IMG/VR virus record: IMGVR_UViG_3300030328_002692
Span: 27,134-91,133 of that record
Source of the DNA: a virus
Direction: 5' to 3' (one strand)
DNA: 64,000 bases
How positions within the stretch are numbered: position 1 is the first letter of the stretch; each line of letters begins with the position of its first letter. Position numbers and translations under genes: made by a program. Below are positions 1 through 64,000 of the stretch, piece after piece. The notes under the pieces are model-generated. The model saw only the letters and a list, made by a program, of their open reading frames with translations, had not been told where the DNA came from and ran no database searches.

Positions 1-11
1 CCTGATTGGAG

Positions 12-500
12 ATGAGAAGTCCTTATGATTATTACCCAACACCAGAGTGGTGTTATGAAAACTTACCTATAGATTGGAGTCAATTTAAGACTGCAATGGA
101 ACCTTGTGAAGGAGATGGTAGAATAACAAAGTTTTTACAAAGTAAAGGAATGGAAGTAACTACCTGTGAAATACAACATGGTAAAGACTTTTTAGAGTAT
201 GGGCATGATTTTACAGAAGATCATGGCTTTGACTTAATTTTTACAAACCCACCCTTTAGTATAGCAGAAGAATTTATTGAGCATAGTATGATGCTTTCTA
301 CAACAGTAGTAATGTTATTAAGAATAAATTTTTTAGGGAGTCAAAAAAGATATGACTTTTGGAATCAGTTTCCGCCCGATGGATTGTTTATTCTTAGTAA
401 AAGACCTTCATTTACAGGTAAGGGCACAGACGCAACAGACTATGCATGGTTTGTATGGAGTGATATAAAAGAGTTGCAAGGACTCCATTGGATAAAATGA
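12..500 (+). CDS. Putative DNA N6-adenine methyltransferase-like protein
   Basis: A protein of about 162 residues with the hallmarks of a small amino-methyltransferase: a YPTP segment near the N-terminus, an SAM-binding motif I-like EPCEGDG (about residues 30-36) and the catalytic motif IV NPPF (about 79-82). Such enzymes methylate adenine in DNA using S-adenosylmethionine and in phages often protect the genome from restriction. No separate target-recognition domain is visible, so the recognition sequence cannot be guessed. A stop lies in frame at 3-5; I chose the ATG at 12, but a TTG at 6 is possible and the upstream ribosome site is cut off by the window edge. It is the first visible gene of the early operon and overlaps the helicase gene by a few bases. 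Catalytic activity is inferred. Confidence 0.7.
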   Translation: MRSPYDYYPTPEWCYENLPIDWSQFKTAMEPCEGDGRITKFLQSKGMEVTTCEIQHGKDFLEYGHDFTEDHGFDLIFTNPPFSIAEEFIEHSMMLSTTVVMLLRINFLGSQKRYDFWNQFPPDGLFILSKRPSFTGKGTDATDYAWFVWSDIKELQGLHWIK

Positions 501-1777
501 AAGCAGTACTCAGCGACAGAATATATCTAGAAGTTCTTCCACATACACAGAAGAAAATTGATGATGAATTAACTTATTCAATCCCTTCATTTAGATTTAA
601 TGACCCGCCTCTTATAATTAAAAATATGGCGTTAATTAAACAAGGACTAGTAGCTATACCTATTGGTAGGCAGGATTTAATACCCAACGACTACGAAATA
701 GTAGATAAACGAACGGAGAAACCAGTAGAGTTTCCTGAATTTGCATTTGAATTAAGAGAAAGCCAACAGTCAGTTTATAACGAAGTAGACGACAGCGCAA
801 TAATTAACGCTTGGGTCAGTTGGGGAAAGACATTTACAGCTTTAGCAATAGCAGGCAAGTTAGGTCAAAAGACACTTGTAGTTACACATACCGTCCCTTT
901 GCGGAAACAGTGGGAAAATGAAGTAAAGAAAGTCTTTGGTTTTGAACCCGGAATAATTGGTAGTGGAAATTTCAAAATTTCGCCTCCCATTGTAATAGGG
1001 AATATACAATCATTATACAAAAAAATTAAAGAGTTGAGACAAGAATTTGGGACAATCATCTTAGATGAAATGCATCACGTTTCCTCTCCTACATTCTCAC
1101 GAATTATTGATAAGTCCTGCGCTAGATATAAGATAGGACTTACAGGCACTTTACAGAGAAAAGATGGTAAACATGTTGTCTTTAGAGATTATTTTGGAGA
1201 CAATGTCTTTAAACCACCAAAGGAAAACTTTATGGTGCCAAAAATTGATATCCTACAACTACCGATAAGGTTTATTGACGGAACATCAATCCCATGGGCT
1301 AATCGAATAAATGAATTAGCCTATAACCCAGAATACCAACATTCTGTGGCAATGGCTGCTGCATCATATGCTGCCAAAGGTCATAAAGTGTTAGTGGTAT
1401 CTGATAGAGTAGATTTCCTAAAAAACTGTGCCAAACTCACTGGTGATAATGCAGTTTATGTAACAGGAGATATACCACACGAAGAAAGACCAGATATACT
1501 TCAACAGATTTATGAAGATAAAGACATACTGTATGGGACACAGTCAATATTCTCAGAAGGTATTTCTTTAAACATTCTAAGCTGTTTGATACTGGCCACA
1601 CCAGTGAACAACGAGCCTCTACTTACTCAGCTAATTGGTAGGGTAATTAGGGATTATGAAGGAAAACAACAACCCGCAATAGTAGATATTAATTTAATCG
1701 GAAAAACTGCAAAGAGACAGGCTAGTCAACGACTAGGGTACTATATCAAACAAGGATATGAGATATCAACCCTGTAA
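497..1777 (+). CDS. DEAD-like superfamily 2 helicase (UvsW-like)
   Basis: A 426-residue SF2 helicase that probably remodels branched DNA in replication and recombination, as T4 UvsW does. An N-terminal domain of about 90 residues precedes RecA-like domain 1 with a Q-motif-like ELRESQ, a Walker A ending WGKT, Walker B DEMHH and motif III GLTGT. Domain 2 holds motif VI QLIGRVIR. The residue before the last Walker A glycine is Trp and the first glycine is Ser; phage UvsW proteins also deviate there, so this is not evidence of loss. The ATG at 497 was preferred to a TTG at 488. It sits in the recombination operon just upstream of a strong promoter that restarts transcription for the next genes. 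Confidence 0.85.
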   Translation: MKAVLSDRIYLEVLPHTQKKIDDELTYSIPSFRFNDPPLIIKNMALIKQGLVAIPIGRQDLIPNDYEIVDKRTEKPVEFPEFAFELRESQQSVYNEVDDSAIINAWVSWGKTFTALAIAGKLGQKTLVVTHTVPLRKQWENEVKKVFGFEPGIIGSGNFKISPPIVIGNIQSLYKKIKELRQEFGTIILDEMHHVSSPTFSRIIDKSCARYKIGLTGTLQRKDGKHVVFRDYFGDNVFKPPKENFMVPKIDILQLPIRFIDGTSIPWANRINELAYNPEYQHSVAMAAASYAAKGHKVLVVSDRVDFLKNCAKLTGDNAVYVTGDIPHEERPDILQQIYEDKDILYGTQSIFSEGISLNILSCLILATPVNNEPLLTQLIGRVIRDYEGKQQPAIVDINLIGKTAKRQASQRLGYYIKQGYEISTL

Positions 1778-1797
1778 GCACCTCCGAAAAATATTAC

Positions 1798-1826
1798 TTG
1801 ACACGAGTTTCAAAATTTGTTATAAT
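1798..1826 (+). promoter_or_regulatory. Consensus sigma70 promoter P1 (early operon)
   Basis: TTGACA at 1798-1803 and TATAAT at 1821-1826 are separated by exactly 17 bases, a perfect match to the bacterial housekeeping consensus. The 3' half of the spacer (AAAATTTG) and the A/T-rich sequence before the -35 resemble four other promoters in this window. The expected transcription start, near 1833, falls just inside the annotated start of the next gene. Confidence 0.85.
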
Positions 1827-1828
1827 AT

Positions 1829-2227
1829 ATGATAAAATATAATTGGGAAAAGATATTTAGAGAAGCGAAAGGCGATAGTGTTTCAATTCTCACTATTATT
1901 CATCTCTTAACTTATAAGAGAATCCCAGCCAGCCGAAAGGATAAGACATACAAGTACTTCGGGAAAAGTTTTCTCGGGGATAGCTTTCTGTGTAATCCAC
2001 GACAACTGCTGGTAGAAAGAAGAAATTATAGTAATAAAGAGGCTGCCGAATATATTGCAGTCGCTTCATACCGTAACTACTTCGAATTTATGCAATCAGG
2101 TAAGACAACACTAGAGTTGTTACACTTGCCTGTTGACACAACGATAGTAAATCGCAACAGATTGCTTCAGATTAAAGATGGTCTAGTACACTTTAAGTTT
2201 GAAGATAACGCTAATTGGAGAAAATAA
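1829..2227 (+). CDS. Conserved phage protein of unknown function
   Basis: A 132-residue basic, soluble-looking protein beginning with a Tyr-Asn-Trp-Glu-Lys segment; short proteins with this kind of N-terminus are familiar in marine T4-like and related phages next to replication genes, but I know of no assigned function. No enzyme motif, signal peptide or membrane segment is seen. The ATG at 1829 lies only 3 bases after the -10 box of P1 and has no Shine-Dalgarno sequence, so it is either read from upstream transcripts or is an odd leaderless case. Its stop overlaps the start of the next gene (TAATG), implying translational coupling with the ssDNA-binding protein. Confidence 0.7.
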   Translation: MIKYNWEKIFREAKGDSVSILTIIHLLTYKRIPASRKDKTYKYFGKSFLGDSFLCNPRQLLVERRNYSNKEAAEYIAVASYRNYFEFMQSGKTTLELLHLPVDTTIVNRNRLLQIKDGLVHFKFEDNANWRK

Positions 2228-2862
2228 TGGCAATAAAATTTAATCAAGCGCAAGGTAGCGCAAAAAAAGAAAAGATAGACCAGTATACTTACAAAGAAGG
2301 AGATAACAAGTTCCGTCTAGTAGGAGATATACTGCCTAGATATGTTTACTGGATTAAAGGCGAAAACAATAAAAATATTCCTATGGAATGTTTAGCTTTC
2401 GATAGAGATACAGAAACTTTCAATAATAAGGACAAGGATTACGTAAGAGAGTTCTTTCCTGATTTAAAATGTGGTTGGGCATACGCTATTCAGTGTATAG
2501 ACCCTTCTGATGGCAATGTAAAAGTTGTTAATCTTAAGAAAAAACTCATGGAACAGATAATGGTAGCCGCTGAAGATTTAGGCGACCCGACTGACCCTGA
2601 AACAGGGTGGGACGTTCACTTCCAGAGAGTTAAAACTGGGCCTATGGCTTTCAATGTAGAGTACAGATTACAAGCTCTTAAATGTAAGAATAGACCTTTA
2701 ACCGAAGAAGAACAAGCATCAGTAGCAGACCTAAGGTCTATGGACGATGTTCTTCCTAGACCAACAGCAGATGCTCAGTTAGAGCTACTGCAAAGAGTAA
2801 CTCAACCATCTGATGGAGCAGAAGCACCTTCCGATGTCGATAGTGAGTTCAGTATTAGTTAG
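2227..2862 (+). CDS. Putative single-stranded DNA-binding protein (gp32-like)
   Basis: A 211-residue protein with a basic N-terminus, a central region with aromatic and cysteine residues and an acidic, Ser/Asp-rich C-terminal tail ending in Phe-Ser-Ile-Ser. An acidic flexible tail is typical of phage single-stranded DNA-binding proteins, where it contacts replication and recombination partners. Its position among helicase, gp47/46-like nuclease and exonuclease genes supports this role. The start at 2227 is chosen because GGAG lies 7 bases upstream and the ATG is coupled to the previous stop; an ATG at 2215 lies before that ribosome site. The family call rests on overall character and context, not on a decisive motif. 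Confidence 0.6.
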   Translation: MAIKFNQAQGSAKKEKIDQYTYKEGDNKFRLVGDILPRYVYWIKGENNKNIPMECLAFDRDTETFNNKDKDYVREFFPDLKCGWAYAIQCIDPSDGNVKVVNLKKKLMEQIMVAAEDLGDPTDPETGWDVHFQRVKTGPMAFNVEYRLQALKCKNRPLTEEEQASVADLRSMDDVLPRPTADAQLELLQRVTQPSDGAEAPSDVDSEFSIS

Positions 2863-2872
2863 GAGAGATAAT

Positions 2873-3379
2873 ATGATAGGAGTAGGTGACTTATTCCCAA
2901 ACTTCCACTTAACAGGAGTAGAAAAAGATAATTCTATAATAGATATAGATATCTTAACTCCTAATATGTGGAGTGTAGTATATTTTTATCCTAAAGACTT
3001 TACTTTCATTTGCCCGACTGAAATATCCGCTATGGATAAATTAACAAATAATGCAGATGTTATTGGAGTCAGCGGAGATAATGAGTATTGTAAGATTGCA
3101 TGGAAAACATCAGTAGGCATGATAAGAGATATTAAACATATCTTAGCCGCTGATTGTGGGTTAAAACTCGCTAGTAAACTAGGAATTGTAGACCCAGACG
3201 AGGGTGTATGTCTTAGAGCAACTTACATAGTCGATCCCGAAGGAGTAATCCAACATGTATCAGTTAATGCGCTAGATACAGGCAGAAATGCTGATGAGAT
3301 TCTTAGAACTTTACAAGCACTTAAAGCTGGTGGTCTCACCGCGTGTGCTTGGCAGGAAGGAGATGACTTCGTAGCATGA
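2873..3379 (+). CDS. Peroxiredoxin (AhpC/Prx family)
   Basis: A 168-residue thiol peroxidase that reduces hydrogen peroxide and organic peroxides. The peroxidatic site FTFICPTE with Cys47 is intact, and a C-terminal Cys at about 158 (in TACAWQEGDD) is placed as the resolving cysteine of typical 2-Cys enzymes. The downstream VCLRATYIVDPEG segment is also characteristic of the family. The start at 2873 follows an AGGAGA ribosome site; a longer in-frame ORF from 2813 only overlaps the preceding gene. Its stop overlaps the next ATG (ATGA), so it is embedded in the recombination operon. This is an auxiliary metabolic gene unusual for phages; it probably protects infected cells or the neighbouring ribonucleotide reductase from oxidative damage (inference). 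Confidence 0.9.
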   Translation: MIGVGDLFPNFHLTGVEKDNSIIDIDILTPNMWSVVYFYPKDFTFICPTEISAMDKLTNNADVIGVSGDNEYCKIAWKTSVGMIRDIKHILAADCGLKLASKLGIVDPDEGVCLRATYIVDPEGVIQHVSVNALDTGRNADEILRTLQALKAGGLTACAWQEGDDFVA

Positions 3380-4329
3380 TTTTATTTACAGCAGATTGGC
3401 ACTTAAAGTTAGGTCAAAAGAATGTACCAATGGCATGGGCGTGTACTCGTTATAAATACTTTTTTGAAACATTACATGAAATAGAAGAAAGCATAGATAT
3501 GCACATTATTGGAGGGGATTTATTTGATAGAGTTCCTTCAATGGACGAACTCACACTTTATTTTGATTTTATCAAAGAAGTAGAAGTTCCTACTATTATC
3601 TATGATGGAAACCATGAAGCTACTAAAAAGTACAAAACTTTCTTTTCTAATTTAAAGAGAGCCACATCTGATGTAAACGACTTAGTCGAAATTGTAGATA
3701 CAACTACTGAGTATCCTTGGGGTACTATCCTTCCTTATGCAGATTTGCATAGAAAAGGTGGAATAGAATTCTGCAATAAAAACAAACCTCTATTTACTCA
3801 TGTGAGGGGAGAAATCCCACCTCATGTTACACCAGAGGTAGACCTAGATAGATTTAATGACTTTCCTGTAGTTTTTGCGGGTGACCTACATAGCCACTCC
3901 AACACGCAGAGAAATATAATCTATCCAGGAAGTCCTATGACTACTTCTTTTCATAGAGAGTTAGTCAAAACAGGATACCTTATGATTGATGAAGATAATG
4001 ATTTCAGTTGGGAATGGCATGAATTTGATTTGCCACAGCTTCTTAGAAAGACTGTGGACAATCCAGATGAAATGATACCAACAGAATATCATCACACAAT
4101 ATATGAGATAGAAGGGGACGTAGCTGATTTAGCAAATGTTAAAAACTCTGAACTTCTTGACAAAAAAGTTGTTAAAAGAAGTTCAGAAGCTACACTTAAT
4201 CTCAAAGATTTATCAATGGAAGAAGAACTGGTAGAGTACTTAAGTGCTATACTGAATTTAAATGATGAAAAAATAAAACAAATAATGGGAGTGTTTAATG
4301 ATTACTCTAAAAACGCTACGTTGGGATAA
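3376..4329 (+). CDS. SbcD/Mre11-type recombination nuclease subunit (T4 gp47-like)
   Basis: A 317-residue calcineurin-like metallophosphoesterase. Metal-binding motifs appear in order: DWHL near residue 7, GGDLFDR near 46, DGNHE near 76 and GDLHSH near 170. With its SbcC/gp46 partner, encoded immediately downstream, it should form the Mre11-Rad50-type complex that resects double-stranded ends for recombination-dependent replication. The start overlaps the peroxiredoxin stop, and the gene overlaps the next by 32 bases. All metal ligands expected by eye are present. Confidence 0.9.
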   Translation: MILFTADWHLKLGQKNVPMAWACTRYKYFFETLHEIEESIDMHIIGGDLFDRVPSMDELTLYFDFIKEVEVPTIIYDGNHEATKKYKTFFSNLKRATSDVNDLVEIVDTTTEYPWGTILPYADLHRKGGIEFCNKNKPLFTHVRGEIPPHVTPEVDLDRFNDFPVVFAGDLHSHSNTQRNIIYPGSPMTTSFHRELVKTGYLMIDEDNDFSWEWHEFDLPQLLRKTVDNPDEMIPTEYHHTIYEIEGDVADLANVKNSELLDKKVVKRSSEATLNLKDLSMEEELVEYLSAILNLNDEKIKQIMGVFNDYSKNATLG

Positions 4330-6088
4330 TTGTTTTAGTTATGGGTCAGATAATGTTCTTGAATTAAATGACACAAACCTTACTCAACTTGTAGGAACAA
4401 ACGGACAAGGAAAGTCTAGTATTCCTTTAATACTTGAAGAAGTATTATTTAATAAAAATAGTAAGGGAATTAAAAAGCAAGAAATACAAAACAGATTCAT
4501 TAACAAAGGATATTCAATTAATCTCACATTCTCAGTAGACGAGAATGAGTACGAAATTGATGTAAGTAGAAAAGCTAGTATAAAGTGTAAACTCTATGAA
4601 AATGGAGAGGATATTTCTAGTCATACTGCAACCAACACATATAAGACAGTCCAAGAACTACTTGGTCTTGATTTTAAGACTTTCACACAACTTGTATATC
4701 AAAATACGAACACATCATTACAGTTTCTAACTGCGACAGATACAAACAGAAAAAAGTTTCTAATTGATTTGTTAAAGCTAGAAGAATATGTTGAGTTCTT
4801 TGAAATATTCAAGGACGCAGCAAGAGAGATTTCTTTTGAAGTGAACAGTCTAAACAGTAAATCTGACACAATTGTGAAATGGTTAAATGAAAATAAATTG
4901 GAGAGTATAGAACTACTCCCGATAAAAAACTTACCAAAATATTCACAAAAAGACGAAGATGATTTACAGCAGTTACGAAGCGATTTTGAAAAAATCTCCG
5001 AAAATAATAAAAAAATTATAGACAATAATTCAAACCGTGAGCAGTTGCAACAGGTTGAAAAAAGTAAATTTCTTTCTTATAAAGGCGATAAGATTCGTGT
5101 TGACGCTATGTCGCAGAAACTTGGAAAGTATTCTTCCCAATTGTCTGAATCCATAGCACACTTAGATAAATTATCGGAACTCGAAGGGCTATGCCCAACT
5201 TGTGAGCAACAAATAGATTCCGAAAATCGCGAACGACTTATAAAAGGTTATGAAAGACTACAACAGTCGGCGCAGAAAGAAATAGCAAATGTCCGCGTGG
5301 AGATTGAAGACGCTCAAGAGCACAATGCGAATATAGTGCGTAGGGAAGTGCAACAACGCGAGTTTGAAGAACTTATGAAAATTGTGGACAACAGTCTACC
5401 TTCTCAAATTTTAGACGGTGACTTACTTTCTTCCCAAATTGACGAACTTACTTCCAAGATTGCGAATATTCGTTCTGAAATAGAAAATGTGAGTGCAGAA
5501 AATCAAATGGCGGAACGCCATAATACTCGTATCTCTATTATACAGGAACAAACAAGTGATATGGAATCGCAACTGGAAGAGATTGTCGCAGCTTTGGGTA
5601 AGGTTGAAGAAAAGTCTGCACACTTAGAAATACTGAAAAAAGCATTTAGTACAAACGGACTACTTGCATATAAAATCGAAAATCTAGTAAAAGATTTAGA
5701 ACAATTAACAAATGAATACCTATCTGAACTATCAGATGGAAGATTTAGTTTAGAGTTTGTTGTAACGAACGACAAGTTAAATGTAGAGATTACAGATAAT
5801 GCGAAAGTAGTAGATATTCTAGCATTATCCTCAGGAGAACTCGCAAGAGTTAATACAGCAACGCTACTAGCGATACGAAAATTAATGAGTAGTATTTCTA
5901 GTTCAAGGATTAATACCTTGTTTCTTGATGAAATAATCAGTGTGCTTGATGATGAAGGAAAGGAAAAGTTAGTAGAAATATTACTAGAAGAAGAATTAAA
6001 TACTTATCTAGTGTCTCATGGCTGGACTCACCCATTACTTGCAAAAATTGAAGTTATTAAGGAAGAAAATATTAGTCATTTAGAATGA
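4298..6088 (+). CDS. SbcC/Rad50-type ATPase subunit (T4 gp46-like)
   Basis: A 596-residue SMC-like ATPase. The Walker A motif GTNGQGKSS is near residue 33, a zinc hook CPTC lies near the middle (about 300) flanked by long coiled-coil arms, the ABC signature LSSGELARVN is near 505, and Walker B LFLDEIISVLDD follows. It is shorter than cellular Rad50 but close to T4 gp46 in size. It is the partner of the metallophosphoesterase just upstream. The start at 4298 has a good GGGAG ribosome site within the upstream gene. The complex should process DNA ends for replication-coupled recombination. Confidence 0.9.
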   Translation: MITLKTLRWDNCFSYGSDNVLELNDTNLTQLVGTNGQGKSSIPLILEEVLFNKNSKGIKKQEIQNRFINKGYSINLTFSVDENEYEIDVSRKASIKCKLYENGEDISSHTATNTYKTVQELLGLDFKTFTQLVYQNTNTSLQFLTATDTNRKKFLIDLLKLEEYVEFFEIFKDAAREISFEVNSLNSKSDTIVKWLNENKLESIELLPIKNLPKYSQKDEDDLQQLRSDFEKISENNKKIIDNNSNREQLQQVEKSKFLSYKGDKIRVDAMSQKLGKYSSQLSESIAHLDKLSELEGLCPTCEQQIDSENRERLIKGYERLQQSAQKEIANVRVEIEDAQEHNANIVRREVQQREFEELMKIVDNSLPSQILDGDLLSSQIDELTSKIANIRSEIENVSAENQMAERHNTRISIIQEQTSDMESQLEEIVAALGKVEEKSAHLEILKKAFSTNGLLAYKIENLVKDLEQLTNEYLSELSDGRFSLEFVVTNDKLNVEITDNAKVVDILALSSGELARVNTATLLAIRKLMSSISSSRINTLFLDEIISVLDDEGKEKLVEILLEEELNTYLVSHGWTHPLLAKIEVIKEENISHLE

Positions 6089-6089
6089 T

Positions 6090-6266
6090 ATGGCAAAAAA
6101 AGAAGGAGATACCTTTTGGTATCACGAGTGTCCTCATACGGACAAAAAGGTGTATCTGCCTGTAGATATGAAATGTCCCGACTGTGTGTTGGCAGACATG
6201 AATCCTACTGAAAGGGCTTCGGTACAAATGAAACGATATTTAAACGAAATAGAAGGAACTGATTAG
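6090..6266 (+). CDS. Zinc-finger-like microprotein (58 aa)
   Basis: A short gene squeezed between the gp46-like ATPase (stop at 6088) and the nuclease gene (GTG at 6266, sharing one base with this stop). The product has an HECPH cluster near residue 12 and a KCPDC knuckle near 28-32, a pattern suggesting one structural zinc ion. The packing without any gap strongly supports that it is translated. Function unknown; its setting suggests a small factor in recombination or transcription. Confidence 0.7.
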   Translation: MAKKEGDTFWYHECPHTDKKVYLPVDMKCPDCVLADMNPTERASVQMKRYLNEIEGTD

Positions 6267-6757
6267 TGGTCAATTCAAGACAAAAAGGGAGTAAAGCAGA
6301 ACTTCAAGTCGCTGCTATGCTCAAAACATATACAGGACTTGAATTTACAGGAACGCCCGGAAGTGGTAGTGGTAAAATTAAGGGAGATTTGTATGTAATA
6401 GATAAACATAATATCTTTCTTATAGAAGTAAAACACTATAGGGATATGGCGTTCAATCAAAAGATTTTTACACAAAAGAATAATAATTTTGTAAAATGGT
6501 GGACAAAGGCAATTTCACAGGCAAAAGATATGAAACAAGAGCCTCTACTGATTATGAAACAGAATTACTCGCAATGGTATATTGCGACTACAAGAAAGCC
6601 TGTGAACACAAAACGATATATGTACATAAACTGGCTCGGTGCGTATATTGTATTAGCAGATAAGTGGCTGGAATACGAAAAAGTGGAATTTACAAATGGC
6701 GATAAACTTCTCAAGCCTTGGGAACCAGATCCAGAATGGGAACTTACTGATAGTTGA
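6266..6757 (+). CDS. PD-(D/E)XK nuclease, putative Holliday junction resolvase
   Basis: A 163-residue protein with the resolvase-type nuclease core: GSKAE with Glu12, then KGDLYV with Asp41, then IEVK with Glu54 and Lys56. A Gly/Ser-rich loop lies between helix 1 and the first strand, as in Hjc- or VRR-like nucleases. It probably cleaves branched DNA at the end of phage recombination. It starts with GTG overlapping the stop of the microprotein, and its 3' end overlaps the exonuclease gene by about 60 bases. Nuclease fold is well supported; Holliday-junction specificity is inferred from context. Confidence 0.75.
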   Translation: MVNSRQKGSKAELQVAAMLKTYTGLEFTGTPGSGSGKIKGDLYVIDKHNIFLIEVKHYRDMAFNQKIFTQKNNNFVKWWTKAISQAKDMKQEPLLIMKQNYSQWYIATTRKPVNTKRYMYINWLGAYIVLADKWLEYEKVEFTNGDKLLKPWEPDPEWELTDS

Positions 6758-7559
6758 TGGTCTTAATGTTGCATTTAGATGGAAACATTCAAGACAATTA
6801 GAATTTAAACACGACTATGTAAGAACTGTTGAGAGTCTGGCAAAATCCTACAACTGTGGGAACATTATAGTACTAGCTGATGGTGGCAGTACTTATAGAA
6901 AAAATATCTATCCTGAATACAAGGCGAATAGAAAGGAAAGATATTCAGAACAAACAGAACAAGAAAAAGCTGAGTTTGCTCAATTCATGGGCGAATTTAG
7001 TAATGCCTTTACAAATTTGAAAAAGAAAGGGCATTTAACAATAAAACAAAGCGGCTTAGAAGCTGATGATTTGGCTGCTTGGATAGTTGGTAAAAAAGAA
7101 GATTTTGGTATAGATGAAATTTGGTTGATATCGTCAGATAAAGACTGGGATTTACTTATATCAGATAAAGTATCTCGTTTTAGTACAGTAACTAGAAAAG
7201 AGATTACAATGAATAATTGGGACGACCATTATGATGTTGAGCCAGATAAATATCTAACGCTCAAATGTCTAGCAGGCGATACAGGAGATAATGTTCCTGG
7301 AATTGCTGGTATCGGTCCAAAGAGAGCTGTATCATTAATTGAACAGTATGGAGATTTGTTTGATATATACAATGCCTGTCCAATAGATAGTCATTATAAA
7401 TTCATACAAAGTCTTAATGAACACGCAGACAGACTGTTGCTCAACGCGGAACTCATGGATTTAGAGAGTTATTCCGAGCAGGCACTCATAGAAGCAGACA
7501 TGAATTTAGAGGATTTATCCTCACAAATATTGGAGTATTTGAATGAAGTTAGAGATTGA
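6696..7559 (+). CDS. 5'-3' exonuclease (FEN/T4 RNase H/T5 exonuclease family)
   Basis: A 287-residue structure-specific nuclease. Family motifs appear in order: VDGLNVAFR with the first metal-binding Asp, YRKNIYPEYKANR, LEADDLAAW, SSDKDWD, and a helix-3-turn-helix DNA-binding segment LAGDTGDNVPGIAGIGPKRA. In phages it removes RNA primers and processes flaps during replication. The ATG at 6696 gives a natural N-terminus leading straight into the first beta-strand, at the cost of a 62-base overlap with the nuclease gene. It also overlaps the downstream nrdA start by 17 bases. Confidence 0.9.
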   Translation: MAINFSSLGNQIQNGNLLIVDGLNVAFRWKHSRQLEFKHDYVRTVESLAKSYNCGNIIVLADGGSTYRKNIYPEYKANRKERYSEQTEQEKAEFAQFMGEFSNAFTNLKKKGHLTIKQSGLEADDLAAWIVGKKEDFGIDEIWLISSDKDWDLLISDKVSRFSTVTRKEITMNNWDDHYDVEPDKYLTLKCLAGDTGDNVPGIAGIGPKRAVSLIEQYGDLFDIYNACPIDSHYKFIQSLNEHADRLLLNAELMDLESYSEQALIEADMNLEDLSSQILEYLNEVRD

Positions 7560-9309
7560 TTATAGCAAAGATAATTTGCTAACAGAATTTAGTAAGAAAA
7601 CTCTAAAAGATAGATATTTAGTAGGTGATGAACAATCACCGCAGGAAGCATTTGCACGGGCAGCTTCAGCATTTGCTGATGACCAAGACCATGCACAAAG
7701 AATTTATGATTACGCAAGTAATTTATGGTTTATGTTTGCTACTCCTGTACTATCAAATGGAGGCACTCAGCGTGGCCTACCAATTAGTTGTTTTCTTAAT
7801 TATGTAGATGACAGTAGAGAGGGTATTACTGGTCATTATACAGAGAATGCTTATCTATCATCAATGGGTGGTGGAATAGGCGGTAGCTGGAGTGATGTTC
7901 GTTCACAAGGAACAAAAACATCAAAAGGCTCAGAAAGTACAGGGGTTATTCCCTTTATGAAAGTAGTAGATGCGGAAATGCTTGCATTCTCGCAAGGTGT
8001 AACTCGTAGGGGTAGTTATGCATCTTATTTACATATGTCACACCCCGAAATAGAGGAATTTTTAGATGTTAGAAAACCAACTGGCGGAGATACTAATCGT
8101 AAGTGTATTAATTTACATCATGGTGTTGTTATCCCAGATAAGTTCATGGAAGTTATCCACAAGGCGACGAAAGAGCCAAACTTCAATGATGACTGGGAAC
8201 TTATTGACCCGCATAGTAAAGAAGTTAAAAAGGTAGTAAGTGCAAGAACACTTTGGGTAAAACTATTACAAAACAGAATGGAAACAGGAGAGCCTTATCT
8301 CATGTTTGAAGATGCTGTAGATGCAGATTTACCTGATTTTCAGAAAAAGAAAGGTTTAAAAGTAAATCATAGTAATCTTTGTTCTGAAATTACACTTGCA
8401 ACAAATGAAGAAAGGACAGCAGTATGTTGTTTATCTAGTGTAAATCTGGAGTATTTTGATGAATGGTCAAAAGTCCCAGCATTTATACCCGATTTAATAA
8501 GATTCTTAGATAATGTATTAACATATTTTATAGAAAATGCTCCAAATGAACTAGAAAGAGCTAGATATAGCGCTTCTAGGGAAAGGAGTATAGGTTTGGG
8601 AGCTATGGGATTTCATGCTTATTTGCAAAAGAATAACATGGCTTTTGAAGGAATGTGGGCAAGTGCTAAAAATCATTTGATGTTTAAGCATATAAAAGAC
8701 TACGCTCAAACAGAAACACAAAGACTTGCAGCAGAAAGAGGAGCCTGCCCAGATGATGATTCTTGTACAGTAAGAAATGCACATCTATTGGCAATAGCTC
8801 CAAATGCAAGTAGTTCTATTATATGTGGTAATACATCTCCAAGTATAGAGCCTTTTAGAGCAAATGCTTATAATCAAAAGACTAAGTCTGGTTCGTATTT
8901 GCAGAAGAATAAATTTCTTGAAAAAGTATTAGAAGAATATGGACAAAATACAGATAATATATGGTCTAGTATTATTTCTAATAAAGGTAGTGTTCAGCAT
9001 TTAGAATTCTTATCTGCAGATGAAAAAGAAATATTTAAAACAGCTGTAGAAATAAATCAGGCATGGGTAGTAGAACACGCTAGTGAGAGGCAGGAGTATA
9101 TTTGTCAATCACAGAGTGTTAATCTTTTCTTCCCACCTGATGTAAATAAAGGCGACCTACACAATGTGCATATGCTAGCGTGGGCTAAAAATATGAAAAC
9201 ACTTTATTATTTACGAAGTGAGGCTATTAGTCGTGCTGATAATGTATCTAATGAAGTAAAAAGAGAGATAATCTTTGAACAATCAGATTGTCTAAGTTGT
9301 GAGGGTTAA
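7543..9309 (+). CDS. nrdA: Ribonucleoside-diphosphate reductase, large (alpha) subunit
   Basis: A 588-residue class I ribonucleotide reductase catalytic subunit that converts NDPs to dNDPs. It begins directly at the catalytic barrel and lacks an N-terminal ATP-cone, so allosteric on/off control by dATP is probably missing. The active-site Cys in PISCF, the NLCSEI segment, the TLYYLRSE pair of radical-transfer tyrosines and a C-terminal redox tail ending DCLSCEG are all visible. GGAG precedes the start. It is directly followed by nrdB; the pair supplies deoxynucleotides for phage replication in a nutrient-poor habitat. Confidence 0.95.
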   Translation: MKLEIDYSKDNLLTEFSKKTLKDRYLVGDEQSPQEAFARAASAFADDQDHAQRIYDYASNLWFMFATPVLSNGGTQRGLPISCFLNYVDDSREGITGHYTENAYLSSMGGGIGGSWSDVRSQGTKTSKGSESTGVIPFMKVVDAEMLAFSQGVTRRGSYASYLHMSHPEIEEFLDVRKPTGGDTNRKCINLHHGVVIPDKFMEVIHKATKEPNFNDDWELIDPHSKEVKKVVSARTLWVKLLQNRMETGEPYLMFEDAVDADLPDFQKKKGLKVNHSNLCSEITLATNEERTAVCCLSSVNLEYFDEWSKVPAFIPDLIRFLDNVLTYFIENAPNELERARYSASRERSIGLGAMGFHAYLQKNNMAFEGMWASAKNHLMFKHIKDYAQTETQRLAAERGACPDDDSCTVRNAHLLAIAPNASSSIICGNTSPSIEPFRANAYNQKTKSGSYLQKNKFLEKVLEEYGQNTDNIWSSIISNKGSVQHLEFLSADEKEIFKTAVEINQAWVVEHASERQEYICQSQSVNLFFPPDVNKGDLHNVHMLAWAKNMKTLYYLRSEAISRADNVSNEVKREIIFEQSDCLSCEG

Positions 9310-10269
9310 ATGAATTTATTAGAAGAAAGAGATTATTACAAACCTTTTAACTATCCGTGGGCATTTGAGTTTTATAAAAAACAACAACAAATGCATTGGC
9401 TTCCTGATGAAGTTCCACTTCAAGATGATATAAAGGATTATAAAGAAAAACTTACACCTGAAAATAGAGCATTGGTAGATAATATCTTCCGATTCTTTAC
9501 ACAAGCAGATGTAGATGTATGTTGCGGATATGCTCAGCATTATCTTCCAACATTCAAACAACCAGAAGTAAGAATGATGCTAGTTAGTTTTGCTGCTATG
9601 GAAGCAGTGCACCAAGAAGCATACTCCCTACTTCTAGAGACTCTAGGTAAATCGGACGAAGAGTATCAGATGTTTACCCAGATTCAAGCAATGTCAGATA
9701 AACATGACTATCTCACAGATTTTAATATGAGAAATGAGCATGAAATGGCAAAAACAATGGCAGTTTATAGTGGATTTACAGAAGGAGTACAACTATTTAG
9801 TAGTTTTGCTATCCTTCTTAATCTGCCTAGACATAATCTTATGAAAGGCATGGGACAAATAGTAACATGGTCTATTAGGGACGAGTCCCTTCATGTAGAG
9901 GGAATGTCAAAACTGTTTAGAACGTTTATACAAGAAAGACCACATTTGTGGACTGACAAGTTAAAATATGAAGTATACTGTGCTGCAGAACGAGTAGTAG
10001 AACTAGAAGATAGTTTTATTGATGTTTGTTTTGATGGTGCAGATATTCCTGATTTGACTGGAAAAGAAGTGAAAGAATATATAAGATATATCGCAGACCG
10101 TAGACTATTAGGTCTAGGTATGAAAGCTATATTCCATAGTACTGATAATCCATTACCATGGCTGGATCAACAGTTAAATGCTGTGGAACACGCGAACTTC
10201 TTTGAAAACCGTGCTACTGAATATGCCAAGAGTAGTACACAAGGTAATTGGCAAGATATATTTAAATAG
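9310..10269 (+). CDS. nrdB: Ribonucleoside-diphosphate reductase, small (beta) subunit
   Basis: A 319-residue ferritin-like radical-generating subunit. Diiron ligands can be placed in TQADVDV, in MEAVHQEAY (Glu and His, with the radical Tyr four residues after His as in the class Ia family), in SGFTEGVQ, and in RDESLHVEG (Glu and His). The radical tyrosine is retained, so this looks like a conventional tyrosyl-radical enzyme. The start codon abuts the nrdA stop with no gap, which implies balanced co-translation. Confidence 0.95.
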   Translation: MNLLEERDYYKPFNYPWAFEFYKKQQQMHWLPDEVPLQDDIKDYKEKLTPENRALVDNIFRFFTQADVDVCCGYAQHYLPTFKQPEVRMMLVSFAAMEAVHQEAYSLLLETLGKSDEEYQMFTQIQAMSDKHDYLTDFNMRNEHEMAKTMAVYSGFTEGVQLFSSFAILLNLPRHNLMKGMGQIVTWSIRDESLHVEGMSKLFRTFIQERPHLWTDKLKYEVYCAAERVVELEDSFIDVCFDGADIPDLTGKEVKEYIRYIADRRLLGLGMKAIFHSTDNPLPWLDQQLNAVEHANFFENRATEYAKSSTQGNWQDIFK

Positions 10270-10278
10270 GAGAAAAAA

Positions 10279-10542
10279 ATGGCAACAGAAGTAACCAATA
10301 ACGAGCCTGTATTAATGTTTAACGACAAAAAATACATAATCTCGGAACTGCATGACGATGCAAAGGTTATAGTAGCGTTATTACAAGGATTAGAGCAAGA
10401 CTTAGCTCAAGCAAAGATTCAGCATGATAGACTATTATTAGCCAAAGAAGGATACACTAGTAGACTCGAGCAAGTCATAGACAAAGACCCAAATGAGGTC
10501 GAAGCAGAGCCTGTGGTAGATACACCAACAGAAGACGGTTAA
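10279..10542 (+). CDS. Small coiled-coil protein of unknown function
   Basis: An 87-residue protein: a short beta-like N-terminus (MFNDKKYIISEL), a long amphipathic helix of about 45 residues rich in Leu, Gln and Lys, and an acidic Pro/Glu-rich tail. Similar small proteins are common in marine phages, without an assigned role. AGGAG lies just upstream. It is the last rightward gene before the terminator. Confidence 0.75.
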   Translation: MATEVTNNEPVLMFNDKKYIISELHDDAKVIVALLQGLEQDLAQAKIQHDRLLLAKEGYTSRLEQVIDKDPNEVEAEPVVDTPTEDG

Positions 10543-10555
10543 AGGCTTATAAAAC

Positions 10556-10582
10556 GAAAAACCCGCCTAGTGCGGGTTTTTT
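10556..10582. terminator. Bidirectional rho-independent terminator
   Basis: A 6-bp GC stem, ACCCGC (10561-10566) and GCGGGT (10572-10577), closes a CTAGT loop. It is preceded by a run of A and followed by a run of T, so it works on both strands. It lies exactly where the rightward early operon and the leftward fibre operon converge. Confidence 0.9.
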
Positions 10583-10598
10583 ATTGTCTATTGCGTGT

Positions 10599-10766
10599 TT
10601 AAGTATCGCTATAGTCCATTTCTTTTAGTACAGTTTCTTTTACTAAATTAGTATGTCCGTCTGAAGAAGAATTAGCCTCTTCTTTTATAAGTTTTACTGT
10701 CCATTTATCTCCAGACTTTACCCATCTAAGTATTTTTCCTGCTTCTATATTTGCCATTCCTTCCAT
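10599..10766 (-). CDS. Short hypothetical protein (55 aa)
   Basis: A 55-residue product starting MEGMANIEAGKIL with a short Trp- and Lys-containing beta-like stretch (RWVKSGDKWTVKLI). The ORF is preceded by a strong AGGAG ribosome site 7 bases before the ATG and begins 13 bases after the end of the last fibre gene, so it is probably the final gene of the leftward operon. No function can be assigned. Confidence 0.65.
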   Translation of the reverse strand: MEGMANIEAGKILRWVKSGDKWTVKLIKEEANSSSDGHTNLVKETVLKEMDYSDT

Positions 10767-10779
10767 TTGTGTCTCCTAA

Positions 10780-13700
10780 TTAAAAGTTGAAGTGTGCGTT
10801 CTCTTGGTGAGTTGTTACCATTCTGTTTGCTTCACCTGAATGTTGTGAATCCATCCACATAATATTATATTGACTCCATGAACCGGTGTCCAAGTTTGTT
10901 ATATTTGTTGCTAAAAGATAAAATTGTATTCTATCTCCAGCAGTTACATCAAAACAAGCTGAATTATGAATAGAGTTCCATTGACTGTTTGTATTTGTTA
11001 TTAATTGATATGCCATTACTGAATTATTTGCATCATTTGCAGGTGAACGGTATATACGAGATGTGGCATAACTAGTTGCACCAGTGGTTATTATATCTTG
11101 GTTCATATCGACCCATACTTTTCCATCTCGTTTTATGTGTATACCATAATTTCCAGTTGTATCTATTTCAAATATATTTGGATTCATATATCCACCAGCG
11201 GCATGTTGTCTTAAATCTAAAAAGCCTGAATTATTAGTAGTAATCGCACTACTATTATCTAGCCTAAACATAGCACATTCTACAGGTCCATATCCAGGCC
11301 CACCTGGATTGACAAGTTGCATATCTTCTGCCTCTGCCTCTAGTTTTAATCTTCTCCACCCTATTAATGTGTCGTGACCACTTGAACCACCCTTAAACTC
11401 AAATCTAATATAAATGTCTCCACTAAATACTCCTCCGATAGACATTTGTCCTATAGTACTAAAGTTTAGGGTTGCGCTTTGGTCTAATGAACCTGCTCCA
11501 AAAGTTCCAGTAGCTGCGTTTGTCCAGTTTAAATCATCAAAAGAATAATCTATATTCATAGTTCTTGTTGTGCCATCAGCTGAATTTCCACACTCATGAT
11601 TAAGAGCCATTGTTGTTGCTTTACTTAAAGAAACTTTAAATTTAATATATGAATTAGTTGTACTTGCTCCCTTACCTGCACCAACATAATATAATCCGTT
11701 ACTATAAGAGCCAACATCAAAATTAACATTATATGAACCAAAGCAAGCTTCTTTTAATGCCTTTTTAATATTAGCATTGACTTCAGAGCCATGACCGCCC
11801 ATACCATTAAACTCAAATGGAGTATAATGAGTAGACCTAATACCAACACTTGAAGCTGTTCTAACTACATCAGCGTCACTACTTGTAGCAGCACCACCTG
11901 TAATACGCATTCTTTCTGTGGAAGAGCCGCCAGTAGGTTGAGTACTAAAAACTAATCTTGCATTATCTGTTGCACCATCTGTTATTGCCGATATTGTTGC
12001 CAAGTCTGTATCAGTATTATTACCAAACATGATTCTACCAATACCTTGGTCGTTGTTTGAGTCATTTCTTCTTATTTGTATTCCATGACCGCCACCTGAA
12101 GCAGGGGTTTCTATTTGGAATAAATCATCAACATGACTAGCGGTATCTCCAATAATAACTTTACCTGAACTATCGATCCGCATTCTTTCAGTGCCACCAG
12201 TTGCAAGAGCCATAAATGCTGTAGTACCAAGTGCATCTAAATATTGCCCACCAGTTGCATTTTGATATAGCTCAAATCTACTATTACCTGTTCTATGGGC
12301 TTCGAGTATACTACCTGATCCACCTGCACTATCAATGGTTAGCATATAACCCATAGCACTTCCTGCATGATTTGTGCTTGTTGCAATTCCAACTTTGCCA
12401 CCATCATCAATCCTCATTCTTTCAGTTGGTGCTGAATCAGTTACAACATCTCTTGTAAGAAAAATAAGTTCTCCTTTTGTATCTCCTGCTGTGCTTGTTT
12501 CTTGAAAACCTATATAAGCTGGTGAGTGAGTGTTGGTAGCATCTGTATAACCAAAACCAATCATAAAATGACCAGTACTACCATCTGGTCCAAAATCATC
12601 ACTACCAAGTTGTAGATAAGTATTGGCTGCTGTTATAGATGTTGGTGCATTTTGACCTGCTGCATTAGAAATTGTGAGTTTACCTAGGGGTGCTGTATTT
12701 CCAATTCCAACCTTACCTGCACTTGTAATACGCACTCTTTCTGAGCCATTAACAGTTGCAGCTAAATGTGAACTTCCTGCATTAATACTTATGCTTGATC
12801 CTGAATAAGCTGTAATTGCATCAGTAAATAAAGTACCATTTTGAACGTAAGAGTTACCCACAACATGCAATGGTGCTGAAGGACTCGAAGTTCCTATACC
12901 AACTCTATCTGTGCTTGCATCAACATATAACATATAATCACTACCTGTGCTATATACTGCAAAGTCTTGATTATTATTTTCTTGATTTAATCTTACTAAA
13001 CTATTAGTAATTTGTAATCTTGTACTATTACCTGTGACAAAGCTTTGTGTATCTGTATCAGAAAAACGAAAATAGTTATCTACATCCCCTGAATGCATTA
13101 TTTTTGAAGGTATTGTTAAATCACTAGAAAAAGTTGCCGCACCCCCAGCTGACATATCAAGAACTAAAGCATTTACACCCGAACCACCATCATTGCCTCT
13201 AAATATTATGTCTTTGTCTTGAACACTAGCTTTTATTTGGAAATCAGAACTAGAGTTTTCAAAAACCCCAATTTCAGTACCACCATCTTTAAATCTAATA
13301 TCACCACCATCTGCGTCAAGAATAATATCTCCAGCACTGTCAAGTATCATGCTTGATGTAGCATTTGAAATCGTATTACTAGAAATTGCAATGTTGCCTG
13401 AAGTTAAATTTCCTGCAAGTGCAGTTGCTGTCAAAGTACCAGTAACTGTCACACCACCTGTTACTGTTTCTAATTTTTTACTATTATCATAATATAATTC
13501 GACTGCACCATTCTCTATGGCTGATATCATTTGTTCGTTATAAGCTGCATTTTTAAGGTAAATTGCATTTGCAGCTACTACTAAATTTCCTGTTCCATTG
13601 TCTATAATATAAGAGTTGCTACCATCATGTGTTAGTAAAAAGTCTGAACTATCTCCTAATTTAATATAGTCATTATCTCCCATTACTAAATGAGAGGTTA

Positions 13701-14007
13701 AAGTAGTTGTACCTGCTAGTGTTATTCCAGAAGCTATAGTATCTGAAGTAACAGAATTATCTGCCATTTTTGCCGTTGTAACTGCGTCGTCAGCTATCTT
13801 TGCGGTTGTCACATTTGCGTCCGTAATCTTAGCTGTTGTTACTGCATCGTCGTTTAGTTTGGCAGTAGTTATATTACTATCTGCTATTTTTGCCGTTGTT
13901 ATAGCGTTTACTGCGATATCTGCTGGCGATATTGTGCCATCGGATAAATGCGTTGCAGTTATCGCGCTATCGGCTATTAATTCACTTGGTATCTTTGTAT
14001 TTGCCAT
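10780..14007 (-). CDS. Tail fibre protein (1075 aa), repeat-rich
   Basis: A large fibre. The first 90 or so residues consist of repeated heptad-like units of the type ITTAKIADDAVT, expected to form a trimeric beta or coiled-coil stalk. The middle carries Asp/Gly-rich blocks (DITLDADG-like) and many units of the type VGIGTSSP followed by ERMRI, typical of phage fibre shafts. Unlike its two upstream neighbours it lacks an S74 chaperone domain; its last 250 residues form a different, probably globular beta-rich tip. It is one of five tandem fibre genes with related N-termini. Host-receptor binding is inferred. Confidence 0.8.
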   Translation of the reverse strand: MANTKIPSELIADSAITATHLSDGTISPADIAVNAITTAKIADSNITTAKLNDDAVTTAKITDANVTTAKIADDAVTTAKMADNSVTSDTIASGITLAGTTTLTSHLVMGDNDYIKLGDSSDFLLTHDGSNSYIIDNGTGNLVVAANAIYLKNAAYNEQMISAIENGAVELYYDNSKKLETVTGGVTVTGTLTATALAGNLTSGNIAISSNTISNATSSMILDSAGDIILDADGGDIRFKDGGTEIGVFENSSSDFQIKASVQDKDIIFRGNDGGSGVNALVLDMSAGGAATFSSDLTIPSKIMHSGDVDNYFRFSDTDTQSFVTGNSTRLQITNSLVRLNQENNNQDFAVYSTGSDYMLYVDASTDRVGIGTSSPSAPLHVVGNSYVQNGTLFTDAITAYSGSSISINAGSSHLAATVNGSERVRITSAGKVGIGNTAPLGKLTISNAAGQNAPTSITAANTYLQLGSDDFGPDGSTGHFMIGFGYTDATNTHSPAYIGFQETSTAGDTKGELIFLTRDVVTDSAPTERMRIDDGGKVGIATSTNHAGSAMGYMLTIDSAGGSGSILEAHRTGNSRFELYQNATGGQYLDALGTTAFMALATGGTERMRIDSSGKVIIGDTASHVDDLFQIETPASGGGHGIQIRRNDSNNDQGIGRIMFGNNTDTDLATISAITDGATDNARLVFSTQPTGGSSTERMRITGGAATSSDADVVRTASSVGIRSTHYTPFEFNGMGGHGSEVNANIKKALKEACFGSYNVNFDVGSYSNGLYYVGAGKGASTTNSYIKFKVSLSKATTMALNHECGNSADGTTRTMNIDYSFDDLNWTNAATGTFGAGSLDQSATLNFSTIGQMSIGGVFSGDIYIRFEFKGGSSGHDTLIGWRRLKLEAEAEDMQLVNPGGPGYGPVECAMFRLDNSSAITTNNSGFLDLRQHAAGGYMNPNIFEIDTTGNYGIHIKRDGKVWVDMNQDIITTGATSYATSRIYRSPANDANNSVMAYQLITNTNSQWNSIHNSACFDVTAGDRIQFYLLATNITNLDTGSWSQYNIMWMDSQHSGEANRMVTTHQENAHFNF

Positions 14008-14010
14008 AAT

Positions 14011-16437
14011 TTATCCTTCTAATGTTGTTATTCTTGCTTCAAGCTCTTGTATTGTTTTTACTAGTAATGGAACTAATTTGCTATTATCCATCATTTGCAT
14101 ATCTTCTGCATCTTTTTCTCCTACAATTGCTTCAGGAACTATGCTTGAAACTTCGTGTGCTAAGAATCCATCTACTAATGTATCTGAGGTATCTGATATG
14201 TAGTTAAATCTTTTTGGTTTTAATTGTTTGAGTCTAGTAGTAGCATTTGTCATATCTGTTACATTTTCTTTCAATCTATAATCAGAAGTTCCACCATAAG
14301 TTATAGTTGAACCATTTTGGCTAATTGAACCTATAGTACTACCATTATTTCTAATTATCACCATATCTCCAGAACCTAAACTTCTGTTTAAAAGTAAACA
14401 AACGTCATTATTAGTAGAATTTACTTGTTGTCCACCACCAAATGAATGACCATAAGTATCATTACTATTTGATAACCCCGAAGATGTTGTATTACCAATT
14501 ACTACATTACCGCCAGCTTCAATACGCATTCTTTCAGTAAATGATGAGCCTGTATTGAATGAAATATATCCACCATCTAATGAAAGTTCTGCACTGTTGC
14601 TTGCAACTCCATAGCCAGTTCTGATTGTAAACTTAGTAAATCCACTATTATCTGAGTGAATAAAATTGTTAGCCATTCTTATTTCAGAATCATCTCCATC
14701 TAGCTGAAGGTTTGCACCATTACCACCTATTCCTGCACTACTATAGGAATATTTATCAGCTGAACCCTTACTAAATTTAGCTACATCATTCCCAGCAACT
14801 TTTAATTGAATATAAGGGTTTGCACCATTTTCTGTATCTTGTGCATCAAATACTACACCAGCATCTTGCTGACCACCACTTGCTGCTGTTTGTAATGATA
14901 AACCTCTACCTGAGTTGGAAGCGCCTGTAAATACTGCTTGTTCTGAGTTTACTGCACCTCTAATATCTAATCTTGCAGTAGGATTATTTGTTCCTATACC
15001 AACATTTCCACCTCTAAGATTCATAGTTTCTGTTGTACCAGCAATAAATCTCATTCTGCCACCTTCACCAGAAGAAGATGCAAATTGAGTTATGCTTCCA
15101 TAATCAATATCACCACTATCTCCTAAATTTAAAATAGCACCATGACTTGTAGTTCCTGCTTGAATTGACATGGTGGTATAATCAGCATCTAGAAGATGCA
15201 GGATTGTTGAAGGATTATTTGTTCCTATACCAACATTTCCACCTCTTTTAAAAGTCATAACATCATAACCAGTAGTACTATTATTTTTATTCCATAATTG
15301 TAAGGAGCCATCAGAGTCGGAATCATACCAACCCCAACCATAAGTTGCATTAGCTATTGAGATATTATTAAATAGACCTAGCCATGGAGATGTTCCACCA
15401 GCAGTACTATTACCCATATGCATACTAGCATAATATCCGCCACTTCCTGCATATAAATGAAGTGGGTGTACAGGAGCTGTAACTCCTATACCAACTCCAG
15501 TAGTAGTAATGCGCATTCGTTCACCACCACCACCATTAAAAGCTATGACGTTAGCTGCAACTTCGTCTATGTAAGTATCACCACCGCCATCTAGGTAAAG
15601 TTTTTTTGTAGGCTGTATTGATATATGGTCGTCAAACCTAGCTTCACCGCCAACCACATGAAGTTTTTGTGCAGGACTGCTAGTTCCAATTCCAACATTA
15701 CCACTCTGAAGAATGACTAATCTTGGCGTGTAAGTATCATTTGTACCGTCTGCATCTGCAGCACCACTTGATATTTCAAATCCTGTATTAACATTTTCCT
15801 GTGCAGCAATCTGCCAGTTATAGTGTGAGGCTCCAGTTTGAAATTGTAATTGAGGGGAGGTTGTACTAACTACTAAGTTTCCAGTTATTGTTCCACCTGT
15901 TGTTGCTAAGAAAAGGTCAGTGTCTGCTGTCCATGCTACATCTGTTCCATCTGACGTAAGTACATGACCACTTGAGCCAATACCTAACAGTGATGGATCT
16001 CCTGCAGAATCTCCTACTATTATACTTCCACGAGTTATGCCTGCCAATTGTCCTATTCCTACTGCATTATCTGCTATCTGGTCTGCTGTTACTTGGTTGT
16101 CGTCTATGTGTTGTGTAAGGATTGCATTATTTGCTATGTCTCCACTTCCTATTGCAGCAGATGCTATTTTTGCTGATGTGATTGTACTGTCAGCTAGTTT
16201 TACAGTTGTAATCTGACCATCAGCTATATCTGCGGTAACTATTGTTCCGTCTGCTATTTTTGCTGATGTGATTGTGCCGTCAGCTATCTGAGTAGCCGTT
16301 ACTGCGTTAATCGCTATCTGAACTGCTGTAACATTATTCTGCGCTATATGTACTGATGTAATAGCGTTATCGGCTATTAACGTACCTTGTATCGCATTAA
16401 TTGCTACTAGTTCTGCTGGTATTGTTGTGTTTCCCAT
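14011..16437 (-). CDS. Tail fibre protein with C-terminal S74 self-cleaving chaperone
   Basis: An 808-residue fibre beginning with about 13 heptad-like units (NAITSVHIAQNNVT style), followed by shaft repeats of the GNVGIGTNNP type. The C-terminal 110 residues match the intramolecular chaperone/peptidase S74 domain: the cleavage-site segment TSDYRLKENV, then DGFLAHEV, IVPEAIVG, and a terminal coiled coil. In this family the chaperone trimerises the fibre and then cuts itself off at the Ser of SDYR. The gene abuts the upstream and downstream fibre genes. Confidence 0.9.
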   Translation of the reverse strand: MGNTTIPAELVAINAIQGTLIADNAITSVHIAQNNVTAVQIAINAVTATQIADGTITSAKIADGTIVTADIADGQITTVKLADSTITSAKIASAAIGSGDIANNAILTQHIDDNQVTADQIADNAVGIGQLAGITRGSIIVGDSAGDPSLLGIGSSGHVLTSDGTDVAWTADTDLFLATTGGTITGNLVVSTTSPQLQFQTGASHYNWQIAAQENVNTGFEISSGAADADGTNDTYTPRLVILQSGNVGIGTSSPAQKLHVVGGEARFDDHISIQPTKKLYLDGGGDTYIDEVAANVIAFNGGGGERMRITTTGVGIGVTAPVHPLHLYAGSGGYYASMHMGNSTAGGTSPWLGLFNNISIANATYGWGWYDSDSDGSLQLWNKNNSTTGYDVMTFKRGGNVGIGTNNPSTILHLLDADYTTMSIQAGTTSHGAILNLGDSGDIDYGSITQFASSSGEGGRMRFIAGTTETMNLRGGNVGIGTNNPTARLDIRGAVNSEQAVFTGASNSGRGLSLQTAASGGQQDAGVVFDAQDTENGANPYIQLKVAGNDVAKFSKGSADKYSYSSAGIGGNGANLQLDGDDSEIRMANNFIHSDNSGFTKFTIRTGYGVASNSAELSLDGGYISFNTGSSFTERMRIEAGGNVVIGNTTSSGLSNSNDTYGHSFGGGQQVNSTNNDVCLLLNRSLGSGDMVIIRNNGSTIGSISQNGSTITYGGTSDYRLKENVTDMTNATTRLKQLKPKRFNYISDTSDTLVDGFLAHEVSSIVPEAIVGEKDAEDMQMMDNSKLVPLLVKTIQELEARITTLEG

Positions 16438-16438
16438 A

Positions 16439-19400
16439 TTATCCTTCTAGTGTCTCTATTCTTGATTTTAAATCTTGTATTACTGTGTCTTGTTCTTTAA
16501 TTGCATTTACTAATAATGGTACGACTGAAGCGTAGTTCATCGAATAAGCTGAATTCCAGTTTTCTGTTCCATCATCTTCGTCCTTATGATATTTTAATGA
16601 TTCCGGTATTATACTTTCTATTTCCTGTGCTATAAAACCAAACTCATAATTGTCTGCCATTGACCTATTTTGATTAATTTCTGATTGTCTATTAATAGTT
16701 TGGAATCTTTTTCCTGTTAGTTGTTTTACTTTACTCAAAGCACTAGAAATTGTTGTAATGTTTGTTTTTCTTCTTCTATCTGACCCAGTAACATAAGACC
16801 CGTCAGTTCTTACATCAACTGAAAAGTCGGAACCAGATGTGCCTGGGTATGCATCTGAACTAGAGTTTGTTCCATGAAATCTAAACTCTCCTTGTAATGA
16901 ACTACCATAATGTGAGTCATTTAATACAGATATACCTGGATAGTTGTTCCATATTCTATCAATTGCAAGACCTTGATATGGGAATAAAACAGATTTTCCG
17001 TGTTGTCCACCTCCTGCTACTCCTGTTCCTGCTTTACCAATGATTTGCATTGCTAAAGTTTCAGTTGTTGAAATACCATTTCTAACATGAAAATCTATTG
17101 AACCTTCTTCTGAATTATTTGTACCAGTTAGTGCTGTAGAACCAATACCAGCATAGAAATTATCTTGAGCACTTGCTGTATCTCCACCCAACCATTGAAG
17201 CATTCCTAGTTTATATCCACTACCAACATATCCATAAGTATTTAAGGTCATTTTAAGTTCATAGTCAGAAGGTTGGTTTGTATTTGGTCTTGTTTTTGAA
17301 ATCTCATAATAAGAAACAGGATCTTCTGTATTTGGCCCATATCCAAAATTACCACTTCCGTCAATATGCCAAATTGAATCTCCTACATTACCATGAGCAA
17401 TAGCTAAAGTATCAGTACCACAGCTATAAGGATTTATAGCTAAAGTGAATGCATTTGAAAAAGAAGGTGAACTATCTGATAAAAATTCAGTATTTGTAGC
17501 ACCATTTAAAAAAGCAATTCCAACTTCAGCAACATTTGGGTTTGCAATTCTTAATTGCTCCCAACTTGAATCAGAACTTATGATACCCATTCTTCCACCT
17601 TCTACTTGTAAAGTACTTTTTGGGTCGGTTGTTCCAATTCCAACTTTGCCGTCATCTTTATATGTTATAACATCAGTTTCTGTACCACCATTTAGAACTC
17701 CTAATACAGTTTTATCTGCGTCATTACCCCTGTATTCAAAGAAAGCTCCGTGTTGGGTTCCGGCTGAATCTTCAGTTAAAGTTAGTCTTGCTACTTCATT
17801 ATCTCCTGATGTAGCAACTCTTAGTTCTGCATTTGCACCATGAAGATGAAGAATTGATTGAGGAGTAGTCGTTCCAATTCCAACATTACCGCCAAATGGA
17901 TTTAAAAGTAAACTCTTTGCAGCGTCATTAGCATTATTGATTGCTTGAAATCTTACATCATTTGTTGAACCACTTGTTTTTAAATATATATCCGAAGACC
18001 TTGGTCTAATTGTAAAAGCAGAATTACTAAACTCTGATAAGTTTGCAGCGGTCCAACCATAATTTGATTCAATATATGCTGCGTTTCCTGTGCCGGTATT
18101 GTAAACATGAAGGTCACCTGCAGGTGAACTAGTTCCAATTCCAACGTTGCCTGAAGAATCAATACGCATTCTTTCAGTGTCGCCAGTGACAAAATATAAA
18201 GCATTTACATTCGCTGGCATACCTATTTGTGCACCAGCTTGTGTATTTCTAAATCCTATTTTTGGTGCAACACTTGAACTAGCTGTTTCTACTTCTAATA
18301 AATGGTCTGGTGAAGTTGTTCCTATACCAACGTTGCCGTTAGACATAATACGCATCTTTTCAGAGTATCCACCTGAGCCTCTAGTATTAAATGCCATATC
18401 ACCATAATGATTTGTATGGTCTATATTCTGTGCATTAATAGACACAGTTTCTCCAGCATTACCAGACTCAAAACTTAATTTGGCATAATTATTTGCTGTG
18501 GTATTTGCATTCTGTATAGTTACTGTTGGACCAGTACTTCCAATAGAAGTTTGTGTTCCATATCCTTTAAAGTAAGCTACTCTGCCATCTGTTCCATCTG
18601 TTTGCATTCCTGTGACTTGCAAAGTAAAATTAGTTGCTCCAGGAGTTTGTTTTATTCCAACTCTTCCTGAAGCATCAATACGCATTCTTTCTGAGCCACC
18701 ATTATGAAATAGAGTAAATCCTGTACTTAAAATACTTAAATAATCACCATTATGAGAATAAGCTACCTTGCCTTGAACACTACCACCTGAATCACCAAAG
18801 AATAAATTACCATCACCACTTGTTCCTGAAAGAATAGATATTCCTGAACTACCTGAACCTTCTATAACTAATTCATCGGCATTTGCATTTACACTAGCTC
18901 CACTATCTGCTGATTTAACATGAAGTGTGCCTAGTGGTGTAGTTTCTCCTATACCAACGTTGCCACCATCTTGCACCACTAAAGCACTAGCATTATTGCC
19001 TACAATAGTATTTGTGGAACTTCTATAAATTATATTTGCAGTATTACCTACATTATTTACTGTATTTGTATTTACTCTACTAACTTCTATATCTTTATTA
19101 AATGACCATTTATCTCCAGAACTTTTATAAAGTAGTGTGGCACTTGCTCCTGTAACTGTAAGACCAGCATCATTTGCAGCGGCTGCATCAGCTGCTCCAC
19201 TTGCTATTGTAATATTTTTATCTGCTACGCTCAGAGTAGTAGAATTCACTGTTGTAGTAGTTCCATCGACTTGGAGATTTCCTGCAATGACTACTGTTCC
19301 TGTGTTATCACCTACTGTGGCTGGGTCGATAGTAAAAGAAGCTGGGCCTCTTAGAGCACCTGTTGTTGTTATTGTTCCAAAAGTCGGAGCTGCTGAACTC

Positions 19401-19735
19401 GAAAGTTGAGTAGCTGTTATTGAACCATCTGGTATAAGTGCAGATGTTATAGCATTATTAGCTATTTTAGCTGTAGTTACATTCGCATCTAGTATCTTTG
19501 CAGTTGTTACTTGATCGTCTGCAATATGTATAGTATCAATACTTCCTGATACTAGTTCTGCAGTATCTACTGAATTTGCTCCTAGTTGTGTGGAAGTTAT
19601 ACTTCCATCTGCTATTTGTACAGAAGTAACCTGGTTTTGTGCAATATGTACAGCCGTGATAGCGTTGTCCGCTATCAACGTACCCTGAATCGCATTTACT
19701 GCGACTAAACTATTTGTTACTTTTGTTATTGCCAT
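16439..19735 (-). CDS. Tail fibre protein with C-terminal S74 self-cleaving chaperone
   Basis: A 1098-residue fibre. The N-terminal repeats start VAVNAIQGTLIADNAIT, almost the same as the neighbouring 808-residue fibre, indicating recent duplication. The shaft holds many VGIGTTSP and SERMRIDASG units. The C-terminus is a second S74 chaperone: GSDRRRKTNI at the cleavage point, FGFIAQEIESIIPES, and a terminal heptad helix. The receptor-binding region in front of the chaperone is unlike that of the other fibre, so the two may recognise different surfaces. Confidence 0.9.
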   Translation of the reverse strand: MAITKVTNSLVAVNAIQGTLIADNAITAVHIAQNQVTSVQIADGSITSTQLGANSVDTAELVSGSIDTIHIADDQVTTAKILDANVTTAKIANNAITSALIPDGSITATQLSSSAAPTFGTITTTGALRGPASFTIDPATVGDNTGTVVIAGNLQVDGTTTTVNSTTLSVADKNITIASGAADAAAANDAGLTVTGASATLLYKSSGDKWSFNKDIEVSRVNTNTVNNVGNTANIIYRSSTNTIVGNNASALVVQDGGNVGIGETTPLGTLHVKSADSGASVNANADELVIEGSGSSGISILSGTSGDGNLFFGDSGGSVQGKVAYSHNGDYLSILSTGFTLFHNGGSERMRIDASGRVGIKQTPGATNFTLQVTGMQTDGTDGRVAYFKGYGTQTSIGSTGPTVTIQNANTTANNYAKLSFESGNAGETVSINAQNIDHTNHYGDMAFNTRGSGGYSEKMRIMSNGNVGIGTTSPDHLLEVETASSSVAPKIGFRNTQAGAQIGMPANVNALYFVTGDTERMRIDSSGNVGIGTSSPAGDLHVYNTGTGNAAYIESNYGWTAANLSEFSNSAFTIRPRSSDIYLKTSGSTNDVRFQAINNANDAAKSLLLNPFGGNVGIGTTTPQSILHLHGANAELRVATSGDNEVARLTLTEDSAGTQHGAFFEYRGNDADKTVLGVLNGGTETDVITYKDDGKVGIGTTDPKSTLQVEGGRMGIISSDSSWEQLRIANPNVAEVGIAFLNGATNTEFLSDSSPSFSNAFTLAINPYSCGTDTLAIAHGNVGDSIWHIDGSGNFGYGPNTEDPVSYYEISKTRPNTNQPSDYELKMTLNTYGYVGSGYKLGMLQWLGGDTASAQDNFYAGIGSTALTGTNNSEEGSIDFHVRNGISTTETLAMQIIGKAGTGVAGGGQHGKSVLFPYQGLAIDRIWNNYPGISVLNDSHYGSSLQGEFRFHGTNSSSDAYPGTSGSDFSVDVRTDGSYVTGSDRRRKTNITTISSALSKVKQLTGKRFQTINRQSEINQNRSMADNYEFGFIAQEIESIIPESLKYHKDEDDGTENWNSAYSMNYASVVPLLVNAIKEQDTVIQDLKSRIETLEG

Positions 19736-19741
19736 ATTATC

Positions 19742-19933
19742 TTAATCCGTATATGCGTGATTTTGATTTGAGTGTTTTTCCCATTTATCACTGCTATTAT
19801 ATATTAATTTTAATGAGTCTCCTGCTATTATATTTGCTTTTCCTGGTGGAAACCAACATATATCTCCTGTTTTAGCTTCAGGTGTCCAAAATTCATCTGA
19901 ATTTACAAATGTTAAAATTTCTGCTTCTGTCAT
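19742..19933 (-). CDS. Small protein between fibre genes (63 aa)
   Basis: A 63-residue protein with aromatic and proline-rich segments (EFWTPEAK, ICWFPPGK) and no signal peptide or membrane helix. It lies in a 210-base gap between two large fibre genes and is oriented with them. Its position suggests a fibre assembly or attachment factor, but no family is recognised. Confidence 0.6.
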   Translation of the reverse strand: MTEAEILTFVNSDEFWTPEAKTGDICWFPPGKANIIAGDSLKLIYNSSDKWEKHSNQNHAYTD

Positions 19934-19945
19934 AATTATTCCTTA

Positions 19946-22603
19946 TTATATTGCGCTAGCATTACTTGATGTTTCTGATTGTATGCTAGTATCTATTTTA
20001 TTATATTGACTATACTGTACAAAGTCTATTGTGTACATATGATATGCCGATTGCTTTATTCTTAAAGTTACCCAACCATCACTTGAAATATACACTGCGG
20101 CATCTCCAGTCCAACTTCCTAAGTCATCAATAGTGTCATTATGTAATCCACCGCTCCAATTATGGAATTGGTGAATCTTATACATATTAGAACCACTTGC
20201 ATATCTATAGCCTTTTATAATGAATCCACCCATTATATATTCTGTATTACCGTGTGGAGAGCCTCCTCCCCACATATTTGTTTTGAGATGATACCAACTG
20301 CTTCCATTACCTGATATTTTTGGGCCCCACCAATTATGTATATATCGACCTTGATACCCTGAGGCAACAGGTCCTTGTACTTGCATAAATTCTCCAGACC
20401 TTAACCATGCATTACCACTGTCTGATGATTCTTTACCAACATAAAAGGTTTGGTAATGCGTACCAGCTGATCCACCGTCTGCTATCCAAAAAGTTTCATT
20501 GCCAGAATTATCTTTAGTCTGGAATGATAAGGTATCTCCACCGCCCAGTCCTTTAACTGTTAATGCGGCAGAGGGTGAGTTTTCTCTTATTCCTACTTTT
20601 CCTGCATCTAAAAATCTAGTCATCAATGCTGAATCTGTTTCATTATAAAAATAAAATCCAGTTGTATCATGTTCTAATGAGAAGCTCTTTCCGCCTGTTC
20701 TATGCCACCTGTATTTCTTATCAGCTCCTACATTATTAACACTAAGGGTTCCATTAAATGTGGCTGCACCTCCTTCTGACATATCAATTCTTAATGCTTC
20801 AACAGAAGAACCACCATCATCTCCTGCAAATACTATGTCTTTATCTTGTGTTGGATTGTTAAAGTAAAAATCTCCACCTGATACATAAGTTTTACCAAAA
20901 ATACTACCAGAACTATGAAAATGTATTTCTGCATTACCAGCATCAAGAATAATTGTACTAGAAGAATCCAAATTTAAGTAACCATTATCAGCTTTAATAA
21001 CAGCATTAGTACCGTCTGAATAAAGTGCTAAGTCACTACCGGCTCCAAATACTGCTCTATTAGTATCTCCAAACTTAGCCCAACTATTAAATATAGCTGT
21101 GCCTGAATCTGACATATCCAATGTAAGGGCTGTAATAGCACTACCACCATCATCGCCATGAAATGTAATATCTCCATCTTGAATAGAAGCCATAAGTTGA
21201 ATATTGTTGCCATTCTTTCTTATAGAGCCAAACTGTGTTCCACCGTCTTTAAATAAAACATCTTGTCCGTCTGCATCAAGAGTAATATCTCCAGTTGCAT
21301 CTAGCTCTATTGCTCCAACTGCTTCTAGTGTTAGTTTGTTTCTTTTGTTACCAAGAGCTACTTCGGAACCATTATGTTCTATATAGAACTGTTCTGAATC
21401 AGGATTAGTATTAGCATTATAGGTAGCAATTAATGAAGTACCATCTTCTGTTGCGGAAGTAACCTGAAATAAACGAGTTGGGGAAGCTCCTATACCAACT
21501 TTACTATTAAAAGTAGCTGCTCCAGCTGCTGACATATCAAACTCAACAGCAGTAATTGTTGAACCACCATCGTTTCCTCTAATTAATATATCTTTATCTT
21601 GTACAGTAGATTCAATAAATAAATGACTTGAAGAATTTTTAATTACTCCGATAGCTGTTCCACCATCGTTAAACCATATATCTCCACCATCTGCATCAAG
21701 GACAATATCTCCTGCTACATCTAAAGTAAGATCTCCTACAGTTTGATTAAGAGTCATTGCAGAACCTGTATGGTATAAAGATGCGTCCCCACCTGAACCA
21801 AACACTATTTGACCATTATCAACTAATCTTATGTCATGGTTAAAATAAGCTGTTCCTGCATCTGACATATCAAGGGTAAGAGCAGTGATTACTGAACCAC
21901 CATCGTTACCTTTAAATATTATATCTTTATCAGATAGTAGAGACCTAATGTTAAAGTTATCATCTCCAACCTGTATTTCCCCAACAGATGTTCCTGACCT
22001 TTTATAGATTACATCACTACCTGCAGCATCAAGAATAATATCTCCTGCTACATCAAGAGTTAAGTCACCTGTATTATTAGTAATTTGACCAGCTGAACCT
22101 GTATGTAAGACTCTTAAATCTAAATCTGCACCTATAAATATAGTTGCATTATCTGTTGCCATAGACAAATTGCCAGTTGCTGTAACAGTTCCAACATTAA
22201 CAGCGTTAGAACCAGAACCTATTGGTCCTGTATGTGTACCCGCAAGTATAGAACTTACTGGAATTTTCTTTAGCGCATTTGAATCACTAATATCTGCAAC
22301 CATAAGTAAGTCACCTGTAGCTGCCGTTACTTCTGTTAGTGATGTAATAACTGTTATGTCTAGGTGTTCTTCAGATATAGCATCATCAGCTATTTTAGCT
22401 GCTGTAACTGCGTCTGCTCCTAATTGGGAAGTTGTGACTTGACCGTCACCAATATGTTTAGTAAGAATACTATTTTGTGCTATCCTGTTGGATGTAACTG
22501 CATTATTTGCAATATCTGCAGTCGCAATTCCGCCATCACTTATATGTGCTGATGTTACTGCGTCATCTTTTACAAGACTGCTTGATACTTTAGTTAGTGC
22601 CAT
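19946..22603 (-). CDS. Tail fibre protein (885 aa), Asp/Gly repeat type
   Basis: A fibre whose N-terminus has heptad-like units (DDAVTSAHISDGGIATADI style). The shaft is made of at least five longer repeats of about 70 residues, each with GDITLDADG, then KDGGTxxGxI, then DKDIxFxGNDGGS, then LDMSDAGTAxFN. The C-terminal 200 residues (rich in Trp, His and Gly) form a distinct tip. No S74 domain is present. The long internal repeats are also near-identical at the DNA level in places and could recombine. Confidence 0.8.
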   Translation of the reverse strand: MALTKVSSSLVKDDAVTSAHISDGGIATADIANNAVTSNRIAQNSILTKHIGDGQVTTSQLGADAVTAAKIADDAISEEHLDITVITSLTEVTAATGDLLMVADISDSNALKKIPVSSILAGTHTGPIGSGSNAVNVGTVTATGNLSMATDNATIFIGADLDLRVLHTGSAGQITNNTGDLTLDVAGDIILDAAGSDVIYKRSGTSVGEIQVGDDNFNIRSLLSDKDIIFKGNDGGSVITALTLDMSDAGTAYFNHDIRLVDNGQIVFGSGGDASLYHTGSAMTLNQTVGDLTLDVAGDIVLDADGGDIWFNDGGTAIGVIKNSSSHLFIESTVQDKDILIRGNDGGSTITAVEFDMSAAGAATFNSKVGIGASPTRLFQVTSATEDGTSLIATYNANTNPDSEQFYIEHNGSEVALGNKRNKLTLEAVGAIELDATGDITLDADGQDVLFKDGGTQFGSIRKNGNNIQLMASIQDGDITFHGDDGGSAITALTLDMSDSGTAIFNSWAKFGDTNRAVFGAGSDLALYSDGTNAVIKADNGYLNLDSSSTIILDAGNAEIHFHSSGSIFGKTYVSGGDFYFNNPTQDKDIVFAGDDGGSSVEALRIDMSEGGAATFNGTLSVNNVGADKKYRWHRTGGKSFSLEHDTTGFYFYNETDSALMTRFLDAGKVGIRENSPSAALTVKGLGGGDTLSFQTKDNSGNETFWIADGGSAGTHYQTFYVGKESSDSGNAWLRSGEFMQVQGPVASGYQGRYIHNWWGPKISGNGSSWYHLKTNMWGGGSPHGNTEYIMGGFIIKGYRYASGSNMYKIHQFHNWSGGLHNDTIDDLGSWTGDAAVYISSDGWVTLRIKQSAYHMYTIDFVQYSQYNKIDTSIQSETSSNASAI

Positions 22604-22605
22604 AA

Positions 22606-25188
22606 TTAACTTACTATGGTTCTATCTGTACTTCTTCTCCAGTTAGTGCCATCGCTAAACGCTAATACTGCACCGCCTGTTTCATCTGTTACAAATATAA
22701 CTCCGCCTGCGACAGCAGTTGGCAATGAAGCAACTGCATAGCTTTTAACTTTTAATACATCAGGCATATCCAACCTAGCTGATGCTAATTTAGCTGAAGT
22801 AATACTTGCGTCTGTTGGAACATTTACACTTGTCTGTGTAAATATCATTACTTCTACTGTTGATGTTGAGGGTGGTGCTTCTGAGAAAGTTATTGTAGTA
22901 CCTGAAGTACTATAACTTCCTTTCTGCTGATATACACCATCTATAAATACTTGTGTATTATTTTCTGTAATTGGGGCTAATGATAAAGTAAATGCTACTC
23001 TACTTCCATTAACGTTGTTCGGGCTTGACGTTGAACTTGTATAAGTATCAATATTAGTATTTCCACCAGAAATTAATGCTTTAATATGATGAACTACAAT
23101 TGTTCTTCCGTTTGCTGGTGCTGTATCAAAGGTTAATCTTGCACTATTTAGTACATAGTCATTTTTATTTTGATATACACCTTCTATAAATACCATTAAA
23201 TTATCTTCGCTATTCGGTATTTGACTTAAATCTACATAGGCTTGAGACCCATCACCTGTGAAAGTTTGAGTGGTAAAGTTTGACTCTCCACCGCCAATTC
23301 CTCCCCAGCTACCAGAGTATCCCTCAAATAAATTATTATCAGTATTAAATCGAATCATTCCAACAGCCGCACTTCCAGGTCTTTGAGCGGTTGTCCCATC
23401 AGGCACTCTTATAGACCCAGTACCACTGAGTACTATATCGTCAGCAATTTGATCTCCTGTGATTTGATTATCGTCAATATGTCTAGTTAAAATTGAGTTT
23501 GATGCAATTTTTGTTCCATCTACGGCATTATCTGCAATGTTTGAAGTTGCAATAGTATTAGCCGCTATTTTTGCTGATGTAACTGAAGCGTTTACTATAG
23601 AAGCTGTGACTACTGAGCTAGCTGCTAGTTCGTCGGCTCCTACTGCGTCATCTGCTAAGTGTTCGTTTAATATGCTACCGTTTGGTATTTTTGCTGCTGT
23701 TACTGAGTTAGCTGCTATTAGTCCTGAAGTGATTGCTCCAGTTGCTATCATGCCTGTCTCTACTGCTTGTGAAGCTATAGTCATAGCACCTGTTGATGCT
23801 AGTGTTACATCTCCTGATATTACTTTGTTATCCCAACTGTTAGAGCCATCATAAATCATTAAGTGACCTGCAGCTGGAGAAGATACTACTGTGTCTGTCA
23901 AAGCTGCTAAAGTTGATACAACACCTGTTAAGTTTGAGCCATCTCCATAAAATGCTCCACCATGAATATCTGCATAAGAACTAACAGTTACATTGCCTGC
24001 TGTTGTTCCATCTTCTGTTGTATTGATTGCTGACCATCTGTCTGCACTTTCGTCCCATATCCAACCTACGTTGGCTGAGGTTCCTCTTTCGACTATTATA
24101 CCTGAGTCTTTACTAGGTGTTCCTGTTTCTCCAGAGGAGTATACTGCTAGCGGGTCTGCAACTTTTATATTTGTTGTATTTACAGTTGTAGTTGTTCCTG
24201 AAACAGTTAAGTTACCTTGAACTACTAAATTTCCTGAGATTGTTGGACTTGCATCTAAAGCGATACTTACTTGGTTGTTTGTAACTGTTGAAGTTAGGTT
24301 TGAGCCACCAGCTATTGTAAAAGTATCTGTACCTACAGTTAGTGTATCGTTAGAGCCTGAGTCTGCTCCTATAGTAAGAATACTACTTGTAGCTGCTGTT
24401 GAAGCTGCTGTAATTCTTCCATCTGCGTCTACTGTTAATACAGGTATTGCTGAACTTGACCCATATGAACCAGCTGTTACTGCAGTTGCGGTTAATTGAG
24501 TTGCTCCAATAGAGCCATCAGCTATTTTTGCTGAAGTTACAGAGTTATCTGCTAGTTTGGAAGTTACTACTGCTCCAGTTGCTATTTTATCTGCAGTTAC
24601 TGCATCATCAGCTACTGCTGAAGCTGTACCAGTTAAATTACCTGTAACATTACCTGTTAGTGTTGCTACTAGAGTTCCTGTAACTGTTGCTCCTGTGTTT
24701 GTTGTTTCAAACTTTTTAGAATCATTAAAGTAAAGACTTACTGCTCCATCATCAACGAAAGTAGCCATAGTTTCACCAGTTCCTAGTATATCTACTTGAC
24801 TTCCTTTTATTTTTAAGTTTCCTGTTCCTGAATCTTCTACATAAGAATCCGAACCGTCATGATATAGTAGTAAATCTTGAGAAGTACCTAACTTAATTTG
24901 TGCATTATCATTAAATAATACATGACTTGTTAGAGTTGCTATTTGGTCAGCTGTTACAGCGTCATCTTGTATTTGAAGACTTCTTACTGCATCAGTTTTT
25001 ATTTCTGAGGCATCTATTGCATTTGCTGCTACTAGTGCGCTTGTTACTGAATTTGCTGCTAATAAAGAAGTAGTTACAGCTCCTGTAGCTATTTCTCTTG
25101 CTGTGATGTTGTTTTCTGCGATTAAGTTTGATGTGATAGCATTTATCGCTGGAAAAGTATCTACTGGTTTCTTACCTATATATGCCAT
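22606..25188 (-). CDS. Tail fibre protein (860 aa) with two repeat blocks
   Basis: A fibre with heptad-like repeats at the N-terminus (about residues 15-80) and again in the middle (about 190-230 and 470-600), separated by beta-rich shaft segments. The C-terminal third contains two copies of a module of the form DGVYQNK...FDTAPANG and DGVYQQK...FSEAPPS, which looks like a duplicated small beta-domain, then a terminal VIFVTDETGGAVLAFSDG segment common at the ends of phage fibres. It begins with MAYIGKKPVDTF, a start typical of marine phage fibre proteins. Confidence 0.8.
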   Translation of the reverse strand: MAYIGKKPVDTFPAINAITSNLIAENNITAREIATGAVTTSLLAANSVTSALVAANAIDASEIKTDAVRSLQIQDDAVTADQIATLTSHVLFNDNAQIKLGTSQDLLLYHDGSDSYVEDSGTGNLKIKGSQVDILGTGETMATFVDDGAVSLYFNDSKKFETTNTGATVTGTLVATLTGNVTGNLTGTASAVADDAVTADKIATGAVVTSKLADNSVTSAKIADGSIGATQLTATAVTAGSYGSSSAIPVLTVDADGRITAASTAATSSILTIGADSGSNDTLTVGTDTFTIAGGSNLTSTVTNNQVSIALDASPTISGNLVVQGNLTVSGTTTTVNTTNIKVADPLAVYSSGETGTPSKDSGIIVERGTSANVGWIWDESADRWSAINTTEDGTTAGNVTVSSYADIHGGAFYGDGSNLTGVVSTLAALTDTVVSSPAAGHLMIYDGSNSWDNKVISGDVTLASTGAMTIASQAVETGMIATGAITSGLIAANSVTAAKIPNGSILNEHLADDAVGADELAASSVVTASIVNASVTSAKIAANTIATSNIADNAVDGTKIASNSILTRHIDDNQITGDQIADDIVLSGTGSIRVPDGTTAQRPGSAAVGMIRFNTDNNLFEGYSGSWGGIGGGESNFTTQTFTGDGSQAYVDLSQIPNSEDNLMVFIEGVYQNKNDYVLNSARLTFDTAPANGRTIVVHHIKALISGGNTNIDTYTSSTSSPNNVNGSRVAFTLSLAPITENNTQVFIDGVYQQKGSYSTSGTTITFSEAPPSTSTVEVMIFTQTSVNVPTDASITSAKLASARLDMPDVLKVKSYAVASLPTAVAGGVIFVTDETGGAVLAFSDGTNWRRSTDRTIVS

Positions 25189-25523
25189 TATGTTTGCTCC
25201 ATTACTGATACGATAGTGTCTACCGATGCTGCTGTGTTTGAGACTACTTTTATTTTATCTCCTGTTTCTAATACGAGTTTTTGGTCTCCACCTACAGCCA
25301 CTAATGCGCCTCCAGTATATATCTGGGCGTCTTTTACTATGTTAAAATTATTATTTGCGGAAGAATCGTAGAATTTTATAGTTACAAGTATAGGACTAGT
25401 ACTTGACACATTTGCGCAAGTCAATCCGATTACTGTAGCCGTAACTCCACTTCCTGCTGTATAAGCGTCCGTTAAAGTTGTGCCTGTAGCTGCGATAGCA
25501 GCGTTTTTAAAAGTATTTGCCAT
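25188..25523 (-). CDS. Small beta-rich tail-associated protein (111 aa)
   Basis: A 111-residue protein starting MANTFKNAAIAATG, with a Gly- and Thr-rich beta pattern ending VSVMEQT. Small proteins of this shape occur beside fibre genes in many marine phages and may be structural. It overlaps the following fibre gene by one base. No catalytic motif is visible. Confidence 0.65.
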   Translation of the reverse strand: MANTFKNAAIAATGTTLTDAYTAGSGVTATVIGLTCANVSSTSPILVTIKFYDSSANNNFNIVKDAQIYTGGALVAVGGDQKLVLETGDKIKVVSNTAASVDTIVSVMEQT

Positions 25524-25527
25524 TGTT

Positions 25528-25719
25528 TTATCCTAGTGCTATTGCGAGTGCTATTGCATCGTCTTCAGAAGCGTCTATTGGTTTTATAGTATTATCTGTT
25601 TGTCTAATATATAATTTTCCATCTACTGCGCTAATACATACTTCTCCTATTGCTATGTCATCTACACCTGGTGCAGTAGTATTAGTGACGTTTCTTTTTA
25701 ATTTAATTTGTTGTGTCAT
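25528..25719 (-). CDS. Short tail protein, tropism-determinant N-domain-like (63 aa)
   Basis: A 63-residue protein of the form IKLKRN...DIAIGEVCIS..DGKLYIR. This pattern resembles the N-terminal attachment segment of phage receptor-binding proteins such as the one in the next upstream gene (IKIKRT...LNAGELAFS). It may be a free-standing attachment domain. Assignment is by pattern only. Confidence 0.55.
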   Translation of the reverse strand: MTQQIKLKRNVTNTTAPGVDDIAIGEVCISAVDGKLYIRQTDNTIKPIDASEDDAIALAIALG

Positions 25720-27035
25720 TAGCTATATGTTCCACCGTCTATGTTCTGCATTTGAAAACCAGACCCTGTTGAGACCATTATTTGACCTGTAGAACCATGA
25801 GAAGTCATACCTGTTCCACCATATTGTGTACCTACTGCAGTACCATTCCAAGTACCGCTTCCTATTGTTCCAACCACTGTCAGATTAGTTAAACTATCTA
25901 TTGCTGCTTCAAGTGTTGCTTCTGTTGTATTATCTATAACATCAATATTTTGTAGTGTTAAAGTACCTGAACTATCTGAGAAAGGAACTGAAGAACCAAC
26001 AGTTAAACCTGTATTTCCTGTTTCAAGATTTGCTTTTAATGTACCAATACTTCCACTAAACACATTTGAAGTATCAGTAGCGTCTGGAATAAATGCAAAT
26101 TTATTATCAGATTCATCAAATCCCATAAATGCAAATTTAGTTGCTCCACCTGCATTATATTTAAGTTTTAAACCTCTATCTAAATTATCATCACTAGAAT
26201 CATCTCCTAGTTCAAAAATTGGGTCTTTGATTGAAACTGTTGTTGAATTTACAGTAGTAGTTGTACCACTTACTGTTAAATTACCTGTAACTGTTAAGTT
26301 ATCACTAACTGTTACTTCTGATGTGGTATGACCAATTGTTACTGGTATGCCTGATGTTGCTGTAGCTACTTTAACACCATTTGTACTATCTGAAGTATCT
26401 ATTGTAACAGCACCACTTGCATCAACGTCCATAGTAGTAGCATTTAAATCTACTGCCCCGTCTACTGTTAGTGAGCCGTCAATATCAGTATTATCTAAGT
26501 TTGCAACTCCATCAACATCAATATTACCTGATACGTCTAGAGTTGCTGCATCTAGCTCACCTGTTAAAGTAATATTTCTAAAACCTGTTACGTCTTTGTT
26601 AGAATCTACAATTACAGCTTTACTTGCAACTACTGTGCCTACTGTAGAACCGTCTAGTAGATTTAATTCTGTTGCTGTAGAAGTTACTCCGTCTAATATA
26701 TTTAGTTCTGCTGCTGTTGATGTTACAAGTGTATCTGAGCCACTTGTTCCTATGTATAATGCTGCTGTTCTTAACTCTGAAGTCGACTTATTTGCGTCTA
26801 CAATTAATGCCGAACTTGCTGTAGTTGTACCATGAGCATGATCCATTAGATTGCTGAAGTAATTACCGCCTATTACTGTTACAGCGTTTGAGTTTGCAGG
26901 GTCACCAATAAATAGCCTTTGTCCCATGTTGGACTGTGTACCAGCCCCACCTGAAAACGCTAATTCTCCCGCATTTAAAGAACTGGGTGCGGTACTACCT
27001 GTCGTTCTTTTAATTTTAATTATGTTTGTTGCCAT
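25719..27035 (-). CDS. Tail fibre/receptor-binding protein (438 aa)
   Basis: The N-terminus (IKIKRTTGSTAPSSLNAGEL, then QRLFIGDP) is the typical attachment domain of marine phage tropism determinants. The middle has the repeat AAELNILDGVTSTATELN common in such fibres, followed by VDGVANLDNTDIDG-type shaft repeats. The end, LTVVGTIGSGTWNGTAVGTQYGGTG-like, is a common terminal motif of phage fibres (seen here across residues 390-415). The gene overlaps its downstream neighbour by one base. Confidence 0.75.
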   Translation of the reverse strand: MATNIIKIKRTTGSTAPSSLNAGELAFSGGAGTQSNMGQRLFIGDPANSNAVTVIGGNYFSNLMDHAHGTTTASSALIVDANKSTSELRTAALYIGTSGSDTLVTSTAAELNILDGVTSTATELNLLDGSTVGTVVASKAVIVDSNKDVTGFRNITLTGELDAATLDVSGNIDVDGVANLDNTDIDGSLTVDGAVDLNATTMDVDASGAVTIDTSDSTNGVKVATATSGIPVTIGHTTSEVTVSDNLTVTGNLTVSGTTTTVNSTTVSIKDPIFELGDDSSDDNLDRGLKLKYNAGGATKFAFMGFDESDNKFAFIPDATDTSNVFSGSIGTLKANLETGNTGLTVGSSVPFSDSSGTLTLQNIDVIDNTTEATLEAAIDSLTNLTVVGTIGSGTWNGTAVGTQYGGTGMTSHGSTGQIMVSTGSGFQMQNIDGGTYS

Positions 27036-27044
27036 TTTATTTTC

Positions 27045-27446
27045 CTAGAATGAGCCACCGTCTAAGGTAAAGCTCGTAGGGGAAGATCCCCCTGCTGAGG
27101 CAATTGTATGCCATTCATATCCACCTGAAACTTGTCTATATACTAATAATTCTTCACTTGAAGTATTATACCATAAATCTCCTTCTGCTAAGTTACTGCC
27201 TGAAGGAGTTGCAGATTGTCTAAAAAATTGGTCTGCTAAGTCTGCTAGTGCGTCCTGCACATTACCACCAGGTAATGAGCCGTGTTGTGTGTAAGTTACA
27301 TCAGCTGCTAATCCTAAAGCTGTTATCAAGTCTGTACTTGTTGTAACTGTAATAGGATTATCACTCTGATTAAGAGTTACTTCCGTATTAGTCTCATTAA
27401 CTGTTACATAAGTTGGAGTTTCTGTTACAGTTACTTGAATCGACAT
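27045..27446 (-). CDS. Tail-associated protein (133 aa)
   Basis: A 133-residue protein with a Thr/Val beta-rich N-terminus and a C-terminal segment GDLWYNTSSEELLVYR, a small beta-hairpin unit found in many phage tail-fibre proteins. It overlaps the upstream gene by one base and is therefore co-translated with it. Probably a fibre connector; exact role unknown. Confidence 0.6.
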   Translation of the reverse strand: MSIQVTVTETPTYVTVNETNTEVTLNQSDNPITVTTSTDLITALGLAADVTYTQHGSLPGGNVQDALADLADQFFRQSATPSGSNLAEGDLWYNTSSEELLVYRQVSGGYEWHTIASAGGSSPTSFTLDGGSF

Positions 27447-27781
27447 TATCTTGTTACTTGTGGTGTAAGTGTTACCTTACCCTGCAGTATTCTTGTTACT
27501 GCACCTGAAGATGCGGTGATTTCCACATCATATACATATATGCCTTCTTCTATTGCTCCTGTAGCCGATGCCGTCATAGACAAAGTTATCTGCCCTGCAC
27601 TCGCATTGGTTATGGACGCAGTAATTGTGCCCACCACGCTATTCGAATCGTGGCTTGATCGAAACTGCGAAGCAGCCGAGTACCCAGTTAAGTTCATAAC
27701 TGAATCGTTTTCCTTAAGGGTAAGCAACCTTGTAAAAGTCGCTCCTTGCTCTATCGTGAAATTATAGGTTCCTGCTGCCAT
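27446..27781 (-). CDS. Putative baseplate/fibre-base protein (111 aa), first gene of the fibre operon
   Basis: A 111-residue beta-sandwich-like protein (TYNFTIEQGATFTRLLTLKE..., then GQITLSMTA and EGIYVYDVEITA). This pattern is seen in small proteins at the head of fibre operons in marine phages and resembles the N-terminal domain of upper-baseplate proteins. A strong promoter lies just upstream, and GGAG is in the short leader. Function inferred from position. Confidence 0.6.
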   Translation of the reverse strand: MAAGTYNFTIEQGATFTRLLTLKENDSVMNLTGYSAASQFRSSHDSNSVVGTITASITNASAGQITLSMTASATGAIEEGIYVYDVEITASSGAVTRILQGKVTLTPQVTR

Positions 27782-27805
27782 TTTATTATTTTCTCCATGT
27801 TTATA

Positions 27806-27834
27806 ATTATACCAAAATTTAAGGTATGTGTCAA
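27806..27834 (-). promoter_or_regulatory. Consensus sigma70 promoter P2 (fibre operon)
   Basis: Read on the minus strand: TTGACA (27834-27829), 17 bases, TATAAT (27811-27806). The spacer ends AAATTTTGG. The predicted leader is about 18 bases and contains ATGGAGAAAA before the start at 27781. It drives the fibre array down to the terminator at 10.56 kb. Confidence 0.9.
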
Positions 27835-27867
27835 GAAATATTTTCTAGATGGGGTATGCTAGAAGTA

Positions 27868-28053
27868 TTATTTTGGGTATTTATCCTTTACTGCCTTTCT
27901 ACCTAAATAAAAAGTACCTGTTTTAGCGTCTGCTCCGAATTTGCCCCCATCAATATCGTGATAAAGTTTGTCTAACTGTGTAGCTAGAGTTTCATAATAA
28001 GCTGCTCGCTTAGTAGTATTATTTGCACTTGGTTTTAATAAATTTATATTCAT
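27868..28053 (-). CDS. Small conserved phage protein (61 aa)
   Basis: A 61-residue protein with the core LDKLYHDIDGGKFG followed by a Tyr/Lys-rich end. This core recurs in short hypothetical proteins near tail genes of marine phages; I recall no function. It overlaps the upstream gene by 4 bases (ATGA) and is the last gene before promoter P2. Confidence 0.65.
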   Translation of the reverse strand: MNINLLKPSANNTTKRAAYYETLATQLDKLYHDIDGGKFGADAKTGTFYLGRKAVKDKYPK

Positions 28054-28472
28054 GTGTATCTCGATACTTGTATCTTTTGTGTAAAGTCATAGTATTTATC
28101 TTTTACAAATTTTATTATAAAAGAGCCTGCCATACTTCCTGTTAATGTTAAAGCCCCGTTAGAGTATGTTCCTGCGGAGACATCGTCTAAGAATATCTCC
28201 GTTCCTGCGGGACAACCTGTTATTGTTACTGTGCCATCTATGGCTATTGTTGTTGCTGAAAAATTCAAACTAAAACTATGATAGGCTACTAGGCCGTTTT
28301 CTGCATCGTTTACATACCACTGGTCGCATGGTGGTATTTGCTCTAAGCTTTGGGTCATATGTGAAATACCCGCTGCTGCCTGTGTACTTATTATAGTTGA
28401 GTCTACAGGTGCATCTGTAGCCCACTTAATGTTTTTGTTTGAATCATAAAAAATATTATATGTAGTGCTCAT
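28050..28472 (-). CDS. Hypothetical tail protein (140 aa)
   Basis: A 140-residue protein. The N-terminal half is Thr/Ser- and aromatic-rich; the C-terminal 65 residues look like a small immunoglobulin-like or PEGA-like beta domain (GTVTITGCPAGTEIFLDD, then GSFIIKFVKDKY). It overlaps both neighbours by 4 bases, which indicates a coupled operon. Possibly a fibre assembly or carbohydrate-contact protein; not recognised. Confidence 0.6.
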   Translation of the reverse strand: MSTTYNIFYDSNKNIKWATDAPVDSTIISTQAAAGISHMTQSLEQIPPCDQWYVNDAENGLVAYHSFSLNFSATTIAIDGTVTITGCPAGTEIFLDDVSAGTYSNGALTLTGSMAGSFIIKFVKDKYYDFTQKIQVSRYT

Positions 28473-29050
28473 AAGCCTAATCCTCCTGTAAAATCCTTTG
28501 CTTTAAAAATAACATAAGCATAATATATTGTTTGTTTGTTTGTTCCAAATTCTTCAGCAGGTGCTACTCCTGCATCATCATCTCCTACTTCTATACTATG
28601 ACCAAATTCATGATTATAAATAATTAAATTACTAGTATTAGCAGTTGTTGATACTCCACCAAGATCACTCTCTTCCCAGTCACTTTGTTCCTCATCATCA
28701 GCAAAATAATAATTCCCCTCTTTGTAGCTATAATCTGAAGGAGTGTACATTCTTGTAGCTACTCCACTTGATAAATCACTTGCATAACACCATCTTACTG
28801 CGTATAGTGGAACATATCCTAGTCCATGAGAGATTGTTACTGATGTAGGATTATCAACACCACCCGAATTATTAGAAGCATATGGTGCTAAAGAACCTTC
28901 TCCTTTTGCATGTAGTACCATTCCTCTTACTGACCTTGAATCAAAAGCAAGAGGTGTTGTAAGTGATGTATTTGTAACATCTGTATCTTTTTGAGATACA
29001 AATAGTCCATAAGTACCGCCTCTGTTTCCTAATAATACTCTGTTTGCCAT
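28469..29050 (-). CDS. Tail protein, copy 1 of a tandem triplet (193 aa)
   Basis: The N-terminus MANRVLLGNRGGTYGLFVSQ, followed by a segment LAFDSRSVRGMVLH, is shared with the next two genes. The rest is divergent: a His/Tyr-containing beta domain and an acidic stretch. The shared start suggests a common attachment to the tail tip and a variable C-terminal domain. GLGYVPLYAVRW-like residues occur at the place where copy 3 has LGYIPLIISM. Confidence 0.65.
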   Translation of the reverse strand: MANRVLLGNRGGTYGLFVSQKDTDVTNTSLTTPLAFDSRSVRGMVLHAKGEGSLAPYASNNSGGVDNPTSVTISHGLGYVPLYAVRWCYASDLSSGVATRMYTPSDYSYKEGNYYFADDEEQSDWEESDLGGVSTTANTSNLIIYNHEFGHSIEVGDDDAGVAPAEEFGTNKQTIYYAYVIFKAKDFTGGLGL

Positions 29051-29052
29051 GA

Positions 29053-29520
29053 TTAGTACAAAGCCGCGCTAGAAAACCCACCCATTACTGTGAGTGTGAA
29101 TGTTGCCGCAGTATTTCCTCCATTACTTATAGTTCCTGAACTTGCTCCTGTTAAACCACCATTTATAAACCTACTAACAGTAGTTGTACTACCACCATCT
29201 GATAAGTTAGCATAGCTAGTAGAGGGGTTTGTAAAGAAAAAATTATTGGCACCTAAATTTGCAAAATTGATTGTAGAACTAGAACTTGCATTGACAGTAA
29301 ACGAAGCTGTTGCAGCTGTGCCTGAAAATGGGACTATTTTATATTGCCCTATATCAATGGCTCCTGAAACGGAGCCTACATTATCTGTATTAAAAATTAA
29401 TTGGTCTTTCGTACAATTAGTAATATCATCGCCTGTTCTAGATATGTATAAACCGTATTTTCCTCCAGAGTGTCCTAAATTTGAATTTGTGCTTTTTCCT
29501 ACTATGATTCTATTTGCCAT
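29053..29520 (-). CDS. Tail protein, copy 2 of a tandem triplet (155 aa)
   Basis: Begins MANRIIVGKSTNSN and then continues SGGKYGLYISRTGDDI and LIFNTDNVGSVSG, a paralogue of the flanking genes. The C-terminal 100 residues are Ser/Thr/Asn-rich and beta-like, without the Tyr/Pro motif of the other copies. It lies 1-2 bases from both neighbours. Function unknown; probably a short appendage of the tail tip. Confidence 0.65.
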   Translation of the reverse strand: MANRIIVGKSTNSNLGHSGGKYGLYISRTGDDITNCTKDQLIFNTDNVGSVSGAIDIGQYKIVPFSGTAATASFTVNASSSSTINFANLGANNFFFTNPSTSYANLSDGGSTTTVSRFINGGLTGASSGTISNGGNTAATFTLTVMGGFSSAALY

Positions 29521-29521
29521 A

Positions 29522-29983
29522 TTAACTCCAGAGACTCGCGTCAGTCATTTTTCCATATTGTAGAGGTATTTTTATAACTTGAAATCTAAAATTTGTTGCT
29601 GTTCTACTATTACCTGCCATACCATTGGCGTGTGCAGACTGCCTAAATTTTATAGGATTGACATTAGTAGTAGTTGCTTCATGCATTCCTGCCCTGTCTT
29701 GATATTCCTCTATCATATTAGCAGCATTATAAGTTTCAATTGTTCCTTGTTTATCGTCCATTGAAATTATTAAAGGAATATACCCTAATGTTCCTTTTGT
29801 TGCTGACCAATTGACTCCTGTAGTGTTACCCGATATATTCCCTCCAGCATAAACCATTCCACTTCTTGCTGAAGTAGAATCAAAAATTAAAGGCTCACTT
29901 GGACTAAGTACATTATCTCCTGGTTGAGATACTTTCAATACATAAGTACTTCCATCATTTCCTAGTAATATTCTATTTGCCAT
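29522..29983 (-). CDS. Tail protein, copy 3 of a tandem triplet (153 aa)
   Basis: Begins MANRILLGNDGSTYVLKVSQPG and LIFDSTSARSGMVYAGG, matching copies 1 and 2 over about 45 residues. It follows the tip-attachment protein gene after 2 bases. The C-terminal half (KGTLGYIPLIISMDD and a basic/aromatic region) differs from the other copies. Confidence 0.65.
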   Translation of the reverse strand: MANRILLGNDGSTYVLKVSQPGDNVLSPSEPLIFDSTSARSGMVYAGGNISGNTTGVNWSATKGTLGYIPLIISMDDKQGTIETYNAANMIEEYQDRAGMHEATTTNVNPIKFRQSAHANGMAGNSRTATNFRFQVIKIPLQYGKMTDASLWS

Positions 29984-29985
29984 AA

Positions 29986-32900
29986 TTAATCCGTTATTAA
30001 AATTCTGTTATTTCCACCGTCCAATACGATGTTTCCTCCACCAACTGTTATAGTTGATGCTGCGTTTATTCTGTCTCCATTTACTGAGCCTGTTACTACC
30101 ATATCTCCATGAACCATTCCGACTACAGCTGACCACGAACTTCCATTATATTTGAAAGCATTAGTATCTGAAGAAGAACTATTTGTAGTTACTGTAACCA
30201 CATCATTTGCTATTGGGGCTCTTCCAACTGCATTAGTAAATTCAGTATTTGTAGGAGCGTCTGTGTTTCCTAGTACTAATACAAAGTGAGCTGCCATAAC
30301 AGCATTTGAGCCTGCAGGTCCTGGACCTCCTGTCGGTCCTGGGCCTCCTGTTGGTCCTGGACCACCTGGAGGTCCTGGATTACCATTAGTACCATTAGTT
30401 CCATTAGTCCCATTAGTTCCATCAGTACCATCAGTACCATCAGTTCCATCAGTACCTGGACTACCTGGGCTACCTGCTGGTCCTGCTAATGAGAAGTTAC
30501 CTGCTAAAGATAGAGCTCCTGAACTTGCAGTATATTTTAAATGGTTTGTAGAATCTCCTAAATAGAAGTTACCACTTGTATCTAAGTAGAATCCATTATC
30601 GTTGTCTGTAAATGAAGTCTTATTTGGAGTATAGAAAGCACCACCATTTGCTAATACCATATTACTTCCTACATTTAAATTATTTGTTAGAGTAGTATTT
30701 GCTGTAAGTTTACCTGCACTTAATGTGCCGTCTACAATTACACTTCCATCAAAAGTTTCTGTAACTAATGAACTGAAATCAGCTGCATCTGCTTCAGATG
30801 CTGTAGCAGTTGCTGTAGCTGTATACACTCTTGTGCCTGCTTTATTTGCACTATTGTCTGTTATTGTTATTCTGTCGTTTGGTTGTATTTTACTGTCTGA
30901 AGCTGCTGCTATTACTAAGGCTGCTATTGCATTAGCATTAGCATCATCTAATGACCCTACCCAGTTTGTTACGTTTGATGCACTCAACCCACTAGTGCTT
31001 GATTCTTCAAAATTAAACACACTTCCACCACGAGAACCTGCTGCTCCTGCACTACCAGGGCTACCTGCACTACCGTCTGCTCCTTCTGCTACTTTTGTAA
31101 TAGTTGAGGAACTAGTATAAGTGTTGGCTGCTCCAGCATTTCTTTCTGCAGTAGTACTTGTTACAGTTGCAGTAACTACAACTGAAGCATTACTATTGCC
31201 CATGTTTGCTTTTGATAATACTCTAGTATCTCCACTTCCTGTTAATGTTACGGAAGGACTGGTTGTAAATACTGGACTTGCTGATAAATTATGTCTGTTT
31301 GCTGTAAATGTTATATCGTTTGGACTTTGTAAAACACCACTTGAATTAGCTAAAAATGCTCCTGCATCTGATTGTAATACTACATCATATAGAGTACTTG
31401 GTATAACTGTTGTTGCATTTGCAGGCCCGTGAAATGATGAGTATAGTACTTTTGATTTATTTTGTCCACCCGAAGTTAGTACTACTCTTTTACCATGTCT
31501 AATCCAATAATACCTCTGTGCATTATCTGCTCCTAGAGCGTGGGCAAATACCTTAGTTGCTCCATCTGTTTTATGAAGTAATGTTCTATTATTTACATTA
31601 GTATCTGGACTTATATGTATTTCTGTAAACATATTATCAGTAAATGCAGTTGCGTTTGTCCAAGCTAAATCTATTGTTCCAATGTTTGTAGCTGTTGCAG
31701 TTAAACCATTAGGGGCTCCTGGTGATGCTGTTATACCACTTCTTTGGTCATTTCCAGATACACTTGGTAATGCTGGTTTTGATATAGTGTAAAAACTATC
31801 ATCATATTCTTCAGCTGTTATTGAGGCTGTACAGTTTTGATTAAAGTTAATATTAGTTACTCTGAAATATTTTTGGTCAAAGCCAAACTTATCATGGCTT
31901 ACAGTAATTGTATCGCCTACAGTAAGTAGTAAAGCTTTGGGCCCAAGCTTAAAGCTTATTACCATATTAAATCTAGACTTTCTTAAAAAGTTTTCTACAT
32001 TTATACGAGCATTATAGTAACTTGAAATAGAAGCTACATTTACCGTACCTGATTTAATAACGTTCTTATCTGCTCTCAAATAATTAGAATCATAGAATGA
32101 AACAGCAGTTCCTTTAAATTGGTTTCCTGGGTCTAGTATGGAAGATTTTACAGTATTATATGATTTAGAAGGGCCTTTATCATCAACTTTTACAGTTCCT
32201 ATAATGTCTTCTTCTCTTATTACTCTTGGGTTGTGTTCTACTCCTATAGTATATCCAGTATAACTTCCTATGTTTGACGAAGTCACTTTTGTGCTTGTAA
32301 TTACATCAGAAGTAGTTTCTATTTTGAGAATATATTTACCACCTTCATATGATAATATACCGTTGAACTGTTTTAAGAAACCATTTATATTTTCAAATAC
32401 AGATTTAGAAGTATCTACAACACCTGAAGTCTGGTGTCTTGTAACCTCTCTTTGATGGGGAGAGTTCCACCCTAAATATCTCCAATATTTTACAAAGTCT
32501 GCATCAAATATACTATATCCAGTATCAAAAGTTTTATTATCAGCATTATATTCAGACACATAATTTCTATACTCACCACTAGAAGACCTAGATAGACTTA
32601 TAGTTGTACTTGAAATAGTGCCATTAGTATTTAACTTATATAAAGGTATTGAAGTAAGTGGACCTGTAAATCCTGTAGGGTTAGTTCCAGTTGGTTTTGT
32701 TGTTTTTGTACCTGCTGATGTTACTCTATAATATCCTGCATCAGTATAAATTATATCTCCTACAGTATAAGAGTGATGATTCTTCATAAACATTTTTGAG
32801 AATTTTCCAAAACATTCTTCAAATACTGTATAGTCTGTCCCAGCTGAATCTGTGAAGTCACCTTTAGATTTTACTTTACCCATAGATACCACAGTTCCTG

Positions 32901-35766
32901 AACTTGTACCATCTGAGGTTAATACATACCTATCTCCAACTGTAGCTGTTTTAGAGCCTGTAACCGTTTGAGTTCCTCTAGTATCACAAGTTCTTGCTGC
33001 TAATAACCAGTCTGATAATGAGATGTCTTTTTCTAAATCTAAACCTTTCCCGTATATATTGGAAATAGAATAGTCTAATAACTGTATAGCTGGGTTAATA
33101 CTTATTCTTTTATCGCTTGTTGTTAGTTTAGTTAATAATTCATAAGTATAAACAGCATTATCAGAATCAATAACATCATCTGGGTCTGGTTCTAAACCAG
33201 CGTCCCACATCTGAGATACTGTTGCTACTCTTTCACTTCCATCATAATCTGTTATTTCTCTTATTTGTTCTTGTCTTTGTTTTACGCCATCTATAGTAGT
33301 GGTTTTTATTAGTTTAATATCATATCCATTATAAGCATCGTCTGTTGAACTAGCACTACTAGCTAATTTTATTTTATCGTTTGAAACTAATGTTTGTGAG
33401 CCTGAAGTAGCACCTGTAGAGTTTCCACCTGTATGAGTTAATGTTGTTCCTGAAGTATCAAAAACAAAACTTTTTCTAAAATAAGGCAAAGAATTGCTTG
33501 CCCAAGTAAAGTTCATTAATCCTGCTATACCATCAAAACCAGTTGCAAACCAGTTAGGGTTACTTCCTGTAGCAGCTGTTAAAGGAGCATTGGTAGGAGT
33601 ACTTACTGTAACATCTACTGATAAAGTTGCTGGAACTGTTCCTGTATGTAGCTTATGATTATAAGTTACCATATTCCAGGTATTAGAGCCATCTGTCATA
33701 TAGAAAGCAGTAATTGCTGGAATTCCGTCAGTGTAATTTAATTCTGGTGGAGCGCTGAATCTGAATCTTTGTCTTATATTTGCATCTGAATCCACAAATG
33801 TCCATTTATCTATAATGGTAACAGCACTATTTATTGTTGCATTAGTATCTGTTCTTTTTAAATCTACTACATCTCCTACTTTGAAGTTTGCTGCGTCTTC
33901 TCCACCTGCTCCTGTGTGGTCATAACTATAGTCATAGTTATAACAATCTAGTTCTTTACCTCTAACAACGTACTCTATTTCAGGTACTGTTGTAGAATCT
34001 TCAGCAATCTCGCAATCTAATACTATATATGCTGTATCTAATAATCTGTGATTTGGACTCCAATATTCTTCATCTCCTGTAAAATAGTCGTTTTGTCTTT
34101 TAAATCCAGGACTTTGAGCAATTGAAACCAAAGTATCGTCTGCTTTTTGGAAAGGGCCTCCAGTATGGAGAGTTAACTGCATATTGTTAGGGTTACTAAC
34201 TCTTATAGTTTCTCCATCAAGAACACCACCACCATTAGCATCAGTAGCTGTTAAACTTGGTAGATTATTATTTGTATTGTAATAATGATTGTAATATGCG
34301 TCTATATATTCTTCTTCATAATCATATCCAGAGTCTCCATATCCAGCAAAACTTCTTTTTGGTGTATAGTTACTTGCATTAGACCCACTTACTCCTGACC
34401 CTGATTTTCTGACTCCTCCTAGAGTATTTCCTAAATCTTGTCTGCCTCTACAAAATACTTCTATCCCATCAACAGGAGTTGTTATTGAGTCATCTCTATC
34501 GTCTGAATCTTCTTTATTTATACAAACTAAAGGACTGCCATCAATGTATAAATCATATATTCCACCAATTTTTCCTTCTGAAAGTGCATATGCTATGTAT
34601 ATGTTATTAGGGTCATTTGATTTTGTATCAACAAAAACAGGTAATCCAGCAACCCGGTCGATTCCATAAACTACCGGAATTGTTCTTGAAGCTAGTGAGA
34701 AATTTAAATTTACATCTCGTTCTACTTCGACATCTTCCATGTAAGTAGATACTTTAACTTTACCGTACCACTTTTTCTTTGTTTTTACGCGCATTTCCTG
34801 CTCTATAGCAGTATATGTTGCTAAAATATTTGTGGTTTGTTCTGCGTGCAGAAATCCTAAATCATTTGCATACTCAGGACGAATAGCAGCCTCTGGCTGT
34901 CCCCTATTATTAGCGTCTGCAGCCCTGTGAATTTTATCACTGGTCATTCTTCCTTTTATTTGGGCAAAATCTCCCCAATGACTTGTAAGGTTCCATTTTA
35001 CTCTAAGACCTTGTGTAGGATTATCACTTATGCTAGTGGCATTTATAATCCCTTTAAATATGAGTAAAGGAGCTCCTGTGATTACCCCTGTTTCTGGATT
35101 TAAAAATGCTTTATATACAAATACTTCTCTATTGTGATATGATTTTAATGAACCATCATTTATCTCCCCGATCGGACCTTTTAGTTCGTCTGAGGCTACA
35201 CTTATGGTTATGCTTGTACCACTTGACTGATTTCCAACAGCATGGTCTATAGCAGCTAAGGTTAATGCTGTATTATTTGTTTTTATTCCTGTTATTTTGT
35301 AATATTTTCCACTATTAGTACCACCTGAAATTAATATTTTATCTCCTTCCCTGAATCCTTTTTGAACAAAATCTATACCAGAGGTAGTAGGTACACTAAG
35401 CACTGAGGAGCTTATAGTTACTTCTGAACTAGTAACACTTAGATTTAGGGATTCTGCAGCGAACTCTAGACTCATTCCAGAGGCTCTTGCCTCTATAGTC
35501 TCTTGATAAGTTCCTACTTTTAATATTTTGTCTGCTATATAAGTTTGTGAGCCATTTGAATTTCCATCAGTATCTAAACTTCCATCATCAAAAGCTATAT
35601 TATGTCCTGCATCAGTATAGTATGCATATCTTACTGCATCAGTACTGAATTTACCATTGAGCATGGCTTTACTAGGTCTTTCGAATTTAATTAAATGACA
35701 ATAAGAAAACGGCTCATTATTTATGAGTACTTTTCTTAAATTTGCGTTTAAACTTCTTTCTGCCAT
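29986..35766 (-). CDS. Tail tip attachment protein (lambda gpJ-like), 1926 aa
   Basis: The largest gene of the window, placed after the tape measure and a distal tail protein as expected for the central tip/host-specificity protein. The first 1300 residues are beta-rich hub-like sequence. A fibronectin-III-like domain (PNGLTATATNIGTIDLAW) follows near 1330. Next come Ig-like beta segments, a short Gly-rich stretch (GSAGSPGSAGAAGSRGG) near 1570, and a long collagen-like Gly-X-Y run near 1760-1820, then a terminal beta domain ending GGGNIVLDGGNNRILITD. The distal part probably protrudes to contact the host. Start GCAGAAAG-type leader; it overlaps the preceding gene by one base. Confidence 0.8.
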   Translation of the reverse strand: MAERSLNANLRKVLINNEPFSYCHLIKFERPSKAMLNGKFSTDAVRYAYYTDAGHNIAFDDGSLDTDGNSNGSQTYIADKILKVGTYQETIEARASGMSLEFAAESLNLSVTSSEVTISSSVLSVPTTSGIDFVQKGFREGDKILISGGTNSGKYYKITGIKTNNTALTLAAIDHAVGNQSSGTSITISVASDELKGPIGEINDGSLKSYHNREVFVYKAFLNPETGVITGAPLLIFKGIINATSISDNPTQGLRVKWNLTSHWGDFAQIKGRMTSDKIHRAADANNRGQPEAAIRPEYANDLGFLHAEQTTNILATYTAIEQEMRVKTKKKWYGKVKVSTYMEDVEVERDVNLNFSLASRTIPVVYGIDRVAGLPVFVDTKSNDPNNIYIAYALSEGKIGGIYDLYIDGSPLVCINKEDSDDRDDSITTPVDGIEVFCRGRQDLGNTLGGVRKSGSGVSGSNASNYTPKRSFAGYGDSGYDYEEEYIDAYYNHYYNTNNNLPSLTATDANGGGVLDGETIRVSNPNNMQLTLHTGGPFQKADDTLVSIAQSPGFKRQNDYFTGDEEYWSPNHRLLDTAYIVLDCEIAEDSTTVPEIEYVVRGKELDCYNYDYSYDHTGAGGEDAANFKVGDVVDLKRTDTNATINSAVTIIDKWTFVDSDANIRQRFRFSAPPELNYTDGIPAITAFYMTDGSNTWNMVTYNHKLHTGTVPATLSVDVTVSTPTNAPLTAATGSNPNWFATGFDGIAGLMNFTWASNSLPYFRKSFVFDTSGTTLTHTGGNSTGATSGSQTLVSNDKIKLASSASSTDDAYNGYDIKLIKTTTIDGVKQRQEQIREITDYDGSERVATVSQMWDAGLEPDPDDVIDSDNAVYTYELLTKLTTSDKRISINPAIQLLDYSISNIYGKGLDLEKDISLSDWLLAARTCDTRGTQTVTGSKTATVGDRYVLTSDGTSSGTVVSMGKVKSKGDFTDSAGTDYTVFEECFGKFSKMFMKNHHSYTVGDIIYTDAGYYRVTSAGTKTTKPTGTNPTGFTGPLTSIPLYKLNTNGTISSTTISLSRSSSGEYRNYVSEYNADNKTFDTGYSIFDADFVKYWRYLGWNSPHQREVTRHQTSGVVDTSKSVFENINGFLKQFNGILSYEGGKYILKIETTSDVITSTKVTSSNIGSYTGYTIGVEHNPRVIREEDIIGTVKVDDKGPSKSYNTVKSSILDPGNQFKGTAVSFYDSNYLRADKNVIKSGTVNVASISSYYNARINVENFLRKSRFNMVISFKLGPKALLLTVGDTITVSHDKFGFDQKYFRVTNINFNQNCTASITAEEYDDSFYTISKPALPSVSGNDQRSGITASPGAPNGLTATATNIGTIDLAWTNATAFTDNMFTEIHISPDTNVNNRTLLHKTDGATKVFAHALGADNAQRYYWIRHGKRVVLTSGGQNKSKVLYSSFHGPANATTVIPSTLYDVVLQSDAGAFLANSSGVLQSPNDITFTANRHNLSASPVFTTSPSVTLTGSGDTRVLSKANMGNSNASVVVTATVTSTTAERNAGAANTYTSSSTITKVAEGADGSAGSPGSAGAAGSRGGSVFNFEESSTSGLSASNVTNWVGSLDDANANAIAALVIAAASDSKIQPNDRITITDNSANKAGTRVYTATATATASEADAADFSSLVTETFDGSVIVDGTLSAGKLTANTTLTNNLNVGSNMVLANGGAFYTPNKTSFTDNDNGFYLDTSGNFYLGDSTNHLKYTASSGALSLAGNFSLAGPAGSPGSPGTDGTDGTDGTDGTNGTNGTNGTNGNPGPPGGPGPTGGPGPTGGPGPAGSNAVMAAHFVLVLGNTDAPTNTEFTNAVGRAPIANDVVTVTTNSSSSDTNAFKYNGSSWSAVVGMVHGDMVVTGSVNGDRINAASTITVGGGNIVLDGGNNRILITD
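30311..30488 (-). repeat. Collagen-like Gly-X-Y coding repeat
   Basis: About 20 tandem triplets in the tip protein, first GSPGTDG-type, then GTDGTDG and GTNGTNG runs, then GPTGGPGPT. At the DNA level 9-base units (CCATTAGTA/CCATCAGTA on the plus strand) repeat almost exactly, so length variation by slippage is likely. Such repeats form stiff triple-helical rods in phage fibres. Confidence 0.9.
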
Positions 35767-36509
35767 TATGCCTGTGCTTCTTCTAGATTGAGTGAGAATT
35801 GGTACAAGTTATTAGTACCAAGACTATACTGTTGAACATCTGCTTTCAGTATGACTCTAATTAAAGGTTGGTAATAATCAATTGTTGCACCTGAAGAGAC
35901 AGACCTTTGAAGGTTTGGTGTAAAATACACTATTCTTTGTGATGTGCTTGGTTGACTGTGTAATCCTGAGTGATAAGTTGCATTATTCATAACTCTAGTT
36001 ACTCTGTAGCTTTTAGTATGCAAACTATCATTACTATCCGTTATTGTGAACATATCGCCTACTTGAGGCTCAGTTGTTTGTGTTGAGGAATGTGTTGCTT
36101 GAACCATAAACTCTCCGCCTTGGTTATAAGCAGCAGCTGAAGTAGGGCTAGTACTTTGTGTGTATGTTGTAAAAGCTGAATTTCTTGAATTAAATTGATT
36201 TGGTAATTGTATATAAAATGGATTTAACTTCCCTTGTTGTATTAAAAAAGAATAAACTGGTTCGAATTGGTCTCGTGTCATTGGGTTGTATTTTATACTA
36301 ATATCCCATGAATGAGCTCCAGTACTCCTGGTAATAACTCTTCCACTATTTGTTCGTGATATTTGGGTAGGGCTCTTTGATGAGAAGTCCATTGAAGCAT
36401 ATCCAGGACCTGCTGTTCCTCCATTTCCTGTAGTTAAAGACTGGCCTCCATCTCCTATTGCATTATTTGGGTCTGGAAGTATATTTGTAAATGCTGTAAA
36501 TGTTGCCAT
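35766..36509 (-). CDS. Putative distal/minor tail protein (247 aa)
   Basis: A 247-residue beta-rich protein between the tape measure and the tip protein, where siphoviruses encode the distal tail protein. The segment WDISIKYNPMTRDQFEPVYSF, spread over about residues 83-103, resembles the conserved core of tail-tip ring proteins, followed by a hydrophobic strand ending QLPNQF. No signal peptide. It overlaps the tape measure stop by one base and the tip protein start by one base. Assignment is from position and length. Confidence 0.6.
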   Translation of the reverse strand: MATFTAFTNILPDPNNAIGDGGQSLTTGNGGTAGPGYASMDFSSKSPTQISRTNSGRVITRSTGAHSWDISIKYNPMTRDQFEPVYSFLIQQGKLNPFYIQLPNQFNSRNSAFTTYTQSTSPTSAAAYNQGGEFMVQATHSSTQTTEPQVGDMFTITDSNDSLHTKSYRVTRVMNNATYHSGLHSQPSTSQRIVYFTPNLQRSVSSGATIDYYQPLIRVILKADVQQYSLGTNNLYQFSLNLEEAQA

Positions 36510-39500
36510 TATCCTCCGTATGCTCCTGTATTAACTTCTTCCATGAATTCTTCTCCATGTTCATTTGCTGCTTCTCTAATCATGCCTATGATGTTTCCTC
36601 TTTGCTCTAGTAGTAAATCTTCTACGCCTGCAGCGTCTACAGCATTGATTGAGAAGTTAACATTAGTTGTTCCACCTAATTTATCATTAGGTACAACTTC
36701 ATATCCTGCTGTTGTAGGTTTCACTATTTCTGGACCTCTTTCTCCTACTAATATTTCTCCGCCTGCTGCATATCCTCTCTTCATTCCAGCTGCTCCGCCA
36801 GGTGTAAAGTTGTTTGCATTACTACCGAATCCTTTTTGTCCTCTAAGGAAGGCTAATTCTCCTGCAGACGCTCCTTGAGCTGTGTCTACACTAGTATTTC
36901 TTTTTCCTACTTCTATAGTGGAAGGTGCTGAAGATACATTACCTGATGAGCCTTGGAATTGTTGTGCTTTTATTAGGGATATTTGTTTCATACCCATAGC
37001 AAGTACCATAGCCGCTAAAGCTGGTCCTACAACTGGTATTTCATAAGCTCTTGTTGCTCCTAAGGCTGTACTGATGACTGCCTGGGCAATATCCATAGTC
37101 TTTTTAGTTTCAAAAGCTTTTCTTTGTATTGCTTCTTTTTTCTTTTCCATTGCTTTAATTTTAGCAACGGAAGCTGCTGAATTGCCGTCTCTTTTCTTCT
37201 CAGCTTCTATTTGTTTGTCTATTTCGGCGACTTGTGCCTTTGTGTTTTGTTGTTGTAATTGAGATATAACTCCAATAGCTTGCATAGCCATTTGAGCTCC
37301 TGCTACTAGTTTATCTCCGAAGCTCGCACCCTCTGTATCAAATACTTTCATAGTCTCTAAGAATGAAGAAGCTAAAGTAAACATTCCTTCTTGGGCCATT
37401 GCTATTAATTCACCTTCTGGTCCTAGTTCTTTTAATGATTCTCTCATTGGGCTTAAGAAATCAGTCATTTTTGCAAGAGTCTCTGAGTCAAATCCTATAT
37501 TTTTATTCCAGTTTCCATCTTTATCTTGAAGTTGTGAGAATAGTAAGTCGGCATTCTCTAACATTTTTTCACCTTGTAAGGTTTCATTGATTAGTGATGT
37601 TTTAGAGAGTCCTACAATCGCTTGTTCAGCTTTCATCTGTTTGATTTTAGCATCTGCTGTGGCTTCTGCAAGTGATGAAACATTTTCCATTTGAGTTTCA
37701 ATATCTTGAATAACTTTTTCATCTACACCCAAAGCTTCCATTCTTGCTCTCATTATTATAAGCTCTATTCTTAATTTCTCTACTAGTAATTCTTTTTCTT
37801 TTGTTGCTACTCTTATTTTTTCAGCTGCAATTCTTTTTTCTGCGTCTAATTTTTGCGCAGGAGTATTTTCTATACCTCTTCCTTTGCCCGCTGCATTCAA
37901 TGCCTCTTGTGCTTTTATTGTGGCCTCTTGTGCAGCAAACATTTTCTTTGATTCTTGAAGTCTCAACTTGTCAATAGCTAGTGATTCTTTATCAAGTAGA
38001 GCTTTTTTCTCTGTATCTCCTACTATCTTTTCTGTTGTTTTGCTTAAAGTTTCTTCTGCGTCTAAGATTTTTGCGTATCTGCCTAACTCTTCCTCTGACA
38101 TCTCTGACATCTGCTTCTTCAACTCACCATTTTCCTTAAACAAACCACTAGTTTCTTTCGTAAACTGTAATTCTTTTTCTTGTAAATTTTTGGATATAGT
38201 CAATGCTTTATTAGAAGATGTAATTCTAAGATTTGCTGCTGCTAAGTTCATCTTTTGATATTTACTTGCTCCAGCTGTTAGTCTTTGCTGATACTTTATT
38301 TCGGCCTCATTAAATAGTTGCATTTTATGAATTTCTTTAGCTAATTTAGTGACTGCTTCAGTTCTATTTGCTATTAAATCACCTAGCCCTAGCTCATTAG
38401 CTATTCTGGCTTTTGTAGCTTCAATTTCTTCTTTGGATAAGTTTAATGATTCTTTTGTTGCTTCCTTGACCCTTGTATTGTATGTCTCCATTGCTGAAGA
38501 TAAGTCTTCATTATGCATCAGCATTCTTACAAATGCAGGTTCTGCCTGGTCTAACATCTCTACTAAAGCTCCTGAACCTTGCTGATTAGGGTCTGCTTCC
38601 ATTACACCTAACATTTCTTCAGATATTACCTTTAAAGTTGCTAAATAAGTAGATATTTTTCCTTTCTTAGTAAATTCTTGATTAAATTCGGACATTTTTT
38701 GTTTTGCTTCTCTTAGTGTTTCAGTTAATACTATTAAGGATTGTCCTTGCGCGGTAGTATCTTGTACACCTATTCTCATAGTTTTCTGTAAAAATTCTTG
38801 AACATTAACAACAGCACCAGTTGCATCAACTAAACCCTCTGTTGCTGATATTGTTTCCCACATTGATTCTCCGAAGAATTTTTGTACTGATTCACCTTTT
38901 GCTATAGATTGTAAGAAAGGGTTTATATCAAAATCGCTAGAAAGATTTTTTCTTAATTCTTTTGAGCCTTCTCCTGCCTGTTTTAACATTTCTTCAAAAG
39001 CCCTTATTTCATGAATACCAGCTTTCATAATACCACTATCAAGCAACCCTAGAGTAGCACCACTCATTGTAAACTTAAAAGCCTCTTTTATTGCTCCTGC
39101 TTCTCTTTCTAATTCTTGTAAATCTCCTGCTAAGCTATCTTTTCCTTCTACTTTTATTTCCCATTTTTCTGGTAAAATATAGTTTATCTTGTCTGCTGCC
39201 CAAATTGTTGCTTTTATCCACCATTGTAAAAACTGATTCCATCCGGCTCTTAGATTTAACCACATTATGTTAAATCCTGACTTAGTCATAGCAAAGAACT
39301 TTCCTGCCTTCGTTCCTAAGTCTTGAAAAATTCTTCCTACAAAGGTTAACTTCGCATTGGCTTTTTCCTGTTCTGCTTGCAGCTCTTCTAATGAATCAAG
39401 TAATGCTGTATTGGCAGTTGCTGAAGCCATTAGAGCTTCTGCGGATGTTTGGTTCGCTCTTGCATTTCTACCCTGACTCTCCGATAATTTATCAATATTT

Positions 39501-41215
39501 GAAGCAGTTTGTTCCATTGCTTTATTTAAAGCAGATGCTTCTCCTCTAAATTGACCCAACCATCTGAAAGCACCTACTAATAATGATATTAGTAAATCTA
39601 GCAAGAATAGTAGCTGACCTATGACAGGAATTGCTGTAAATATTCCTTTAATGGCTACTCTTGCTGTGAGCCCAAAAGACTTGAAACTCATCTTAGCCAT
39701 AAACAGAGGTTTTTTCAACCACATAAAGCTAGTAGCCATTGTCTTGTTGCCGAACGCTATTTTTTTCTGGTCAGCCATATGAGCTTTGCCGGCCCACCTT
39801 GCTCGTTTCATTGCTTTCATATGACCTTTAAAACTTGAGTCTTTTTCAAGATTGCTAAATATTTTTGATTCTACTCTTCCAAGTTGTGCTTGTTTACCAA
39901 GAGAACTTGCCCCCATGCTAATAGTTGATCCTTGTTGCCTTGCTGCATTTAAAGCTTGTATGTCTGCTAACTCTTGTTTTGCTAATGCTATTCTTTCTCT
40001 TACTAAGGCTATTTGTTTTACTGTTCCGGCTTTTATCCTTTTTTGAGCTCCTAAAATATAATCATTTAATTTTTTCTGTGCTTTTTCTAAATCTTTTGTT
40101 TCGTATTCGCCTTTCTGTATATTTTTAGCTAAATCATTGTATCCTTTACCCATACCTTTTATGGTATTAATTTTTTTCTCATATGACCTTATTACTCTCA
40201 GGTTTGCTTGTTCTTCCTTTTTAGCATTTTCTAGGGCGTCGCCTGCATTTTTCGCTGCTATCATACCTAACTTTGATATAATAGGTATTGCTTGATTTAA
40301 AACACCTTTAGTTATAACCATCATAAAGCCCATTAAGGCCATTTCATTCTTTGCAAAGAATCCCGCTATAGGCCCAAGTATCATATTGAAGGCGTCCATT
40401 ATCTTTCTTCCTAATTCCATTAGAGTTGCCCCTAATTCATCAAAGTTACTTGCGTCTTGGTCAAATAAATCTCCAAATTTTCTCTCTCCTTGCTCCGCTA
40501 TTTCATTAGCAAAAGCCATACGTTTTTCAAATCTGTTTAATTCACTTGCCGCTTTACCTAACGTGGCTGCGTATTTTGCTGCAGCGTCATCTACTCTTAC
40601 AAATAGTCCTAATTCGTCCAAAATTTCAGGCTCTAGTTTAGCTGCACCACGAGTAACCCTGTCAATCGCATCTCCTACATCTCTACCTAAAGCCAAAGCT
40701 GCCGATTTAGCTACTTGGGTTAATTTTTCCATCTGACTTGGGTCAAAACCAGCACTAGCACCTACTGAGGCTGTTTGCATAGCTTGAGCCATATCAATCG
40801 CTCCACCTGCTACACCCCTTATTCTCATAGATAAGGCTTCTAAATTTTGACCAGACTTACTCCCTAGAATTTCTAGTGAGTCTATCATGGTTTGTACTTG
40901 GGCTGCTTGTTTTAAAGCATTGAATGCAGCGGTTGCTGCGAAAACGTTAGCTGCTAATGTAGCATACGCTCCAACAAGGCCAGAAGAACCTGACCCCATT
41001 GTTTCTTTCATTTTAGAAAAACCTTTAGCAGAAGATAGATTACTTTGGTATAAGGATTTTTCTTTTTTATGAGTATTATCAGAAGTCTTATTAAGCTTTG
41101 TTCTTTCCTTATTAAGGTCTTTAGTCTCTTTTTTAGTGTCGCCAAGCTGCTTCGAGAGCTGCTTAGCCCCCTTACTCGTCATCTGTACTTCAAAGATTAC
41201 CTTACCTTCTGCCAT
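36509..41215 (-). CDS. Tail tape measure protein (1568 aa)
   Basis: Very long, helix-rich protein with coiled-coil N-terminus (Lys/Leu/Gln-rich, residues 10-60), several hydrophobic segments (around 75-100, 280-310, 530-555) and long charged helices. The C-terminus contains the AAGGEILVGERGPEIVKP motif found at the end of many tape measure proteins. It sets tail length and is ejected with the DNA. By analogy with known siphoviruses, 1568 residues would give a tail of roughly 230 nm at 1.5 angstroms per residue. Upstream are two chaperone genes. Confidence 0.9.
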   Translation of the reverse strand: MAEGKVIFEVQMTSKGAKQLSKQLGDTKKETKDLNKERTKLNKTSDNTHKKEKSLYQSNLSSAKGFSKMKETMGSGSSGLVGAYATLAANVFAATAAFNALKQAAQVQTMIDSLEILGSKSGQNLEALSMRIRGVAGGAIDMAQAMQTASVGASAGFDPSQMEKLTQVAKSAALALGRDVGDAIDRVTRGAAKLEPEILDELGLFVRVDDAAAKYAATLGKAASELNRFEKRMAFANEIAEQGERKFGDLFDQDASNFDELGATLMELGRKIMDAFNMILGPIAGFFAKNEMALMGFMMVITKGVLNQAIPIISKLGMIAAKNAGDALENAKKEEQANLRVIRSYEKKINTIKGMGKGYNDLAKNIQKGEYETKDLEKAQKKLNDYILGAQKRIKAGTVKQIALVRERIALAKQELADIQALNAARQQGSTISMGASSLGKQAQLGRVESKIFSNLEKDSSFKGHMKAMKRARWAGKAHMADQKKIAFGNKTMATSFMWLKKPLFMAKMSFKSFGLTARVAIKGIFTAIPVIGQLLFLLDLLISLLVGAFRWLGQFRGEASALNKAMEQTASNIDKLSESQGRNARANQTSAEALMASATANTALLDSLEELQAEQEKANAKLTFVGRIFQDLGTKAGKFFAMTKSGFNIMWLNLRAGWNQFLQWWIKATIWAADKINYILPEKWEIKVEGKDSLAGDLQELEREAGAIKEAFKFTMSGATLGLLDSGIMKAGIHEIRAFEEMLKQAGEGSKELRKNLSSDFDINPFLQSIAKGESVQKFFGESMWETISATEGLVDATGAVVNVQEFLQKTMRIGVQDTTAQGQSLIVLTETLREAKQKMSEFNQEFTKKGKISTYLATLKVISEEMLGVMEADPNQQGSGALVEMLDQAEPAFVRMLMHNEDLSSAMETYNTRVKEATKESLNLSKEEIEATKARIANELGLGDLIANRTEAVTKLAKEIHKMQLFNEAEIKYQQRLTAGASKYQKMNLAAANLRITSSNKALTISKNLQEKELQFTKETSGLFKENGELKKQMSEMSEEELGRYAKILDAEETLSKTTEKIVGDTEKKALLDKESLAIDKLRLQESKKMFAAQEATIKAQEALNAAGKGRGIENTPAQKLDAEKRIAAEKIRVATKEKELLVEKLRIELIIMRARMEALGVDEKVIQDIETQMENVSSLAEATADAKIKQMKAEQAIVGLSKTSLINETLQGEKMLENADLLFSQLQDKDGNWNKNIGFDSETLAKMTDFLSPMRESLKELGPEGELIAMAQEGMFTLASSFLETMKVFDTEGASFGDKLVAGAQMAMQAIGVISQLQQQNTKAQVAEIDKQIEAEKKRDGNSAASVAKIKAMEKKKEAIQRKAFETKKTMDIAQAVISTALGATRAYEIPVVGPALAAMVLAMGMKQISLIKAQQFQGSSGNVSSAPSTIEVGKRNTSVDTAQGASAGELAFLRGQKGFGSNANNFTPGGAAGMKRGYAAGGEILVGERGPEIVKPTTAGYEVVPNDKLGGTTNVNFSINAVDAAGVEDLLLEQRGNIIGMIREAANEHGEEFMEEVNTGAYGG

Positions 41216-41221
41216 GTTTTC

Positions 41222-41548
41222 CTATTTTTTCCTAATTTTATCTATCTCAGCTTTTAGTTTTTTCTGAGATGCTTTGATTTGTTTTCCGTCAAGATACATT
41301 AGTATCTCTAAACACCAATCTTTTTCATGGGTTGTTTCTATCCCATATAATTCAAGTAGTAAATCTAGATTTGTGAAATCTTTTCCCACATAACCTACAT
41401 CACCGTAAATTCTGTCCCCGAGAGTATAAAATATATTTACTGCTCTTGATACAGATTCTGGAAAATCCTCAGCATCTGGAGGTATTCTATCCCAATCTAT
41501 TTCTTCTCCCGTTTGTTCGACCATACGTAAGTATTGGTCTTTTGTCAT
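41222..41548 (-). CDS. Putative tail assembly chaperone, distal (gpT-like)
   Basis: A 108-residue acidic protein with a Lys-rich end. It lies between the upstream chaperone-like gene and the tape measure, the place of the lambda G/T pair. Its own ATG at 41548 has only a poorly placed AGG 3 bases before it. The reading frame stays open for about 24 codons upstream, overlapping the end of the preceding gene in another frame, so it may be made by frameshifting. No sequence motif is diagnostic. Confidence 0.6.
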   Translation of the reverse strand: MTKDQYLRMVEQTGEEIDWDRIPPDAEDFPESVSRAVNIFYTLGDRIYGDVGYVGKDFTNLDLLLELYGIETTHEKDWCLEILMYLDGKQIKASQKKLKAEIDKIRKK

Positions 41549-41564
41549 ACCTATGTTTTCGTGA

Positions 41565-42008
41565 TCAATCCACAGGTTGAGCTTCTTCAGTAGTTTGTTT
41601 TTCGACTTTTGTACGAAAGTTTTCTAAGTCAAAGACTACCTCATTGAGCCAATTATCAAACTCTGTTGAGTTTTCCACTAATTGTCTAGCGTTTTCTTGA
41701 GTATAATCTAGCTCGTCTTCTACATTTTGTCCTTGTAGGTTTACTAGTAGTAATTCTTCTAAAAATTTTAGTTTGAATCCTTTCCAACCTTTTACAGTTG
41801 CTTCTGTAAATTCAATTAAGAATTTATTTTCATCTAAATTTTCTTCAAATCCTCTAGTTTTTCTATTAAATTTGTTTGTAGTACACTTTTTTCTTAAGTT
41901 TACTAATTCTTTTCGGGATAGGTTTGCAAGTTCGACTTCAAATCCGTCGAGCCCTGGAAACTCTACCCAAGTGGTCTTACTGTCGACCAAAAGGCTTTTA
42001 AGTTCCAT
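41565..42008 (-). CDS. Putative tail assembly chaperone, proximal (gpG-like)
   Basis: A 147-residue protein, Glu/Lys/Asn-rich, helical in the C-terminal half (FDNWLNEVVFDLENF). It is located between the tail tube genes and the tape measure, and its size fits the G-type chaperone that binds the tape measure during tail assembly. The last codons overlap an open frame leading into the next gene. Confidence 0.6.
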   Translation of the reverse strand: MELKSLLVDSKTTWVEFPGLDGFEVELANLSRKELVNLRKKCTTNKFNRKTRGFEENLDENKFLIEFTEATVKGWKGFKLKFLEELLLVNLQGQNVEDELDYTQENARQLVENSTEFDNWLNEVVFDLENFRTKVEKQTTEEAQPVD

Positions 42009-42024
42009 ATTTTTTTTCTCTCTC

Positions 42025-42948
42025 CTATGAGTATGTTGTGATTCTAGTTCCTAATGCTGTATTATCTGTTGAGCGAAAATCGTAGCTTTGAGTATAAACA
42101 TCTGCTACATTAACTCTTGCTGTGTACATAGCTGGATTTATTTGTATAGCCCAAAAAGTTGTACCATCAAGTTTTTTAGCGCTAATATTGATATTACTGT
42201 TAGTACTAAAATCATCAAATTGTGTTATATTATTATCTGTTTGGTATTGAGTTATTGCTCCCGAAACAATTCTGTTCTCTACCGTATATGCACTCGGAAA
42301 CATGGCATTACTTGAGTTTGTAACACTCAAGCTATCATGTAAAGTTTCAAAGGGTGTCCAAGTTATATTATTTTGTATTTGTAGATTAGTTCCGACAATA
42401 TTATTCATATCTAAACTATCTATAGTTACTACTGGATAAACTTGAAGAGGGTTTCTTGTGGAAGACTCAGATTGAAGACTTCCAGGAATAGAATAACTTT
42501 CATTCCCTACCCTACTTAATTTTGTTCCCTGTCCACTAACACCTATTTTGAATTGCTCTCTTGGATTAAAGGCAAATTCTGCTGAGGTTATTACACAGTT
42601 TTCTGTTTTAAAAGTGCTGTTTGTTGTCTGAACATACATATCAAAAACTTTTAGTTGTTGTGTTTCTATATCAGAATCACTAGTACTTACTAAGTCAGAT
42701 ATTAAATCCATGACAATAGACTCGTCCTTCTCTACTGTTAGAGGAACTGTAAAACTAAATTGAGCCGGATTGGCTTTAGTTACTTGTGTTCCCTCAAACA
42801 TTTTTGATTGATCGTGCAAAGTCTTTACTGGGTACGAATCTTCCGCAAATGTTTGGGAAAAGCTTAGGGCGGTACTTGTATATATTCTATACTTGTTACC
42901 GCCATAAACTATGAATAGCTTACTCTCCTTGAGAAAACTATAAGACAT
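42025..42948 (-). CDS. Second tail tube-like protein (307 aa)
   Basis: A 307-residue beta-rich protein beginning with SYSFLKESKLFIVYGGNKYR. A LSFSQTFAEDSYPVKTLHD segment and a later FSFTVPLTVEKDES strand resemble tail tube folds. Together with the 545-residue protein next to it, the pair may form the tube and a cap or decoration, or one may be a tube-terminating protein. Six bases separate the two genes. Call by position and fold-like pattern. Confidence 0.5.
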   Translation of the reverse strand: MSYSFLKESKLFIVYGGNKYRIYTSTALSFSQTFAEDSYPVKTLHDQSKMFEGTQVTKANPAQFSFTVPLTVEKDESIVMDLISDLVSTSDSDIETQQLKVFDMYVQTTNSTFKTENCVITSAEFAFNPREQFKIGVSGQGTKLSRVGNESYSIPGSLQSESSTRNPLQVYPVVTIDSLDMNNIVGTNLQIQNNITWTPFETLHDSLSVTNSSNAMFPSAYTVENRIVSGAITQYQTDNNITQFDDFSTNSNINISAKKLDGTTFWAIQINPAMYTARVNVADVYTQSYDFRSTDNTALGTRITTYS

Positions 42949-42952
42949 TTTA

Positions 42953-44590
42953 CTAGGCGTCTAGTGCACGCGCAGCGTTATGTGAATAACCGCTTTGAGT
43001 GTGTTCTGTACTACCTAAATACTTGACTGACATTTCATCGCCTGTCAACAAATCAGTTCCGTGAGCTGCGAACTCTACAGAAGCTGAGATAAGGTCTGCC
43101 ACTTCTACTGTCGGAACAGATAAATGACATTTTGGCATGTTAAATTCAACACCTGGTGCTGTAAAGTCGTTAGCGTCCATCGCATCACCATCTGAAGCGA
43201 CTGTTCCTGCTACACCCATGTATAAACGCATATCAAATACGTTTGTAACTAAGTCTGTTGCATTAGCTAAGTCAGTTAGAAGCTGATTAGAGCCATTGGT
43301 TTTTGTGTCAAGGTACATGTTCAAAGAACCACTTACTACCCTAGCACCTGTAAATGAGCCAATCGGCTTATCTACAACACCAATAGTTTCTGGTGTTACA
43401 TAAGTAACATTGTTTGCTACAGTTATAGAGCCACCTGTAATATTAATATCATAGGTTCTGTTATCTAAACCGTTTGAAGCTGCTCCACCACCTTGTGCGT
43501 CTGCATCTAAGTATAAACTTGAAAGTTTATTTCTTAAATAGTCAGCATCACTTGGGCCAGTAGTATCAGCATAATTATATGTCTCAGCATAAGTATCTGT
43601 ATTACCACTTGTTGGTGTTGCATTTGAAGTTCCTTGAATAATATATTTTGAAGGGTCTTCTATTGCTTCTGCTACCTGGTCAATTGTTGTTGCGTTTCCA
43701 GACCAAGTAATTTGTGCTATACCGTCGATTGAAAAATCGATTTCAGCTTGGTTAATTTGTGCTTGGTTTAACCTGTATGTTGTATTTTCTAGTGCAAAGT
43801 AAATACTTAATTTCATAAGTTCGTGAACATCTGATTGGTCAAATTTGGTTAGTGAACCTGTGGCTGCACTTGTTGTTACCTGTACACCAGCGCCTGAAGC
43901 GTCTGAAGCATTAGGTAATCCTGTTCCTGATATTGCTGCCCATAGTAGGTTTTCACAACAATCGTATGTTCCGTCTGCTCTAAAGCTAGCTGCTCCATGT
44001 ACAAATGGTCGTACATAAGTACCGAATGACCATTCTGCAGGTGGTAAAGAGTCGTTAAACCTCTTTGAACCCCTGTTTGGCGCTGCACCAGCTTCATTAA
44101 TTGTTACATCAGTTGAATCAGATCCTTGTGAGAAACTATATCCATCTAATACACCAATTCTAAATGTGTTTGCATCTACTTCATTTCCTTTGAACTTTCC
44201 AGTTCCAGTCCTAGTACCATCTGCTGTTGTTGTACCTGCGACTGAGTCGACAGTTACTACTAATCCGGAAGCACCCGAATTATTAGTACCAGCATAGTTT
44301 TCTACGGCTGTTTCAGTTGCAGTTTCGTTTGCTGCGAACGCTGCTCCTCTAAAGTTATTGGGAACATATATGCTTGATACTGGGCCAGTTGAACCGCCTC
44401 CAGTAATAGCTGCTACGATACATTTGAAGCCAGTACCGCTACTACTAGTTGTTCCTAGTGTTACGATATCGCCTACAGCGTAGCCTGTTCCGGCAGTACT
44501 AACGTGACAGGTTTTTACTCCGCCAGTAGCACCTACTCCATTTACGGAGCTGACAAATACTTTAGTATTTCTCGATAGATTTAAAGCCAT
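42953..44590 (-). CDS. Major tail tube protein, probable, with inserted domain (545 aa)
   Basis: The N-terminus (ALNLSRNTKVFVSSVNG) and the segment EWSFGTYVRPFV match the pattern of marine phage major tail proteins. Residues about 25-125 contain an inserted beta domain starting AGTGYAVGDIVTLG, a module seen in several phage structural proteins. The size is larger than classical tube proteins, consistent with a tube subunit carrying a decoration domain. The gene has a good AGGAG ribosome site and a 65-base leader gap, with a small hairpin, after the upstream gene. Confidence 0.65.
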   Translation of the reverse strand: MALNLSRNTKVFVSSVNGVGATGGVKTCHVSTAGTGYAVGDIVTLGTTSSSGTGFKCIVAAITGGGSTGPVSSIYVPNNFRGAAFAANETATETAVENYAGTNNSGASGLVVTVDSVAGTTTADGTRTGTGKFKGNEVDANTFRIGVLDGYSFSQGSDSTDVTINEAGAAPNRGSKRFNDSLPPAEWSFGTYVRPFVHGAASFRADGTYDCCENLLWAAISGTGLPNASDASGAGVQVTTSAATGSLTKFDQSDVHELMKLSIYFALENTTYRLNQAQINQAEIDFSIDGIAQITWSGNATTIDQVAEAIEDPSKYIIQGTSNATPTSGNTDTYAETYNYADTTGPSDADYLRNKLSSLYLDADAQGGGAASNGLDNRTYDINITGGSITVANNVTYVTPETIGVVDKPIGSFTGARVVSGSLNMYLDTKTNGSNQLLTDLANATDLVTNVFDMRLYMGVAGTVASDGDAMDANDFTAPGVEFNMPKCHLSVPTVEVADLISASVEFAAHGTDLLTGDEMSVKYLGSTEHTQSGYSHNAARALDA

Positions 44591-44655
44591 TGCTTTCTCC
44601 TATTTTTTACTTTGAAAGTACGTAGCTAGATGTTTATCAGCTGTGTAATTTCCTT

Positions 44656-45108
44656 TTAATACCTACACTCTAGTACCAATTCTCCAACTCCTAAAGGGTC
44701 TAATACTCCTTCATCGGTTGTTATTGATCTTAGAGTTAAGGAAGTCGTTGTTAAGTTCGGACTTACAGTATCGTCGTAAGTCAGAACATCATTTTCGTCT
44801 ATTACTCTTTCTATGTCCTCACATAAAAGAGCCAAGACTTCTTGTGGGTCATCTTGATCTTCAACATAAACTCTTATGCTTAATTCCATAAATCTCCACT
44901 TGAACTCGTTTGGTTGATATTCTCTAGTTTCGTCTCCTGCTACTACGCATACTTTTGGATACTCTTGAATATCATCTAAAAAACTCATTCCGTTGTGAGC
45001 ATTTTGAAAAACATTTGAATTGTATGGGTAATTTCCATCAATTAATTTAATCTTTTCCACTATAGCATCTGCTATTTTCTTTCTAGCTGTTCTGTATGTA
45101 GATGCCAT
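44656..45108 (-). CDS. Putative tail terminator/completion protein (150 aa)
   Basis: A 150-residue protein with KIADAIVEKIKLIDG, then YPKVCVVAGDETREYQ and a long helix near SIRVYVED, the pattern seen in neck-tail joining proteins of siphoviruses. It lies between the neck genes and the tube gene, where tail terminators are encoded. It overlaps the upstream gene by one base. Confidence 0.6.
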   Translation of the reverse strand: MASTYRTARKKIADAIVEKIKLIDGNYPYNSNVFQNAHNGMSFLDDIQEYPKVCVVAGDETREYQPNEFKWRFMELSIRVYVEDQDDPQEVLALLCEDIERVIDENDVLTYDDTVSPNLTTTSLTLRSITTDEGVLDPLGVGELVLECRY

Positions 45109-46589
45109 TATACTCTCCTAAGTTGTGTAAATTTTTGCTTTGTGTACTGTTCCGCTAATTCTCTTATACTTTTAGCTATTAACGGTTTTGGGTTATATGA
45201 GCCTCTCCATCTTCGCTTTCCTGTGCTTTCAAAAGTTTCATATACACCATCTTTATTTTTACTTACACCACCACCAGTTCTCATATATGTATAGTTACCA
45301 CTAATACCACCAGCTGTTTCTCTCAAACTTATTATCTCAGCACTGTTTGAAAAAATACCAGTTCTATTAGTAAGCTGGGGATACCCCATTTGTCTTCTAA
45401 CTTCAGCAGGTAATCTTCTATTTATATCTCTTTTTAATTTGTTTAATTCTCTTTGGGCAATTCCGGCTCCGCCTTCTTTCTTTCTAGACTGCATTCTGCT
45501 TACTAATGCTGCGGCAGTAGCCATTGCTTTTATTGCTTGTGCTGACTCTTTTTGTAGTCTTAACTGTTCTCTGCTTTTCTTAGCGTACTTTGTTCTTTTT
45601 CTACCTGACTTATTACTTTTAGTCTTGGTTTTCTTTGGAGTATATTTCTTACCTGTTAATTCTCCCATAGTTCTCTTTACTAGTTCATCACCTACGGTTT
45701 TTGAACCTATAATATCTAAAGAATTCTTTCCAATCTCTCTTAAAATCTTCTGCTCAGCTGGAGTCGCCTTCTTAGAGGATTTCATATTTACCCAGTCCTT
45801 CATACCTCCGCCAAACACAGTAGCCGCTTGTCCTGTATGACTTTCTACTCCACCCTTAATATCTGCATTATCCTTTGCATCTATTACTTGCAAGGACATA
45901 AGTTCACCATCTACGTTATTTGCAGCATCTCTAAACTTCTGTTTAGTAGCTGTTAAGTCGTAATCAACTTTTGCTAGGTAGTCATTTCTTAATTTTTCGT
46001 AATTTTCTGGTGTCATATTGCCACCACTTCTAAATGCTTCTAACATACCGCTATTCATAGCTATTAGATTTTGTATCTTCTTTATTACCTCTTGTACCCA
46101 ATACCTGCTTCTTTTGAATATTGCCTGATTACCTTTTGCATCAGCTTTACCTGTTGGTATTCCTACTACATCACCTTCCATATCTGCGAGAATAGATACA
46201 AAAACGTCATACATACCTACTAATCTAAGACCTATTATATTCACATCTGCGTGGTCTAGCTGTAATCCCATATCTTTTAAACCTATATTTGTGTTTAAAG
46301 ACTTTAGCAAGGTATTTATTACTATAGACATCTCCTTTTGTGTCTGCGGGTTGTTTTTAAACAACTCTACAAGGTGCGGATCAACTTTTGCGAGTTCTAT
46401 TCCAAGCTTTTTCATCTCTTCCAAAGTCTCTATAGGCATAATCAGTTCGGCTTTCATACCGTCCCCTACAATATCTCTAGTCTCTTCTGACCCAAGTATT
46501 AAGTTTTTCTTAATTGCTTCTAGATATTTATCCCAGTTTGTTCCACTACTTCCTTTAAAAGTAGCTTTAATTTTGATATCATCAGCCAC
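45108..46589 (-). CDS. Neck-region structural protein (493 aa), unrecognised
   Basis: A 493-residue protein with a helical N-terminal half, a Lys-rich central linker (residues about 300-345) and a beta-rich C-terminus (RTGGGVSKNKDGVYE). Its position between a head-tail connector and a tail completion protein is that of HK97 gp10-like neck proteins, but it is about four times longer. It may be a gp10-like domain (at the C-terminal end) with a large N-terminal extension. It overlaps both neighbours by one base. Confidence 0.5.
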   Translation of the reverse strand: MADDIKIKATFKGSSGTNWDKYLEAIKKNLILGSEETRDIVGDGMKAELIMPIETLEEMKKLGIELAKVDPHLVELFKNNPQTQKEMSIVINTLLKSLNTNIGLKDMGLQLDHADVNIIGLRLVGMYDVFVSILADMEGDVVGIPTGKADAKGNQAIFKRSRYWVQEVIKKIQNLIAMNSGMLEAFRSGGNMTPENYEKLRNDYLAKVDYDLTATKQKFRDAANNVDGELMSLQVIDAKDNADIKGGVESHTGQAATVFGGGMKDWVNMKSSKKATPAEQKILREIGKNSLDIIGSKTVGDELVKRTMGELTGKKYTPKKTKTKSNKSGRKRTKYAKKSREQLRLQKESAQAIKAMATAAALVSRMQSRKKEGGAGIAQRELNKLKRDINRRLPAEVRRQMGYPQLTNRTGIFSNSAEIISLRETAGGISGNYTYMRTGGGVSKNKDGVYETFESTGKRRWRGSYNPKPLIAKSIRELAEQYTKQKFTQLRRV

Positions 46590-47200
46590 TAGCTATATAT
46601 TTTATACATATCAAGTATTCTTTTGATATGGTCTGGGAATCCTATGTTACCAGTCAAACTAGAAGATAGTACGTTTTCTACTGATGCTCCTGAAATAGAT
46701 TGTCTTTCTTTTCTTTCATCTTTCATATAGTACTTGATTAAATCAAATACTGCAAGTTTTAAATCTTCGGGTGTGCTAGTATAACCAGCCCTATAAACTA
46801 CTTTTACTGCCTTCATTCCTTTGGGCCAGTACTTAGTACCAGTACTATTTGTACGTACAATACTGTCAGAGTCTGTGTCTAAAACATATTCATATTTACC
46901 ACTACTGTCAGAATTTTCTGTGATTAGTGTAACGTATGATGATGCTTGGTCATCTCTTTCTTGTACTTGTGATACAGATATTAGAGGAGATTCAGATAGT
47001 ATTATTCTGTCAACATAGTCATCTTTTATATTAAAGTATTCTGTTTTATCAGAACCCGCATAGTCTATAATAGACGTTCCGCAATAAGTTTTTACAAGTT
47101 GTGAAACTTGGTCAATAACTACTTCTATTCGGGCATCATTCTTTATGCTCTGAAGGCCTGCGAAGTCTTTGTACTGTTGTAATGTTACTAAATCTGCCAT
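46589..47200 (-). CDS. Head-tail connector protein (HK97 gp6-like)
   Basis: A 203-residue helical protein starting ADLVTLQQYKDFAGLQS, the typical opening of gp6-like connectors (helix with a conserved aromatic/Lys patch). An antiparallel beta section (VDRIILSESPLISVSQVQ) and a final helical segment (DLIKYYMKDERKE) fit the fold. It lies directly after the capsid gene in transcription order and is separated from it by a terminator hairpin. Confidence 0.75.
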   Translation of the reverse strand: MADLVTLQQYKDFAGLQSIKNDARIEVVIDQVSQLVKTYCGTSIIDYAGSDKTEYFNIKDDYVDRIILSESPLISVSQVQERDDQASSYVTLITENSDSSGKYEYVLDTDSDSIVRTNSTGTKYWPKGMKAVKVVYRAGYTSTPEDLKLAVFDLIKYYMKDERKERQSISGASVENVLSSSLTGNIGFPDHIKRILDMYKIYS

Positions 47201-47238
47201 AATTTTAAAAAGTATGGTGGGGAATACACCCCACCATA
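47201..47238 (-). terminator. Strong hairpin terminator after the capsid gene
   Basis: On the minus strand a perfect 10-bp stem, TATGGTGGGG paired with CCCCACCATA, closes a 6-base loop (47213-47238) and is followed by CTTTTTAAAATT. It lies between the capsid stop at 47250 and the connector start at 47200. It probably lets capsid mRNA dominate while partial read-through serves the tail genes. Confidence 0.85.
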
Positions 47239-47249
47239 AACATTAGCTA

Positions 47250-49313
47250 TTAACTAGCTTTGTATTGTAAAGCGTGAACTGAAGTCGCGTTTGCAATCAT
47301 ATCGGTAAATCCGATTCTTTGCGATGCAACTAGAACTCTTCTTTGGTTTGCTACTTCGTAGTCAGACTCGATTGTAACACCTCTTAATCTTGGCATTACA
47401 TAGTTCTTGGTGTACACTGCACAACCATAGAACTTAGAGACCGCTGGTGTAGCGAACTCGTCACAAACGATTACTTTAGAACCGAAGACCTCTCCGATTT
47501 CACCATTAAGCTTAGTAGCCATGTTGCCAACTAGGTTGACATCTTGGAACTCAGCGTCACTTAGCAAGTTAAAGTACTCAGTTGAGTTAACAATGTACAT
47601 TACATCTTTAGGGTTAATTCCGTATTTACCCATTTTCTTTCTAGCATTTAACAAAGTAGCTGCTGTTAAAGATTCAGATGCGAATGCAGTTGTTGATTGA
47701 GTTACGTGCGAACCAGATGAGTTAGCGCCTGCAGCGATAGCTACTAGGCCATCAAAAGCTGCTTGTGATGTACCATATACACCATCAGCGTGGTCACCCA
47801 CTAGTATAGCATTCTCAATACCTCTTGCATGTGATCTAATGATTGACTCCCTGATTAAAGGAAGAATCGGTAGAATTGCGTCTTCTTCAGTTTCGTTACC
47901 TAAGTAAGATTGTGAAATAAGTTTTTTAGTTGAAAGAGTTCTTTCTGTTAAATCAACACCTGCGTATGGAGAACCATATGCGTCACCCCTTTCTTCTAAG
48001 TTACCATGTGGTGAACTTCCAGAAGCTGTTTGGTTACTAGTAAATTCTGCGTAACCTGCATCTGGTAAGATTGGTATGATTTGAGTTGCTGATTGCATTG
48101 GAATTTCTCTAAATAGAGGAGCCAATACTAACTCTAATTGAATATCTCTTTCGATATTTGTTGATACTGTTTGTTCAAAATCAGCTGATGAAACGCCAAC
48201 GCCTGAATGAGCATTAACTTTTTCCATAGTTTCTTTCGCAAGGTTTGTATCCCAGCCTTTACCTGTAGCAAGACCCATTACCCAAGCGTCATCAATGTCG
48301 CTTTGGAAGGCTTTTGCCCAGTCGCTGTTTTGTCTGTCGCCAAAGACTCTTTTTGACTCACGCATTGCGTTAATCTCTTCTTTTTTATCAGACAGTTCAG
48401 TTTTAAGTTCGTTAACAACGGATTCTAGGTCGCCCTGTCTTTCTTCAACGCGTTTTTCAACGTCATTGATAAGCTTTTCAGCTCCAGATAGGCCAGCAGT
48501 CACTATTGTTTTAACTTTTTCTTGCTCAGCTTCTTTTTCAGCTACAACTGCATCTTCTGCAGCCTGCTTCTCTTCAGCGTCGCTTAACTCTTTTGCCTTT
48601 TGTTCTGCTTGTTGCATTGCGATTTTAGCAGCAGTTGATTTTGCCACCTCTTCCGCGAATGCTTTTAAGTCTAACTCAGCATCTGGAGTAGTTTTTTCTG
48701 TAGACATATGTCTCTCCTGTTGAGTGGTTTTACCCACGGCTTGTGGCGCATCAATTTCGTCAGTTTTTACTGCTTCCATATCATGAGCCTGTTTTACGTC
48801 ATTAGTAAAGTTAGCTTTCCATTCATCATATTCTGATTGAGAATCGAATGATTTTGCAATCGAAAACATTGCAGTCTGGTTGCAAGGGACACTTACAACA
48901 GACACTTCGAATAATTCAGCGTCCTTTATTTGGTATCCGTCAGTTTCCTTTAGATAATCAGCGTCCTTGACTCGGAAACCCACGGAAAATGCTCCAAGTA
49001 CGCCATCTTTTATAAGATCTTTTACCTCACCCGCAGACTTAGAAATTCTAGCTCCGAGCTCGAGGCCTTTGTCGTTTACTTCTATGGAAGTAGCACGACC
49101 AATTGGTTTGTTATAGTCATGGTTAAACAGAATTATTGGATTACCTTTAAAGTTTTCCAATCCACCGTTTTTAGTCCATGCGTCATGGTCAATAATATCA
49201 CCGGCTCTATCCGATGCGTTAGTGCTAGCATATCCTTTGATATTAACACTTCCATCATCGTCTTCACCTAATGTTTTGAAAGTCGATGACCAATGAAAAA
49301 TTTTATCTGACAT
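47250..49313 (-). CDS. HK97-type prohead protease fused to major capsid protein
   Basis: A 687-residue single ORF containing two head proteins. Residues about 1-165 are an S78-type prohead protease: KGYASTNASDRAGDIID, then the His of LFNHDYNKPIG, then LGAFSVGF with the catalytic Ser, and ELFEVSVVSVPCN. Residues about 200-320 are a helical delta-like scaffolding region rich in Ala/Glu/Lys. Residues about 330-687 are an HK97-fold capsid: VGVSSADFEQTVS, then RGIENAILVGD, then KYGINPKDVMYIVN, and a C-terminal FTDMIANATSVHALQ. A strong ribosome site inside the ORF may also give the capsid part separately. Highly expressed virion protein judging by the terminator downstream. Confidence 0.9.
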   Translation of the reverse strand: MSDKIFHWSSTFKTLGEDDDGSVNIKGYASTNASDRAGDIIDHDAWTKNGGLENFKGNPIILFNHDYNKPIGRATSIEVNDKGLELGARISKSAGEVKDLIKDGVLGAFSVGFRVKDADYLKETDGYQIKDAELFEVSVVSVPCNQTAMFSIAKSFDSQSEYDEWKANFTNDVKQAHDMEAVKTDEIDAPQAVGKTTQQERHMSTEKTTPDAELDLKAFAEEVAKSTAAKIAMQQAEQKAKELSDAEEKQAAEDAVVAEKEAEQEKVKTIVTAGLSGAEKLINDVEKRVEERQGDLESVVNELKTELSDKKEEINAMRESKRVFGDRQNSDWAKAFQSDIDDAWVMGLATGKGWDTNLAKETMEKVNAHSGVGVSSADFEQTVSTNIERDIQLELVLAPLFREIPMQSATQIIPILPDAGYAEFTSNQTASGSSPHGNLEERGDAYGSPYAGVDLTERTLSTKKLISQSYLGNETEEDAILPILPLIRESIIRSHARGIENAILVGDHADGVYGTSQAAFDGLVAIAAGANSSGSHVTQSTTAFASESLTAATLLNARKKMGKYGINPKDVMYIVNSTEYFNLLSDAEFQDVNLVGNMATKLNGEIGEVFGSKVIVCDEFATPAVSKFYGCAVYTKNYVMPRLRGVTIESDYEVANQRRVLVASQRIGFTDMIANATSVHALQYKAS
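48705..48718 (-). promoter_or_regulatory. Internal ribosome binding site and start within the protease-capsid gene
   Basis: On the minus strand AGGAGA (48718-48713) lies 5 bases before an in-frame ATG at 48707-48705. Initiation there would make a 485-residue scaffold-capsid protein (MSTEKTTPDAELD...) lacking the protease. The Shine-Dalgarno sequence is better than that of many annotated genes here. The nested product is inferred. Confidence 0.6.
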
Positions 49314-49315
49314 AA

Positions 49316-49576
49316 CTATTTACCCTTTTTTTCAGCTTTTTTAGGAGCTGGCTTTGCCTTTGGTTTAGGGGCAGGAGCAGGTGCTTCTACTGGAGTGTCT
49401 TCCCACCCAGCAGTTACCATCATCTGTTGCATTCTTGCCCATGAGCCAAAAGCTCTTTTTGCAACCATAAAACGCATTGGAGCGTCATCAGCTGCTTTAT
49501 ATTCTTCAATAGAAAGAACTTTTCCTTTCTTTTTGAAGTATTCCATTAATACTTTTAGTACTTGTGGTCTATTCAT
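49316..49576 (-). CDS. Small basic head-region protein (86 aa)
   Basis: An 86-residue protein: a folded N-terminal 55 residues with AKRAFGSWARMQQMM, then an Ala/Pro/Lys-rich tail. The ATG at 49576 was chosen because GAGGAA lies 8 bases upstream; a longer ORF from 49633 only overlaps the portal gene. Found directly between portal and protease-capsid. Similar short proteins with a GSWAR motif occur beside the portal in marine phages; function unknown. Confidence 0.7.
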   Translation of the reverse strand: MNRPQVLKVLMEYFKKKGKVLSIEEYKAADDAPMRFMVAKRAFGSWARMQQMMVTAGWEDTPVEAPAPAPKPKAKPAPKKAEKKGK

Positions 49577-50780
49577 CTTGTGTTTCCTCTGTTTCTTCGG
49601 GTGGTCTACCACCTTCCTCTGGGTTAACTGCACTACCTGCTATATTGGCAGGTACTCTTAATTCATCATGTCCGTCTATTGCTTCCATGTTCATTGCATC
49701 TCTAACCTCATTAGGTGTCATAATACCTGTATTGACTAAAGTAGCATAATATGCTGCTTGGTCTCTCAATTCTGGTTGTAGTGCTGGTACTCCATGCACA
49801 TCTTCAACTAGTTGAAATCCAAAGTATCTTTCACACGCGTATCCAATTTTTCTAACAATAGGTAGTATAGTTTCTAAATAATAGAGTCTATGATTAGGTC
49901 TAATATTTGCATTATTACCACCATCTAATAAAATTGGTGGAACTCCTAGTGCTTCTAAAATTATTTTTTCATTAGCGGCGATTGATGGTTGAAAATCTAG
50001 CTCTTTAAAGTTTACTTTAGTTAAGCTATCTACCTCTAAACCTCCGTCTAATATAAGTGGTCTTTTTCCACCGTTTTTAGGATTGTATCTAGTACTCCAA
50101 GCCTGTAACATTCTTTCCTTGATTCTGTCAGAAAGAGTATTAGGACTCTTAAGTACTAATCCTGGAACTGCTCCATTTTTGAAGAAGTTATCCTGAAATT
50201 TTCTCATATTATCCATTAAGTACATGGTTCTATAAGCTGGTTTCAATCTAGGTACTCCCCTGTATATTGATTTGAATGAGTTTTCCTTAATATGTATAAT
50301 TTCATAAGGGGAGTAGTCTATGTGACCATCATATACATACTTATTAATATAGGTCTTTGTATCAGATTCTATAGTAACATTATTCGCAGGTAAATGATAG
50401 AGATGGGCACCATCATAATAAATGAAGATGTTTCCATCAATCAATAAGTCAATAATTAAATTTCTTTTAAAACTATTAACATCTTGAAAAGGGTTTGGCT
50501 CTTTGTTTAGTAGTAAGTCTACACGACTTCTACGAACATTCTGCACCATAGGTGTTATGCCATTAATCTTTTCGCCTACTTCAAAAGGTATATCTGCGCT
50601 ATCATCAACAATCATATTGACTGCCCTATTGACTACTTCTAGTTCTTCGTAAGCTGAGCGATAATTATCTTTCTTCTCACGAGTGTCTATTGATGTACCT
50701 TCTTCTAAGCCAATGAAAGATTGAGCAGGATTTAACTTCTCCTCTCTTTCTATGCCTAAAAATCTATCATACCATGCCAT
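49569..50780 (-). CDS. Portal protein (HK97 family)
   Basis: A 403-residue portal subunit forming the dodecameric DNA gate at one capsid vertex. Family features include RAVNMIVDDSADIPFEV near the N-terminus, LIIDLLIDGNIFIYYD in the middle, PRLKPAYRTMYLMDNM with the following FKNGAVPG, and a terminal GIMTPNEVRDAMNMEAIDG stretch. The Pro- and Glu-rich C-terminus is typical. It overlaps the HNH gene start-side by 14 bases and the next gene by 8. Confidence 0.9.
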   Translation of the reverse strand: MAWYDRFLGIEREEKLNPAQSFIGLEEGTSIDTREKKDNYRSAYEELEVVNRAVNMIVDDSADIPFEVGEKINGITPMVQNVRRSRVDLLLNKEPNPFQDVNSFKRNLIIDLLIDGNIFIYYDGAHLYHLPANNVTIESDTKTYINKYVYDGHIDYSPYEIIHIKENSFKSIYRGVPRLKPAYRTMYLMDNMRKFQDNFFKNGAVPGLVLKSPNTLSDRIKERMLQAWSTRYNPKNGGKRPLILDGGLEVDSLTKVNFKELDFQPSIAANEKIILEALGVPPILLDGGNNANIRPNHRLYYLETILPIVRKIGYACERYFGFQLVEDVHGVPALQPELRDQAAYYATLVNTGIMTPNEVRDAMNMEAIDGHDELRVPANIAGSAVNPEEGGRPPEETEETQDE

Positions 50781-51138
50781 GTTTTTCTCTCTGTATCTCT
50801 ACCCATCTTTTTTGTTTTAATGCTGTTGCCAATTTTGGTCTCTTACCGTAAATGCTATGCAGTCTTATGTGATGAGTTTTACATAGGGTAGCTGCTTCAT
50901 CGTATACTTCGACGAGATGCTCTTTAATGAACTGTTCTCGTATATTCATGATTTCATCGGCTGAGGTAATCGTAATTTTGTTATCCTTTAGCCATTTGTA
51001 TAGTAGCTCAGTCATTCCGTAGAAGTGGTGAAAGTCTAAATTTTCTGTTTCTCCACAGATAAAGCATTCCGTTCCTTTATTATATCCTGATTTCGCTTTA
51101 TCCCTAACGTACTTGACTAAATCTCTTTTTAAATCCAT
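50767..51138 (-). CDS. HNH endonuclease (packaging-associated)
   Basis: A 123-residue protein with two zinc-binding CXXC-like sites (ECFICGE and CKTHH) around the HNH core LDFHHFYG. HNH proteins next to portal and TerL assist cos cleavage in HK97-type phages, and this position suggests a cos-packaging phage. It is the first gene of the head operon after promoter P3 and has a TAGGAA ribosome site in a very short leader. Confidence 0.85.
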   Translation of the reverse strand: MDLKRDLVKYVRDKAKSGYNKGTECFICGETENLDFHHFYGMTELLYKWLKDNKITITSADEIMNIREQFIKEHLVEVYDEAATLCKTHHIRLHSIYGKRPKLATALKQKRWVEIQREKHGMV

Positions 51139-51156
51139 AAATTCCTATTAGTTAAA

Positions 51157-51185
51157 ATTATACCAAAAATTCACCTTCTTGTCAA
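51157..51185 (-). promoter_or_regulatory. Consensus sigma70 promoter P3 (head and tail operon)
   Basis: Minus strand: TTGACA (51185-51180), 17 bases, TATAAT (51162-51157). The spacer ends GAATTTTTGG. Predicted leader is only about 12 bases before the HNH start at 51138. It sits immediately downstream of the TerL stop. Confidence 0.9.
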
Positions 51186-51209
51186 CATTTATTTTTTGGT
51201 AGGTCATTG

Positions 51210-52511
51210 TTAAAAAGTATGGGCTGATGTCTCAAAGGTGTACAGCGCATAACGTAAAGCATCTGACATATGAGATGCCATATTATGTTTAGGTTTTTCT
51301 CTGAGTAAATTAGGATTAGGGTCCCATTGGTACTGGTCAACTGCCGACAATGTTTGTTGACATTTTTGGTCTATTATGAGAATGTCATTATCAATAATTC
51401 CTGCTGCATGTCCAATTCCATCTAGAACTGATTTTTTCGCATTGATAGTAGTAATATCATAATTTTGTGCTAGGTCGAATCTGGTTTGTTGAGCTGCGGA
51501 ATCAATATAGATGTAGTCTATGACATATTTATCTATCATTTTGCGTATTTCTATAGCATGCTGTTCAGTAGTTCTTTCAGCGTCCATGTATTCATCTATT
51601 AGATAATATTTTTGTTCGTCCCAATCATATGCTATAACACATAAAGCTGTTGGGTCTTTGTATCCTACGTCTAATCCCGCAAATACATCCATATTGCTAG
51701 TATCTAACTGACTTAAATCGGCAACACATTCTTCAAAATTAAAACTCCAAACCTGTCCTTCATAAGTATTAAAATCAGCAAGATATTCCTGAGCAAACTC
51801 TGCCTGAGACATTGCTTTTTTAGCTTCTCTTATATCTTCATCACTAAATCTAGGATTTTCATGATAAGTTGCTTTTATTGATGCCCAATCGTGAAATTCA
51901 TCACTAAAACCTCTGTGATAAAAGTCTGCAAACCAATTATTTCTTCCCCTTGGCGTTGAAATAAATACAGCTTTACTGTTTTCTTTATCTAGGGTAGGTC
52001 TGAGTGCGACATTAAAAGCGTCTTTGCCGTCTGCTAAAGCTGCCTCATCAAAGATGATTAAATCATAAGACCTACCAACAGTAGAGTCTACCTGATTTAC
52101 TGAACCCATTCTAATAGTGGAACCATTAGAGAGTTCTATAACTTTATCCTTTGCGTTATCTCTTACCACCTCCAAGTCAAAGTGCTTAATAAGCTGTCTT
52201 TGTAAATCAAAAGAGATTTGGGATAAAGAATAGTTCGGTGACATAATTAATATATGAGAGCCAGGCACGAGTGACACAAGCTGTCCAATTACATTTGTGA
52301 TATAAGTTTTGCCCTGTCGCCTAGAAATGGCGGCACACACGAATCTATATTTTGGGTTGTTGACTGCGTTTATAAGTGCAGTCTGTGAAGTATTAGGTGT
52401 GATACCTAATAAGTTCATATATTCTGATATTGGTAACTTGATAAACCTTTCGGTTGCATCAAAGTTCATCAACTCAGAACTTTCTATATCTGTTCTACTA
52501 ACATCTAACAT
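51210..52511 (-). CDS. terL: Terminase large subunit
   Basis: A 433-residue packaging motor and nuclease. The ATPase part has an adenine-binding SQTALI near residue 42, Walker A SRRQGKT (63-69), Walker B LIIFDEAAL (near 150) and coupling motif ISTPRG. The RNase-H-like nuclease carries Asp residues in AGLDVGYKDPT, in YIYIDSAAQ, and in HMSDALRYA near the C-terminus. All catalytic residues appear intact. It is separated from TerS by the 10-kb region that contains the curli-like genes and spanins. Confidence 0.95.
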   Translation of the reverse strand: MLDVSRTDIESSELMNFDATERFIKLPISEYMNLLGITPNTSQTALINAVNNPKYRFVCAAISRRQGKTYITNVIGQLVSLVPGSHILIMSPNYSLSQISFDLQRQLIKHFDLEVVRDNAKDKVIELSNGSTIRMGSVNQVDSTVGRSYDLIIFDEAALADGKDAFNVALRPTLDKENSKAVFISTPRGRNNWFADFYHRGFSDEFHDWASIKATYHENPRFSDEDIREAKKAMSQAEFAQEYLADFNTYEGQVWSFNFEECVADLSQLDTSNMDVFAGLDVGYKDPTALCVIAYDWDEQKYYLIDEYMDAERTTEQHAIEIRKMIDKYVIDYIYIDSAAQQTRFDLAQNYDITTINAKKSVLDGIGHAAGIIDNDILIIDQKCQQTLSAVDQYQWDPNPNLLREKPKHNMASHMSDALRYALYTFETSAHTF

Positions 52512-52512
52512 T

Positions 52513-52743
52513 TTAGTGTATTGTTGTTTTTTGTTTAATAAGTTCTGTTAGTCCTGTAATGCTGTCGTCTTCAAATAAATTATTTTTATCGCAAACATTT
52601 AATAGGTATAAGTAGCCTAGACATAAATTTGTCATGGTTTGGTCTGCATGGGATAATCCACCCCTAGTTTCTGCCTTCTTATGCAGAACACTTAGGGTGA
52701 CTGTGCAAGTCTCCGCTACATCATCTAACCAGTTATCGTTCAT
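52513..52743 (-). CDS. Hypothetical protein before TerL (76 aa)
   Basis: A 76-residue, mainly helical acidic protein with Trp at position 5 and His residues near the middle; starts one base from the preceding gene and ends one base before TerL. Short proteins of this style sit beside terminase genes in many marine phages. No motif. Confidence 0.6.
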   Translation of the reverse strand: MNDNWLDDVAETCTVTLSVLHKKAETRGGLSHADQTMTNLCLGYLYLLNVCDKNNLFEDDSITGLTELIKQKTTIH

Positions 52744-52997
52744 TATGGTGTTACTACGCCTACGCCTTTTACTTCAGCATGAGCTGCGAAAACTTTTTCT
52801 TCCCTTTTCTTTCTAAGGAAAGATACTTCCCCAGCGACAAGAGTAAAAGTTGCGACAGTGTTACCACTTGAATCTGTTACAGTTACTAATCTGTTTGTTG
52901 AACCACTATTTACTAGTCTAACATCATCTGCATCTCCAAATGTACTGGCTGCACCTGATGAAGTACCGCATGCGGCTTCTGATCCGAGTAATCTCAT
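52743..52997 (-). CDS. Small beta-rich protein (84 aa), possible virion component
   Basis: An 84-residue protein beginning MRLLGSEAACGTSSGAAST, then VRLVNSGSTNRLVTV and a hydrophobic beta stretch (ATFTLVAGEVSFL) before a basic end. This style of small beta-sandwich protein occurs near terminase genes in marine phages and may decorate the head. Function is not established. The ATG abuts the stop of the EF-hand microprotein. Confidence 0.6.
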   Translation of the reverse strand: MRLLGSEAACGTSSGAASTFGDADDVRLVNSGSTNRLVTVTDSSGNTVATFTLVAGEVSFLRKKREEKVFAAHAEVKGVGVVTP

Positions 52998-53138
52998 TTA
53001 CTTCTCCTTTTTATTTTTCTCTGCTTTTCGTTTAGCTTTTATCATAGCATCATCTATATCAACGTCTCCGTCCATATCCGCATCTTTGCCATTGATTATG
53101 TTCCAAACTTTTAAAGCTACTTCTTTAATTTTTTCCAT
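52998..53138 (-). CDS. EF-hand-like microprotein (46 aa)
   Basis: A 46-residue protein with a helix, then the acidic loop DADMDGDVDIDD (residues 19-30), then a Lys-rich helix. The loop has Asp at positions 1, 3, 5, Gly at 6 and Asp at 12, matching an EF-hand/dockerin calcium loop. The AAAGGA ribosome site and contact with the next start support translation. A calcium-binding role is inferred. Confidence 0.65.
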   Translation of the reverse strand: MEKIKEVALKVWNIINGKDADMDGDVDIDDAMIKAKRKAEKNKKEK

Positions 53139-53158
53139 ATTCTTTCCTTTTGGTGATT

Positions 53159-53191
53159 GGGCGTACGCTTTGGTTTTATCCTGGTACGCCC
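53159..53191 (-). other. Stem-loop in the late operon
   Basis: GGGCGTAC (53159-53166) pairs with GTACGCCC (53184-53191), giving an 8-bp perfect stem with a 17-base loop. There is no T-run after it on either strand, so it is not an ordinary terminator. It lies in the gap between two microprotein genes and may be an mRNA processing or stability element. Confidence 0.6.
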
Positions 53192-53223
53192 ACTATTATT
53201 TAACTTGTCTAGAATATGTCTGA

Positions 53224-53310
53224 CTATTTTTTCTTTTTTGTTCTTTTTCTACCCTTTTTCTTTTTAGGCCGACCCTTTTTAGAGCCGTAAGAACCTTTAC
53301 CCCAAGGCAT
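53224..53310 (-). CDS. Highly basic micropeptide (28 aa)
   Basis: The ORF encodes MPWGKGSYGSKKGRPKKKKG and ends in a further run of Lys/Arg. The start overlaps the stop of the upstream gene (TAATG), which favours real translation. Near-identical small peptides starting MPWGKG or similar recur in marine phages. A nucleic-acid-binding role fits the charge; it is unproven. Confidence 0.6.
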   Translation of the reverse strand: MPWGKGSYGSKKGRPKKKKGRKRTKKKK

Positions 53311-53477
53311 TATTCGCCTGGTTGATTCTTTGCCTTACCAATATTAAGAGCTAGCATGTCGATAAACTTATAAAGCTTACCCATCCATACATCATCTTTT
53401 GGTGTCGGTGTAGAAGCTGCAATTAAACTTGCCACCGTAACTATCATAGTTACATATCCTACTAATTCCATTAACAT
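53310..53477 (-). CDS. Small single-span membrane protein (55 aa)
   Basis: A 55-residue protein with one N-terminal membrane helix (VGYVTMIVTVASLIAA), then PTPKDDVWMGKLYKFIDMLA and a polar tail. GGGAG precedes the start. It lies near the spanins and could be a holin or a lysis regulator, but similar proteins in other phages have no proven role. Confidence 0.65.
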   Translation of the reverse strand: MLMELVGYVTMIVTVASLIAASTPTPKDDVWMGKLYKFIDMLALNIGKAKNQPGE

Positions 53478-53478
53478 A

Positions 53479-53625
53479 TTATTTCTCCCATTTTCCGAGA
53501 GGACATTTAGTCCTTCTCAACTTTGCCTTTAAAGGTATAAAACATTTGCATTTTTTACAAACCTTTAAAGAGGTGTAGTGCTCACAAGTACTACATATAA
53601 TAAGCCTAGTCTTGTGCTGGCTCAT
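53479..53625 (-). CDS. Cysteine-rich zinc-ribbon-like microprotein (48 aa)
   Basis: A 48-residue protein with CSTCEHY (Cys 11 and 14), then CKKCKC (Cys 23, 26, 28), and KCPLGKW near the end. The spacing suggests at least one zinc site of four cysteines. It overlaps the end of the o-spanin gene out of frame and ends 2 bases before the next start. Proteins ending CP(L/I)GKW are common in marine phages, without known function. Confidence 0.7.
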   Translation of the reverse strand: MSQHKTRLIICSTCEHYTSLKVCKKCKCFIPLKAKLRRTKCPLGKWEK

Positions 53626-53998
53626 TCTTGACTGTAGTAACTTCTCTATAGTACACTACAACATCTTTTAGTTCAGTGATATATCTTTTTAACTCTTGCA
53701 TATTGTATGCCATCATTTCGTAATCTGGTATGCTTAATGCTAAAAAGACTAATTCGCCTTCCTGTTCTTCTATGATTTTTAACTGCTCTTCCCAATTGTC
53801 AGGAGTTACAGTTAACCATTTCACATCTTTTAGGTCAATTTCTCTAGGCATAACAGGTTGGATAATATTTCTATCCATCGGTTTTGCTGTGACCTCTATC
53901 TGTTTAGTTGGAATTAGGCTGCAACTGCAAACCATCATCGAGATTATCAACGGTATCGCTAAGCTTTTCGATGTCTTCCATAATGTGTTTTGTTCCAT
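53606..53998 (-). CDS. Outer-membrane spanin subunit, lipoprotein (Rz1-like)
   Basis: A 130-residue protein with an N-terminal hydrophobic segment ending MMVCSC, a lipobox-like sequence with the lipidated Cys probably at 26 (or 24). The mature part is Pro-containing then helical. It overlaps the preceding i-spanin gene by 95 bases in another frame, as Rz/Rz1 pairs do. It should bridge to the inner-membrane spanin and disrupt the outer membrane at the end of infection. Confidence 0.7.
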   Translation of the reverse strand: MEQNTLWKTSKSLAIPLIISMMVCSCSLIPTKQIEVTAKPMDRNIIQPVMPREIDLKDVKWLTVTPDNWEEQLKIIEEQEGELVFLALSIPDYEMMAYNMQELKRYITELKDVVVYYREVTTVKNEPAQD

Positions 53999-54299
53999 TG
54001 TTTATTTTCCTTTGCATTTCTACAGGGTCAGATAGAATTTTTGCAGTTAATTCATAATTTTGAATAAATTGTGTATATCTGTTCAACTCTCTCTGTGCTG
54101 CTTGACTTTTCTTAGTCATATTTTGAAGTTGTTCTGTCTGTAGAGTAAAATCTGCTTCTAGTGCAGCGATTGCTTCTTCTTGGGTAGCAATTGCTCCCTC
54201 TAACTGTAAGTTATTCGCTGTTAATGTTTGATTTTGTTGGTATAAGTAGTAACTTCCAAGTGAAAGTACTAAAATTATGCCTATAAATAATTGATTCAT
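53904..54299 (-). CDS. Inner-membrane spanin subunit (Rz-like)
   Basis: A 131-residue protein with one N-terminal membrane segment (FIGIILVLSLGSYYLY) and a long periplasmic coiled coil (AIAALEADFTLQTEQLQ), the layout of an i-spanin. It is followed by the overlapping lipoprotein gene. Together they form the periplasm-spanning complex for lysis of Gram-negative hosts. No endolysin is found in the window. Confidence 0.75.
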   Translation of the reverse strand: MNQLFIGIILVLSLGSYYLYQQNQTLTANNLQLEGAIATQEEAIAALEADFTLQTEQLQNMTKKSQAAQRELNRYTQFIQNYELTAKILSDPVEMQRKINNGTKHIMEDIEKLSDTVDNLDDGLQLQPNSN

Positions 54300-54300
54300 A

Positions 54301-54462
54301 TTAAAATATCCATATTAATAGTATTGCTATTACGAACCCTTTAGTAAAAGCAACCCATAACATTTTATAATGGCTCCATCCTAATAAATCTTGCCATTTT
54401 TCGACTAGGTCTTCGTGCCAGACAATAAAGTCCAGCCATTTATCTTTTAGAAATTCTTTCAT
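54301..54462 (-). CDS. Small membrane protein (53 aa) with C-terminal helix
   Basis: A 53-residue protein with an amphipathic, Trp-rich N-terminus (KWLDFIVWHEDLVEKW) and a C-terminal membrane helix (FVIAILLIWIF). The start overlaps the upstream stop by 4 bases (ATGA) and the stop lies 2 bases before the i-spanin. Being directly upstream of the spanins, it is a candidate lysis component. Confidence 0.65.
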   Translation of the reverse strand: MKEFLKDKWLDFIVWHEDLVEKWQDLLGWSHYKMLWVAFTKGFVIAILLIWIF

Positions 54463-54707
54463 AGTGCTTGTATCCTGTAATTGAGCCCTTCAGCTCCTCT
54501 AATTTCTACTATATCACCCTCTTGGGTTTTAAATTTTAGAAAATTAGGTTGTTTTTTGTAAAACTTACTAACTATAAAAGTCTGGTCGTCTGCGTCGCCC
54601 CAGGTTTGATTATAACTTACTTTTAATTCGTGATAAGTAACAAACCAACTTTTAAGCCAGTACCAAAATTGAGTTAATTTCTCTAATAACTTCTTAAGAG
54701 TTTCCAC
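54459..54707 (-). CDS. Conserved small phage protein (82 aa)
   Basis: An 82-residue protein: an aromatic-rich helix at the N-terminus (FWYWLKSWF) and a basic beta domain with NQTWGDADDQTF and EIRGAEGLNYRIQ. Proteins with this TWGD...LNYRI pattern are very common in marine phages, always small and without known function. Overlaps both neighbours. Confidence 0.65.
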   Translation of the reverse strand: METLKKLLEKLTQFWYWLKSWFVTYHELKVSYNQTWGDADDQTFIVSKFYKKQPNFLKFKTQEGDIVEIRGAEGLNYRIQAL

Positions 54708-54882
54708 TGACTTTCTCTAGCCCTACTTCCGCTAGCTCCTTAGTCATGTATCCGCACTCTCCGCCTTTCCAAGCAAAGAACCACATACCATCTCTTTCGA
54801 AAATTTCTCCGTCATTAGTAGGTGCTTTCATAGTACTCTTTTTAGGTGCTTTCATATCTTTTTTTGAATAGTCATCCATCAT
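54694..54882 (-). CDS. Hypothetical protein next to iscU (62 aa)
   Basis: A 62-residue protein with a Lys/Met-rich start and an aromatic core (FERDGMWFFAWKGGECGY). It overlaps the iscU stop by 4 bases, so it is co-translated with it. No motif recognised. Confidence 0.6.
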   Translation of the reverse strand: MMDDYSKKDMKAPKKSTMKAPTNDGEIFERDGMWFFAWKGGECGYMTKELAEVGLEKVSGNS

Positions 54883-55304
54883 ATCGGGCCTCCATTGTGT
54901 TGCCTTTTTGCCTTTTTAGACTCCCAGTGTTCTATTGCTTTCTTTATGCCTGATTCAGCTAATACTGAGCAATGCAATTTGATGGGAGGTAATTCTAGAA
55001 CATCTGCTATGTCCTTATCTTTAATTTCTTTTGCTTCTTCTATTGTTCTTCCTTTTAACATTTCTACAAACATTGTAGAAGAAGCGATTGCTGAACCACA
55101 ACCATAAGTTTTAAACTTAACATCTAGTATTCTATCGTTATCGTCTAACTTTAAGTCTAGTTTCATTACGTCGCCACAAGATGGTGCTCCTACCATTCCT
55201 GTTGCTACATTTGGGTCTGAGGGGTCAAATCTACCCACTGAGTGTGCGGCAGGGTTGTCTAAGACGCTTTCGAATCTTTCAACAACCTTGCGCGAGTATG
55301 CCAT
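54879..55304 (-). CDS. iscU: Iron-sulfur cluster assembly scaffold IscU
   Basis: A 141-residue protein strikingly like bacterial IscU. The three ligand cysteines Cys43 (GAPSCGD), Cys69 (TYGCGSAIASS) and Cys112 (LHCS) are all present, together with the conserved Asp45, His111 and the HscA-binding LPPIK (105-109). It should assemble [2Fe-2S] and [4Fe-4S] clusters with the host cysteine desulfurase and chaperones. No other Isc gene is nearby. It lies between an outer-membrane protein and small phage genes, transcribed from P4. Acquisition from a proteobacterial host is likely. Confidence 0.95.
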   Translation of the reverse strand: MAYSRKVVERFESVLDNPAAHSVGRFDPSDPNVATGMVGAPSCGDVMKLDLKLDDNDRILDVKFKTYGCGSAIASSTMFVEMLKGRTIEEAKEIKDKDIADVLELPPIKLHCSVLAESGIKKAIEHWESKKAKRQHNGGPI

Positions 55305-55913
55305 CTAGAAATGGAAATATAATCCTAACGAAGCGTTGTCCATGAATTGGTCTTGTCTTGCATCGTCTAACATGTAGAAACGTGCTTCCAAGTTATCGCC
55401 GAGTTTTTTACTCATACCGAGAGCCCAAAAATCATTGTCCTCATCAAACATTCCGTAATCAACCCAAACGTCCATAAACTTGACGAAAGGTAATCTTAAC
55501 TGCAATTCCATAAAATCTTTATCTGAATCTTCTGTATCTACATAGTAGGAAAATGAGACATTTTTTAAATGTACTTTTGCAAACATTTCTTCGACATCAT
55601 CGTAGCCTTTATCCCAGTTGTATTGGATAACACCCACATCTACTGAAAACTTGTCAGATACCATAAGTTCGTATCCTAAGAACAAGTCCATTTCATATGT
55701 AGCTTCGTCTCCAAAATCAACTTCTGAAGCCCAAACACCACCATATAGGCCACCGTTACTAACCTTTAGCTCACCTTGCATAGCTGCATTACCTGAAGAT
55801 TGGCTTACACCTCTCCACATATAATCTGAACTATACCCTAAATAACCATCAACACCTGCAAATGCGGGTAAAGTTACTAATGTGAGTAATAATGCTAATA
55901 TTTTATTTTTCAT
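55305..55913 (-). CDS. Outer-membrane protein, TIGR02001-like beta barrel
   Basis: A 202-residue protein with a cleaved signal peptide ending AFAG and a long series of alternating amphipathic beta strands, ending in a C-terminal Phe (LGLYFHF) that directs outer-membrane insertion. The opening LGYSSDYMWRGVSQS, then GGVWASEVDFG, is the signature of the TIGR02001 family of proteobacterial proteins. A phage-coded porin-like protein could change the receptor surface of the infected cell or serve superinfection exclusion (inference). Its stop lies next to the iscU start. Confidence 0.85.
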   Translation of the reverse strand: MKNKILALLLTLVTLPAFAGVDGYLGYSSDYMWRGVSQSSGNAAMQGELKVSNGGLYGGVWASEVDFGDEATYEMDLFLGYELMVSDKFSVDVGVIQYNWDKGYDDVEEMFAKVHLKNVSFSYYVDTEDSDKDFMELQLRLPFVKFMDVWVDYGMFDEDNDFWALGMSKKLGDNLEARFYMLDDARQDQFMDNASLGLYFHF

Positions 55914-55926
55914 ATGTCGTTCCTTT

Positions 55927-56151
55927 TTAACTGTGCATCATAAAGATGCTAATAACTACACTAGCGCCACCCACAATAATAGTACCACAAGCTGCAATAG
56001 CTATGGACTCTAAACGACTAATACCATTGTCTAGACTGTCGAGCCTGCTAAAACAAGTTCTCCATCGTTCGTCACACATTACTTCGTGTTTTGACATTCT
56101 TTTATCTAGTTCCATAATATCTTCGTGATCTTTTGTAGATTGCTGATTCAT
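55927..56151 (-). CDS. XhlA-like membrane protein (74 aa), possible holin-like
   Basis: A 74-residue protein with a charged coiled-coil helix (about 10-45, SRLDSLDNGISRLES) and a C-terminal membrane segment (AIAACGTIIVGGASVVISIFM). The order is that of haemolysin XhlA-type phage proteins, which act with holins. It is the first gene behind promoter P4, about 40 bases away. Confidence 0.6.
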   Translation of the reverse strand: MNQQSTKDHEDIMELDKRMSKHEVMCDERWRTCFSRLDSLDNGISRLESIAIAACGTIIVGGASVVISIFMMHS

Positions 56152-56194
56152 GTAAGTTATCTCAGTTCTTTGAATTAAAATTCTATTAAATACA

Positions 56195-56223
56195 ATTATA
56201 TCAAAATCTCAACATCATGTCAA
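56195..56223 (-). promoter_or_regulatory. Consensus sigma70 promoter P4 (lysis, IscU and TerL operon)
   Basis: Minus strand: TTGACA (56223-56218), 17 bases, TATAAT (56200-56195). The spacer ends GATTTTGA. It lies 3 bases downstream of the adenylate cyclase stop and feeds the genes from 56.15 kb to TerL. Confidence 0.9.
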
Positions 56224-56226
56224 GAA

Positions 56227-58008
56227 TTATTTTTGTATGGTGTATATTTTGACTGGTTCGGATTTGCCTTTTACCGTTACCTCATCTAAAAACTCGTAAT
56301 CAAAACCGTCTACCAAACTATATTCTGATATGATTAAGTCGGTGTCATAGGTCTTGCATGAGCTTTCTAACCTTGCTGCCAGATTGACAGCATCGCCAAG
56401 AACACTATAATCGAAACGGCTGCTGGAGCCAAAATTGCCCACCACACACGGGCCAGTATTGATTCCAGCTCCTGTATTAATTTGGTCAAGGCCTTCCTCT
56501 GCAAGTTGTTCATTTAACTCTCCTAATGCTGTACGCATTTCGAGTACGCATTCTGTAGCTTTCCTTTCTTGTTCTTCAACATCAAGAGGTGCATTCCAGA
56601 AAGCCATGATGCAGTCCCCCATGTACTTATCGATTGTACCACCGTGCCTAAGAATTATCTCGGTCTGGTTGTCTAAAAATCGATTAATAAGAAGTGTAAG
56701 TCCTTGCGGATTCTTTTGGTATTTTTCAGAAATTGGTGTAAATCCCCGAATGTCAGAAAATAGAAAAGTTAGTCGTTTTGTCTCCCCACCCAATCTAAGT
56801 AATGATGGGTCTTTTTGTAATTTTTTAACTAAGTCTGGGCTTACGTAGGTGCCAAATTGTTTTTTAATTTCCATTCTCATGAAATACTGCTGGATAAAAT
56901 TCCTGAAAGTTACGATAGAAAAGAAAAGAAATCCGACAACCATAGTGCCGGAAACGTCAAGTAAGTAGGAAGATTGGTACGCATACCAGCTACCATACAT
57001 AAGTCCGCCCATGCTAGTTAAAAATATTGGCGCCGAAAGGTAGACATTAGAAGCCGCTATTAGTAGTATGACTATTAATAGTAGTGCGGCTCCTAACTCT
57101 GCCAAGTCCGCCCACGCGGGTTGAACAGGGCTAGTTCCGTTTATTAAATGGTGTAAAACATTTGCCTGTACCTCATGTGGGTAAACAGCGCCATTAGCAG
57201 TAGGAACTGGATTAACAACTCCTTCTGCTGTAACCCCTGCTATTACAAAGGAGGCGCCTTCCATAGGCTCTCGGAGATACTCCGCTGCAGACTGCCTGTG
57301 AAACTTTATATTTGATGTTATCCAAACTCTTGAACGAGAGTCTGTTTTTATAAGTGGAAAATTGGGAATTCTTAGCCACTCAATACCTGTGTCTTTTGTG
57401 TTTATTTGATAACTAGGGTCGCCTACACCTACCCTTAACATTTCTAACGCAAAAGAAGGAAATAATTTACCGCCCGAACTAACGACGAGAGGAAGACGCC
57501 TTACGACGCCGTCTATTTCTGGACTTGAGTTTATTAAGCCTACGCCTTCTGCGTTGTGCTGTTGTCGTAAAATTCCTGGATACTGATATAGCCATTGATG
57601 TGGATCACCTCCTAGTTGTGCAGTACCTACATGAGGTCCTACTTGCGTTGCTTGGTTAGAAGCAGTATATGCCAATACAGCAGGATAAATATCTAGTATA
57701 TCTTCTAAGTATTCATCTTCTACTGTGCCTCGAATATCAGGGTCTGGCATTAATACTGTAATACCAGCAGTTCCCTGCGTTCTTGAAATTAAATGTGAAT
57801 ATAAACTTCTTGGTAGAGGATAACCACCGTATGCCTCTACTATTTCTTCATCAAAGTCTACTAGTAATATCATATTGTCTTGCACAGGCTCGCTAGTCGA
57901 CATGAGCCAATCAAATGTTTTGAGTTCTAATATTTGTAAGGGTGTGGGATTCCAGACTAGAAAAGCCAGGAGTAGTGCCCCAATTAAGGGGTTATAGAGT
58001 TTCTTCAT
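56227..58008 (-). CDS. Transmembrane adenylate cyclase with CHASE2 sensor domain
   Basis: A 593-residue protein with a CHASE2 periplasmic sensor (about residues 20-300; TFDWLMS, LLVDFDEEIVEAYGGYPLPR), three membrane helices (about 305-375) and a class III cyclase domain. Catalytic features look complete: SDIRGFT with the first metal Asp, DKYMGD with the Lys and second Asp, and SVLGDAVNLAARLES with the transition-state Asn and Arg. cAMP synthesis is predicted because the Lys in DKYMGD is the usual adenine-specifying residue. It ends the operon that carries the curli-like genes. CHASE2-cyclases next to FecR-domain proteins are known in bacteria, so this pair was probably captured together. Confidence 0.9.
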   Translation of the reverse strand: MKKLYNPLIGALLLAFLVWNPTPLQILELKTFDWLMSTSEPVQDNMILLVDFDEEIVEAYGGYPLPRSLYSHLISRTQGTAGITVLMPDPDIRGTVEDEYLEDILDIYPAVLAYTASNQATQVGPHVGTAQLGGDPHQWLYQYPGILRQQHNAEGVGLINSSPEIDGVVRRLPLVVSSGGKLFPSFALEMLRVGVGDPSYQINTKDTGIEWLRIPNFPLIKTDSRSRVWITSNIKFHRQSAAEYLREPMEGASFVIAGVTAEGVVNPVPTANGAVYPHEVQANVLHHLINGTSPVQPAWADLAELGAALLLIVILLIAASNVYLSAPIFLTSMGGLMYGSWYAYQSSYLLDVSGTMVVGFLFFSIVTFRNFIQQYFMRMEIKKQFGTYVSPDLVKKLQKDPSLLRLGGETKRLTFLFSDIRGFTPISEKYQKNPQGLTLLINRFLDNQTEIILRHGGTIDKYMGDCIMAFWNAPLDVEEQERKATECVLEMRTALGELNEQLAEEGLDQINTGAGINTGPCVVGNFGSSSRFDYSVLGDAVNLAARLESSCKTYDTDLIISEYSLVDGFDYEFLDEVTVKGKSEPVKIYTIQK

Positions 58009-58201
58009 GTTTTAAAATATATTCCTTCATATCAGTAAGCCAGTCTTTTAATCTCATAGCTTGTTTATAGTGAAAGTGTTTTTGTTCGGGTTCTTTTACG
58101 GCCATTTCCATATGAAAATCGTAACAATGCAAAGCCACAGCTATAGCGTCCTGATAAGGCATCCGCACTAAGCTTGTGAATGTTCGTTTTCCTTTTGTCA
58201 T
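57992..58201 (-). CDS. Small hypothetical protein (69 aa)
   Basis: A 69-residue helical protein with several His residues (LHCYDFHMEMA, KHFHYKQAMR) overlapping the cyclase start by 17 bases. No signal peptide. It is probably a soluble regulator or accessory of the cyclase; no family known to me. Confidence 0.6.
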   Translation of the reverse strand: MTKGKRTFTSLVRMPYQDAIAVALHCYDFHMEMAVKEPEQKHFHYKQAMRLKDWLTDMKEYILKHEETL

Positions 58202-58210
58202 TGTAATTTA

Positions 58211-59011
58211 TCATTCTTGTGTTATTGTTATGGTTTTTGTACAATTTGATGTACAGTTAAAAGTTGCAGTATATGACTGATTAGTTGCTCCTTTTTGAGT
58301 AACATTTAAATTATAATCATCTGTGTAAAATTTCATATTTGCTGTATGAGCTCCTGCTCCGTATTGTGTTAAGTTTACAGTCGTATTGTCTGCGTCGTTA
58401 TAAAAAAAGATATCGGCATCTTTGTTTCCAGAACCGTATTGGGTTACTGTGGCGGAGTTATTGTCCGCATTAGGGTAGTTATAAATGTAAGTATTATGTT
58501 CGCCAGTCCCATACTGATTAATAGTGAAATCAGAATCGTCACTGAAAGTGAATATTTTAGCGTACTTATCATTCCCTGTTTGAGTGATTGAATAAGCATT
58601 ATCGTCTCCTGAGCCTAATTGCTCTGCGTGGTTATCGTTTCCGGTTTGTGTTATAGTAGAAGTATTATCATCTTCGTCTTGGTCAAGCCATACAAAGTTA
58701 TCATCTCCTGTTACAGTAATAGTATAAACATTATCCATATTATTTGACCATACAGTATAAAGTCTAGTATTATTACTATTTCCTATAACTGTAGTATTTA
58801 ATGTAGCACTACCACAAGTATGTGAAACATAATTAGTACCTGGCATAGAGCCGCTAGAGCCTGCTCCACATAGTATATATCCTTCATTACCGTTACCAAC
58901 TTGTTTGGCTGTAATGCTAGTGCCAGTTCCTTTAGTAGTTATTGTGAGACTATTATCTCCTGCAAAACTAAGGGGACTGATTAATAATAATAATGTTATC
59001 ACCCGCACCAT
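58211..59011 (-). CDS. Secreted curlin-repeat protein (CsgA/CsgB-like) 2
   Basis: A 266-residue protein with a signal peptide ending LSFAG and at least six repeats of 22-25 residues carrying the strand-turn motif TQTGND or TQYGSG, plus polar Asn/Asp residues: the curlin-repeat pattern that forms amyloid beta-solenoids. Cysteines occur in pairs near both ends (ILCGAG, HTCGS, FNCTSNC). It overlaps the FecR gene by 44 bases. It should be exported through CsgG. A nucleator or fibre subunit role cannot be told apart. Confidence 0.8.
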   Translation of the reverse strand: MVRVITLLLLISPLSFAGDNSLTITTKGTGTSITAKQVGNGNEGYILCGAGSSGSMPGTNYVSHTCGSATLNTTVIGNSNNTRLYTVWSNNMDNVYTITVTGDDNFVWLDQDEDDNTSTITQTGNDNHAEQLGSGDDNAYSITQTGNDKYAKIFTFSDDSDFTINQYGTGEHNTYIYNYPNADNNSATVTQYGSGNKDADIFFYNDADNTTVNLTQYGAGAHTANMKFYTDDYNLNVTQKGATNQSYTATFNCTSNCTKTITITQE

Positions 59012-60071
59012 TTATTTCTACCTCCATTATTACTCCTGCATTATTTATATATAAATAAGTGCCTGCATTTATATCTATTCCTATATCATAAGTATTTACG
59101 CCTGTGTGTACAAAATATATAAGTCCATCTTCTACAAAAGTGTAAGTCTGGTATACAGGGTCAAAACCTCCTATTATACCTGCTAACTCTACTCCTTGTA
59201 GTATAGACTGTGATTGTTTTGATTTCTTGCTTGTAGTTTCAACTAGTGCTAGTAAATCAACTAGGAATTCTATTCCTAATAAATCAATGTCTAATCTTGT
59301 GACTTCTTCTGATTCTTCATCACATTCTTCTACTAGTGCGTCGCAGTCTAAGTCTGGTGCATCTTCAAAGAAATCTTTGTCTAATTCAGCAGTCGGTGAA
59401 GTACCTTGTTGTTGTTCTTCTACTGCTTGTTCGACTTCTGCTGGTCTACTGACAATTAACATATTGTCTATTAAACCAAGAGTCATATTAGCAAGGGTTA
59501 CAGCTTGTGTTGGGGGCTGTTCCCAGGCTGATACCATTGTTGCTTGGAATGGTTCATTTAATATTTCTACTCCTGAAGCTGTGGTTACTGTTATCTCTCC
59601 CGAAGAAGTACCATCTTTATTTGGTAGTAGTATAACTAGGCTTCTTCCTAGCTCATCTACAGTAGCCGTAAAATCCGTTCCACGAATACCTATTGTAGCT
59701 GTAGGAGTCTTGATAGAGATGTTCTCTTTATCAATCATTCCAAGTTTGCCCGTAATGAAACGAGCTGTTCCTGATGCCATATTAAAAGCCATTTCACTTT
59801 TACTAGGGTCAGGGTCAAAAATGAATTTATCGATTATAACTTTAGAATGTTCTGTAAGTTTAAGGACTGAATCGTCAATAAACTGTATTGCCATTCTACC
59901 GTTACCTGTTCGGACATCATCAAATGAGTAGATATCTGAGTCTAGTTCCGCTGTGAGAGTTTCACTAGAGTCTTGTCTAGTAATCTCTCCGTTTCCCTTT
60001 AACTCAGATATCCCTCCAATTTCGGACGCGCTAATTGTTCCTACGAAAAGTATTAACAGCCAGAAGCGCAT
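58968..60071 (-). CDS. FecR-domain surface/periplasmic protein
   Basis: A 367-residue protein with a signal peptide (FWLLILFVGTISAS) and a FecR domain (about residues 25-160): DVRTGNGRMAIQF, then TPTATIGIRGTDFTATVDE. This is followed by an acidic region with a Cys-pair (LDCDALVEECDE) and a C-terminal beta domain. Such domains occur in bacterial surface proteins, adhesins and sensors. It sits between two curlin-repeat genes, overlapping both, so it probably belongs to the assembled fibre or its anchor. Confidence 0.8.
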   Translation of the reverse strand: MRFWLLILFVGTISASEIGGISELKGNGEITRQDSSETLTAELDSDIYSFDDVRTGNGRMAIQFIDDSVLKLTEHSKVIIDKFIFDPDPSKSEMAFNMASGTARFITGKLGMIDKENISIKTPTATIGIRGTDFTATVDELGRSLVILLPNKDGTSSGEITVTTASGVEILNEPFQATMVSAWEQPPTQAVTLANMTLGLIDNMLIVSRPAEVEQAVEEQQQGTSPTAELDKDFFEDAPDLDCDALVEECDEESEEVTRLDIDLLGIEFLVDLLALVETTSKKSKQSQSILQGVELAGIIGGFDPVYQTYTFVEDGLIYFVHTGVNTYDIGIDINAGTYLYINNAGVIMEVEINGAGDNIIIINQSP

Positions 60072-60730
60072 TGATCGACGTCTATCGTTCCATTTGAAGT
60101 TGTGGATATTAAGTTCACAACATTTGTAGAAGCAGTATCAGTTTGGTCAATAGTTATAGTATTTGAGCCTCCTGTTATTGAAGCTGTTATACTGTGGTCA
60201 GCTGAACCAGTCTGTGTAGTAGTAATATCATTACTATTTCCACTAACAGTCCAGTTATTAATACAGCCAACTACTTCACAAGTACCTGTGTACTCATTAG
60301 AAGTACCAGTAATTACAAAATCCTGATTACCTCCAGTAGCTGTTGAAGCTGCACCTTGTGTCCAAGTGAATATATTACTGTCGCCAGTTGCAGCGTAGTC
60401 AAAGTCTGATTGAGCTACGTCGCCTGTTCCACCAACAGTAAAAGTTCCTGTATTACTATCCCCAGTTACTATCCAATCCCAACTCGATGAGTTACCCTGT
60501 AATATACTGGCTAGAAAAGAGTTAGTATCTCCAATCTGGTCAATATCTACAGTCATGGAAGTACCTGATAAGGTTACTCTGCTTGATGAAGTACCAACTT
60601 TGTTAGTTGCTCCAATTTGATCAATAGTAAGTGTTAAACCTGTACCAGTTTGAGTGATATAAATATCATTATTTCCTGCAAATGCTCCAAAAGATAGACA
60701 TATCGCGAATAGTCCTAGTATCTTTTTCAT
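60053..60730 (-). CDS. Secreted curlin-repeat protein (CsgA/CsgB-like) 1
   Basis: A 225-residue protein with a signal peptide ending AFAG, then repeats with the units TQTGTG, DQIGAT, DQIGDTN and TQTGSAD spaced about 20-27 residues, as in curlin repeats of the form QxGxxN. Cys-pairs occur at GTCEVVGC and at the very end (DQCASGC). It is directly downstream of csgG with a good AGAGGAA ribosome site. It may be the main amyloid subunit. The repeats are less regular than in E. coli CsgA. Confidence 0.8.
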   Translation of the reverse strand: MKKILGLFAICLSFGAFAGNNDIYITQTGTGLTLTIDQIGATNKVGTSSSRVTLSGTSMTVDIDQIGDTNSFLASILQGNSSSWDWIVTGDSNTGTFTVGGTGDVAQSDFDYAATGDSNIFTWTQGAASTATGGNQDFVITGTSNEYTGTCEVVGCINNWTVSGNSNDITTTQTGSADHSITASITGGSNTITIDQTDTASTNVVNLISTTSNGTIDVDQCASGC

Positions 60731-60732
60731 TT

Positions 60733-61560
60733 TTATTCCTCTTTTAGTTTGGAATAGTTAAAATCCCAAACCTCTTTTTCGAGTCCTTCTATAACCAGTC
60801 CGTAAACGGCAGCTTCTATAGCTGCTCGGACGGCTATATTGGTCGACTCGTTTTCCGTATACCCACTTTCAATTTCGACTAATTCTGTACCCATTTCTAT
60901 GAATCTGAATACGTCGCCTCCACTTGCTGTGGATAATACAGTTTTTGTAGCCGTAACATTTAAGAGTACTTCGCCAGTTTGCACTAGCACAGCTCTAAGG
61001 ACGACGGTTACTTTGTCCTCGCGGTATTGGTTCTTCATACCTATTCCTAAGTATCGAGCTCCATTACCACCTGTCTTTAAATTTGTATCGTATGCTACAA
61101 TTCCACCTTCCATAATCATTCCAGCATATAGTAATGGTTTTAAAATTGTTTTTCCGTCTGCATTCTTATTGTAGCTTTCGTAAGTACTTCTTACAAGTTG
61201 TCTTTCTTTTGTTAAATTATCTAATCCGCCTCTTTCTACCACTACGAACCAATTTCCTTTACCGGCATCGCGAAGTGCTTCCACTAACATATGGTCTGCT
61301 CCTTGAGTTACCGCAGTACTAAAACTAGCGATATTATCGCTGGACTTTCTTTGACCTGTTAGGTCGGAAAAATTATAAACAGCGACTACTGTTTTTCGAT
61401 TTGGATAAGGTAAGTTAAGTAGTTGTTGGGTTGCGCTAGGTTCAATGACTGGACCTTTGATACACATTACTCCGTCCATGCAATTGCCGTGACTTTGGGG
61501 CATGCCAATGGAGGCACAGCCCTGAAGAAACATAAGCGCAACTATTAGGTATTTACTCAC
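60733..61560 (-). CDS. csgG: Curli secretion channel CsgG (type VIII secretion)
   Basis: A 275-residue homologue of E. coli CsgG along nearly its whole length. A lipobox LQGC puts the lipidated Cys at 15. Core segments VYNFSDLTGQ, FSTAVTQGADHMLV, WFVVVERGGLDNL, EGGIVAYDTN, GGNGARYLGIG, and FRFIEMGTELVEIESGYT match the E. coli protein. It should form a nine-subunit outer-membrane channel. In the constriction loop Phe80 corresponds to Phe56 of mature E. coli CsgG, but Tyr51 and Asn55 appear replaced by Ser, with a one-residue insertion. Two further cysteines (27, 33) are phage-specific. Operon: csgF, csgG, curlin. Confidence 0.95.
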   Translation of the reverse strand: MSKYLIVALMFLQGCASIGMPQSHGNCMDGVMCIKGPVIEPSATQQLLNLPYPNRKTVVAVYNFSDLTGQRKSSDNIASFSTAVTQGADHMLVEALRDAGKGNWFVVVERGGLDNLTKERQLVRSTYESYNKNADGKTILKPLLYAGMIMEGGIVAYDTNLKTGGNGARYLGIGMKNQYREDKVTVVLRAVLVQTGEVLLNVTATKTVLSTASGGDVFRFIEMGTELVEIESGYTENESTNIAVRAAIEAAVYGLVIEGLEKEVWDFNYSKLKEE

Positions 61561-62038
61561 AATTGGTCACACAACCGCCGAAACTACCAACTGGTATTGT
61601 TATAGTGGTTCTTGAGATTTCTACTCCATCTGCCATCTCTATAATTGTTAAGGTTATTGTTATACCATTGTTTAACCATTGGATAATATTACCCTCTAGT
61701 TCTATCTCTCCATAAACGGGGTTTTCTATTGAAGCAGGATTGTCATAGTTAAATAAGGATTCCGATATATCTTTCGCGAGTGTGGAATATATCCTTGACT
61801 CTAAGTTTCTGAGGAACTTAGCGAGTGTTGTATTCTCTGCTTCTCTTTGAGCGTCTTCTAATGCTTCTTGTGCATCTGCTCTGATTTTCTCTTTACGAGT
61901 TCTTTCTTGCTCATCAATTGTTAAATAGTGAGCAGATTGATTAATCCCACTGAAACTGGGATTACCGAATTTATGTACTAGCTCCGTCGCGTTTGCTGTT
62001 GTCGCTAGTGTTAGTAGTATTATTAAGCTTTTTTTCAT
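61553..62038 (-). CDS. csgF: Curli assembly factor CsgF
   Basis: A 161-residue protein with a signal peptide (about 1-17) and a mature start TELVHKFGNPSFSGIN that matches the CsgG-plugging N-terminus of CsgF (F-x-N-P-x-F-x-G). A helical middle and a beta C-terminal domain follow; two C-terminal Cys (GGCVTNCE) are extra compared with E. coli. It is longer than E. coli CsgF (138 residues) and overlaps csgG by 8 bases. It should sit in the CsgG channel and present the nucleator at the surface. Confidence 0.9.
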   Translation of the reverse strand: MKKSLIILLTLATTANATELVHKFGNPSFSGINQSAHYLTIDEQERTRKEKIRADAQEALEDAQREAENTTLAKFLRNLESRIYSTLAKDISESLFNYDNPASIENPVYGEIELEGNIIQWLNNGITITLTIIEMADGVEISRTTITIPVGSFGGCVTNCE

Positions 62039-62264
62039 TTTCTTTCATCTCTAAAACCGTGTTTACTTTTTCTTGTAAACGGATCATGTCTTGGTCGAGT
62101 AACCTAAGCTGATCTATCAATCGTATGATTGTTATTTTCATTTCATCTATAGCGGGGTCTACGTCCTTGAGGATAGTTTGGTATACAAAGTATACAAAAT
62201 ACCCCATACCGACAGCCATCACAATCGGAAATCCAAATTGGGAAATTAAATCTACAATTTCCAT
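61971..62264 (-). CDS. Small membrane/coiled-coil protein, paralogue of the 62.5 kb gene
   Basis: A 97-residue protein with an N-terminal membrane helix (FPIVMAVGMGYFVYFVYQ) and a charged helix (IIRLIDQLRLLDQDMIRLQEK). The N-terminus MEIVDLISQFGFP is related to MEIFNLIAEVGAP of the gene at 62.5 kb, so the two are paralogues. It overlaps csgF by 68 bases. Related small proteins are common in marine phages; holin or membrane-tether roles are possible. Confidence 0.65.
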   Translation of the reverse strand: MEIVDLISQFGFPIVMAVGMGYFVYFVYQTILKDVDPAIDEMKITIIRLIDQLRLLDQDMIRLQEKVNTVLEMKENEKKLNNTTNTSDNSKRDGAST

Positions 62265-62528
62265 TTAACTGAATCTACTTTGTATATATTTAAAAATACT
62301 ATAAATTGTTAAACCGTAAAAAGCTAATACGGTCATGGGTAAAGCTATATAAGCTAGTTCCCATGGTGATAGGAATAGTATTTCCCATGTAAAATTTATA
62401 GCAGCTTCTGCATCTCCTGTAGGTTGTTGCATAGTACCGACTTCTGTTACAATGTCGAGCTCATAATCAACAAGAAACTCAGTCCACTCTTCTTCAGTAA
62501 AACAAATAGTACTAGTCTCTTCTTGCAT
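62265..62528 (-). CDS. Single-span membrane protein (87 aa)
   Basis: An 87-residue protein with an acidic N-terminal domain (EEEWTEFLVDYELD) and a C-terminal membrane segment (LAYIALPMTVLAFYGLTIYS). It overlaps the upstream gene by 17 bases and abuts the downstream one. Function unknown. Confidence 0.65.
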   Translation of the reverse strand: MQEETSTICFTEEEWTEFLVDYELDIVTEVGTMQQPTGDAEAAINFTWEILFLSPWELAYIALPMTVLAFYGLTIYSIFKYIQSRFS

Positions 62529-62805
62529 CTATAGTTCCATCTTCCACAAAGTTTTCTGCTCTCGCAATTCTTTGTAAGTCAGGTGCTAGTCCGAGTGCTG
62601 CGGACACACTAGTGTCAATACGGATTATATCATTATTCATGACTTTCCCTCTTGTTATTAGCATTTCGGACATTCCCTTAACCGTCTTAATCTCTGTAAC
62701 GAGATTTCCCATAATTTGTTTTATAATGATAAATATAAATAGTCCCATAACTAGTGCTCCCGCTATGGGTGCTCCTACTTCTGCTATGAGATTAAATATT
62801 TCCAT
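62512..62805 (-). CDS. Small membrane protein (97 aa), paralogue of the 62.0 kb gene
   Basis: A 97-residue protein with an N-terminal membrane helix (GALVMGLFIFIIIKQIMG) and a charged helical C-terminus. Shares the MEI(F/V)xLI start and membrane layout with the gene two positions downstream. Possible holin-like or envelope protein of the late operon. Confidence 0.65.
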   Translation of the reverse strand: MEIFNLIAEVGAPIAGALVMGLFIFIIIKQIMGNLVTEIKTVKGMSEMLITRGKVMNNDIIRIDTSVSAALGLAPDLQRIARAENFVEDGTIDARRD

Positions 62806-62894
62806 TAGTTAGTTATGTTTGGTATGTGTATGTTGATGACATACTGGATTCTTCCAGCTTTCATCAATCGATGTAATTTTTTCCACATAATTTA

Positions 62895-63356
62895 TCATTG
62901 GTCTTTCATTAATTTCTTGATCAGTTCTCCGTAATTCCCTTGACCAAATGGCAGCCCACTATTATCTTGAATGTTTACTTGCGTTTTGACTGTCTGTGCC
63001 TTCGCTTTCTCCATTTCTGTTTGAGCTTTAATTTCTTCGATACGCATTTTGTGAGCCATCTGAAGTAAATCTGCCATGTCTTTGTTAGTATAAATCTGAG
63101 TCTCATCTGACTCCTCTAGTTTCTTTTCGATGAGCATATCTAAGGTTTCCGATATCTTAAATCTGTTTCGATATCCAGTATCTAGAAAGACCGTGTCTAT
63201 ATACTGTTTCACTTCCCTTTTATTTAGGGCCTCGCTAACCTGATTTTCGCTCACACCAAGTTTTGCGCAAACTACCGGGATACTTCCGTGTTCCAGATAA
63301 CTGTTTGCGATCTCCAGTCCTTCAGGACTCATTTTGGTTGCTATTTCTTTACTCAT
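62895..63356 (-). CDS. terS: Terminase small subunit
   Basis: A 153-residue DNA-binding subunit. An N-terminal helix-turn-helix (SYLEHGSIPVVCAKLGVSEN, about residues 19-38) is followed by REVKQYIDTVFLDTGYRNR, characteristic of phage TerS proteins, then a helical oligomerisation region rich in Glu/Lys and a short tail. It recognises the packaging site. The ATG is 7 bases downstream of the -10 box of promoter P5, so its mRNA may be leaderless. It starts the operon that contains the curli-like genes. Confidence 0.85.
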   Translation of the reverse strand: MSKEIATKMSPEGLEIANSYLEHGSIPVVCAKLGVSENQVSEALNKREVKQYIDTVFLDTGYRNRFKISETLDMLIEKKLEESDETQIYTNKDMADLLQMAHKMRIEEIKAQTEMEKAKAQTVKTQVNIQDNSGLPFGQGNYGELIKKLMKDQ

Positions 63357-63362
63357 GTTTAT

Positions 63363-63391
63363 ATTATACTAAAATTTTAGTTCGGTGTCAA
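63363..63391 (-). promoter_or_regulatory. Consensus sigma70 promoter P5 (TerS-curli operon)
   Basis: Minus strand: TTGACA (63391-63386), 17 bases, TATAAT (63368-63363). Spacer ends AAATTTTAG. The predicted transcription start coincides with the TerS start codon at 63356. It drives TerS, the membrane proteins, csgF, csgG, curlins, FecR and the cyclase. Confidence 0.9.
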
Positions 63392-63403
63392 GAAGTATTT
63401 TCT

Positions 63404-63427
63404 AATAGGTATCATTATGATACTATT
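63404..63427. promoter_or_regulatory. Inverted repeat upstream of P5 (possible operator)
   Basis: GTATCA TTA TGATAC (63409-63423), extended by AATA on one side and TATT on the other, forms a near-palindrome of 24 bases. It lies about 13 bases upstream of the P5 -35 box. This is a good position for an activator or repressor of the late operon. Confidence 0.5.
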
Positions 63428-63473
63428 CATTGCGTTAATTTGTTTTTTTGAAATTTTTTAAAGTTGTACGTGT

Positions 63474-63517
63474 GGGGGTGTCGCCAGGGAGAGAGCTTTT
63501 TTAGTCTGCTAACCCCC
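63474..63517. other. GC-rich inverted repeat, candidate cos region
   Basis: GGGGGT at 63474-63479 can pair with ACCCCC at 63512-63517, enclosing 32 bases that include GTCGCCAGGGAGAGAGC. This is the most GC-rich spot of an otherwise AT-rich region, and it is close to TerS. HK97-type phages with HNH nucleases next to TerL usually cut cos sites in such sequences. Only a candidate. Confidence 0.35.
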
Positions 63518-63537
63518 CTGTATAAAAATTATACAGG
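63517..63537. repeat. Perfect stem-loop (9 bp)
   Basis: CCTGTATAA and TTATACAGG (63517-63525 and 63529-63537) form a perfect stem with a loop of AAA. No T-run follows on either strand, so it is not a typical terminator. It may be a protein-binding site or part of a packaging signal. Confidence 0.6.
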
Positions 63538-63547
63538 TAGAAAAACT

Positions 63548-63570
63548 CCAAACATTACTTGAATGTTTGG
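63548..63570. repeat. Perfect stem-loop (9 bp)
   Basis: CCAAACATT and AATGTTTGG (63548-63556 and 63562-63570) pair around the loop ACTTG. It is the second strong hairpin within 35 bases and may, with the first, form a tandem protein-binding or replication element. Confidence 0.6.
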
Positions 63571-63641
63571 ACAAATTCGTGTAGGGAAATAGGTTAAATA
63601 TATGTTGCATGATCAGACCATTTTGCTATTATTAATTATAG

Positions 63642-63767
63642 CTGTGTTTATGCGACCTATTAGGCGAACTTGAAAGGATAGCTCTCTTGCACCAAGATAG
63701 GCTTACGACACAAAAGGCGAAGGGCGTAGCTATGGGAAAAATTAATTTCAAAAGGCTAATAATTTAA
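63642..63767 (+). CDS. Possible short ORF without a standard start (41 codons)
   Basis: A frame opening with CTG reads LCDLLGELERIALLHQDRLT and continues to a TAA at 63765. The composition is amphipathic and protein-like, but there is no ATG, GTG or TTG near the front and no Shine-Dalgarno sequence. An ATG at 63650 is in a different frame. It could be chance, a remnant of a gene, or part of a structured RNA. Confidence 0.2.
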   Translation: MCLCDLLGELERIALLHQDRLTTQKAKGVAMGKINFKRLII

Positions 63768-63824
63768 TTACTGAACAAACCATACTTCACTGACCAAATA
63801 AACACTATCTTTATTTTTGCCTAG

Positions 63825-63840
63825 AATCTCACTAGAGATT
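63825..63840. repeat. Short inverted repeat upstream of the rightward gene
   Basis: AATCTC and GAGATT (63825-63830 and 63835-63840) flank ACTA. It lies about 45 bases before the start of the partial gene at 63886 and may be an operator or leader hairpin. Confidence 0.4.
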
Positions 63841-63885
63841 ATCACGATAGATAACTAACTAATTAAATATTAAATGGGGGAACTT

Positions 63886-64000
63886 ATGAAAATATTTAAA
63901 AAATTGTTTAAGCAACACTTAACAATTAAAACTAAATTTAATCCTAACAATGCTAAAGATGTTAAGGCTTTTAATAAAGCCTGTAAAACTTTGGAAGAAC
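63886..64000 (+). CDS. Partial gene, N-terminal 38 residues, unknown
   Basis: An ATG at 63886 with GGGGG 5 bases upstream opens a frame that runs out of the window. The visible start is basic and helical (MKIFKKLFKQHLTIKTKF, then NPNNAKDVKAFNKACKTL). Too little is seen to assign a family. It is the first gene of a rightward unit divergent from TerS. Confidence 0.65.
   Translation, partial: MKIFKKLFKQHLTIKTKFNPNNAKDVKAFNKACKTLEE

Follow-up and report, generated by a model that had tools for sequence, protein, structure and literature searches.

A marine T5-like phage with a curli/type VIII secretion-like module of possible use at or after release

The csgBAC and csgDEFG operons of Escherichia coli share CsgG, CsgF, and the curlin repeats with the phage locus described here, but they additionally encode CsgC, CsgD, and CsgE and contain neither a FecR-domain protein nor an adenylate cyclase. 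Curli genes in marine phages, the earlier reporting of which had been suspected in a preliminary note on this DNA (hereafter the earlier note), have indeed been described in three papers (PMC7029224, PMC9599517, and PMC9004378), whose carriers, in the portions of text available, are myophages and podophages. Wittmers et al. (PMC9599517) set out the order csgF-csgG-csgA/B-FecR-csgA/B-adenylate cyclase without CsgC/D/E, and the available part of their account places a histidine kinase, sometimes two, always ahead of csgF. The other two papers concern the Pelagibacter phage HTVC008M with the pelagimyophage cluster (PMC7029224) and the Methylophilales phage Melnitz, which was said by Buchholz et al. 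(PMC9004378) to lack csgA/csgB and in whose infected cells they saw no clumping.

The locus examined here lies in a window of 64,000 nucleotides, the whole stretch of DNA that was analysed (positions 27,134 to 91,133 of the IMG/VR virus record IMGVR_UViG_3300030328_002692). Genes for CsgF, CsgG, a curlin-repeat protein, a FecR-domain protein, and a second curlin-repeat protein follow one another on the minus strand of a contiguous phage genome, in the gene order that the available text of Wittmers et al. gives for HTVC023P-type podophage and myophage modules, with CsgC/D/E missing in both. The features, in window coordinates, are as follows:

62895..63356, minus strand: terminase small subunit (TerS; phrog_3802)
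62512..62805, minus strand: TM1, small membrane protein of 97 aa with a hydrophobic N-terminal segment and, after it, a charged and probably helical part (phrog_18771)
62265..62528, minus strand: 87-aa protein between TM1 and TM2 with a C-terminal hydrophobic segment, assigned to no family
61971..62264, minus strand: TM2, a 97-aa paralogue of TM1 (phrog_18771)
61553..62038, minus strand: CsgF (Pfam E=2.8e-12)
60733..61560, minus strand: CsgG outer-membrane pore lipoprotein with an LQGC lipobox (Pfam E=1.3e-56)
60053..60730, minus strand: curlin-like protein 1, with a signal peptide and a predicted stack of short strands
58968..60071, minus strand: exported FecR-domain protein (Pfam FecR E=3.1e-12)
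58211..59011, minus strand: curlin-repeat protein 2 (Pfam Curlin_rpt E=1.8e-12)
56227..58008, minus strand: CHASE2 and class III adenylate cyclase with intact catalytic motifs FSDIRGFT, DKYMGDC, and GDAVNLAARL
53904..54299, minus strand: inner-membrane spanin, Rz-like (phrog_739 E=4e-9)
53606..53998, minus strand: outer-membrane spanin, Rz1-like, overlapping the inner-membrane spanin (phrog_812 E=3e-11)
51210..52511, minus strand: terminase large subunit (TerL), T5-like

The coordinates, strand, and order that the earlier note gave for the five central open reading frames were all reproduced. The overlaps it described measure 8, 19, and 44 nt, beside a single gap of 2 nt. Its delimitation fell short in overlooking the upstream membrane pair and the downstream cyclase: the conserved unit exceeds five genes, with the membrane pair 5' of csgF and the cyclase 3' of the second curlin gene. 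Small genes, together with a phage IscU (Fe-S scaffold; 54879-55304) and a TorF-type porin (55305-55913), separate the cyclase from the spanins. An IscU gene also accompanies the module in ten viral loci that lack a match to a T5-like terminase (for example L069, L334, and L353).

The curli/type VIII secretion-like identity proposed for the module is supported by Pfam and by matches to solved protein chains. The likeness to E. coli CsgG amounts to 40% identity over 257 aligned residues, and profile searches retrieved the solved E. coli chains, at E=1e-70 with the viral CsgG-family profile and E=3e-12 with that of CsgF. The F-x-N-P-x-F-x-G plug motif is kept in CsgF as FGNPSFSG; at the CsgG constriction, the Tyr51 and Asn55 positions are not conserved and Phe56 is mostly kept. 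As had been noted before, the remaining Csg proteins are absent: neither CsgE, CsgC, nor the LuxR/GerE domain expected of CsgD was matched across the 91-kb contig. Since CsgE is cited as non-essential in PMC7029224 and alphaproteobacterial modules devoid of CsgC/D/E appear in the available text of Wittmers et al., these three proteins are regarded as accessory to, and not defining of, curli/type VIII secretion.

With regard to the putative fibre subunits, the second curlin-repeat protein lies above the Pfam cut-off and the first falls just below it (18.3 vs 20.7 bits, E=0.0022). In its AlphaFold2 model, the first consists of short strands stacked in a regular array (pLDDT 86.6, pTM 0.81), and the four G[DSNT][SGD]N turns of its sequence compare with a shuffle mean of 0.28, none of 2000 shuffles reaching four; the predicted fold and the turn count together support a protein of curlin type. 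A Foldseek search of this model against the PDB returned nothing at E<=0.001, the CsgA fibril 8enq appearing only at E=1.4.

The FecR-domain protein begins with a signal-peptide-like segment, which is followed by a FecR fold, a low-confidence linker, and a C-terminal all-beta domain. Its model is partly confident (pTM 0.49), and Foldseek relates it to the PupR signalling domain (E=5e-5) and, in one match of 63 columns (rmsd 1.2, E=0.014), to the cell-surface anchoring domain 5ix9. Searches of the protein found no N-terminal anti-sigma domain and no second Pfam domain, the FecR domain had no match by sequence in the PDB, and the contig, searched for a partner ECF sigma factor, holds one sub-threshold match to sigma region 4 (17.7 vs 25.7 bits). 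From the partly confident model and the single 5ix9 match, we hypothesise that the protein is most likely an envelope adaptor or anchor and not an iron regulator.

Judged by its sequence, the carrier is a marine, distant T5-like siphophage. TerL is up to 50% identical to that of T5-like Demerecviridae, Vibrio phage vB_ValS_X1 and Pectobacterium phage My1 share its order of TerL, portal, and protease/capsid, the capsid (33%) and a partial tape-measure match are both T5-like, and the tail genes are of the siphophage type. One 687-aa open reading frame at 47250-49313 matches both the prohead protease and the major capsid families, which are encoded by separate genes in T5-like relatives. In My1, an open reading frame 34% identical to the TerS of the window abuts TerL, whereas in the window the two terminase genes are 10.4 kb apart with the module between them. 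Parts of the module were found at 16 of the 17 testable loci with a close TerL (viral contigs with at least 4.5 kb upstream), and the whole stretch that begins with TerS, includes the module, and ends with TerL is repeated in four contigs assembled independently from other metagenomes (L002, L005, L503, and L519). Because the published carriers are myophages and podophages, as far as the available text of the three papers goes, the T5-like carrier is a third phage type and a further lineage, lying outside both families of Wittmers et al.

The company kept by csgG was surveyed in 147 viral loci, picked by csgG motifs and counted wherever the flank sufficed, the loci not being independent of one another. 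In the testable loci, CsgF was always present (132/132), as were FecR (122/122) and one or more curlin genes (131/131); two or more curlins were found in 100/107 and the cyclase in 83/84, with TM1 in 107/108 and TM2 in 102/121. As csgF, curlin, and FecR genes are never missing beside viral csgG in these testable loci, it is unlikely that CsgG works as a pore alone. A csgG locus 53% identical also occurs on L342 and L343, viral contigs with lengths of 216,820 and 339,794 bases that may come from a very large phage. One record (L084, OR851715) is an unannotated 1.5-kb "Salmonella phage" entry, marked unverified, which encodes a marine-type CsgG and is likely a contaminant or a mislabelled fragment.

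All module genes, including both membrane proteins, were matched by profile in the HTVC008M/pelagimyophage cluster, the CsgG of HTVC008M being 49% identical to that of the window, and the same gene set was matched in Melnitz. The GenBank record of Melnitz (L083, MZ577097) annotates two curlin-repeat proteins, FecR, and the cyclase, in conflict with the statement in PMC9004378 that csgA/csgB are lacking. The upstream genes differ in name: one or two "histidine kinase" genes in the available account of Wittmers et al., and proteins of about 97 aa without a kinase match in the window. Members of the TM1-TM2 family span about 80-133 aa, and no kinase domain was detected in 15 of them; going by position and number, the membrane pair may well be, and probably is, what the available part of that account calls histidine kinases. 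A hydrophobic N-terminus and a lysis-gene setting in relatives are both present, and the holin family phrog_4898 is matched weakly by TM2 only (E=4e-4), a context and a profile on which a possible holin role of the pair would rest. Across 50,697 phage records, relatives of the pair occur only in six records of cultured T4-like phages, all of them csgG carriers, and a scan of 26 bacterial loci with CsgF/CsgG detected none. The idea that the pair is exclusive to the module holds in isolate phages and is refuted by contigs L293 and L203/L256, which carry the pair without the module.

A lysis-gene setting is seen in relatives. In many podophages and siphophages among them, the genes run in the order holin-like, TM1, TM2, csgF, csgG, curlin, FecR, curlin, cyclase, i-spanin, o-spanin, endolysin, and in 23 of 78 loci an i-spanin lies within 400 nt downstream of the final gene of the module. 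Lysis-gene matches numbered 116 in 671 kb of module flank (54/147 loci) vs none in 384 kb around peptide deformylase, a phage gene serving as the control, a contrast which is inflated because the profiles were trained on loci found near the module and in which the loci are not independent. In the present phage, the overlapping spanin pair lies in the window; far from the module, at 9664-11314 of the contig and outside the window, lie an endolysin gene (phrog_7, E=2e-64) and a gene for a holin-like membrane protein with two segments. The available portion of Wittmers et al. mentions no lysis genes near the module, and the word "holin" is absent from its main text.

A module-free counterpart of such a cassette is found in L293, where holin-like, TM1, and TM2 genes are followed by spanins and an endolysin (phrog_7, E=3e-58). 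Positions 1815-3086 of L293 match 2142-3438 of the module-bearing contig L027, and 3364-4474 match 9071-10221; in the interval from TM2 to the i-spanin the two no longer match, L027 having 5.6 kb of module there and L293 having 278 bases, which marks a place where the module was either inserted or cleanly lost. The T4-like carriers HTVC008M and Melnitz differ in that their module adjoins genes for ssb and a helicase loader and no spanin was matched near it, and late timing is for this reason not universal.

A chromosomal bacterial operon resembling the phage arrangement is found in two Caulobacteraceae contigs with bacterial flanks (L093 and L094), which encode csgF-csgG-curlin-curlin-FecR-CHASE2 cyclase and thus share the core genes, FecR, and the cyclase, without the membrane pair. 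The presence of FecR and the cyclase in this operon contradicts the statement, in the available text of Wittmers et al., that neither occurs within bacterial curli operons; both were missing in 19 other CsgF-bearing Caulobacteraceae genomes of the sample. In the CsgG tree, the Caulobacteraceae rows nest among those of phages, but an AU test does not reject phage monophyly (p=0.137), and transfer in either direction would fit. Most genome-contig hits labelled Bacteroidota, Planctomycetota, or Synechococcus include the phage-type pair of membrane genes and look like phage contigs placed in MAGs. Metagenome-assembled contigs assigned to many bacterial phyla (L087-L092, L095-L098, L100, L103, L104, and L110) likewise combine the phage-type module with the pair and are probably phage contigs binned with bacteria.

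The balance leans towards a phage-encoded curli/type VIII module that would place amyloid on the cell surface late in infection, with a benefit likeliest at or after release. CsgG as the outer-membrane pore and CsgF as its cap would export the two curlin-like proteins, which would then assemble into amyloid coating the infected cell, and the cyclase might provide a cAMP signal that responds to the envelope. The placement of the module among lysis genes in siphophage and podophage relatives suggests that the fibres act late; this timing, like the proposed gain at release, is read solely from gene position in those relatives. The likeliest gain would be that cells and debris are held together or shielded around the burst. 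Against this reading stand the lack of clumping that Buchholz et al. observed in Melnitz-infected cells, the absence of CsgE and CsgC, and, in the present phage, the genes that separate the cyclase from the spanins and the remote position of the endolysin and holin-like gene.

A bolder version, possible albeit doubtful, is that the module and the membrane pair form a late release apparatus, amyloid export having been recruited into lysis cassettes such that holin-like proteins, the CsgG-CsgF pore, and the fibres would jointly set the timing or the form of lysis and hold progeny or sibling cells together. A serious rival, if on present evidence an unlikely one, is that the amyloid mainly blocks superinfection by masking receptors during infection. 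It invokes the same gene products, has been proposed for podophage carriers in the available text of Wittmers et al., and is compatible with the earlier expression that a position beside replication genes in T4-like carriers would allow, but the lysis-gene placement in siphophage and podophage relatives speaks for later action. Distinctly less probable is the proposal, made for Melnitz (PMC9004378), that CsgG, together with CsgF, acts as a pore for lysis which weakens or depolarises the envelope, the fibres being irrelevant; a weakening of the envelope by the pore was also raised in the earlier note. The absence of CsgE, the altered constriction, and the lysis genes as neighbours would suit such a pore, but the unfailing presence of csgF, curlin, and FecR genes beside csgG in the testable viral loci, the two curlin-repeat genes annotated in Melnitz itself, and dedicated spanins in the same gene block all count against it. 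Uptake of large nutrients or cofactors through an open pore during infection, as put forward in PMC7029224 and the available part of PMC9599517, leaves the invariant CsgF, curlin, and FecR genes unexplained and is very improbable. An assembly chimera or bacterial contamination can practically be dismissed, as the TerS-module-TerL synteny of the independent contigs speaks against a chimeric join and cultured phages also carry the module.

Amyloid secretion by phages has thus been published yet left unexplained. To the known carriers, this study adds a third lineage, in whose clade the module is near-universal, the finding that pore and fibre genes always go together within the surveyed loci, a bacterial operon that includes FecR and the cyclase, and a site of insertion or loss inside a lysis cassette. 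For the proposed surface amyloid, the question of what purpose the fibres would serve is thereby sharpened into tests of their timing and of their part in release.
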